NCBI GenBank assembly: GCA_021286705.1
Contig: JAJTBW010000010.1
Coordinates: 1 to 40,166, forward strand
Origin: Sphingobacteriia bacterium
Lineage (GTDB): Bacteria > Bacteroidota > Bacteroidia > Bacteroidales > TTA-H9
DNA: 40,166 bases
Direction: 5' to 3'
Within the stretch, counting starts at the first letter, position 1, and every line of letters starts with the position of its first letter. Below, piece after piece: positions 1 through 40,166 of the stretch. The position numbers and the translations under genes were made by a program. Below the pieces are notes generated by a model. It searched no databases. It had not been told where the DNA came from and saw only the letters and a list, made by a program, of their open reading frames with translations.

Positions 1-112
1 TTCTTTTACCAGATTATTTGATGAAGTGTTTTGGCCTTTTATTTAGGGTGTCCCTCTGTCGAAGTCAGGAGTATTAGTTGATCGATTATTTGTTAATGAA
101 ATTCAAATATGC

Positions 113-148
113 AAAGAGGGGAGATAGTCAATACTACCTCCCCTCTTT
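113..148 (-). terminator. Hairpin terminator of the beta-helix lipoprotein gene
   Basis: AAAGAGGGGAG (113-123) pairs perfectly with CTCCCCTCTTT (138-148). An inner TAGT/ACTA pair extends the stem after one mismatch. It lies 39 bases past the stop of the minus-strand gene ending at 187. The T-run on the minus strand is short, so termination strength is uncertain. Confidence 0.7.
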
Positions 149-186
149 GTTCATGTCTTTTAAGAGGCTATTCTACAGGATTAGAA

Positions 187-1638
187 TTATTTCACCGGCC
201 AAGTCGACTCAAAGGCTCCAATTGAAGGTGGGTTCCTTCTGGCGTTACCATCAAGGTCATTATATGGTTCGCTATAGAAACCTGTGCCGATTAATGGAGA
301 GAGGGTGTCAGGTCTTAGATTGTATTTCTGAACATCGATAAATTTTGGATCTTTATCAGTAGTTACAGCGGTGAAACTGGGATTACCAGAGGTGTTGATA
401 TCCGTTTTTATAAGGCAGTGGTCGAAGGAATAGGTAAAAGATCCTTCATTAGCCTGGTCTATAAAAAGCTCGTTTTGAAGGTTTCCCCAGATAACACTAT
501 TATAGATTGAGACTGAAGAAGGATCGACAATGATGTTATTTTCCTGTCCCTGGTAATAGTTTTTAACAATTACAGAAGGGTTTTCTCTTACAGATGAACT
601 CCAAACGTTTCCAGACGAGAGGTAGTTAAACTGATAAAATCCGCCATTGAGAGAAAGGGTATACCCTCCGGTATTGGCTATAGAGATATTTGAACCGGTT
701 ATCACAGAGCCATTTCCTGCGATACCTCCAGTGGCCATATTACGAATGGTAATATTGTTTAATATAAGCGGTATCTCATTTGAGATATAGGGGGCATCTG
801 CTTGAATGGCTAAATTTCCGTTTTCCAGAATCACATTGTTAAGGTAGGAGGATTTAAAGCCATCAGAGAACCATAATCCTTGCCATTGATCCGTTAAATC
901 TTTATAGTAGGGGTCAAGTCGATCGTTTCTAAAGAGTACCGGTTCGTCAACAGTACCGTTGACGAAGAGAGCCCCTTCGCGGTACACCATCATTAACCCT
1001 TTGTTGTGAAAATATATTTTTGCCCCAGGTTCAATTGTAAGACTCGCTGCAGAGTCAACGACCAACCAACCGTATATAACGTGTGGTTTCATTGCAGACC
1101 AGATAGTGTCTGATTTAATCACCGAATAGGCGGGAAAGTTATTCGGGAAGTATGTGGGTTTATGGAACCATGCATCCTGTCCCCATGCAACAAGTTTGAT
1201 GTATTGACTATTCCCGTTGGTCAGGAAATGAAGTGAGTCTTCAACGATGAAGGGCAGGTTGGTATTCGAGGGGTTGATAGTGAGTCGTACAAAGATGAAT
1301 AGACTATCTCCAGATGCAAGTTCAATATCAGAGATGGCTGGCCCTGTTGTGCCATCAACATTGATTGAGTATGATGACGAGGCTCCTCCTGCAAGTTGAA
1401 TAGATGATATTTTTAATCTAGAGTCAGTATTATTGTATACCATAAGTCTTTGAGTAACTGATCCAACCGTTGAAAAGACAGTATCGAAAATAATTGTATC
1501 GGTTGAGAATGCCAGTTTTAAAGAGGGATTAGAGTCTATTTCATCCTTTTTACAGGCTGATTGCAATAGCAACGAAAAACAGAGTGTAAATGCGACTCCA
1601 ACGAAGAGCAAAGATTTTCTATAGATATGGTATGACAT
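187..1638 (-). CDS. Lipoprotein with predicted right-handed beta-helix
   Basis: Predicted lipoprotein of 483 aa. The N-terminus is a signal peptide with a lipobox ending in LLLQSAC, so Cys29 would be lipidated, followed by KKDE as in many Bacteroidota lipoproteins. Residues 40-130 look like an immunoglobulin-type anchor domain (segments such as DTIIFDTVFSTVG). The middle is rich in short Asn/Gly/Ile/Val repeats (NNITIRNMATGGIAGNGS), typical of a parallel beta-helix. The C-terminus, DLDGNARRNPPSIGAFE, is the end motif common in such surface proteins. It stands alone with its own -7 element at 1667-1674 and its own hairpin terminator. No catalytic residues can be assigned, so the function is unknown; cell-surface or polysaccharide-related roles are possible. 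It is divergent from rpsA and probably unrelated to the PUL. Confidence 0.85.
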   Translation of the reverse strand: MSYHIYRKSLLFVGVAFTLCFSLLLQSACKKDEIDSNPSLKLAFSTDTIIFDTVFSTVGSVTQRLMVYNNTDSRLKISSIQLAGGASSSYSINVDGTTGPAISDIELASGDSLFIFVRLTINPSNTNLPFIVEDSLHFLTNGNSQYIKLVAWGQDAWFHKPTYFPNNFPAYSVIKSDTIWSAMKPHVIYGWLVVDSAASLTIEPGAKIYFHNKGLMMVYREGALFVNGTVDEPVLFRNDRLDPYYKDLTDQWQGLWFSDGFKSSYLNNVILENGNLAIQADAPYISNEIPLILNNITIRNMATGGIAGNGSVITGSNISIANTGGYTLSLNGGFYQFNYLSSGNVWSSSVRENPSVIVKNYYQGQENNIIVDPSSVSIYNSVIWGNLQNELFIDQANEGSFTYSFDHCLIKTDINTSGNPSFTAVTTDKDPKFIDVQKYNLRPDTLSPLIGTGFYSEPYNDLDGNARRNPPSIGAFESTWPVK

Positions 1639-1666
1639 AAATACAGTTAAAGATTTTTTAGATTAG

Positions 1667-1674
1667 CAAAGGTA
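1667..1674 (-). promoter_or_regulatory. -7 promoter element of the lipoprotein gene
   Basis: The minus strand reads TACCTTTG, an exact match to the Bacteroidota consensus TAnnTTTG and identical to the element before tRNA-Arg. It lies 29 bases upstream of the ATG at 1638. No clear TTTG at -33 is seen, so this rests on the -7 box alone. Confidence 0.5.
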
Positions 1675-1766
1675 CGAAAAGCACAATGTATTGACCTCGT
1701 GAGTTGAATAACGTAAACGGACAAAGAAAATTTCATAATAACCCTCTTATTTTCAAATAAATATTC

Positions 1767-1774
1767 TATTTTTG
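1767..1774 (+). promoter_or_regulatory. -7 promoter element of rpsA
   Basis: TATTTTTG matches TAnnTTTG. A start near 1781 would give a leader of about 100 bases before rpsA. That leader holds a small hairpin, ATAATAC (1785-1791) with GTATTAT (1796-1802) and loop TCGG. A good -33 box is not visible. Confidence 0.45.
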
Positions 1775-1880
1775 CACACTGATAATAATACTCGGGTATT
1801 ATCTGTAAACAATTGAGTATTAACCAGGTGTGGTTGATATTGTATACCGGGGACAATAAGCCATGCCACAGTACTATAAT

Positions 1881-3773
1881 ATGACCGAATTAGAAAACAA
1901 TGTCAGCAATGCTCAGGAAGAGGTAAAAGCTGATGTAAAACCTGTTGCCCAGACCACTGCTCCTGCTGAGGAATTTGACTGGAATAGTCTTGGCAAAAAG
2001 AAAGTAGCCTATTCAAAGGCGGAGAAAGAGCGTCTGGAACAACTTTACGATCGCACCCTGAATGCTATTGTTGAACATGATGTACTTGAAGGAGTTGTTG
2101 TATCAAAGAATTCACGTGAAGTAGTTGTGAACATCGGCTTCAAGTCAGATGGTCTTATTCCTGTTTCAGAACTTCGTTACAATCCTGATTTAAAGGTTGG
2201 TGACAAGATTGAAGTTTATGTTGAGAGTCAAGAAGACGGCAATGGTCAGCTTGTTCTTTCACACAAAAAGGCACGTACACTTCGTTCATGGGAACGCGTT
2301 AACGAAGCATACGATAGCCAGGAAGTTATCAAAGGTTATGTTAAATCACGTACAAAAGGTGGTCTTATCGTTGATGTATTCGGTATTGAAGCCTTCTTAC
2401 CAGGTTCACAGATCGATGTGAAGCCTATCCGTGACTATGACATGTATGTTGATAAAGTTATGGAGTTTAAAGTTGTGAAGATTAACCATGAATATAAGAA
2501 CGTGGTTGTTTCACACAAAGCTCTTATCGAAGATGAGATCGAAGCTCAAAAGACTGAGATTATTGCTAAGCTTGAAAAGGGTCAGGTTCTTGAAGGAACT
2601 GTTAAGAACATTACCAGCTATGGCGTATTCGTTGATCTTGGTGGTGTTGACGGTCTTATCCATATTACCGATTTATCTTGGGGTCGTATCAATCACCCTG
2701 AAGAAATCGTTACTCTTGATGAGAAAATCAAGGTTGTTATCCTTGACTTCGATGAAAACAAGAAACGTATTGCTCTCGGCCTGAAACAGCTAATGTCTCA
2801 TCCTTGGGATTCATTAAGTGAAACTCTCAATGTTGGTGACAAGGTTAAGGGTAAAGTTGTTGTTATCGCTGATTACGGCGCATTCGTTGAAATCGCTGTT
2901 GGCGTTGAAGGTCTTATTCACGTATCAGAAATGTCATGGTCACAGCACCTACGCACCGCTCATGACTTCCTGAAGGTTGGTGACGAAGTAGAAGCTGTTA
3001 TCCTAACTCTTGATCGTGAACAACGCAAGATGTCTTTAGGTATGAAGCAACTTATGCCGGATCCTTGGATTAACATCCGTGAAAAGTATCCTATTAACTC
3101 TAAGCATACTGCTACCGTTCGCAACTTCACTAACTTCGGCATCTTTGTTGAATTAGAAGAGGGTGTTGATGGTTTAATCCACATCTCAGACTTATCATGG
3201 TCTAAGAAAATTAAACATCCTGCTGAGTTTACTAAGATTGGTGATTCAATCGAAGTTATCGTTCTCGATGTTGATGTTGAGACCCGCCGCTTAAGCTTAG
3301 GTCACAAACAACTTGAAGAGAATCCTTGGGATGTATTCGAGACATTATTCAGCATCGGTTCAGTTCACAAAGGAACTGTTATCGCAGCTGCCGACAAGGG
3401 TCTTATCATTTCTCTTCCTTATGGTGTTGAGGGTTTCGCTCCTCAACGTCATATCATGAAGGAAACCAATGAAGAGGCTAAGGTTGATGATGTACTCGAC
3501 TTCAAGGTTATTGAATTCTCTAAAGAGAACAAGAAGATTATCCTTTCACACAGCCGTACCTTCCAAGAAGCTGCTCCTGTTGAGCGCCCCGCTCGTGAAG
3601 AACGTCCTGTTGTAAAGACTGATAATGCTCAACGCACTACTAAAAATCAGATCAAGAAAATTAAGGATAACCTTGAGCGTACAACTTTAGGCGATCTCGA
3701 AGCTCTTGCTAATCTGAAACAGGAAATGCAGGAAGAAGAACAGAAGACTCGTGATAATAACGAAAACGAATAG
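1881..3773 (+). CDS. rpsA: 30S ribosomal protein S1
   Basis: S1 binds mRNA on the small ribosomal subunit and helps initiation, which matters in a phylum with few Shine-Dalgarno sites. The 630 aa protein has an acidic N-terminal tail, then six S1 (OB-fold) repeats, recognisable by segments such as GVFVDLGGVDGLIHITDLSW, GAFVEIAVGVEGLIHVSEMSW-like and GIFVELEEGVDGLIHISDLSW-like. The C-terminus is a charged tail (ending QKTRDNNENE). An in-frame ATG also lies at 1863. I prefer 1881 (MTELENN) because the added MPQYYN looks unlike a normal S1 start, but this is not certain. Codon use is typical of a highly expressed gene. Its own promoter and terminator suggest a single-gene transcript. Confidence 0.97.
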   Translation: MTELENNVSNAQEEVKADVKPVAQTTAPAEEFDWNSLGKKKVAYSKAEKERLEQLYDRTLNAIVEHDVLEGVVVSKNSREVVVNIGFKSDGLIPVSELRYNPDLKVGDKIEVYVESQEDGNGQLVLSHKKARTLRSWERVNEAYDSQEVIKGYVKSRTKGGLIVDVFGIEAFLPGSQIDVKPIRDYDMYVDKVMEFKVVKINHEYKNVVVSHKALIEDEIEAQKTEIIAKLEKGQVLEGTVKNITSYGVFVDLGGVDGLIHITDLSWGRINHPEEIVTLDEKIKVVILDFDENKKRIALGLKQLMSHPWDSLSETLNVGDKVKGKVVVIADYGAFVEIAVGVEGLIHVSEMSWSQHLRTAHDFLKVGDEVEAVILTLDREQRKMSLGMKQLMPDPWINIREKYPINSKHTATVRNFTNFGIFVELEEGVDGLIHISDLSWSKKIKHPAEFTKIGDSIEVIVLDVDVETRRLSLGHKQLEENPWDVFETLFSIGSVHKGTVIAAADKGLIISLPYGVEGFAPQRHIMKETNEEAKVDDVLDFKVIEFSKENKKIILSHSRTFQEAAPVERPAREERPVVKTDNAQRTTKNQIKKIKDNLERTTLGDLEALANLKQEMQEEEQKTRDNNENE

Positions 3774-3790
3774 TCTTTCTTCATATATAA

Positions 3791-3824
3791 AAAAGAGCTC
3801 GACTTTGTCGGGCTCTTTTTTTTT
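3791..3824 (+). terminator. Rho-independent terminator of rpsA
   Basis: GAGCTCGAC (3795-3803) pairs with GTCGGGCTC (3807-3815) through nine base pairs including one G-T, with loop TTT, followed by nine T. It begins 21 bases after the rpsA stop codon. Confidence 0.92.
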
Positions 3825-3896
3825 AGCTTTGTTGGCATATTCAATTGAAGCGGGCTGTCAAAACGATATTAACCTTCATGTTCTAAATTGATATCT

Positions 3897-4814
3897 ATGA
3901 TTCCATTTAAGGTTACCTTCCTTGGTACCGGTGCCGGATTACCTACGTTACAACGAGGTGTTAGTAGCCTGGTTATTCAGATTAATAGAGAGTATTTAAT
4001 GATTGACTGTGGAGAGGGAACCCAAATCCAGATGCAGCGTTTTGGGATCAAATCAGGGCAAATAAACTATATCTTCATCTCACATCTTCATGGTGATCAC
4101 TTCTTTGGTCTGCCCGGCTTGCTCTTTACTTATCATCTCTTTTCTCGTCAAAAACCTCTACATATTTATGGCCCTGAGAACTTGGAAGCCTCTCTAAAAG
4201 CTGTAATGCATGTCGATTGGAGTGTTTTGAGCTATAAAATCTTCTTCCATACCATCAATACGGAAATCCCTTTGGACTTGCTTGATGAGAAAGATTTTAA
4301 GGTAAGTTGTTTCCCATTGAAACATAGAATTCCAACCTTCGGTTTTTTAGTTGAGGAAAAGGAGCCTCCTTTCTTTAAACTTCGAAAGGAGGCATTAAAT
4401 GTATGGAAGCCCGATGTCAGCACAATAAGGTCTCTACGCCTCGGTAATGACTTTATAACACCAAATGGAGAGGTAATACCGAATGAAGTTTTCTCTTATC
4501 CGAAAGATCCTATTCGTTCCTTTGCATATCTCTCAGATACGGCATATTTACCGGAACTAAAATCGGTAATTGAGGGGGTGACTGTCTTATGTCATGAGGC
4601 AACATACCTAAAAGGAGAGGAAGAAAATGCACTAAGCAAGGGTCACTCGACCGCACTTCAAGCTGCTGAGCTAGCAAAGGCTTCAAATGTCAAAAAACTG
4701 TTATTGGGCCACGTTTCTCCTAAGATACTAGATCCTCAAACACTTATAGAGAATGCCATCTCAACCTTTGAGAATACTACTGTTGTTTTTGACGGTTTTT
4801 CCTTAGAAATATGA
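3897..4814 (+). CDS. rnz: Ribonuclease Z (tRNA 3'-end endonuclease)
   Basis: RNase Z removes the 3' trailer of tRNA precursors that lack an encoded CCA. The 305 aa protein is of normal length for the short form. It opens with the metallo-beta-lactamase strand FLGTGAGLPT, and the zinc motif SHLHGDHFFG gives His63, His65, Asp67 and His68. Further family motifs are YLSDTAY, CHEATY, KGHSTA and LLGHVSP. The ATG at 3897 is chosen; the upstream in-frame TTG at 3888 adds only three residues. It lies between the rpsA terminator and tRNA-Arg(ACG), whose gene lacks CCA. The tRNA would itself be an RNase Z substrate, though the pairing may be chance. Confidence 0.96.
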   Translation: MIPFKVTFLGTGAGLPTLQRGVSSLVIQINREYLMIDCGEGTQIQMQRFGIKSGQINYIFISHLHGDHFFGLPGLLFTYHLFSRQKPLHIYGPENLEASLKAVMHVDWSVLSYKIFFHTINTEIPLDLLDEKDFKVSCFPLKHRIPTFGFLVEEKEPPFFKLRKEALNVWKPDVSTIRSLRLGNDFITPNGEVIPNEVFSYPKDPIRSFAYLSDTAYLPELKSVIEGVTVLCHEATYLKGEEENALSKGHSTALQAAELAKASNVKKLLLGHVSPKILDPQTLIENAISTFENTTVVFDGFSLEI

Positions 4815-4831
4815 GTTTTTTTACGAAAAGG

Positions 4832-4863
4832 CTTGTCTGGTATAAAAAAAGGTGGTACCTTTG
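4832..4863 (+). promoter_or_regulatory. Promoter of tRNA-Arg
   Basis: TTG at 4833-4835 and TACCTTTG at 4856-4863 are separated by 20 bases. This is the Bacteroidota -33/-7 arrangement. The tRNA begins 13 bases after the -7 box. Confidence 0.7.
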
Positions 4864-4875
4864 CATCGCAATTAA

Positions 4876-4949
4876 GGCTCCGTAGCTCAACTGAATAGAG
4901 CATCTGACTACGGATCAGAAGGTTACAGGTTTGAATCCTGTCGGAGTCA
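4876..4949 (+). tRNA. tRNA-Arg (anticodon ACG)
   Basis: A 74-base cloverleaf can be folded by eye. Acceptor stem: GGCTCCG with CGGAGTC, one G-T. D stem: GCTC/GAGC. Anticodon stem: TCTGA/TCAGA with loop CTACGGA, so the anticodon is ACG. Variable loop: AGGTT. T stem: ACAGG/CCTGT with loop TTTGAAT. Discriminator base: A. CCA is not encoded. Confidence 0.97.
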
Positions 4950-4952
4950 CTA

Positions 4953-4979
4953 GGCATCGGAAACGATGCCTTTTTTTTT
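4953..4979 (+). terminator. Terminator of tRNA-Arg
   Basis: GGCATCG (4953-4959), tetraloop GAAA and CGATGCC (4964-4970) form a perfect stem followed by nine T. It starts four bases after the tRNA. Confidence 0.93.
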
Positions 4980-5065
4980 GCTTAGAACCTAGAATTTAGG
5001 GGTGATGCTCCCACAAGCGCTAAAGAGTCGCACTAACATACTGGAGCCATTCCTCTCTCGATACT

Positions 5066-5121
5066 AAACAGCTCAGACTGTTTTTACTCTACATTACTAG
5101 AGTCACAATCTGAGCTGTTTT
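5066..5121 (-). terminator. Nested inverted repeat ending the sugar block
   Basis: AAACAGCTCAGA (5066-5077) is perfectly complementary to TCTGAGCTGTTT (5109-5120). Inside it, ACTCTA (5086-5091) pairs with TAGAGT (5098-5103). It lies 16 bases past the stop of the minus-strand GH94 gene and faces the tRNA terminator. It probably ends transcription of the sugar block; the U-run is short. Confidence 0.65.
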
Positions 5122-5136
5122 AAATTGGTAATGTAA

Positions 5137-7575
5137 TTAAATGCCAAGAATAACAGTTACATTATGAGTACTACCCTTTTCCATTAATGGAATCAGATTG
5201 CCTTCGATCATATGATTATCAACTATTAATTGCTTGACACCCTGATTAACGTGATCAGGGTTTTTGATCTCGATTAAATAAGTTACTTCTCTGAATTCTC
5301 TTACAATAGTGTAACCATCCCATACTTTTGGAATGCATGGATCAATTCGAAGTCCTGCATAATCTGGTTGAATACCTAAAATGAATTGTGAGATAGCATA
5401 GTAGTTCCATGCAGCAGTTCCTGTTAACCATGAGTTTTTTGCTTCTCCTGGTCGATATGCATCTTTCCCAGCTATCATCTGTGAATAGACATATGGTTCC
5501 GTCTTGTGTAATTCACTGATCTCCTCAAGGTAAGCTGGGGTAATACGGGTATAGTAATCAAAAGCCCTGTCTCCGTTGCCGACTTTTGTTTCCGCAATCA
5601 TAATCCAAGGATTGTTATGACAGAATATACCTGCATTTTCCTTATAACCGGGAGGATAACTCGAAATCTCTCCAAGGTTAAGGTAGTATTTCGAATAGGG
5701 GGGATTCTGAAGAACGATACCATATTCACAAGCAAGGTACTTATTTACAGATTCTAATGCCAATTGCGCTCTTCCATCTTTAACTCCTATGCCGGCCATG
5801 ACACAAAAGCCTTGCGATTCTATGAAGATTTTTCCTTCATCGCATTCACGGCTTCCAATTTTATTATCAAAGTGATCATAGGCTCTTAGAAACCATTCTC
5901 CATCCCAGCCGGAGGTATTAATTGCCTCTACCATCTTCTCAATGTGACTATATGCTGCTTTTGCTTCTTCTTTCTTTGAAAGTAGCTCACATAGTCGCGC
6001 AAATTCTGTACCATATAAGACAAACATACCCGCTATAAGTACAGACTCGGCGTTTTTACCATCAAGGTTCTCAGTTGTTTGGAACGAATCATCAGGATTA
6101 TTTGAGAAGCAATTGAGATTGAGGCAATCGTTCCAGTCAGCACGACCTATAAGGGGTAGATTATGCTTTCCTAAGTTGTTTACCACATGGTAGAAAGATC
6201 TCCTGAGGTGTTCAAACAAAGGGGCTGAATTGTTAATATTATTATCGAAAGGAACCAATTCGGTCAAAATAGACCAATCACCAGTCTCTTTTAAGTATGT
6301 TGTGGTAGAAAAGATAAGCCAAAGTGGATCATCGTTAAAGTTACCTCCGATATCATTATTTCCTCGTTTAGTAAGTGGCTGATACTGGTGATATGCTCCA
6401 CCGTCCTCAAACTGAGTTGAGGCAATATCTATTATTCGTTGCCGAGCTTTTTGAGGATCCATATGAACGAATCCTGCGAGATCCTGATTTGAATCTCTGA
6501 AACCAATACCCCGTCCAATTCCTGATTCAAAGTAAGAAGCACTTCTTGAAAACTGATAAGTGATCATACTCTGATATGGATGCCAGATATTGACCATTCT
6601 ACTCAGTTTATCATCTGAGGATTTAATTTGCAGTTTGCTGGTCTTTTTGTTCCAACTGAGCTTTAGTTCATTAAATGCCTTATCAACAGCTTCAGTTGTT
6701 TGATACTTTTGAATTAAAGACTTTGCCGCATCTTTATTGATACTGCCATCGGGGTAGAATTTCTTTTCTTGCTCGTTCTCGATATATCCTAATAGGAAGA
6801 TTAGATCTACCTTTTCTCCCGGCTTTAATGAAATCGTCACTGAATGCGAAGCTATCGGTGACCATCCATGGGCTTCTGAGTTTGATAATCGTCCGCTGAT
6901 AATAGCATCAGGAGTCTTTAAATCGTTATAAAGGCCCATAAACGTCTCTCTGTCGGTGTCATACCCATCTATCTGAGTGTTTACTGAGTAAAAGGCGTAA
7001 TGGTTTCTACGCTCCCGATATTCGGTTTTATGATAGATAACAGAATCTTCTATTTCAACCTCTCCGGTTGATAGATTCCTTTGAAAATTTGTCATATCAT
7101 CGAGGGCGTTCCATAAGGCCCATTCAATGAATGAAAATAGTTTGATGGACTTCTCGGTTAGGCCTTGGTTTTCCAGAGATAACTTCTGTATCTCTACGCT
7201 ATCATCGTTTGGAATAAAAAAAAGGAGAGAGGCTTGAATATCGTTTTTTGTAGAGATAAAGCGACTATAACCTAGACCATGACGACATTGGTAACTGTCT
7301 AGTTCTGTTTGAGCAGGCTTCCATGCCGGCGACCAGATGGTCTCTCCATCTTTGATATAAAAGTATTTTCCATTCGTATCCAATGGAATATTATTGTACC
7401 GATATCTGGTAAGTCTTCTCAGTCTGGCATCCTTAAAAAAACTATATCCACCAGAGGTATTTGAGATAATAGAGTAATAGTCATTGCTTCCTAAGTAGTT
7501 TATCCAGGGGAAAGGGGTTTTAGGAGTTGTGATAACATACTCCTGATTTATATCATCAAAAAATCCGTATTTCAT
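5137..7575 (-). CDS. Cellobiose phosphorylase, GH94
   Basis: GH94 cellobiose phosphorylases split cellobiose with phosphate into glucose 1-phosphate and glucose with inversion, saving one ATP per disaccharide. The 812 aa length is normal for the family. There is no signal peptide, so it is cytoplasmic. Family segments include the N-terminal sugar-binding beta-sandwich ([14 protein letters not shown]), [18 protein letters not shown] in the (alpha/alpha)6 barrel, [11 protein letters not shown], and [12 protein letters not shown], whose Asp483 fits the catalytic acid. The C-terminal part has [12 protein letters not shown] and GLRIDPCIP. It is the last gene of the minus-strand block, 92 bases after a sodium:solute symporter that may bring in its substrate. 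In this setting cellobiose left over from xyloglucan backbones is the obvious source. Cellodextrin or laminaribiose phosphorylase activity cannot be fully excluded; cellobiose is favoured by the length and the WNDCLN segment. Confidence 0.93.
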
Positions 7576-7667
7576 GAATCGAGATTTTAATTTTCGGGTA
7601 TTTGTTTCTTACAAATTATTGTGAGTGACTAAGAGTTAATCATTGTTTGAATGAATATAATTAACTG

Positions 7668-9497
7668 CTAGTCTTTCAGTTTATCCCACCAGGTCTTCTT
7701 TAGGATAATGGATGTAACAGCTATGATGGTCGCAACGACCGCCGTTTGAGTCCATTGCATAAGGACAAAATAGACTGGTATTGTTACTATGCTCACCTGC
7801 CATATGATTCCGATAGCAACGTTGAACATGTCTCTTTTGAAATCGGTGTTTTTAACAAAACCGGGATCTTCTGCGATCACTAATTCCTGAATAGGCTTCC
7901 AGAAACCCCAGGGACGAACCTGTTTATAAAAGCTCTTGAGTGTCTCCATATCGGTTGGTTTGCTAATTAAGGCACCAATAATACAGCCAGCAACCGAGAT
8001 GACTAGAATTAATGGGAAGAAGTAGAGATCAAGAGTGGTTTTAAATATTAATGGAAAGATTAGTGCCGGGATTAAGCCTGTTAGCATTCCCCAGAAGTAG
8101 CCTTGACCATTGAATCTCCACCAATACCATTTAAGGACGTTGGCAGCTATATAACTCCCCCATAAACTGGAAACGATCCATTGCAACAGGCTGTTGACAT
8201 CTTTAGCATAGAGACCGATAACCAGTGAGATCAATAAGATAAAGACTCCAATAAAGTAGGTTACACTGCGCTGTGCTTTTGGCGTTGGATTCTTTTTAAT
8301 CTGAAGATAGATATCGTTGACTACATAAGCTTGTGCAGCATTTAGGGTTCCGGCAAAGGTAGACATGAATGCTCCAATTAAGCCAGCTAGTAGTAATCCA
8401 AGAAGCCCTGCAGGTACAAACTCGTTAATTGCTGAAGGGAGTATCTGTTCAAAATCAAGATGACCTGCAGCCATAAGATTCAGTTTGTCATAGTAAAGTA
8501 CTCCCAGAACAACAAAGCCTGTGATCATTAAGTATCTTACAGGGTTTAAAATAACTGATACTACGCCACTCATTTTAGCCGCTTCAGATGGGCTTTTGGT
8601 GGCTAATATTTTTTGCATGTCATAATTAGGTGCAGGGCCTGCTGCACTAACTAAAAGACCTTTAAATAGCATCATCATGAAGAAGATCGAAAAGAGGGAA
8701 AAGCCATCTTCCTGTATCTTTTGATTTACTTCCGGAATGATATTACTCCAATCCAGATCCAAATGTTTTCCGAAGAAGGGGCTCATCCAACCATCAGGAA
8801 CCACTAAGGTGTTATGTGATAATGCAACCATCGCAATTACAGCAATTGCGATAGAGGCAACTGTCATCATGATATAATGAAAGAGATCAGCCCAAACAAT
8901 GCTTGACATGCCTCCTGTAATGGCATAAGCAGTAGCTATAATAGTGAACACTAATCCATAAAGATGTGGAATATATTCGGGAGATACTAATGCCGGATTA
9001 AGACTAAGATGCCCACAGAGCCATTCCCATGGAATAAATATCTCTATAAACTTTCCTAATCCAACAAACCCATAGGCTAAAAAGCCAAGACAGCTGATAA
9101 TAGCATAAACAATTACAATCTTATGTGAAAGCGATGCTCCTTGTCCCTTGCCAAAACGTGTTGAAATCCATGCTGCACCTGTGATTACATTAGAACGTCT
9201 TAACCAGGCAGAGAGGTAGACCATTAAAAAGATCTGGTTAAAAGTTGGCCAAAGCCAAGGAATCCAAACACTTTTAAGTCCATAAACAAAACCAATGGTC
9301 ACGAGCCACATTGTTCCGGAAATGTCAAACATTCCTGATGCATTGGAGATACCCAGCATATACCATGGTAAAGTGTTGCCCCCCAACATGTACTCTTTCT
9401 CGCTCTTTTGTGCTCTCCTTTTGAAATAGAATCCAATAACTATTACCAATAAGATATAAGCTAGTATGACAGCAAAATCCCAAATATTCAGTCTCAT
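7668..9497 (-). CDS. Sodium:solute symporter (SSS/SGLT family), sugar uptake likely
   Basis: Inner-membrane sodium-coupled transporter of 609 aa with about 13-14 predicted hydrophobic helices, starting with DFAVILAYILLVIVIGFYF. Family features are the EYMLGG segment after helix 1, the SNASGMFDISGTMWL unwound region, and AYAITGGMSSIVWADLF. I choose the ATG at 9497 over the in-frame start at 9551. The earlier start would add 18 atypical residues, and its codons lie inside a hairpin (9536-9576). It precedes the GH94 gene by 92 bases and follows the xylose transporter. The substrate is not readable from sequence. By context it may carry cellobiose, another short glucoside, glucose or galactose in cooperation with GH94. 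Confidence 0.88.
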   Translation of the reverse strand: MRLNIWDFAVILAYILLVIVIGFYFKRRAQKSEKEYMLGGNTLPWYMLGISNASGMFDISGTMWLVTIGFVYGLKSVWIPWLWPTFNQIFLMVYLSAWLRRSNVITGAAWISTRFGKGQGASLSHKIVIVYAIISCLGFLAYGFVGLGKFIEIFIPWEWLCGHLSLNPALVSPEYIPHLYGLVFTIIATAYAITGGMSSIVWADLFHYIMMTVASIAIAVIAMVALSHNTLVVPDGWMSPFFGKHLDLDWSNIIPEVNQKIQEDGFSLFSIFFMMMLFKGLLVSAAGPAPNYDMQKILATKSPSEAAKMSGVVSVILNPVRYLMITGFVVLGVLYYDKLNLMAAGHLDFEQILPSAINEFVPAGLLGLLLAGLIGAFMSTFAGTLNAAQAYVVNDIYLQIKKNPTPKAQRSVTYFIGVFILLISLVIGLYAKDVNSLLQWIVSSLWGSYIAANVLKWYWWRFNGQGYFWGMLTGLIPALIFPLIFKTTLDLYFFPLILVISVAGCIIGALISKPTDMETLKSFYKQVRPWGFWKPIQELVIAEDPGFVKNTDFKRDMFNVAIGIIWQVSIVTIPVYFVLMQWTQTAVVATIIAVTSIILKKTWWDKLKD

Positions 9498-9535
9498 TGT
9501 TTGTTGATTTACTTTAAATAGAAAACTCAAATAAA

Positions 9536-9576
9536 GGTCTCCCTTTTGCAAGCACCAGGGCTATCAAAGGGAGACC
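9536..9576 (-). terminator. Perfect hairpin between xylose genes and the SSS symporter
   Basis: GGTCTCCCTTT (9536-9546) and AAAGGGAGACC (9566-9576) are perfectly complementary over 11 bases. On the minus strand the stem is followed by TTTATTTGAG. It sits 60 bases after the stop of the XylE-like gene and 38 bases before the chosen SSS start. It may act as a partial terminator or an RNA 3'-end stabiliser, lowering expression of the two downstream genes relative to xylBA and the transporter. Confidence 0.6.
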
Positions 9577-9636
9577 GTATTGTCAGTAAGAAATATTAGA
9601 ACTAAGAAGTTGTAAACCAAGCTTCAAAAAGCTCAA

Positions 9637-11034
9637 TTATTTCCAGAGAGTTTCAATCTCTTCCAGCGTTTTTCCTTTTGTTTCGGGAACCATCTTCCAC
9701 ACAAACAGGAATGATAGAATACTCATAACACCATAGAAACCATAGGTGAATGCACCGCTATATTCCATCATAACAGGATAAGTTGATGAGATAAGATAAT
9801 TTGCTGCCCATTGTGCCATTACAGCAACAGCAACGGCCTGACCTCTGATTTTGTTCGGGAATATTTCAGATATTAAAACCCAGGTAATTGGACCCCATGA
9901 CATCATAAATGATGCGGTGTAAACAATGATAAAGACGAGTGTTCCAATGCCTATAACCTCGAACCATGCTAGTCCTGCGATAGCTAACATGCCAATTGCC
10001 ATACCAATAGAGCCTATCAGTAAAAGAATCTTCCTTCCATATTTGTCAACAGTCATTATGGCGACCACTGTGAAGATCACATTGACTAGTCCCATGACAA
10101 CTGTCTGCATTAAAGAGGCATCTTTACCGGCACCCATGCTTTCGAATATTCGAGGAGCATAATAGAGGGCAACATTAATTCCTACAAACTGTTGAAAAAC
10201 GGATAATAGGATGCCAATAATGATAACTACTTTTCCATATGAGAAGAGTTTGCCGGTAGAATGAGATATGGTTTTATTTACCTCAGAGAGAATCTCCTTG
10301 GCTTTTTCTATTCCGTTGACCCTGCTTAGTATCTCAAGTGCATTTTGATCCTTGCCATTAAGAGCTAAGTATCTTGGTGATTCAGGAACGAAAAAGAGCA
10401 ATACTCCAAACAGAATTGCGGGAATAGCCTCTGAAATAAACATCATTCTCCATCCAATATCATTGATCCACTCTATGGTTTGGCCTTTTGCAATGCCCCA
10501 GTTAACAAAATAGACTACCAACATTCCGAAGATAATGGCAAACTGGTTGATTGAGACTAGTCTACCACGTAGATGAGCTGGTGAAATCTCACCGATATAC
10601 ATCGGAACTATTGCCGATGCTAAGCCTACTCCAACTCCTCCAATAATCCGGTAGAAGTTAAACATGATAAGCAACCCAATTGATACTTCTCCTTTTTGAA
10701 AGAACAAGAATTCCGGATATCCTGAGCCTAAAGCTGATAAAAGGAAGAGTACAGCAGCAAGTATTAGCGACCTTTTTCGCCCATAATTTGAGGCTAGAAA
10801 GCCACTTATAGTACCACCGATTACACATCCTATCAAGGCACTAGAGATGGTTAGTCCATGAATAAAAGTACTTAGACCGAGGCTTGTGATCAGATACGCT
10901 TGAACTGACTTTTCGGCTCCTGATATTACAGCAGTATCATAGCCGAAGAGTAACCCACCTAGCGTAGCAGTAAAGGTGATTAATATCAGATAAGGATTTA
11001 TTCCTGATTTTACGGGTGCGATTGGTTTAGACAT
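9637..11034 (-). CDS. xylE: XylE-like sugar/H+ symporter (MFS sugar porter)
   Basis: A 465 aa major facilitator protein with 12 predicted transmembrane helices. Sugar-porter signatures are all present: GGLLFGYDTAVISGA in helix 1, a GRKR loop (YGRKRSL), RGRLVSINQF, PESPRYLALNGK before the central loop, QQFVGINVALYYAP in helix 7, DKYGRK, and VPETKGKTLEEIE at the C-terminus. The QQFVGIN segment and the position ten bases after xylA point to D-xylose as substrate, imported with protons. Glucose or galactose could also be carried, since the family is broad. It is probably co-transcribed with xylB and xylA, and a hairpin follows the gene. Confidence 0.92.
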   Translation of the reverse strand: MSKPIAPVKSGINPYLILITFTATLGGLLFGYDTAVISGAEKSVQAYLITSLGLSTFIHGLTISSALIGCVIGGTISGFLASNYGRKRSLILAAVLFLLSALGSGYPEFLFFQKGEVSIGLLIMFNFYRIIGGVGVGLASAIVPMYIGEISPAHLRGRLVSINQFAIIFGMLVVYFVNWGIAKGQTIEWINDIGWRMMFISEAIPAILFGVLLFFVPESPRYLALNGKDQNALEILSRVNGIEKAKEILSEVNKTISHSTGKLFSYGKVVIIIGILLSVFQQFVGINVALYYAPRIFESMGAGKDASLMQTVVMGLVNVIFTVVAIMTVDKYGRKILLLIGSIGMAIGMLAIAGLAWFEVIGIGTLVFIIVYTASFMMSWGPITWVLISEIFPNKIRGQAVAVAVMAQWAANYLISSTYPVMMEYSGAFTYGFYGVMSILSFLFVWKMVPETKGKTLEEIETLWK

Positions 11035-11044
11035 AGTGAAAAGG

Positions 11045-12358
11045 TTATAGGTATGAGTTGACTATCAATTCATAGTATTCTTGCTTTCCACTTAACTGTT
11101 TTGGCTCTCCGTTTTCAATGGCAAGATTTCTAAGGTCTTCTAGCTTAAGCTCACCCTTTTCAAATGCTGAGCCTTGTGAGGTGGAGAAGCTACTGTACCT
11201 ATCTGAGCGAAGTTTAAGATAATCAGACTTCTGAAGGATGTTATCAGCTGCAATTAAGGCACGGGCAAAGGCATCCATTCCTGCTATATGGGCAATAAAG
11301 ATGTCATCAAGATCGGTAGAGTTGCGCCTTACTTTTGCATCGAAATTGATTCCCCCTGTCGTGAACCCACCTGCCTCTAGTATCACAAGCATTGATTCAG
11401 TTAATTCATATAGATTAACGGGGAATTGGTCTGTATCCCAACCATTCTGATAATCTCCTCTGTTTGCATCAATTGAACCAAGCATATTGGCATTGGCGGC
11501 CATCTGAAGATCGTGCTGGAAAGTATGACCTGCAAGCGTAGCATGATTCACCTCAATATTCAGTTTGAAATCTTTGTCAAGGCCATAATAACGAAGAAAC
11601 CCAATTACAGTTTGAGCATCAAAGTCGTATTGATGCTTAGTTGGCTCCATTGGTTTTGGCTCGATAAGGAATGTTCCTTTAAATCCATTACGACGACCGT
11701 AATCACGAGACATCTCAAGAAAACGTGCAAGATGATCCAACTCCTTCTGTGTATTGGTATTCAATAATGAGAGATAACCTTCTCTGCCTCCCCAGAATAC
11801 ATAGTTCTGACCACCAAGAGCGATGGTAGCATCGATAGCATTTTTAACTTGTGTTGCAGCGTAAGTCAAAACCTGAAAATCAGGATTTGTTGCAGCCCCA
11901 TTCATATATCTTGGATGAGAAAAGAGATTGGCAGTACCCCACAAGAGTTGTTTGCCTGTCTCTTTTTGCTTTAAGAGCGCATAGTCTACCATCGTTTGTA
12001 GACGCTTCTCTGATTCAGCAATGGTACCAGCCTCTTCTACGAGGTCAAAATCATGGAAACAGTAGTAATCGATACCTGCCTTCTGAAGAAATTCAAAACC
12101 TGCATCCATTTTAGCCTTACCACGTGTAATAGCATCACCTGAAATATCCCAGGGACGACGATAAGTTCCTTGTCCAAATGGATCACCTCCGTTTGAGCAT
12201 AGAGTATGCCACCATGCCATTGCGAAACGAAGATGCTCCTTCATTGTTTTACCTGCTACTACTACATCAGGTTGGTAGAATCGAAATGCCATAGGGTTTT
12301 TTGACTCAGCCCCTTCAAATTGAATTCGGTTAATTCCTTTAAAATATTCGGTACTCAT
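11045..12358 (-). CDS. xylA: Xylose isomerase
   Basis: Converts D-xylose to D-xylulose in the cytoplasm (EC 5.3.1.5). The 437 aa protein has the length of the long class II enzymes. Catalytic and metal motifs are visible: FHDFD with His102 and Asp105, [23 protein letters not shown] (metal Glu and Lys), [18 protein letters not shown], and [17 protein letters not shown]. It begins 24 bases after the xylB stop and ends ten bases before the XylE-like gene, so one transcript is likely. Xylose would come from the GH31 alpha-xylosidase of the divergent PUL. Nothing is missing or truncated. Confidence 0.97.
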
Positions 12359-12382
12359 ATTATTGAATTTAAAGATATTGTT

Positions 12383-13861
12383 TTATAATGACTTGTTTAA
12401 GAGATCTTTCCATTTCTCATAGAAACATGATATTCTACTGTTAGGATCAGGTTTGATCGTCTGATAAACTTTAAAGTTGTTAAAGGCTTCTTCTGGAGTG
12501 GCAAAGTAACCAGCTCCAATTGCAGCACCTCTTGCGGCACCATCAGCTCCATTGGTCTCATATAGCTCAATATTTGCTCCGGAAAGGTTGGCCAGAGTTT
12601 GAACAAATACTTGGCTTAAAAACATATTTGCTTTCCCGGCTCTGATTACTTTCAGGTCAAGACCAAGTGGTTGCATGAGTTCAATGCCATAATTAAATGC
12701 AAATGCTATACTTTCTTGAACTGCTCGCAGAATATGACCTTTATTGTGTGTAATTAGATTAAGCCCGTGTATTGAAGCTCCGATATTCTTGTTTTCTAAC
12801 ATCCTTTCAGCACCATTCCCGAAAGGAAGAATCAATAAACCATCTGATCCTTCTGGTATTGAGGCTGCTATTTCGTTCATCTCGGGATAGGAGGTTTCTT
12901 TACTCATGAGATTATGTCGAGCCCATGAATTAAGAATACCAACTGAGTTTAGACAGAAAAGTATACCATATCTGGGGTTCTCGGCTGTTTCATTTACGTG
13001 AAGAAATGTATTTACTCTGGAGAGAGGATCATAATTTCTCGTACCACTTATACCGTAAATAACACCACTTGTTCCTGCTGTAGCGGCAATTTCACCGGGA
13101 TTAAGGACTTTAAGAGAGAAGGCATTGTTGGGTTGATCCCCGGCTCTATAGGTAATAGGAGTACCCTCTAGAAGTCCGGTTAATTTTGCCATTTCTGATG
13201 TGAGGCGGCCTTGAATAGAAAAAGTATCAGTGATTTCAGGGATTAGATCTTTATTAAAGCCAAAGTGATCCATGATATCCTGAGAAACCTGATTTATTTT
13301 GTAATCCCAGAAGATTCCTTCAGATAGCCCTGATGGGGTTGTAACAATTTTATCTGAAAGACGATATGCAATATAATCACCCGGCAGCATGAACTTATGG
13401 ATCTTATCATAACACTCCGGTTCATTTGATTTAACCCAACCAAGTTTAGACGCAGTGAAATTTCCGGGAGAATTAAGCAAATGGTCGAGGCAATACTCTG
13501 AGCCAATAGAATCAAATGCGCTTTTCCCTGTTTTTACTGCACGGCTATCGCACCAAATTATAGAATCTCTAAGAGGAATACCCTCTTTATCTACCACTAC
13601 AAGACCATGCATCTGATAGGTTATTCCTATGGCTTCTACTTCTTTAATCTCTTGAGGATGTCTTTCTCTTATCATTCTTAGAGCTTCTAGAAAGTTCTGC
13701 ATCCAGACGTCAGGATTTTGTTCAGCCCATTCAGGTTGCTTTGAAGCTATCTCCATCTCATCGGAAGGGTAGACCGCATTGTCGATTGATTTTCCTAACA
13801 AGGCATTAAAAAGCGAAACTTTAATAGATGAACTTCCGATATCGATTCCGAGTGTAATCAT
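12383..13861 (-). CDS. xylB: Xylulokinase (FGGY family)
   Basis: Phosphorylates D-xylulose to xylulose 5-phosphate for the pentose phosphate pathway. The 492 aa protein shows the FGGY fold: phosphate loop GIDIGSSSIK with Asp7, substrate motif YQMHGLVVVD (the MHG typical of xylulokinases, residues 84-86), SGLSEGIFWDY, and AGDQPNNAFSL with the probable catalytic base Asp242. The C-terminal part has the segment RAGKANMFLSQVF and a Gly/Ala-rich ATP-site loop (GADGAARGAAIGAGY). The ATG at 13861 is chosen because the protein then starts MITLGIDIGSSS. An upstream in-frame start at 13945 adds 28 residues that do not belong to the fold. It is the first gene of the minus-strand block, read from the long divergent control region. 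Confidence 0.95.
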   Translation of the reverse strand: MITLGIDIGSSSIKVSLFNALLGKSIDNAVYPSDEMEIASKQPEWAEQNPDVWMQNFLEALRMIRERHPQEIKEVEAIGITYQMHGLVVVDKEGIPLRDSIIWCDSRAVKTGKSAFDSIGSEYCLDHLLNSPGNFTASKLGWVKSNEPECYDKIHKFMLPGDYIAYRLSDKIVTTPSGLSEGIFWDYKINQVSQDIMDHFGFNKDLIPEITDTFSIQGRLTSEMAKLTGLLEGTPITYRAGDQPNNAFSLKVLNPGEIAATAGTSGVIYGISGTRNYDPLSRVNTFLHVNETAENPRYGILFCLNSVGILNSWARHNLMSKETSYPEMNEIAASIPEGSDGLLILPFGNGAERMLENKNIGASIHGLNLITHNKGHILRAVQESIAFAFNYGIELMQPLGLDLKVIRAGKANMFLSQVFVQTLANLSGANIELYETNGADGAARGAAIGAGYFATPEEAFNNFKVYQTIKPDPNSRISCFYEKWKDLLNKSL

Positions 13862-14114
13862 TAGAATTAATTTGTGCTTAATGATTGGTTTAAAGTTGAT
13901 CGTACTGTTTGTAAATCGGCTGCAAGATAATGCTACTTTCAGCAAATGATAGGCTACATATGTTAAAGATTAAGCAACATTTACCCCCCGTCATATGAAA
14001 ATTGACTGTTGACAAATGATTTAGTGTTCTGAACTTAAATTGTTTATGGATTGAGTATACTATTTTGGGATGAAATGATCTTTGCGTATAACCTTCAAAC
14101 GTTTTCGATATTCA

Positions 14115-14140
14115 CTGTTTTTCTAACTCGTTATCATTTT
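14115..14140 (+). repeat. Imperfect direct repeat, copy 1
   Basis: This copy consists of CTGTTTTT, one base, TAACTCG, two bases, ATCAT, one base, TT. It matches copy 2 at 14438-14462 at 22 of 26 aligned positions with one single-base gap. It lies about 250 bases ahead of xylB and 540 ahead of susC. Possible operator. Confidence 0.6.
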
Positions 14141-14437
14141 TGGTAATTCAGTTTTATCTGGTGTCTATTTAAGGCTATCAAATAACCTTCCTTGCTGGGC
14201 TGAAAGTCATGATTCCATCCATATCCATATCTTAATTTTTATCCATTATCAAACTGTTTACATCAAAGTTGACAATTATCATAAGCTAAAGGAGGTATTG
14301 ATTAGATAGAGTTTTGATGGAGATAATTTAGGATAATCGGATCTATCAGGTATATAATCTTCTGAATAAAAAGACTTTAGTCCTATTTTTACTGTTATTT
14401 TAAGGAAGAATTTTCCGCAAACGATTGATGTTAATTT

Positions 14438-14462
14438 CTGTTTTTTAACTCGAAATCATCTT
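14438..14462 (+). repeat. Imperfect direct repeat, copy 2
   Basis: Same orientation as copy 1, with CTGTTTTT directly joined to TAACTCG, then AA, ATCAT, C, TT. It lies 220 bases upstream of the chosen susC start. The position would suit an activator such as the HTCS encoded at 34205-38314. Confidence 0.6.
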
Positions 14463-14682
14463 AAAGAATTATAAATAAATACATTATGTTTTCTTAGAAG
14501 CACTGTGTTTGTTGAAAATTAAGAGATATTTAACCTAGTGTTAACATATGTTACGGTATAAATGAATCAAATGAATGTGTCATTTTTACAATTGTCCCCC
14601 TAGATTATTACATTACACCACATCAATGCATCTATGTAAGTCTTACTTTGGTGCATCGAAAACCAACACTAATAAAAAAACT

Positions 14683-17600
14683 ATGGTACAGTTTTTACAC
14701 ACAAAGTTTTCCGATTATGTGTCATGCAAACGATGCCGAATAGGTCAGAAAGGTCTATTAATGGCATTGATCATGATGCTATTTATGTCGGGCGAGATTT
14801 TCGCACAAGAGAAACAGGTTAGCGGCATAGTAACTGACAATTCAGGGTTAGGCATGCCAGGTATCAATGTCACAATTAAAGGTACATTAAAAGGTACAGT
14901 TACCGATTTAAAGGGTCAATTTTCTATTAAAGTAGCACCGAAAGATACACTACATGTCTCCTTCGTAGGTTACAGAAGTCAGGATGTTGTCTCAGGAGAG
15001 AAGAGTTTCCTTAAAATCAGACTTGAGGAGGCTATTACACAGTTAGGTGAGACCGTTATTATAGGATATGGCACTCAGAAAAAGAAATTGGTAACTGGTG
15101 CCACTGCACAGTTAAAGGGAGAAGATCTTGAAAAGAGAAAAGCGGTTGACCCACTTTCTGGTATGCAAGGAATTACTGCCGGAGTAAACATCACAAGAAC
15201 CTCCGGGCAACCAGGCTCCTCTTATAAGGTAAGAGTTCGCGGTGTCGGTACCGTTGGTAATTCTTCTCCAATATTTATAGTAGATGGTGTTCAAACAAGT
15301 GATATCAGCTTTTTGAATCCTTCTGATGTTGCTTCCATTGATGTTTTAAAAGATGCCGCTTCTGCTGCTATTTATGGTAATCAGGGTGCAAACGGCGTTG
15401 TTTTAATTACCACAAAGAGTGGAAAACCAATGTCAGGTGAAGGCACTGAAACCAAATACTCTGAAGTTACCCTTGATGCATTCACAGGCTGGCAGGGTAG
15501 AGCCAAGAAAATCAGAATGCTCAATACTGAGGAGTATGTTATGATTATGAATGAGCAGCATTTAAACTCAGGTGGTTCGGTTAGCTCAATGCCTTTCAAT
15601 GCTAGTGATCTTCCACAGTATACATCTGCTGGTGTAGCCAATACAGATTGGTTCAATGAGATGATGAGCGATAATGCTATAACAAATGATATCGTTCTTG
15701 GCGTTAATGGTGGTTCAAAATATTCAACCTACTCAATGAGTCTTTCAAAATCAACTCAGGAGGGTATTGTTGGTGGCTCCTCTCTTTCCAAATATGATAG
15801 ATATAATGTTCGTATCAACTCTGATCATAAGCTCTTCGATGATTTAGTAACCATTGGCGAGAAGGTAACTTATTCTCATATAGATAATAGAGGTATTGCT
15901 GTTGGCAATCAGTATAGTAATACTCTGAGAAATGCATTTAACACCAGTCCATTGATGCCGGTTTATGATAATAACGGCGAGTTCTTTAATAGTAATTCCA
16001 CAACTATTACTGATCAGAATGGTAATACATATTGGAATAGTCAGGAGGTGAATCCTTATGCTTTGATGTATATGACTAATCAAAGTGTAAACAATTCCCA
16101 GAAGCTTTTAGGTACCATGTATGGTGAGATTAAGTTTCTAAAAGACTTTACTTTCAGATCAACCTTAGGTCTTGATTATTCAGCATCTGAGTCAAGATCA
16201 TATACTCCGGTGTATGAACTCTCGCTTTACTCTTTCTCGAAATACAATAAAGCCTCTCAGAGAATTGGAAAGGGGATGAATCTTAGCTTCGACAACTTAC
16301 TAACTTATCAGAAGAGGTTAGGTAACCATAACATCACCGGGATGGCCGGAACATCGGTTCAAAAGGCATCGGGATCATACTTATATGGCGAGAATGCTTA
16401 TTTGGCTTTTGATGATCTGGATCATGCATGGTTAGATAATTCAACCAATACTGATAATGCTGCATTAATCACCTTAAATGGTGCACCTTATACAACAAAT
16501 AGAATCATCTCTTATTTTATACGCGGTCAGTATAACTTCAAAGAGACCTATCTGTTCAATGCAACCTTTAGGGCAGATGGTTCATCCATGTTTGCAAAGG
16601 GACATCAATGGGGATATTTCCCATCTGTTTCAGCAGGATGGGTTATTACCAATGAGAAGTTCATGCAGGACTATTCTAAATACCTTCCTTACTTAAAGTT
16701 AAGGGTGAGTTGGGGACAAGTTGGTAACTGCAATATTGATCCTTTCCAATATCTCGCACCAATTAGTTTTACAAATGCAGCTTATAACTTTGGAAGTACC
16801 GAAGGTGTTAGTACCAGCGGTTCGTATCCAAGTAGGTTAAGTAATGAAGAGTTAAAGTGGGAGACCAGTGAACAGTTTGATATCGGTTTTGACGCTTCAT
16901 TCTTTGACAGCAGATTAAGTCTAAACTTCGACTACTACAGAAAAACTACAAAAGACTGGTTAATTACCGCTCCTGTTTTAGCAACAGCCGGAACAAACCC
17001 TCCAGTAATTAATGGAGGAAATGTTCAGAACAATGGCGTAGAATTGGTTCTAAGCTATACCAAGAACGAAGGAGCTTTCAAGTATCGTGCAAGCATTAAC
17101 GGAGCTTACAATAAGAACAACGTGACTGAGATTCCTACTGAGGATGGTATTCTTCATGGTTCTACAAACAGTCTCTATAATAATGCTACTGAGTTTTATC
17201 GTGCAGAGACTGGCCATGCTATTGGTTACTTCTGGGGTTGGGAAACAGATGGAATCTTCCAAACTACTGATGAGGTAAACTCTTATGTAGGTTCTAACGG
17301 GAAATTGGTTCAACCTAACGCTAAGCCAGGAGATTTAAAATATGTTGATCAGAATGGTGACGGTAAGATTGATGATAATGATAAAATCGACTTAGGTGAT
17401 CCAAATCCTGATTTTATTTTCGGATTCAGTTTTTCAGCTTCATATAAAGGTTTTGATTTTGATTTCCTTGCTACAGGAACACTTGGCAATGAAATCGTTC
17501 AGTCATACCGTAATCAAGTTGATAAGTTTGCTAACTACTCAACAGATATCCTTGACAGATGGCATGGAGAAGGTACCTCTACTACTGTGCCTCGCGTAAC

Positions 17601-17901
17601 AAACAGCAATATCAACTATAAGTTTTCTGACATCTTTGTTCAGGATGGTTCATATTTAAGAATTGCCAACATTACTCTGGGTTATGAGTTAACAAACCTA
17701 ATAAAGATTAAGGCTTTAAGTTCACTAAGAGTTTATGCCTCTGTACAGAATCTTTACACCTTTACCAATTACACAGGTATGGATCCTGATGTAGGTTATG
17801 GTTTTGTGAATGGAGCAACTGATTCATTCTCGAGTGGGGTTGATTTAGGTTACTATCCAACTCCCAGAACTATCCTCTTTGGTGTTAGTGTGAAATTTTA
17901 A
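14683..17901 (+). CDS. SusC-like TonB-dependent outer-membrane transporter
   Basis: Imports oligosaccharides across the outer membrane with TonB energy, working with the SusD partner. From the ATG at 14683 it has 1072 aa. That start follows the A-rich stretch AATAAAAAAACT and leads into the signal sequence GLLMALIMMLFMSGEIFAQE; in-frame ATGs at 14575 and 14626 are less likely. Next come a carboxypeptidase-D-like domain (VSGIVTDNSGLGMPGINVTI), a plug domain with RVRGVGTVGNSSPIFIVDG and ASAAIYGNQGANGVVLITTK, and a long beta-barrel ending in the C-terminal Phe (FGVSVKF). It ends 11 bases before susD. By locus content its ligand is probably xyloglucan oligosaccharides. Confidence 0.95.
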   Translation: MVQFLHTKFSDYVSCKRCRIGQKGLLMALIMMLFMSGEIFAQEKQVSGIVTDNSGLGMPGINVTIKGTLKGTVTDLKGQFSIKVAPKDTLHVSFVGYRSQDVVSGEKSFLKIRLEEAITQLGETVIIGYGTQKKKLVTGATAQLKGEDLEKRKAVDPLSGMQGITAGVNITRTSGQPGSSYKVRVRGVGTVGNSSPIFIVDGVQTSDISFLNPSDVASIDVLKDAASAAIYGNQGANGVVLITTKSGKPMSGEGTETKYSEVTLDAFTGWQGRAKKIRMLNTEEYVMIMNEQHLNSGGSVSSMPFNASDLPQYTSAGVANTDWFNEMMSDNAITNDIVLGVNGGSKYSTYSMSLSKSTQEGIVGGSSLSKYDRYNVRINSDHKLFDDLVTIGEKVTYSHIDNRGIAVGNQYSNTLRNAFNTSPLMPVYDNNGEFFNSNSTTITDQNGNTYWNSQEVNPYALMYMTNQSVNNSQKLLGTMYGEIKFLKDFTFRSTLGLDYSASESRSYTPVYELSLYSFSKYNKASQRIGKGMNLSFDNLLTYQKRLGNHNITGMAGTSVQKASGSYLYGENAYLAFDDLDHAWLDNSTNTDNAALITLNGAPYTTNRIISYFIRGQYNFKETYLFNATFRADGSSMFAKGHQWGYFPSVSAGWVITNEKFMQDYSKYLPYLKLRVSWGQVGNCNIDPFQYLAPISFTNAAYNFGSTEGVSTSGSYPSRLSNEELKWETSEQFDIGFDASFFDSRLSLNFDYYRKTTKDWLITAPVLATAGTNPPVINGGNVQNNGVELVLSYTKNEGAFKYRASINGAYNKNNVTEIPTEDGILHGSTNSLYNNATEFYRAETGHAIGYFWGWETDGIFQTTDEVNSYVGSNGKLVQPNAKPGDLKYVDQNGDGKIDDNDKIDLGDPNPDFIFGFSFSASYKGFDFDFLATGTLGNEIVQSYRNQVDKFANYSTDILDRWHGEGTSTTVPRVTNSNINYKFSDIFVQDGSYLRIANITLGYELTNLIKIKALSSLRVYASVQNLYTFTNYTGMDPDVGYGFVNGATDSFSSGVDLGYYPTPRTILFGVSVKF

Positions 17902-17912
17902 AATAGATTGAG

Positions 17913-19547
17913 ATGAAAAAAATACTATACTTCTTTTTAGGCAGCTTGATACTATTTTTAAGTTCTTGTGCCAAAGATTTTCTTGAGACTGAACCATTGA
18001 CTTCTAAAACTGATGGTAACTACTACAAGACCCCGCAAGAGGCACAAGATGCTCTTACTGGTTGTTATGATGCATTGCAATTGATCTATTCTGATGGAGT
18101 AGCTTTCCCGCTGGCTTCAGAGGTTATGGGCGACGAATGTTTTGGTGGAACCGGATATGGGGACAGTGATGACTATGCAATGCTTGATGAATTTGATGTA
18201 AGTGTTAATTCAGGTAGTCAGAATATTTATGAGAAAAACTGGGCTAACTACTATAAGGGTATTTTTAGGGTTAACTCTTTATTAACTCATCTGGATGGTG
18301 TAGAATGGGGTAGTCAGACTGCTTTAAGAGGTACCATTGAATCTGAAGCTAGATTTTTGAGAGCCTATTTCTATTTCGATATGGTAAGATTATGGGAAAG
18401 AGTGCCTCTACTAACAGCTCCTACCTCTGATAATGTGCCTCAAGCAAGTGCAGATGAGACTTACGCTTTAATAGCCAGTGACCTGTTGTTTGCCATTAAG
18501 AATGGTAGAACTGAGACCTACAGTCAGATTGCGACTACTGAATATGGTCATGCTAATAAATGGGCTGCTGAATCATTACTTGCACGTGTATTTCTGTTTT
18601 ATACCGGATATTATGGGAAAAGTGATCTTGTAGGTTTAGTCAGTAAGGATGAAGCTTTAGCTTATTTGGAAGATGTTATCGCCAATAGCGGTCACGATCT
18701 GGTCTCAAATTATGCGGATTTATGGCCCGCAGCTTCTACTTATGAAGCAGCTCAGAACGGATTACCTATTACCACTACTACTTATGCCGGCGAAACCAAT
18801 AAAGAGGTTGTATTTAGTATAAAATATACCTACACTTCTGATTACAATGGAAATACAGACGGAAACCATTGGTTGGTTATGAATGGCCTTCGCAAAATGG
18901 CATGGAAAAATAGTGGCTATGGTTCAGGTTGGGGAGCTTGCACTGTTATTCCTTCCTTTTATAAGACATGGAGTTCAACAGATAAAAGAAAAGCTTCCTC
19001 CATAATGGCAATTAAGGAGGAGGGAGTCAACTTTACTCAGATCAAAGACATGAAAGAGTATACTGGCTACTTCACAAAGAAATATATTCCCTTATGCGAT
19101 GAAAATGGCAATAGTACCGCAGAAATGCTAGGTGGCGTAAGCTTTATGATCAGTCAATATCAGGATTTCTTTGTGCTGCGATATGCAGATGTTTTATTGA
19201 TGGCAGCAGAGCTAGGTAGTCCCAATGCACTTGGTTATGTAAATCAGGTCAGAACACGTGCAGGACTAGAAGCAGCCCCTTCAGTTGACAAAGATGTGAT
19301 CTATCAAGAACGTAAATATGAGTTTGCATTTGAAGGAATTCGCTACTGGGATCTTCTTCGTTATGATAATTCATTACAGTATGCTTCTGATAAACTGAGC
19401 CTCAGTGAAAAAGTATTGACCGGAGGTATCGAAGATCAGAAGGTTATTCAAGGAACTATATTTAAAACCACCCGTGGCTTATCACAGATACCAGGTAATC
19501 AAATTACACTCTCAGGAGGCGTCTTAACTCAAAATCCCGGATGGTAA
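17913..19547 (+). CDS. SusD-like surface glycan-binding lipoprotein
   Basis: Outer-membrane lipoprotein that caps the SusC barrel and binds the oligosaccharide at the cell surface. The 544 aa protein has lipobox LFLSSC (Cys19), then the SusD N-terminal pattern DFLETEPLTSKTDGNYYKT and a TPR-rich core (RFLRAYFYFDMVRLWERVPL). The C-terminal RagB/SusD signature is RYADVLLMAAELG, YVNQVRTRAGL and YEFAFEGIRYWDLLRYD. Many Trp and Tyr residues are available for sugar stacking. The gene is tightly coupled to susC and 54 bases from the next lipoprotein gene. Confidence 0.95.
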   Translation: MKKILYFFLGSLILFLSSCAKDFLETEPLTSKTDGNYYKTPQEAQDALTGCYDALQLIYSDGVAFPLASEVMGDECFGGTGYGDSDDYAMLDEFDVSVNSGSQNIYEKNWANYYKGIFRVNSLLTHLDGVEWGSQTALRGTIESEARFLRAYFYFDMVRLWERVPLLTAPTSDNVPQASADETYALIASDLLFAIKNGRTETYSQIATTEYGHANKWAAESLLARVFLFYTGYYGKSDLVGLVSKDEALAYLEDVIANSGHDLVSNYADLWPAASTYEAAQNGLPITTTTYAGETNKEVVFSIKYTYTSDYNGNTDGNHWLVMNGLRKMAWKNSGYGSGWGACTVIPSFYKTWSSTDKRKASSIMAIKEEGVNFTQIKDMKEYTGYFTKKYIPLCDENGNSTAEMLGGVSFMISQYQDFFVLRYADVLLMAAELGSPNALGYVNQVRTRAGLEAAPSVDKDVIYQERKYEFAFEGIRYWDLLRYDNSLQYASDKLSLSEKVLTGGIEDQKVIQGTIFKTTRGLSQIPGNQITLSGGVLTQNPGW

Positions 19548-19601
19548 ACAATCCTAATTATTTTTTACAACCATTAATTAATTAACAACAATCATTGAGG
19601 C

Positions 19602-21029
19602 ATGAAAAACCAACGTTTGTTATCATTTCTCGGCGTATTATTACTTGCGCTATTCGTGGTTTCATCCTGTAAAAAGGACAAAGATGAAGAAACAACTCCA
19701 ACAACAGTTAAACCTGTTTTAGGAACTAACTTCAATTACACAGTCAGTATTAACAAAGTTTTATTTACTACCACACTATCTGGTAACGTATGGTGGACAT
19801 GTAACGGAACCGATTATACTGCTGTTGATAAAAAGGCTGAAGTAGCATTTGCTGAAGCCGGTACCTATTCATTTACTTGTAGCTATCTTTCAAATGGCTC
19901 TACACTGACCTCTGCTGCATTTGATGTGGTAATTACTGAAGGCGATACTACTGTTTACAATACTGATTGGTGGAAAGGCCTGACAAGTGGCTATGGTAAA
20001 CAGAAGGCTTGGGTTCTTGACGTTGAAGGAAAAGTTTTCCCCGGTCCTTTATCATTTCTAGGTACTTCTTGGAACTTCGTTACTGAACAGAACGAAGGTG
20101 ATGATGCATGGCTTTGGGATGCTGGTGTCGATTTCTTATTCCCTTCTGATTCTGCATCTGTTCGTTTGGATTGGCCAGGTACTGAAGGTTATGGCGTAAT
20201 GTACTTTAACTTAATTGATGGCAAACATTACATTGCTGATAAGAAAAAGGAAGCTCCTGAAGAAGGAACCTATGACCTAAACTGGGATACTAGAACTCTT
20301 ACTATCAACGGTGGAACTATTCTTAGAAGTTATAAACCATTTGCGGTTGTTGAAGGACAAACTGGTACAGTAAACGGTATCGCAGGTATTTCCGACTGGG
20401 CAAATTACAAAGTTTATAAAGTATCTGATTCTGTACTTCGTTTAGCTGTTCTTCGTGACCAGGACGTTCAGGGAGAAGCTGTTTGTTATCTTATTTACAA
20501 CTTTGTTGAAAAAGATATTTACAACAGCATCACTATTAATCCTATTGTTTATGTTGAACCGAAAAAACAGATTACCGCTACAGATCTGGTTGGTACATGG
20601 AAATATGCTACTGTTGCTCAAGATTGGATTGGCTGGCCAGAACAAGGCTCAGAAGGTGGAAAGCGCTTAAACAGCTGGACAACACGTGAAGATATGGCTA
20701 CAACTCTTGCTGGTTGGGGAGCCACTGATCCGCTGACTGTATTTAATACTGCTGCTGATTTTGAATACACTTTCAATGCCGATGGTACCTGTGTACTTAA
20801 TGGTATTGCTAATACATGGAGTGTAGCTGATGGAGTTATTACTTTTGGAACTGATCTAACTTCCGAGTTCTCATTGGTTTGGATCGGTCTGACAGGAAAG
20901 AATGTTAGTGTTCTTGATGTACGTTATGACGCTAATGGCAATGCTTACATTGCTGACGGTATGTGGATGGGACAGAAGAATGGTGATAAATATGAGTCAG
21001 TTTCTGTTCAATTAGTTAAAGTTAGATAG
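19602..21029 (+). CDS. Putative surface glycan-binding lipoprotein with PKD-like domain
   Basis: A 475 aa lipoprotein (lipobox VVSSC, Cys23, followed by KKDKDEE). It holds the place used for the second surface glycan-binding protein (SusE/F or SGBP-B) in PULs. Residues 35-110 look like a PKD-type immunoglobulin domain (GNVWWTCNGTDY, then AEAGTYSFTCSY). The rest is beta-rich with many Trp residues, in segments such as NTDWWKGLTSGYGKQKAW, SFLGTSWNF and WIGWPEQGSEGG. The GTWKYATVAQDW and NADGTCVLNG pieces suggest a lipocalin-like beta fold at the C-terminus. No catalytic motif is seen. It may bind xyloglucan at the surface and hand it to GH5 and SusCD. Function is inferred from position; the sequence is not a recognisable match to the B. 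ovatus SGBP-B that I can confirm. Confidence 0.8.
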   Translation: MKNQRLLSFLGVLLLALFVVSSCKKDKDEETTPTTVKPVLGTNFNYTVSINKVLFTTTLSGNVWWTCNGTDYTAVDKKAEVAFAEAGTYSFTCSYLSNGSTLTSAAFDVVITEGDTTVYNTDWWKGLTSGYGKQKAWVLDVEGKVFPGPLSFLGTSWNFVTEQNEGDDAWLWDAGVDFLFPSDSASVRLDWPGTEGYGVMYFNLIDGKHYIADKKKEAPEEGTYDLNWDTRTLTINGGTILRSYKPFAVVEGQTGTVNGIAGISDWANYKVYKVSDSVLRLAVLRDQDVQGEAVCYLIYNFVEKDIYNSITINPIVYVEPKKQITATDLVGTWKYATVAQDWIGWPEQGSEGGKRLNSWTTREDMATTLAGWGATDPLTVFNTAADFEYTFNADGTCVLNGIANTWSVADGVITFGTDLTSEFSLVWIGLTGKNVSVLDVRYDANGNAYIADGMWMGQKNGDKYESVSVQLVKVR

Positions 21030-21050
21030 TTAATGGTTTAACCATTTCTT

Positions 21051-21088
21051 GAATTAGGGTGGTGGAATACCACCACTCTAATTCTTTT
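21051..21088 (+). terminator. Strong hairpin between surface-binding gene and GH2
   Basis: GAATTAGGGTGGTGG (21051-21065) pairs with CCACCACTCTAATTC (21070-21084) over 15 bases with one G-T, loop AATA, followed by four T. It lies 21 bases after the stop. No consensus promoter is visible in the 128 bases before GH2. A partial terminator that lets some transcription through is the simplest reading. Confidence 0.75.
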
Positions 21089-21216
21089 CAATTTATAGCT
21101 TCTCTTGTCTTATATGACTCTTATTTTTCTGATTATACACCACACAACTATCAGAGAAATTATAAAAGTCGAATCATTTAAATGAATTATTTAGCACCAA
21201 TTTCAAAACCAACGTT

Positions 21217-23652
21217 ATGAAAATAAATCAAAATGCTTTTATGCTCGGATTAATATCAATCATATTATCCGGCTTTTTATTAATATCATGTCATAGAGAG
21301 GAAAAAGTGACAAGAGAACGATTGAGTTTTAATGAAGATTGGCTATTTATACTAGGCGATTCTGCGGTTTATATGAACAATCCTTTAAATGATACTGATT
21401 GGAGAAGACTTAATGTTCCGCATGATTGGAGTATAGAGGGTGAGTTTAGTAAAGATAATCCCAGTCGTATTGAAGGTGGAGCACTTCCCGGCGGAATTGG
21501 GTGGTATAGAAAGAACTTTATTGTTCCAACTGAGGATTCAGGTAAAAGAGTATATATAACTTTCGATGGTGTATATCATAATAGTGAAGTCTATCTCAAT
21601 GGTAATCTGCTTGGCAAGAGGCCTAATGGTTACATTGGATTTCAATATGATATGACCCCTTACCTAAAGTTTGGTAATCAAAATAATGTATTGGCTGTTA
21701 GGGTTGATAATTCTGATCAACCTAATTCCAGATGGTATAGCGGTTCAGGCATATATCGTAATGTCTGGATTGAGAAAACTAATCCTATTCATATCAATTT
21801 CTGGGGGACGCAGGTTGTTTCGAATTCGGTAACTACTTCTGTTGCTAATCTTACGCTTTCTATTGCTATCAATAATACCACCTCAAAGACTCAACAACTA
21901 AAGGTTGAAACGATAATTCTTGATGAGAATAATCAAGAGGTAGAGAAAATTAATGATACAATAACTGTATATCATAATGATACATCATTTCTAAGTCAAA
22001 CAATTGAAGTTAAGAATCCAAAGCTTTGGAGTACTAAGTCACCCTATCTCTACAAAGCTGTAAGTAATGTTTATGCAAAAGATCTGAAGATTGATTCTTA
22101 CGAGACCCCTTTTGGAATAAAGTATTTTGAGTTTGATGCCAAAAAAGGCTTCTCACTCAATGGCGAATCAATGAAGATAAAGGGTGTCTGTAACCATCAT
22201 GATTTAGGTGCTCTTGGTGCTGCAATAAATACACGTGCTATAGAAAGACAGCTTGAGATTCTAAAAGAGATGGGATGTAATGCCATTCGCACTTCGCATA
22301 ATCCTCCTGCACCTGAGCTGTTGGATCTGTGCGATAAAATGGGCTTTTTAGTGATGGATGAGACCTTCGACATGTGGGCTAAAAAGAAGGTAGAGTTTGA
22401 CTATTCAACACAGTGGGCTGAGTGGCACGTCAGAGATATTACAGACCATCTGCTTAGAGATAGAAACCATCCAAGTGTTATCATCTGGAGTATTGGTAAT
22501 GAAATTCCTGAACAATTTGACTCTACTGGAATATCTATAGCCCAAGAGCTATCCTCCATAATAAAGAAAATGATGCCTGGCGTTATGGTAACATCAGGTT
22601 TAAATTTCCCTGTCCCAGAGAATCTGCTCTATAAATCGGGTGCTTTAGATCTGGTTGGTTTTAACTACCACCATACCAGCTTCGACTCTTTTCCAATTAA
22701 CTTCCCAAATCAGAAGTTTATTGGCACTGAAACCACCTCATCATTAAATTCAAGAGGAGTTTACAACATGCCTTCTAACGAAATTAGGGTGTGGCCAAAG
22801 CGTTGGGACATTCCTTTCTATGAAGGTAATCCGGATAACTCATGTTCCTCATATGATAATTGCCATGCACCCTGGGGTTCTACTCATGCTGATGCTTGGA
22901 TACCTATCAGAGATAATGACTTTCTTTCCGGGATGTTTATTTGGACTGGGTTTGACTATCTCGGTGAGCCAACTCCATACCAATGGCCCTCAAGAAGTTC
23001 CTACTTCGGAATTGTTGATCTGGCAGGGTTCCCAAAGGATGCTTATTACATGTATCAAGGTGAATGGACAGACAAACCAGTATTGCATCTCTTCCCTCAC
23101 TGGAATTGGAATAAAGGCGACAATGTAGATGTATGGGTATATACAAACTGTCTGGAAGTGGAGCTCTTCTTAAACGGAAAATCACTGGGTAAAAAGTCTA
23201 AAGAGAAGAAGAGTGTTCACCTTGAATGGACTGTGCCTTTTGAAGAGGGAACTCTTCTGGCAGTTGGAAAACAGGCCGATGGCTCAACCATGATGTCGGA
23301 TGTTAAAACAGCTGGAAAACCATCAAAAGTTACTCTAGAGGCTGACAGGTCAACTATCTCAGCAGATGGAAATGATCTCGCATTCATAACTGTTTCTGTA
23401 AAAGATGCTACCAATAACCTAGTCCCATTCGCAAATAATAAAATTGAATTTAAAGTAGGCGAGGGTTTGGAGATAGTAGGAGTGGATAATGGCTCCCAGA
23501 CCAGTCATGAATCTTTCAAAGCACACTTCAGAGATGCATTTAATGGTAAATGCCTGTTGATTGTCAAAGCTTCAAAGACTCCGGGTATCGTATCGGTATC
23601 TGCATCATCTCAAGGATTGACTTGTGAACCAATCAGTATCGAATTAAAGTAA
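21217..23652 (+). CDS. GH2 family beta-galactosidase, lipoprotein
   Basis: An 811 aa GH2 enzyme, probably removing beta-1,2-galactose from xyloglucan side chains. Lipobox LLISC (Cys25) suggests outer-membrane anchoring. Domain order: sugar-binding jelly-roll (GGIGWYRKNF, GVYHNSEVYLNG), an immunoglobulin-like domain, then the TIM barrel with GVCNHHDLGALGAA, AIRTSHNPPAPELLDLCD and WSIGNEIPE (acid/base Glu429). FIGTETTSS carries the nucleophile Glu505. The C-terminal beta-domains (GLTFEC-like ending, KVTLEADRSTISADGND) match the DUF4982/GH2 C-terminal type found in Bacteroidota beta-galactosidases. First enzyme gene after the 21051 hairpin. GH2 also includes beta-glucuronidases and mannosidases; galactosidase is favoured by the locus. 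Confidence 0.9.
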   Translation: MKINQNAFMLGLISIILSGFLLISCHREEKVTRERLSFNEDWLFILGDSAVYMNNPLNDTDWRRLNVPHDWSIEGEFSKDNPSRIEGGALPGGIGWYRKNFIVPTEDSGKRVYITFDGVYHNSEVYLNGNLLGKRPNGYIGFQYDMTPYLKFGNQNNVLAVRVDNSDQPNSRWYSGSGIYRNVWIEKTNPIHINFWGTQVVSNSVTTSVANLTLSIAINNTTSKTQQLKVETIILDENNQEVEKINDTITVYHNDTSFLSQTIEVKNPKLWSTKSPYLYKAVSNVYAKDLKIDSYETPFGIKYFEFDAKKGFSLNGESMKIKGVCNHHDLGALGAAINTRAIERQLEILKEMGCNAIRTSHNPPAPELLDLCDKMGFLVMDETFDMWAKKKVEFDYSTQWAEWHVRDITDHLLRDRNHPSVIIWSIGNEIPEQFDSTGISIAQELSSIIKKMMPGVMVTSGLNFPVPENLLYKSGALDLVGFNYHHTSFDSFPINFPNQKFIGTETTSSLNSRGVYNMPSNEIRVWPKRWDIPFYEGNPDNSCSSYDNCHAPWGSTHADAWIPIRDNDFLSGMFIWTGFDYLGEPTPYQWPSRSSYFGIVDLAGFPKDAYYMYQGEWTDKPVLHLFPHWNWNKGDNVDVWVYTNCLEVELFLNGKSLGKKSKEKKSVHLEWTVPFEEGTLLAVGKQADGSTMMSDVKTAGKPSKVTLEADRSTISADGNDLAFITVSVKDATNNLVPFANNKIEFKVGEGLEIVGVDNGSQTSHESFKAHFRDAFNGKCLLIVKASKTPGIVSVSASSQGLTCEPISIELK

Positions 23653-23768
23653 ATAATGAGCAAATAAAGCATTGAATTGGTGTGGGATTGATTTAAAAGA
23701 CTTGTATATATCACTATTAAAGATCAAATGGGGAAAGAACAGTGGTACAACTGTATAATACTATAAAA

Positions 23769-25763
23769 ATGTTAAAGACAATCACCTATTTTTTTGTAAT
23801 TATCCTATTCTTAAGTGCCTGTGGTTATAAGGCTAAACAATTGGAAAAATGGCCAATAAGTTCTCCTAATGGAGAGATTCAAGCAAGCTTTTGGATTGAA
23901 AATGGCAAACCATACTATGAGGTCTCATTCAATAATAAACCTATTCTGGTAAAATCTGCATTAGGTTTTGTATTGTCAGATAATGATACGTTATCAAATA
24001 ATTTGATTCTTGTAAATCATTCTGATAGTGCTATTGATGAGACTTGGGAACAACCATGGGGACAACAGAAGTTTGTCAGAAACTATTGCAATGAAGCCAC
24101 TTTTAATCTAACTGAAGCTTCAGGCTCTAAAAGGTCTTTTGCCATAACATTCAGGGTATTTAATGATGGCGTTGGTTTTAGATATAGCTTCCCAAATCAG
24201 ACTAATCTGACAACCTTCACTATCATGGATGAGCTAACCTCATTTAACTTTCATGATGTTGCACAAGCATGGTGGATTCCGGCTTATAAGGATAACAGAT
24301 ACGAATATCTCTTTAAGAAATCTCCAATTAATGAGCTGGATACTGTTCATACTCCGCTAACATTAGAACTGCCAAATGGAGTGTTTGCTTCAATTCATGA
24401 GGCAGCTTTGGTTAATTATGCCTCTATGACTTTAGCCTCTGATAAAAAAAGCGGGCTGAAATGCGATCTTACTCCTTGGAGCAATGGGACTAAGGTTAAT
24501 GTTACCTCTCCGTTTAATACTCCCTGGCGTACAATAATTCTTGGTCATAATGCAGGTGAATTGATCACATCAACTTTGATGCTGAACCTAAATGAACCTT
24601 GCAAACTAGAAGATCTATCCTATATAAAACCACACAAATATCTTGGTATCTGGTGGGGTATGCACATTGGAAAATACAGTTTCTGGGAAGGTCCTATTCA
24701 TGGTGCAACAACGGCCAGATCAAAAGAGTATATAGATTACTGCAATAAACTTGGCATTGATCATCTTCTTATTGAAGGCTGGAATAAAGGCTGGACACCT
24801 CAATGGTATGAGAACAAGATGCATGTGTTTAGTTTTACTGAATCGACCTCTGATTTTAATTTCAAAGAGGTGGCTAACTATGCGAAGGCAAAAGGGGTTA
24901 GTTTGATTGGGTATCATGAGACCGGCTCTAACATAGAAAACTATTTGCCTCAAATTGATGCAGGAATGAAAATGTATCAGGATGGGGGGCTTCATGCTAT
25001 TAAGATTGGTCAAGTTGGCTCAAGGTTAAACATGAAAGAGTGGCATCACGGTCAGTTTGGGGTAAACTATTACCAGTATGTCCTTGAAAAAGCTGCTCAA
25101 TATAAACTAGCTGTCAATTTCCATGAACCAATTAAACCCACTGGGTTGTGTCGCACTTATCCTAACCTGTTAGCTGGTGAGGGTGGAAGAGGAATGGAAT
25201 ACGATGCATGGAGTGAAGGAAATCCTCCGGAACATACTGTAATTATTCCGTTTACTAGACTGTTGGCTGGTTCAATGGACTTTACTCCCGGTATCTTTGC
25301 AATTAAGGGGACAAGAGTTCATACAACACTGGCAAAACAGCTAGCTCTATACCTGACAATTTATTCACCAATTCAGATGTTAGCCGATCTGCCTGAAAAT
25401 TATGTAGGAAATCCTGCTTTTAAGTTTCTACAGGATGTACCGGTTAACTGGGATACAACGGTTGTCTTAAATGCTCAGATAGGTGATTTTTTAACTATCG
25501 TAAGAAAAGATATTAATTCAAATGATTGGTACCTAGGGTCTATTACCAATCAGGAGCAGAGAGAGTTTGACCTGCCATTGACATTCCTATCTAATGGAAA
25601 AAGCTATTCGGCAGAAATTTATGCTGATGGCAAAGATGCCTGCTTTGATTCAAATCCTGAAAGTGTACAGATTAGTAAAATGGAAGTCACCAATAAGACA
25701 ATATTAAAAATTAAATTGGCTAAGGGTGGTGGTCAGGCAATTCGGTTTATTGCTGAAAATTGA
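23769..25763 (+). CDS. GH97 glycoside hydrolase, inverting (SusB-like) active site
   Basis: A 664 aa lipoprotein (lipobox FLSAC, Cys18) starting at the ATG at 23769; the GTG at 23742 adds only nine residues ahead of the signal peptide. GH97 hallmarks: N-terminal beta-sandwich with FRVFNDGVGFRYSF, then a barrel with LLIEGWNKGW, GYHETGS, NFHEPIKPTGLCRTYPN and GGRGMEYDAW. Key residues are Glu384 (HETG), Glu453 (HEP), Glu471 and Glu477. Their spacings (69, 18 and 24 residues) equal those I recall for Glu439, 508, 526 and 532 of the inverting alpha-glucosidase SusB. Where retaining GH97 alpha-galactosidases carry the nucleophile Asp (KVDF), this protein has KIGQ with Gly414. An inverting alpha-glycosidase is therefore predicted. 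Its natural substrate in this locus is unclear. Confidence 0.88.
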   Translation: MLKTITYFFVIILFLSACGYKAKQLEKWPISSPNGEIQASFWIENGKPYYEVSFNNKPILVKSALGFVLSDNDTLSNNLILVNHSDSAIDETWEQPWGQQKFVRNYCNEATFNLTEASGSKRSFAITFRVFNDGVGFRYSFPNQTNLTTFTIMDELTSFNFHDVAQAWWIPAYKDNRYEYLFKKSPINELDTVHTPLTLELPNGVFASIHEAALVNYASMTLASDKKSGLKCDLTPWSNGTKVNVTSPFNTPWRTIILGHNAGELITSTLMLNLNEPCKLEDLSYIKPHKYLGIWWGMHIGKYSFWEGPIHGATTARSKEYIDYCNKLGIDHLLIEGWNKGWTPQWYENKMHVFSFTESTSDFNFKEVANYAKAKGVSLIGYHETGSNIENYLPQIDAGMKMYQDGGLHAIKIGQVGSRLNMKEWHHGQFGVNYYQYVLEKAAQYKLAVNFHEPIKPTGLCRTYPNLLAGEGGRGMEYDAWSEGNPPEHTVIIPFTRLLAGSMDFTPGIFAIKGTRVHTTLAKQLALYLTIYSPIQMLADLPENYVGNPAFKFLQDVPVNWDTTVVLNAQIGDFLTIVRKDINSNDWYLGSITNQEQREFDLPLTFLSNGKSYSAEIYADGKDACFDSNPESVQISKMEVTNKTILKIKLAKGGGQAIRFIAEN

Positions 25764-25801
25764 GATTAGAATATATTATTATTTAAGTGAGAATAACATA
25801 G

Positions 25802-28180
25802 ATGAAGTACAGAACCTTATTATGTATTGGTTTGCTGGGGATGCTTACCTTTACTACTCTAAAATCAGAAGCTCAACTACAAGGGTTTCATTTGCAGAAT
25901 GAGCCAATTGATATTAGTCCTGATTTTAGCAACTTCCAAAATACCTACTATTTAGCCGATAGCTTAGTTAGCTTTGATCCTACAACAGGAAAAGGGGTTC
26001 TGAAGTATAGCCGGTATGAATACTCCACCCGTATGGCATTTAATAACATGCTGGGTAAATTGAATAGAGTTCCTGCTAATGAATTTCCTACTGCCGAGTA
26101 TGCAGCACAGCCTGAGTTACCATTCTCAGTAGAATTTGCATCACCCAGAACTATTAGAATCAGGGCTTTGTCTGGTTTTGTTGCTAAACCAAATGAAAAT
26201 TCATTAATGTTGGTAGGTGGTCAGGCTCCGATCGATAAATCGTGGAAATATCAAAAAACTTCGACAGGTCATACCTATACCTCTGTAAATGGAAAGGTTG
26301 AGATTACCAATTACCCCTGGCATGTTAAAATTTATGATGCCTCCGGTAAATTGCTTACCTCAACAATTCATCAGGATGATGTTGAACTGTCAACTTATAC
26401 TCCGGTATTACCCTTCTCTTTCGTTCGTCGTGCCTCAGATTACTCCAGAAGTTTTGCCGCTGCATTTAATCTTTCACCAGATGAGAAAATCTTTGGCTGT
26501 GGTGAGTCTTATCAGTCGTTCAATAAAAGAGGGCAGAAGGTAGTTTTATGGGTTGATGATGCTAATGGAATTCAAAATGAGAGCATGTATAAACCTATTC
26601 CGTTCTATCTGAGTAGTAGAGGCTATGGCGTATTCATGCACACCTCCACACCCATCTCCTGTGATTTTGGGAAGTACTGGAGTCAAGCCAATACAATGAT
26701 GATTGGTGATGATGAGCTCGATCTTTTCGTTTTTATTGGTAACCCTAAAGAAGTATTGAGTGCATACACTGACTTAACGGGTAAGGCACAGATGCCACCG
26801 TTATGGTCGTTTGGTTTCTGGATGAGTCGCATTACCTATTTCAGCCAGAAAGAGGGACTAATGGTTGCAGATAAGCTTCGTGCTAATAAGATTCCAACTG
26901 ATGTGCTGCATTTCGATACTGGTTGGTTTGAAACCGATTGGAGATGCGATTTCCAATTCTCAAAATCAAGGTTTGAAGATCCTAAGGCTATGATTGCAAA
27001 ACTAAAAGAGAATGGCATTAGAACCTGTCTCTGGCAATTACCCTATTTCGTTCCAAAAAATACTTTATTCCCTGAGATTGTTGAAAAGGGGCTATTTGTA
27101 AAAGATGGTAAAGGCAATCTTCCTTATGAAGACGCGGTAATCGATTTCTCGAATCCCGATGCTGTTAAATGGTATCAATCAAAGATTAAGGGTCTTTTAG
27201 ATCTTGGCGTTAGTGCAATTAAGGTTGATTTTGGTGAAGCTGCCCCCGCAAATGGACTATTTGCCTCTGGTAAGACAGGTTTTTATGAGCATAACTTATA
27301 CCCACTCAGGTATAATAAAACCATTGCTGATATTACTAAAGAGGTTACCGGGGATAATATTATCTGGGCTAGAAGCACCTGGGCTGGAAGTCAGCGTTAC
27401 CCGTTGCATTGGGGTGGCGATCCGGCAAATACCAACTCGGCAATGGCTGCGACTTTAAGAGGTGGACTTTCAATAGGAGTATCAGGTTTCTCATTTTGGA
27501 GCCATGACATAGGTGGCTTTGCATTAAAAAAGCCTGAAGATGTTTATCGTAGATGGACCCCATTTGGTATGTTAACCTCTCATACACGAAGTCACGGTAC
27601 TCCTCCAACAGAGCCATGGGAATATGGTGAGGACTTTATGAATAGCTTTAGGCTAGCTGACGAAATGAGATATAAACTTATGAGTTATATCTATACTCAG
27701 GCTAAGATCTGTAGTATGAATGGATGGCCTATGTTAAGAGCTATGTTCGTTGAATTCCCAAATGACCCCGGTAGCTGGCTCCTAGATAATCAGTATATGT
27801 TTGGATCGGATCTTCTTGTTGCTCCCCTTTTTGAGGATGTTGATTCACGAGATGTTTATCTTCCAGAAGGAGAATGGATTGATTATCAAACAGGGAAAAG
27901 CTATTCAAAAGGATGGAATCATATTAAAGCCGGTCAAATTCCCATTGTTATACTCGTAAAAGCAGGAACAGTAATTCCTCATGTCAATCTTGCTCAATCA
28001 ACACAGTTTATTGATTGGTCAAAGATTACACTCAATCTATATGGTACTGATTCGGGTAGTTGTTTCGTATATCTACCCGGTAAAGAAAAACCAGAGACAG
28101 TTCGCATTGAAAAAAACAAGGTAGTAGCTGATCCTTTTAATGGTGAAGTGAAATGGAAAATCGTTTCAGTTAAAAACTGA
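25802..28180 (+). CDS. GH31 alpha-xylosidase
   Basis: Removes alpha-1,6-xylose from the non-reducing end of xyloglucan oligosaccharides, supplying the divergent xylABE genes. The 792 aa protein has a signal peptide ending SEAQ with no lipobox, so it is periplasmic or secreted. The nucleophile Asp476 sits in IKVDFGEAAP, which follows the DFGE pattern of the alpha-xylosidase YicI and not the DMNE pattern of alpha-glucosidases. Acid/base Asp540 sits in HWGGDPANTNSAM. Other motifs: FGCGESYQSFNKRG near the N-terminus, PPLWSFGFWMSR, VLHFDTGWFETDWRCDF, GVSGFSFWSHDIGGF, and a C-terminal beta-domain with FGSDLLVAPLFEDVDSRDVYLP. It is the strongest single indicator of xyloglucan as the substrate of this locus. 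Confidence 0.94.
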   Translation: MKYRTLLCIGLLGMLTFTTLKSEAQLQGFHLQNEPIDISPDFSNFQNTYYLADSLVSFDPTTGKGVLKYSRYEYSTRMAFNNMLGKLNRVPANEFPTAEYAAQPELPFSVEFASPRTIRIRALSGFVAKPNENSLMLVGGQAPIDKSWKYQKTSTGHTYTSVNGKVEITNYPWHVKIYDASGKLLTSTIHQDDVELSTYTPVLPFSFVRRASDYSRSFAAAFNLSPDEKIFGCGESYQSFNKRGQKVVLWVDDANGIQNESMYKPIPFYLSSRGYGVFMHTSTPISCDFGKYWSQANTMMIGDDELDLFVFIGNPKEVLSAYTDLTGKAQMPPLWSFGFWMSRITYFSQKEGLMVADKLRANKIPTDVLHFDTGWFETDWRCDFQFSKSRFEDPKAMIAKLKENGIRTCLWQLPYFVPKNTLFPEIVEKGLFVKDGKGNLPYEDAVIDFSNPDAVKWYQSKIKGLLDLGVSAIKVDFGEAAPANGLFASGKTGFYEHNLYPLRYNKTIADITKEVTGDNIIWARSTWAGSQRYPLHWGGDPANTNSAMAATLRGGLSIGVSGFSFWSHDIGGFALKKPEDVYRRWTPFGMLTSHTRSHGTPPTEPWEYGEDFMNSFRLADEMRYKLMSYIYTQAKICSMNGWPMLRAMFVEFPNDPGSWLLDNQYMFGSDLLVAPLFEDVDSRDVYLPEGEWIDYQTGKSYSKGWNHIKAGQIPIVILVKAGTVIPHVNLAQSTQFIDWSKITLNLYGTDSGSCFVYLPGKEKPETVRIEKNKVVADPFNGEVKWKIVSVKN

Positions 28181-28197
28181 TTTAAACATCGTTAACC

Positions 28198-28246
28198 ATC
28201 CGGTAGCATCTAGAAGATTGTCGTTGGTCTTCATTTGCTACCGGAT
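28198..28246. repeat. Perfect inverted repeat between GH31 and esterase genes
   Basis: ATCCGGTAGCA (28198-28208) is the exact complement of TGCTACCGGAT (28236-28246), with an inner GAAGA/TCTTC pair in the loop. No T-run follows. It may stabilise or mark a processing site in the PUL transcript. Confidence 0.55.
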
Positions 28247-28306
28247 AGATGATCCGAGTCTGTTTGATCAAAGAAATGTTTATTGAATCTTTTATTATTT
28301 AATGCC

Positions 28307-30211
28307 ATGCGATACTCTCTTATTCTACTGCTTCTTACAATATCAATGATATCAAAAGGTCAGCTATCACTTGCTGATGCCTTTACTGATCATATGGTTT
28401 TGCAACGTCACATTGCCATTCCAATCTGGGGCAGGTCTTTTCCTAATGACATGGTTAGTGTTAAATTGGGTAACTCTGAGGTTGTTGTAAAGGCAAATCA
28501 AGATGGTGAATGGAGTGTCTCTATGCCATCAATGAACGAAGGTGGTCCTTACGAACTTCGTGTTTCAAATGTTGGTAAAAAGGGGAAGCCTATCGTGTGC
28601 AAAGATGTTTTGATTGGTGATGTTTGGTTAGCATCCGGACAATCAAACATGGAGTGGGAGGTAAGAAGTAGCATGAATGCAAGAGAGGAGATAGCTAATG
28701 CCACAAACTATTCTATTCGCTATTTGAAAATTCCGCATGATATAAGTTCAACTCCTAAACACTGTATTGGTAAGACTAATTGGAAGGTTATAGATACAAC
28801 CTCAGTTAAAGAGTGTTCAGCTGTAGCCTATTTCTTTAGTAAAATACTAAATAAAGAGACCAAAGTACCAATTGGTATTATTCAATCAACATGGGGTGGT
28901 ACTCCCGTCGAAGCTTGGACTAGTCGTGAAATGTTAAGCTCTTGCTCTCTGACTCATGACAGGGTAGCTCATATAGATACCTTTGGATTAATCCATTTTC
29001 AGGCCGATAGCGCTCGTATAAGGCGTTTTTGGGATATTGTCTATCACCCGGATGAAGAAGTAAAGAAAATGCTTTTAAATGCATCCTATGAGGATAAGGG
29101 GTGGGGCGTTCTATCCATGCCTAGCCTTTTAAAAGAATGGAATTGGCCTTCGTTTGAAGGAATCATCTGGCTTAGAAAAGAGATAAATATTCCGGCTGAT
29201 ATGCTTGGAAAAGATCTAACCATCAACCTGGGAAGGCCTGAACTGAATTACTCTCTTTACTTTAATGAAACTGAAATATGCAAGACTATTTGGAATGCTG
29301 AGCCCTCACATAAATATCTTCTTCCTAAAGAGATAATAAAACAGGGAAAGAACATTATAACGGTTAGATTATCTGCCTTATGGCATGGTGGTGGTTTTGA
29401 TCCTCCTGCTGAGCGAATGGTTATCAGCGATGGAATTAATAATATTTCAATTGCCGGCGATTGGAAGTTTAATAGAGAGCTTGAACCACCAGTTCCTCAG
29501 GTGAGTAATTATCAAAAATACCCCTCCTTTTTGTTTAATGCCATGATAAACCCACTTATTCCTTACGGCATAAAAGGGGTAATCTGGTATCAAGGGGAAG
29601 ATAATGTCAGAGATTCCTATAACTATCGTTTCCATTTCGTGAATATGATTAATGACTGGCGAATTAGATTTAAACTGGGGTATCTTCCATTTTATTTTGT
29701 ACAGCTGGCAAATTTCATAGACGCTTCAGATAGTGATTGGCCTTTATTACGAGAATCGCAAGAGTATGCATTTGCATTGCCAAACACTGGTATGGCTTGT
29801 ATAATTGACATTGGAGATGCGAATAATATCCATCCAGTCAATAAGCAAGAGGTAGGACTTAGATTAGCTAAAATGGCATTAAAAGACCTGTACGGCAGAT
29901 CGGGTATTGTAATAGGGCCTCGTTTTAAGGCTTATAAAGTTGATGGATCAAAGATTTCAGTAGAAATAAATGATAACGAAAAGGGTCTTGTTGTAAGGTC
30001 TGGTTCTGTTGCATCTGGATTTGAGATTGCCGGAGTGGATGGTAAATATGTTAAGGCAAATGCTAACGTAAAAGGCAATATCATAGAGGTCTCAAGTGAA
30101 AATGTTGCTAATCCCAGATACGTTAGATATGCCTGGAAAGATAACCCAGACTGCAATGTGTTTGATACAGATGGTAATCCGCTATGGCCTTTTCGTACTG
30201 ATAAAAACTAA
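28307..30211 (+). CDS. SGNH carbohydrate acetylesterase (CE20-like)
   Basis: Probably removes acetyl groups from xyloglucan side chains so that GH2 and GH31 can act. The 634 aa protein starts at ATG 28307 with signal peptide RYSLILLLLTISMISKGQ; the in-frame TTG at 28283 is rejected. It belongs to the sialate O-acetylesterase-like group: ADAFTDHMVLQR and PIWG near the start, nucleophile Ser113 in WLASGQSNMEWEV, IGIIQSTWGGTPVEAWTSR, GVIWYQGEDN, and GDANNIHPVNK with catalytic His509. A jelly-roll domain resembling the GH2 sugar-binding module (GIIWLRKEINIPADM, then YSLYFNETEI) is inserted between the first and later SGNH blocks. The xyloglucan acetylesterase XaeA of Xanthomonas (CE20) also carries an inserted domain, as I recall. 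The residue two before the His is Asn where Asp is more usual. Confidence 0.88.
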   Translation: MRYSLILLLLTISMISKGQLSLADAFTDHMVLQRHIAIPIWGRSFPNDMVSVKLGNSEVVVKANQDGEWSVSMPSMNEGGPYELRVSNVGKKGKPIVCKDVLIGDVWLASGQSNMEWEVRSSMNAREEIANATNYSIRYLKIPHDISSTPKHCIGKTNWKVIDTTSVKECSAVAYFFSKILNKETKVPIGIIQSTWGGTPVEAWTSREMLSSCSLTHDRVAHIDTFGLIHFQADSARIRRFWDIVYHPDEEVKKMLLNASYEDKGWGVLSMPSLLKEWNWPSFEGIIWLRKEINIPADMLGKDLTINLGRPELNYSLYFNETEICKTIWNAEPSHKYLLPKEIIKQGKNIITVRLSALWHGGGFDPPAERMVISDGINNISIAGDWKFNRELEPPVPQVSNYQKYPSFLFNAMINPLIPYGIKGVIWYQGEDNVRDSYNYRFHFVNMINDWRIRFKLGYLPFYFVQLANFIDASDSDWPLLRESQEYAFALPNTGMACIIDIGDANNIHPVNKQEVGLRLAKMALKDLYGRSGIVIGPRFKAYKVDGSKISVEINDNEKGLVVRSGSVASGFEIAGVDGKYVKANANVKGNIIEVSSENVANPRYVRYAWKDNPDCNVFDTDGNPLWPFRTDKN

Positions 30212-30239
30212 AAGGATATAATAATTCAAATCAATATTT

Positions 30240-31991
30240 ATGATTATTCAAAAAAAACTCCCAATTCTACTTTGGTTTGTACTCTTGGGAGCTGTTCTTC
30301 TAAGTTGCAAGAAAGATGAGAAGAATAGTTTGACTGGCTCTCCAACAACTATCCAAATTCCGGCAGAGGGTGGCGTTGAAGCAATTTCAATTAAGACAAA
30401 CGCTTCATCATGGAGTATTAGTAACTCTGCAGATTGGGTTACTCTTTCACAGAGTTCAGGAACGACGGCTGAAGCATTGATAAATGTTGCTGTCTCTACG
30501 AAAACAGTCACTGACAGAGAGGCAAAACTAACTATAAAAGCCGGTGATGCAAATGAGATCATCGTGGTGGTAAAGCAAGCTGCATCAGATTATCTCTATG
30601 CCTTAAGTAGTGATGTGACTACTCTCGGGTTCTCTGTTTCTGGTAATACGCTTTCTTTCAAGGTTTCAACTACAGCTGAATCATGGTCTATACAGGATTC
30701 CATTAGTTGGCTCTCTTTTAGCACCAAACAAGGTGTAAAAGGTGAAACTACTGTCTCTTTAACTTCTAGTGCCAACTCAGGGCAAAATGCCAGACAAGCA
30801 ACCTTTGTTATTAAAGCAGATTATGCTCCTGCGGTAACTATTACGGTAAACCAGAATGGTGAATTATATCCTAATTATAATACCAATCCTATACCTGCTG
30901 ATGAAACTGGCATGGAGAGTACTGCAGGTGAACTGGCGAATAAAATAAATATTGGTTGGAATATAGGAAATACTCTGGAAGCAATAGGAGGAGAGACGGC
31001 ATGGGGAAATCCTATGGTTTCTACTGCTTTAATAGACCTTGTAAAACAGAGTGGCTTCAATGCAATCAGAATTCCTTGTTCGTTTAACCAATATATGGAG
31101 AACAGCTCAACAGCTAAAATCAAGGAGAGTTGGTTGAATAGGGTAAAGACCGTGGTTCAGTATTGCGTTGAGAGAGATATGTATGTTCTATTGAATATCC
31201 ATTGGGACGGCGGATGGCTGGAAAATAATATCACTACTCAGAAACAAGAAGCTAATAATGCAAAGCAGAAGGCATTCTGGCAACAGATAGCAACTCATCT
31301 GAGAGATTTTGATGAACATCTGATGTTTGCTAGTGCTAATGAACCTAATGTTGATAATGCAACTCAAATGGCGGTATTGACTTCTTACCATCAAACGTTT
31401 ATCGATGCTGTGAGATCTACAGGCGGTAAGAATGCATATCGTGTTTTGGTAGTTCAAGGTCCATCTACTGATATTGAGAAGACGAATCAATTAATGAAGA
31501 CGCTTCCTGTTGATGTTATTGCAAATAAGATGATGGTTGAGGTTCACTATTATACGCCCTGGAATTTCTGTGGTTTAGCCGAGGATGCCAGCTGGGGAAA
31601 GATGTTCTATTACTGGGGTAATGGTTATCATTCAGTGAATGATCCTGAACGAAATGCCACTTGGGGTGAAGAATCGACCGTTAATACCAACTTTGGTTTA
31701 ATGAGAGCCCAATTTGTACAGAAGGGCATTCCCGTCTTACTGGGTGAGTATTCTGCAATGCGTCGTTCGGCTTTAACGGGTCTTCAATTGTCAGAACATC
31801 TTGCAAGTAGAGCTTATTACCACTACTACATTACGAAAAAGGCTAAAGAAAATGGAATTTTACCCTTCTATTGGGATAACGGTGGAATGGACAATAATGC
31901 ATGTGGAATATTTAACCGATTAAATAACACGGTTTTTGATCAACAAACCCTGGATGCCTTGATGCAAGGTGCAAACGGACGAAAAAAATAA
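30240..31991 (+). CDS. GH5 (subfamily 4-like) endo-xyloglucanase with two BACON-like domains
   Basis: A 583 aa lipoprotein (lipobox VLLSC, Cys23), expected on the outer surface to cut the xyloglucan backbone. Residues 35-115 form a BACON domain (SWSISNSADWVTLS, ending VVVKQAA), and residues 120-205 a second similar one (SWSIQDSISWLSF, ending ITVNQNG). The GH5 barrel starts near residue 235: NIGWNIGNTLEA, FNAIRIPCSFNQY, LLNIHWDGGW, acid/base Glu368 in ASANEPN, MVEVHYYTPWNFCG, nucleophile Glu503 in LLGEYSA, and FYWDNGG at the end. Motif spacing matches GH5_4 enzymes such as B. ovatus BoGH5A, which carries one BACON domain. It ends six bases before the GH3 gene. Beta-glucanase activity is also possible; the neighbouring alpha-xylosidase argues for xyloglucan. 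Confidence 0.93.
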   Translation: MIIQKKLPILLWFVLLGAVLLSCKKDEKNSLTGSPTTIQIPAEGGVEAISIKTNASSWSISNSADWVTLSQSSGTTAEALINVAVSTKTVTDREAKLTIKAGDANEIIVVVKQAASDYLYALSSDVTTLGFSVSGNTLSFKVSTTAESWSIQDSISWLSFSTKQGVKGETTVSLTSSANSGQNARQATFVIKADYAPAVTITVNQNGELYPNYNTNPIPADETGMESTAGELANKINIGWNIGNTLEAIGGETAWGNPMVSTALIDLVKQSGFNAIRIPCSFNQYMENSSTAKIKESWLNRVKTVVQYCVERDMYVLLNIHWDGGWLENNITTQKQEANNAKQKAFWQQIATHLRDFDEHLMFASANEPNVDNATQMAVLTSYHQTFIDAVRSTGGKNAYRVLVVQGPSTDIEKTNQLMKTLPVDVIANKMMVEVHYYTPWNFCGLAEDASWGKMFYYWGNGYHSVNDPERNATWGEESTVNTNFGLMRAQFVQKGIPVLLGEYSAMRRSALTGLQLSEHLASRAYYHYYITKKAKENGILPFYWDNGGMDNNACGIFNRLNNTVFDQQTLDALMQGANGRKK

Positions 31992-31997
31992 TCAACT

Positions 31998-34148
31998 ATG
32001 AGAAAATATTTAGCTATTACGATTCTGGGAACGCTTATGGCCTGTGCTGCCACCACTCCAAAAACTACACTCGATGCCAATGAGGCTAAGATAGACTCTC
32101 TGATTCGCCTGATGACTCTTGAGGAGAAGGTTCATATGATTCACGCTTGCTCAAACTTTAATTCAGGAGGGGTATCTCGTTTAAATATCCCTGAATTGGT
32201 TATGTCGGATGGCCCTCATGGTGTTCGTCCTGAACAAAACACAAATGCAACTAAATCGGAGAAGGAAAACGACTATGCAACCTACTTCCCGACTGGCATT
32301 TGTTTAGCCGCAACCTGGGACACCTCTTTAGCGCATCAGATGGGAATGGTTTTAGGTAGTGAAGCTAAAGCTCGAGGTAAAGATATTATTCTTGGCCCCG
32401 GCGTTAACATCATACGTAGTCCATTGAATGGGCGAAACTTTGAGTACTTAAGCGAAGATCCGTTTCTTAATTCAGAGCTTGCTGTTAAATACATTCAAGG
32501 GGTACAGTGCAAAGGGGTTTCTGCCTGTGTAAAGCATTTTGCTGCTAATAATCAAGAGGTAAACCGCGATAAGGTGGATGTTATTGTCTCTGAAAGAGCT
32601 CTTCGTGAGATTTACCTACCCGCATTTGAGGCAAGTGTAAAACGCGGGGATGTAAATACGGTTATGGGGGCATATAATAAAGTCAACGGACAGTATGCCA
32701 CTCATCACGCTTATTTGGTTAACAAAGTACTTAAAGATGAGTTTGGCTTCAAGGGGATCCTTATCAGTGATTGGAGTGCAGTGAAACATGCAAAAGAGGC
32801 TCTGCTAAATGGTACCGATATCGAAATGGGTACTGATCTAAGTCAGAAAAAGCCTGATTATAACGCTTTCTATATGGCCGACTCTGCTATTCAATTTGTG
32901 AAAAGTGGTGAGGTAGACGAGAAGGTTATTGATGAGAAAGTTAGAAGAATCCTACGGATAATGTTAAAAACAAAACTTTCCGGAAATAACATTCAGGGAG
33001 AGATCAATACTAAAGAACATCAACAAATTGCTCGTAAGGTCGCTGAAGAAGGAATCGTATTATTGAAAAACGAGAATATTCTTCCAATTGAATCTAAGAA
33101 GTACAGAAAGATACTTGTCGTGGGTAATAATGCGGTTTATAAGCAATCTATGGGTGGCGGTAGCTCTCAAGTTAAGGCTCTTTATGAAGTCACTATATTA
33201 GAGGGTATAAAAGATGTTGCAGGCCAGGCTACTCAGATTGAGTTTGTTGAAGGTTATAAGCCTACTAAAGATCTATCATTTGATAAAGCCTTGGCACAGA
33301 ATGCCGTTAATGCTGCATCAAAGGCAGATCTCGTGATCTTTGTGGGTGGATGGATTCATAATTTCGACATGTCGGTCTGGGGTGGAACTGCCTTTGATAT
33401 GGAAGGTCAGGATAAGTCTGATTTAAAATTAAAATATGGACAGGAAGATCTTATCAAGCAAATCTCTGAAGTTAATCCTCATACTATTGTAGTTCTTATT
33501 GGTGGTAGTAATGTTGAGATGAAAAGTTGGATTAATCAAGTTCCAGCTGTCCTAATGGCTTGGTACCCCGGTATGGAAGGAGGACATGCATTAGCTAATA
33601 TTCTGTTTGGAAATATTAACCCTTCTGGTAAGCTCCCAATGACTTTTGCCGATACTCATCTCTTATATCCATCTCATTCTGTTGGTGAGTTTCCCGGAAA
33701 GGATAATGTGGTTCACTATAATGAAGGCATCTATGTTGGATACCGCTATTTTGATAAACAGAACGTTGAAACGCTCTTTCCTTTTGGCTTTGGTTTAAGC
33801 TATACAACCTTTAAATTGAGTGATTTAAAGGTGACAAAAGAGGGAGAAAATGTTGTGGCTCAGTGTAAAGTTCAAAATACAGGAAGTAGGGAAGGAGCAG
33901 AGGTCGTTCAATTCTATGTGGCTTCAAAGGGCTCCTCTATTGACCGTCCCGTTAAGGAGCTTAAGGGTTTCCAAAAGGTTTTCCTTAAACAGAATGAGAT
34001 TGCTAATGTTAAAGTGGTCATGGACAAGAGAGCTTTTGAATACTATGATGAGCAAAGCAAATCATGGACTTTGGAGCCTTGTTCTTATGAAATTCAGGTA
34101 GGCAACTCGTCTCAAAATATTGAACTTAAGCAATCGATAAAACTTTAA
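31998..34148 (+). CDS. GH3 beta-glucosidase, lipoprotein
   Basis: A 716 aa GH3 enzyme that would release glucose from the ends of de-xylosylated cello-oligosaccharides. Lipobox TLMAC (Cys16). N-terminal barrel: MSDGPHGVR, ILGPGVNIIRSPLNGRNFEYLSEDP (family loop), CVKHFAANNQE, RALREIYLPAFEA, and nucleophile Asp258 in ILISDWSAV. The second alpha/beta domain has EGIVLLKNENILPI and a Gly-rich SMGGGSSQV loop. The third has PFGFGLSYTTF, followed by an FN3-like C-terminal domain (VQNTGSREGAEVVQFYV). Last gene of the plus-strand PUL, with a perfect terminator 20 bases after its stop. It would compete with GH94 for cellobiose, but in a different compartment. Confidence 0.94.
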   Translation: MRKYLAITILGTLMACAATTPKTTLDANEAKIDSLIRLMTLEEKVHMIHACSNFNSGGVSRLNIPELVMSDGPHGVRPEQNTNATKSEKENDYATYFPTGICLAATWDTSLAHQMGMVLGSEAKARGKDIILGPGVNIIRSPLNGRNFEYLSEDPFLNSELAVKYIQGVQCKGVSACVKHFAANNQEVNRDKVDVIVSERALREIYLPAFEASVKRGDVNTVMGAYNKVNGQYATHHAYLVNKVLKDEFGFKGILISDWSAVKHAKEALLNGTDIEMGTDLSQKKPDYNAFYMADSAIQFVKSGEVDEKVIDEKVRRILRIMLKTKLSGNNIQGEINTKEHQQIARKVAEEGIVLLKNENILPIESKKYRKILVVGNNAVYKQSMGGGSSQVKALYEVTILEGIKDVAGQATQIEFVEGYKPTKDLSFDKALAQNAVNAASKADLVIFVGGWIHNFDMSVWGGTAFDMEGQDKSDLKLKYGQEDLIKQISEVNPHTIVVLIGGSNVEMKSWINQVPAVLMAWYPGMEGGHALANILFGNINPSGKLPMTFADTHLLYPSHSVGEFPGKDNVVHYNEGIYVGYRYFDKQNVETLFPFGFGLSYTTFKLSDLKVTKEGENVVAQCKVQNTGSREGAEVVQFYVASKGSSIDRPVKELKGFQKVFLKQNEIANVKVVMDKRAFEYYDEQSKSWTLEPCSYEIQVGNSSQNIELKQSIKL

Positions 34149-34168
34149 CCATTACTTTTTTAGCTCTT

Positions 34169-34206
34169 AACGTGAAGCATCAACCTGATGCTTCACGTTT
34201 TTTTTT
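34169..34206 (+). terminator. Perfect terminator at the PUL end
   Basis: AACGTGAAGCATCA (34169-34182) pairs with TGATGCTTCACGTT (34186-34199) over 14 perfect bases, loop ACC, followed by a T-run to 34206. It ends the GH2-to-GH3 transcript and separates it from the convergent HTCS gene, whose stop codon lies at the T-run edge. Confidence 0.93.
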
Positions 34207-37200
34207 AGATGTTCTCCTGATTATCCTTGTATTTCGATGGAAGCATGCCAAACTCATTTTTGAATATTTTAGAGAAATATCTCGGGTCATTAAATCCAAC
34301 TTCATAAGATATCTCGCTGATAGTTAGCCTTCCTAATGATAACAATTCAGATGCTTTCTTCAACCTGATTAACCTGATCAGCTCAATTGGAGTCTTTCCT
34401 GTTAGAGACATCGTTTTTTTATAGAGATGTACCCTGCTTACTCCAATCTCCTTACTTAACATATTAACCGTTAAATCCGGATTAGAAATGTTCTTGTTAA
34501 TGTGTTCCCTTATTCTTTCCAGTAGTTTTTGGTCAAGAGTCGTTATTGCCTCATTGTTTGTAGTGATCTTCAGGCTCTTCTGATAGTCTTTAATAAACTG
34601 CTGCCTCTGTTTTAATAAGTAATCAATCCTTGATTCAAGTATGTCCAGATTAAAGGGTTTGGTAATGTATTCATCAGCTCCAACTCTAAAGCCTGCAACT
34701 TTATCCTCATGCGTAGATTTGGCAGTCAATAGTATTATCGGCACATGAGAATATTCCGGATTTGTTTTAATCTGTTTGCAAAGTTGATAACCATCCATAA
34801 TAGGCATCATTATATCACTGATTACTAAGTCTGGATCTTGATTCTCAAGGATATTAAGTGCCTCTTGACCATTTTCTGCTTCCAGAATATTAAACCTATC
34901 ACTTAAACTATCGCGTAAGTAACTTCTGAATTCTTGATTATCTTCTACTAATAAAAGAGTTTGTTTCGTTTTATCTATGGTAATATCGGGTGTCTGACGT
35001 TCAATATCCTCTTCAAATTCAGGATCTTCAATTGAATTATTGATTCGATTCCTATTAACCGGAAGTTTAACCGTAAAACAACTTCCTTGTCCTGGTTCAC
35101 TTTCTACAGAGATACTACCACCTAATAGTTCTACAAATTCTTTAGTCAACGAAAGACCTATTCCACTGCCGGTTGTAACAAATTTACGAGGTTGATGAAC
35201 TTGATAAAACCGTTCAAATAGTTTTTCACGATGCTCTTTATCAATACCAATACCCATGTCTTGGACTTTAATTCTGAGCATTTCTGTTTCATCTTCATCA
35301 ATGAGTTGAACTATTACATGAATGCTGCCTCCTTCAGGAGTGAACTTAAAAGCATTTGAGAGAAGGTTGTTTATGATCTTCTCTGTTTTATCAGTATCAA
35401 GCCTCATAAAGAGTTCTGATTCATAGCTTACAAATTGAAGATCAATTCTCTTAGGCTCGGCTAGTTCATGAAATGATTCAACGGTTCTTCGTAAATGATT
35501 GATAATGTTTCCATAAGTAAGATCAGGAGATAATTTATTTGCCTCGGCTTTACGAAAATCTAATAATTGATTTACCAGAAACAATAGTCTTTTCGCATTT
35601 TGCCTAATAAGCTGAAGATGCTTTCTAGTCCCCGGGTCAAGTTCTTTCTTCAGCAGACTATCGAGGGGGGTGAGTATTAGAGTTAATGGAGTTCTGAATT
35701 CATGACTCACATTTGTAAAGAATCTGGTTTTTAACTGATTTAACTCGTACTGTCGAATCGCTTCCTCCTCAGCCTGACTTTTCAGAAACCGGTTACGAAT
35801 TCTCATTGTGATGAAATTTCTTGAGGCAACAATAACCATAATTAGAACTAAAGCATAGAAAAAATAAGCATACCATGACCTATACCAAGGGGGGAGAATG
35901 GTTATCAATACTGTTGCTTCGGTCTTTTTCCACGGGGTGATAAAATCAGTACATTGAACAACAAACCGATAAGTGCCAGGATTCAAGTTGGTAAAGGTTG
36001 CCTTCCTGTCTTGCCAGGTCGTATATATCCATTGATGATTAAAGCCTTCAAGCTTATACCTGTAGTGGATTCTTTTGGGCGTAAGATAATCTAACAATCC
36101 AAAATTGAGTGAAAACATGTTTTCATCAGGCTTAAGCTCTACTGTTAAATCATTCAGAATAGAGGATGTAAGTAAAACTCGGTTGTTTATCTCTTTCCCG
36201 ACTAGAACAGGTTTTCCAAACAGTTCTAAACCTGTGATATAAGGACGAACATCTCTATTTAGTTTTAAATTTTTCTCAGGCAAGAATAGATTAAATCCAT
36301 TCGGTCCTCCAAATATTAATTCGCCTGCTTTTGTTCTTAGGGCTGAACCTTCATTGAATTCCTTACTTTGTAATCCATCAGATTCTGTAAATAACACAGT
36401 GTAATGCTCCAGTAATTCCTCGTTATTGTTGAATTTCAAGACTATTTTAATTAATCCCGAAGATGTACCAAGCCACAATGTACCATTGGCCTCCTCAAGA
36501 ATTGAGAGAATGGCATTATCTCCAAGTCCGCCATCTATTTTTACAGGAATGAATGTGTTCTTTTTTCGATTGAACAGATTCAACCCGTTACGGGTGCCAG
36601 CCCATATCCGCCCTTTTGAATCTTTAAATACATTATATACGAAATTATCTGACAGGCTATTAGGCTCATTAGGAATATTCTGGTAGACAATCATGTTTCG
36701 GGTCAGTCTGTCAAGCACAAAGATTCCTCTATCACTTCCAAACCACATATTGCCATCGTCATCCTCCGTAATATCCATTACAAAATTGGAACTGATGGTA
36801 TTCATCCCATTTCCGTTGTAGTGATAAAATCTACCTGATTTAGTATCAAATCTGTCAAGTCCCCCACCTAGCATACCAACCCAGATAGTGCCTTGTGAGT
36901 CTTCAAAGACATCCCAAACCATGTTGCCACTTATAGAAAATGGATTGGAAGGATCATGTTGGTAATTGGTGAAGCTTTTACCATCATAACACGAAAGCCC
37001 TCCATGATAGGTGCCAATCCATAATTTTCCTGAATGATCAACAAAAAGATCGACAATTACACCGCTATGAAGCGCATTTATTTTGTCAGGATCGGCCTTG
37101 ATCGTTGAAAATGACTCATTTTTTCTATCATAGTAGATAAGTCCGTCTCCATTTGTGCCAATCCAGATATTCCCTTTTTGGTCTTCAGCAAAACAATTGA

Positions 37201-38314
37201 CGTCATTGTATGGCAACGACTTATTATTATTAGGAAAACTTACATAGTGATGAAATCTATAAATGTTTTTATTGTAATAGTTTATACCTTGTTTAAATGT
37301 TCCAATCCATACGATATTTTCTTTACTGACGAAGAGCTCTGTTATTACGTTTTGTTTCAGTCCAGATTCTGTAAAAGCATTATGCGTTACATAATTTATC
37401 GACTGTTTATTATTTGAGAGAATGTTAATGCCTCCATGATCAGTACCGATCCATATATTACCATCGGGTGCTTCTGTAATACATGAAACGTTATTTGAAT
37501 TTAGTGCCGGTGTTGAGTTTGTATTAAAGTATTTTATTATTCCGGATTTTTCAATGACAAATATTCCTAATGCCTCATCATTACAGAAAACCCAGATATC
37601 GCCTCTCTTGGTAACAAAAGACTCAAAAAGCTTCCCGCTAATTTTCACCCGCTCAGCAATCTCTTTAATTCGCCTCTCCAACTTGAGCGTGTTGGGGTTA
37701 ATGATATCAACTATGCCGTTTTCATAAGTGACATAAAGATAATTTTTATCACTTGTTATGTTACTGATTGCTAGCTCTAAAAGCGGACTTTTACTTCCTT
37801 TCTGTGTTGCTATCAGTTTATTATGGTTTGTATAGATATTGTGTTTTAAGATTCCCTCTCCCTGAATTCGAATAAAGACCAATGAATCACCATAGGGTAC
37901 CATCATGTCCATATTATAGTTTTGATAAACCTTCTTATCAGCTACAAGATTGAAGTGGTTGATGCACTCTTCATTATCAGGATTAAATATGTAAAGGTAA
38001 GTTGGAACCTGTATCCAGAACCGTCCAAGTTGGTCTTTAACAATTGTTTGAGCAACATTTCCGGGAATAGATGTAGAATCGTCTTGCTCATGCTTGAATA
38101 CTTTAAAATTGTATCCGTCGTATCGATTCAGCCCTGATCTGGTTCCTATCCAAATAAATCCGTTATTATCCTGAGCAAAACAGTAGATATGATTATGTGA
38201 TAGCCCGTTCTTATAATCTAGCGAGTTAAAAATCAGTTTATCTGACCCAAAGGCAGTAAGTTGAACCAGCCCTATTAGGAGTATTAAGTAGATTTTCCTC
38301 GTCGATGCTTCCAT
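34205..38314 (-). CDS. Hybrid two-component system regulator (HTCS) of the PUL
   Basis: A 1369 aa one-protein sensor and activator. After a signal or first membrane segment come about 14 Reg_prop propeller repeats (residues 30-690, e.g. DNNGFIWIGTRSGLNRYDG, DSKGRIWAGTRNGLNLF) and a Y_Y_Y domain (residues 720-800) that together form the periplasmic sensor. A membrane helix follows at about 812-832 (YAYFFYALVLIMVIVAS). The HisKA domain has His871 in NVSHEFRTPL, and the HATPase has IINNLLSNAFKFTPEGG and GSGIGLSLTKEFVELLGG. The receiver has Asp1167 in VISDIMMPIMDGYQL. The AraC-type DNA-binding domain ends the protein (GFNDPRYFSKIFKNEFGMLPS). All key residues are intact. It lies between the enzyme operon and GH43 and likely activates susC in response to a xyloglucan oligosaccharide. 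Confidence 0.96.
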   Translation of the reverse strand: MEASTRKIYLILLIGLVQLTAFGSDKLIFNSLDYKNGLSHNHIYCFAQDNNGFIWIGTRSGLNRYDGYNFKVFKHEQDDSTSIPGNVAQTIVKDQLGRFWIQVPTYLYIFNPDNEECINHFNLVADKKVYQNYNMDMMVPYGDSLVFIRIQGEGILKHNIYTNHNKLIATQKGSKSPLLELAISNITSDKNYLYVTYENGIVDIINPNTLKLERRIKEIAERVKISGKLFESFVTKRGDIWVFCNDEALGIFVIEKSGIIKYFNTNSTPALNSNNVSCITEAPDGNIWIGTDHGGINILSNNKQSINYVTHNAFTESGLKQNVITELFVSKENIVWIGTFKQGINYYNKNIYRFHHYVSFPNNNKSLPYNDVNCFAEDQKGNIWIGTNGDGLIYYDRKNESFSTIKADPDKINALHSGVIVDLFVDHSGKLWIGTYHGGLSCYDGKSFTNYQHDPSNPFSISGNMVWDVFEDSQGTIWVGMLGGGLDRFDTKSGRFYHYNGNGMNTISSNFVMDITEDDDGNMWFGSDRGIFVLDRLTRNMIVYQNIPNEPNSLSDNFVYNVFKDSKGRIWAGTRNGLNLFNRKKNTFIPVKIDGGLGDNAILSILEEANGTLWLGTSSGLIKIVLKFNNNEELLEHYTVLFTESDGLQSKEFNEGSALRTKAGELIFGGPNGFNLFLPEKNLKLNRDVRPYITGLELFGKPVLVGKEINNRVLLTSSILNDLTVELKPDENMFSLNFGLLDYLTPKRIHYRYKLEGFNHQWIYTTWQDRKATFTNLNPGTYRFVVQCTDFITPWKKTEATVLITILPPWYRSWYAYFFYALVLIMVIVASRNFITMRIRNRFLKSQAEEEAIRQYELNQLKTRFFTNVSHEFRTPLTLILTPLDSLLKKELDPGTRKHLQLIRQNAKRLLFLVNQLLDFRKAEANKLSPDLTYGNIINHLRRTVESFHELAEPKRIDLQFVSYESELFMRLDTDKTEKIINNLLSNAFKFTPEGGSIHVIVQLIDEDETEMLRIKVQDMGIGIDKEHREKLFERFYQVHQPRKFVTTGSGIGLSLTKEFVELLGGSISVESEPGQGSCFTVKLPVNRNRINNSIEDPEFEEDIERQTPDITIDKTKQTLLLVEDNQEFRSYLRDSLSDRFNILEAENGQEALNILENQDPDLVISDIMMPIMDGYQLCKQIKTNPEYSHVPIILLTAKSTHEDKVAGFRVGADEYITKPFNLDILESRIDYLLKQRQQFIKDYQKSLKITTNNEAITTLDQKLLERIREHINKNISNPDLTVNMLSKEIGVSRVHLYKKTMSLTGKTPIELIRLIRLKKASELLSLGRLTISEISYEVGFNDPRYFSKIFKNEFGMLPSKYKDNQENI

Positions 38315-38337
38315 AATTAACCTGTTTAATTGATAAT

Positions 38338-38369
38338 CAAATTTAATGATTTTTCATTTCAGAATGAAA
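38338..38369 (-). promoter_or_regulatory. Promoter of the HTCS gene
   Basis: The minus strand reads TTTC (complement of 38366-38369), 20 bases, TAAATTTG (complement of 38338-38345). The -7 box fits TAnnTTTG exactly and lies 23 bases before the HTCS ATG. Confidence 0.6.
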
Positions 38370-38421
38370 TGGCTGTAATTGTCAGTTGTTGAAATAATTT
38401 ACCTAAATTCTCTAAAGTTAA

Positions 38422-38453
38422 TTTCAATAAATGCGTATTTTTCGATATATTTG
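38422..38453 (+). promoter_or_regulatory. Promoter of the GH43 gene
   Basis: TTTC (38422-38425), 20 bases, then TATATTTG (38446-38453), an exact -7 match. It lies 24 bases before the GH43 ATG. The layout mirrors the HTCS promoter on the other strand of the same 163-base gap. Confidence 0.6.
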
Positions 38454-38477
38454 AGTTATATTATTAATAACTGATTT

Positions 38478-39989
38478 ATGAAGAGAATTTTAACTACTAG
38501 CATCATCTTGTGTTTTGTACTCTCAGTTTTTGGCCAGTTTCAAAGAGAAAATTTGGGGAATTCAAGTGGAAATTTTACGAACCCTCTATTTGCGGGTGAC
38601 TATCCTGATCCAAGTATTTTACGTGATGGGGACGATTATTATATTGTTCATTCATCCTTTGAGTATTATCCAGGTCTATTGATATGGCATTCAAGTGATT
38701 TAATCAATTGGAACCCTGTTACAAATGCCCTCTTTAAAAATGTTGGTTCTGTATTTGCCCCTGATTTAGTAAAGTTTAATGGTCGCTACTATATCTATTT
38801 CCCTGCTGGCCCAACAAACTGGGTCGTTTGGGCTGATGATATAGCTGGGCCATGGAGTGATCCTATTGATTTGAAGATAAGTGGAATTGACCCTGGTCAT
38901 GTGGTAGATAAAACCGGGAAACGATTTCTCTACTTCAGTGATGGCGGTTATGCGCCTTTATCAGATGATGGTCTGCAGATTACAGGCTCCGTAATTCATG
39001 CTTATGACGGTTGGCCAATCCCAAGAGATTGGGCCATTGAGTGTTTCTGTTTAGAGGGCCCTAAATTGGTACAGAAGGGTGACTATTATTATCTTACCGT
39101 CGCTGAGGGAGGAACTGCCGGCCCAGCTACAAGTCACATGATAATCTCTGCCCGCTCAAAATCTCCTTTTGGCCCTTGGGAAAACTCTCCATTTAATCCT
39201 ATTGACAGAACGCTATCTGCTTCAGAGAAATGGTGGTCTAAAGGACATGCAACTCTTTTCGAAGATGCTAATGGCAAATGGTGGATTGTGTTTCATGGCT
39301 ATGAAAAGGAGTTCCAAAACATGGGACGTCAAACTCTTCTTCAACCAATTGAATGGACTAATGATGGATGGTTTAAAATTCCTGAAGGTGTTTCTACTGA
39401 TCAGCCATTTAATATCTCCATTGGAAAAACCGGCAATTCAAACTATTCTCAGAGTGATGATTTTACTGGTAAAACGTTAAAATCACATTGGAAGTTTTTC
39501 GGGGAGTATGATCCCAATAGAATAACTCCTACACAGGATGGTTTAATATTCAGAGGAAAGGGTGAGTCAGTCGGTAATTCATCACCAATGCTTTGCATTC
39601 CCTCTGACCATTCTTATACCGCCGATTTAGAACTGCAAATTGAAAAAGATGCAATTGGAGGTCTTGTCTTATTTTATAATAGTTTTGCTTATAATGGTCT
39701 TTTGGCTACTGAAAATGATATACTTGTAAACCTAAAGGGGTGGCAGTATGTTGCCGAAAAAAAATCACATAACGGGCATGTGTATTTACGCTTAAGAAGT
39801 GTAAATAATCTGGTAGATATGTTCTATAGCCTTGATGGAAAAAGTTGGATAAAGCTTGAAAGCTCTTTCTATTCTGCTGCATTACAACATAATGCTCTTG
39901 GCGGCTTTATGAGTCTTAGAATTGGTATTACGTCAACCGGGAATGGCAATATAATATTGAAGAATTTCAAATATAAACCAATAGATTAA
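38478..39989 (+). CDS. GH43 (subfamily 12-like) alpha-L-arabinofuranosidase
   Basis: A 503 aa secreted enzyme, expected to remove arabinofuranose from xyloglucan side chains. Signal peptide RILTTSIILCFVLSVFGQ, with no lipobox. Five-blade propeller residues are visible: catalytic base Asp44 in DYPDPSILRDG, pKa-modulating Asp96 in FAPDLV, and acid Glu193 in CLEGPKLV. KGHATLFED and GRQTLLQPIEW close the catalytic domain near residue 300. The C-terminal 200 residues form a beta-sandwich of the type joined to GH43_12 enzymes (SDDFTGKTLKSHWKFFGEYD, GGLVLFYNSFAYNGL). BoGH43A of the B. ovatus xyloglucan locus has the same architecture. Beta-xylosidase activity is the main alternative. It is transcribed apart from the main operon, divergent from HTCS. 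Confidence 0.9.
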   Translation: MKRILTTSIILCFVLSVFGQFQRENLGNSSGNFTNPLFAGDYPDPSILRDGDDYYIVHSSFEYYPGLLIWHSSDLINWNPVTNALFKNVGSVFAPDLVKFNGRYYIYFPAGPTNWVVWADDIAGPWSDPIDLKISGIDPGHVVDKTGKRFLYFSDGGYAPLSDDGLQITGSVIHAYDGWPIPRDWAIECFCLEGPKLVQKGDYYYLTVAEGGTAGPATSHMIISARSKSPFGPWENSPFNPIDRTLSASEKWWSKGHATLFEDANGKWWIVFHGYEKEFQNMGRQTLLQPIEWTNDGWFKIPEGVSTDQPFNISIGKTGNSNYSQSDDFTGKTLKSHWKFFGEYDPNRITPTQDGLIFRGKGESVGNSSPMLCIPSDHSYTADLELQIEKDAIGGLVLFYNSFAYNGLLATENDILVNLKGWQYVAEKKSHNGHVYLRLRSVNNLVDMFYSLDGKSWIKLESSFYSAALQHNALGGFMSLRIGITSTGNGNIILKNFKYKPID

Positions 39990-40080
39990 AAATTATTTTT
40001 TAATATATTGGAGTATTCCATTTTATATCTTATTCAAAATCCGGATAGTGAAGTATATAAACTACTGATGAGAGCTGGCT

Positions 40081-40119
40081 CTAGCATCTGGCAACTAGCT
40101 GCTAGTAGCCAGATGCTAG
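40081..40119. repeat. Nested inverted repeat after GH43
   Basis: CTAGCATCTGGC (40081-40092) is perfectly complementary to GCCAGATGCTAG (40108-40119). The loop holds ACTAGC/GCTAGT around a single T, so nearly the whole 39 bases is self-complementary. It lies about 90 bases after the GH43 stop and has no T-run. It may be a transcript end or an intergenic repeat element. The rest of 39990-40166 shows no gene. Confidence 0.6.
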
Positions 40120-40166
40120 TAGCTAATCTTTAAATTTTGAATCTCCTCCCGCCAGCCCCAAACATC

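Follow-up and report, generated by a model that had tools for sequence, protein, structure and literature searches.

What does a glycoside hydrolase family 97 (GH97) enzyme of the inverting type do in a xyloglucan utilization locus? The question is raised by the gene at 23769-25763 (+) of the window, by which we mean the whole 40,166-nucleotide stretch of DNA that was analysed. We predict, with a probability of roughly 60%, that it encodes an inverting alpha-xylosidase (EC 3.2.1.177) acting on xyloglucan oligosaccharides; both the xylose specificity and the stereochemical outcome are what we infer from sequence.

By its gene content the locus is a xyloglucan utilization locus, as the initial annotation had held. 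SusC/D, an endo-xyloglucanase-like GH5, a CE20-like esterase, a GH2 beta-galactosidase, a GH31, a GH3, a regulator and a GH43 occur together in the following arrangement.

9637-13945 (-): XylE-type xylose transporter, xylose isomerase and xylulokinase, upstream of the locus
14575-17901 (+): SusC-like TonB-dependent transporter
17913-19547 (+): SusD-like lipoprotein
19602-21029 (+): probable surface glycan-binding lipoprotein, no Pfam match
21217-23652 (+): GH2 beta-galactosidase (GalB equivalog, above cut-off)
23769-25763 (+): inverting-type GH97 with an altered pocket (YHET, KIGQVG), predicted alpha-xylosidase (domains, alignment, tree, structure matches)
25802-28180 (+): GH31, YicI-type (nearest NCBIfam model alpha-xylosidase, below cut-off)
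28283-30211 (+): SGNH acetylesterase, CE20-like (close solved relatives include the CE20 founder 7kmm, a xyloglucan acetylesterase)
30240-31991 (+): GH5 with BACON domains, closest to the Cellvibrio Cel5D and BoGH5A xyloglucanases
31998-34148 (+): GH3, probable beta-glucosidase of the exo cascade
34205-38314 (-): hybrid two-component regulator (HTCS)
38478-39989 (+): GH43, probable arabinofuranosidase or xylosidase

The GH5 matched the Cellvibrio Cel5D structure 5oyc with an E-value of 5.5e-173, and the GH31 is not of the BoGH31A/CjXyl31A type. A GH94 phosphorylase (5137-7575, -) lies beside the xylose genes and may act by phosphorolysis on the cello-oligosaccharides that remain once the side chains are gone. 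An ORF of 483 aa (187-1638, -) had no Pfam or NCBIfam match.

The GH97 gene is an intact ORF of 664 aa that starts with ATG at 23769. Pfam assigned GH97_N (E 2.5e-70), Glyco_hydro_97 (E 1.3e-89) and GH97_C (E 2.6e-30), all far above gathering scores, and these E-values exclude chance for the family identity. The N-terminus has a hydrophobic leader followed by the lipobox LSAC. A crude pattern for a lipoprotein signal was found in 20 of 81 sequences of the clade described below, so the feature is not clade-wide. The best matches among solved structures are all inverting enzymes, PspAG97A (5hq4, E 2.6e-185) followed by FjGH97A (8wg0) and SusB, and retaining GH97 structures match far more weakly (E 1e-58). 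AlphaFold modelled the protein with good overall confidence (pLDDT 83.8) but poorly at residues 472-517; the fold comparison with SusB gave Z 43.6 and 1.9 A over 608 residues. The source genome also carries a separate SusB-type GH97.

We located the catalytic and pocket residues by alignment with SusB, with codon coordinates computed as 23769 + 3*(n-1).

24906-24926 (+): codons 380-386 (I-G-Y382-H-E384-T-G), strand 3, with catalytic base E384 and a His-to-Tyr switch at SusB 437
25002-25019 (+): codons 412-417 (K412-I-G414-Q-V-G), strand 4, with the nucleophile-site Gly and the I413/Q415 switches (SusB 468, 470)
25125-25199 (+): codons 453-477, the calcium-ligand and catalytic acid region with E453, E471 and E477

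The initial annotation had proposed a SusB-like spacing for four Glu residues, and the alignment confirmed their positions: E384, E453, E471 and E477 pair with SusB E439, E508, E526 and E532, and the spacing of 69/18/6 is identical. Its reading of Gly414 as a replacement for the nucleophile Asp was also right, since G414 aligns with SusB G469 and there is no Asp at the site. The catalytic bases E384 and E453 (in HET and HE motifs) and the acid E477 are thus present, as are all calcium ligands (E179, E453, E471, E477), with E179 aligning to the remaining SusB ligand E194. K412 and H452 complete the inverting-type set. The (K/M)(I/V)DF motif with the nucleophile Asp and the HG motif of retaining members are absent from the window enzyme in the alignment. 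The SusB-type inverting machinery claimed earlier is therefore borne out by residues and by the closest solved structures. SusB contacts its substrate at O2 through calcium and His507, at O3 through Lys467, at O4 through E391/W331 and at O6 through Glu439 (PMC2670981). All of these residues are kept here, including W295, E336 and K412 for O4/O3, so a gluco-configured alpha-pyranoside is the expected substrate.

The pocket differs from that of SusB at three positions in or near it, which the initial annotation missed while identifying the inverting set correctly: H437, S468 and Y470 are replaced by Y382, I413 and Q415. The HHET and K(T/S)GY signatures are consequently missing and read YHET and KIG(Q/H). 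These are signature motifs, not catalytic residues, and membership of the inverting branch is assigned from the catalytic and calcium residues, the domains and the tree. The published motif of inverting GH97 is K(T/S)GY (PMC2670981); KIG(Q/H) breaks it and, as judged from the alignment, is a new version of it.

We aligned 147 GH97 sequences and built a FastTree tree. It placed 81 sequences, including the one in the window, in a single clade (support 0.957), to be compared with 61 other inverting members. At SusB positions 437, 468 and 470, all 81 have Tyr, Ile and Gln or His, respectively, whereas all 61 others have His, Thr or Ser (one Met) and Tyr. Flavobacterium members have His and Tyr exchanged between strands 3 and 4. 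Further strictly clade-specific positions are W306, T343, H352 and Y434, and a clade-specific aromatic residue stands at 451, beside H452. Enrichment of divergent positions near catalytic residues was weak when the entire protein was considered (P 0.006-0.05) and was not significant for the barrel alone (P about 0.1-0.2); 28 of the 30 top clade-divergent positions fall in the barrel. A loop after KIGQVG that is 10 residues shorter than in PspAG97A was rejected as a diagnostic feature, as SusB-like enzymes are also short there. A literature search found no paper naming His437 or a GH97 alpha-xylosidase. A specificity shift within inverting GH97, which had been suggested, is likely given these changes relative to SusB.

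Alpha-D-xylose, a glucose ring that lacks C6, is the one alpha-linked sugar of gluco configuration that is abundant in xyloglucan, where it is alpha-1,6-linked to glucose; isoprimeverose is isomaltose without the distal C6. The initial annotation asked the right question about the substrate, overlooked this alpha-1,6-linked xylose and proposed targets that are probably wrong. In the reaction that we propose, water activated by E384 (with E453) would attack the anomeric carbon, E477 would serve as the acid, calcium held by E179, E453, E471 and E477 would bind O2, and beta-xylose would be released. Y382, in place of SusB His437, would occupy the site of the C6 hydroxymethyl. It precedes E384 by two residues on one predicted strand (378-385), an arrangement in which the two side chains should both point into the pocket, and its proposed position next to C6 could block a C6 group. 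An aromatic residue forms such a steric barrier to C6 sugars in GH31 alpha-xylosidases (PMC8245568). FjGH97A and PspAG97A act preferentially on alpha-1,6 linkages, as in isomaltose (PMC10316084), a preference that fits the 1,6-linked xylose of xyloglucan. The xylose transporter, isomerase and kinase genes adjoining the locus are supporting context.

Other evidence counts against this function. An alpha-xylosidase-type GH31 lies next door here and in most related loci, which could make a further alpha-xylosidase seem superfluous, and the Bacteroides ovatus xyloglucan locus, as described, is not known to include a GH97. The odds are evenly balanced on a wider proposal: that a His/Tyr swap in the -1 pocket turned the whole clade into inverting, calcium-dependent alpha-xylosidases, which would be the first to invert and the first outside GH31, and that they can replace GH31 in some genomes.

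A scan of 84,980 species genomes retrieved 80 loci with relatives at 51-67% identity, most of them xyloglucan-type. Within 10 kb of the GH97 we counted GH2 in 61/80, GH3 in 61/80, GH31 (at 60% identity or more) in 58/80, GH5 in 45/80 and CE20 in 45/80. None of the five occurred near other inverting GH97s in 58 loci. For GH31 the contrast (58/80 versus 0/58) gives a Fisher P of 7e-21, which is overstated because the clade is one lineage. The clade is otherwise from Bacteroidota; two members come from MAGs labelled Lentisphaerae (L027) and Opitutales (L033), which may reflect transfer or mis-binning. Flavobacterium sp. Root420 (L052) has a second copy, whose neighbours are another SusCD pair, an arabinofuranosidase resembling GH51 and an HTCS regulator. 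In L037 and L062 only the GH97-GH3 pair of the xyloglucan locus is kept; a suspected set of xylose catabolism genes beside it proved wrong, the neighbours being antiporter-like membrane subunits and a DNA polymerase Y family protein.

The clade loci bear on the reading of the protein as an ordinary inverting alpha-glucosidase with a preference for alpha-1,6 linkages, carried as a passenger and acting on a co-occurring alpha-glucan or on transglycosylation products. We consider this unlikely. Its catalytic and gluco-binding residues are conserved, its nearest solved relatives are alpha-glucosidases or glucodextranases, and L064, a near sister, has a GH13 alpha-amylase as its neighbour. However, three otherwise conserved positions are altered in 81/81 clade members and in 0/61 outsiders, the xyloglucan context is consistent across the clade loci, and the genome carries a separate SusB-type GH97. 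The co-occurring alpha-glucan that the initial annotation had offered as a target is improbable on the same grounds of context and genome content. A plain SusB-type starch enzyme was likewise rejected as the best reading, given the clade-wide motif changes and the context, and is kept as a rival.

We give a lower probability still to an activity on one of the less common side-chain sugars of xyloglucan (an arabinopyranosyl, a galactosyl or an alpha-L-linked group, for example), two of which the initial annotation had named. Xyloglucan side chains vary among plants, the -1 pocket is altered, and a site closed to C6 would likewise accommodate a pentopyranose, for example beta-L-arabinopyranose. 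Yet the gluco-type O4/O3 residues W295, E336 and K412 are kept, the O4-binding E336 among them, and GH97 alpha-galactosidases and beta-L-arabinopyranosidases form a different, retaining branch whose K(I/V)DF and HG motifs are absent here. Three loci moreover have a second, retaining-type GH97 in tandem (L004:13191-15155, L006:11987-13960, L012:7918-9936; 26-27% identity, K(V/I)DF and HG). From their motifs, these tandem enzymes are better candidates for alpha-galactosyl or beta-L-arabinopyranosyl removal.

Some genomes have the clade GH97 and no GH31 alpha-xylosidase that we could detect. In three Flavobacterium genomes (L038, L045, L051), GH2, GH97, GH3, CE20 and GH95 genes form one run in which GH2 is directly beside GH97; most relatives have GH31 between or adjoining. 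A GH31 family search found one GH31 in each of the three, all MalA-like. The one in L038 has a WNDMNE motif, matches the MalA alpha-glucosidase best and is preceded by a gene for a branching enzyme. Alpha-xylosidases of the YicI or BoGH31A type were not found in these genomes. B. ovatus cannot grow on xyloglucan or its oligosaccharides without its GH31 gene (PMC4967831). The three strains either need another means of removing xylose or use the outer sugars only. Within this gene cluster GH97 is the only candidate for the task. The GH31-free loci could also be decaying ones that harvest only fucose and galactose, and a GH5 like P0008 was not found in these genomes in a search run without a positive control. 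On the GH97 tree, loss or absence of the alpha-xylosidase GH31 amounts to about eight changes, several of them in draft MAGs or at solitary GH97 genes. F. hercynium (L043) was rejected as a GH31-free case after a BoGH31A-type alpha-xylosidase was found elsewhere in its genome. L037 and L062 were rejected as strong cases, as they have other GH31s at 43-45% identity to the BoGH31A type.

The presence of GH31 and GH97 in most loci may reflect different aglycone preferences; the GH31 of this locus belongs to the YicI type and not to the four-domain type. A narrower division of labour, in which the GH97 is an alpha-xylosidase dedicated to a small product such as isoprimeverose and GH31 does the main oligosaccharide work, or the reverse, is rather improbable. 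In its favour, the two genes co-occur in most loci, and a four-domain build with PA14 marks the GH31s that act on xyloglucan oligosaccharides (PMC8245568), a build that the YicI-type enzyme of the window lacks, judged by length. Against it, one enzyme would have to do both jobs in GH31-free genomes. A retaining alpha-galactosidase was dismissed, as the NCBIfam model scored 276 bits against a cut-off of 800 and the motifs disagree.

Removal of alpha-xylose is an obligatory step in xyloglucan use. The alpha-xylosidases known in CAZy are, to our knowledge, retaining GH31 enzymes; the literature that we searched gave no counter-example, and we know of no earlier inverting alpha-xylosidase or of any outside GH31. 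If the alpha-xylosidase assignment is correct, the annotation of xyloglucan loci would change, loci without a GH31 alpha-xylosidase would be explained, and a single family would contain a clean natural change of specificity from glucose to xylose. Genome pipelines would call the enzyme an alpha-glucosidase or an alpha-galactosidase.

We compared the enzyme and its locus with known systems. The xyloglucan utilization locus of F. johnsoniae (Fjoh_0772-0782) comprises GH5, CE20 and XusCD and is induced on xyloglucan; the text describing it neither mentions GH97 nor reports a test of such an enzyme (PMC11892949). It is the same kind of locus as that in the window, and clade GH97s are present in many such Flavobacterium loci. 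SusB/BtGH97a (2jka, 2zq0), the inverting alpha-glucosidase of the starch system, has the three-domain fold and the catalytic, calcium and O2/O3/O4 residues in common with the window enzyme. The two differ in context (starch versus xyloglucan), are about 40% identical, and have H437/S468/Y470 and Y382/I413/Q415, respectively. PspAG97A (5hq4) and the glucodextranase FjGH97A (8wg0) are the best sequence and structure matches, and PspAG97A shares the WWGMH motif. Both have HHET and KTGYV and release glucose, whereas we propose the release of a pentose. BoGH31A, XacXyl31 and CjXyl31A, the GH31 enzymes of xyloglucan loci, would share with the window enzyme the proposed reaction, the place in the cascade and the aromatic block at C6, but they belong to an unrelated family and are retaining, with an Asp nucleophile and no active-site calcium.
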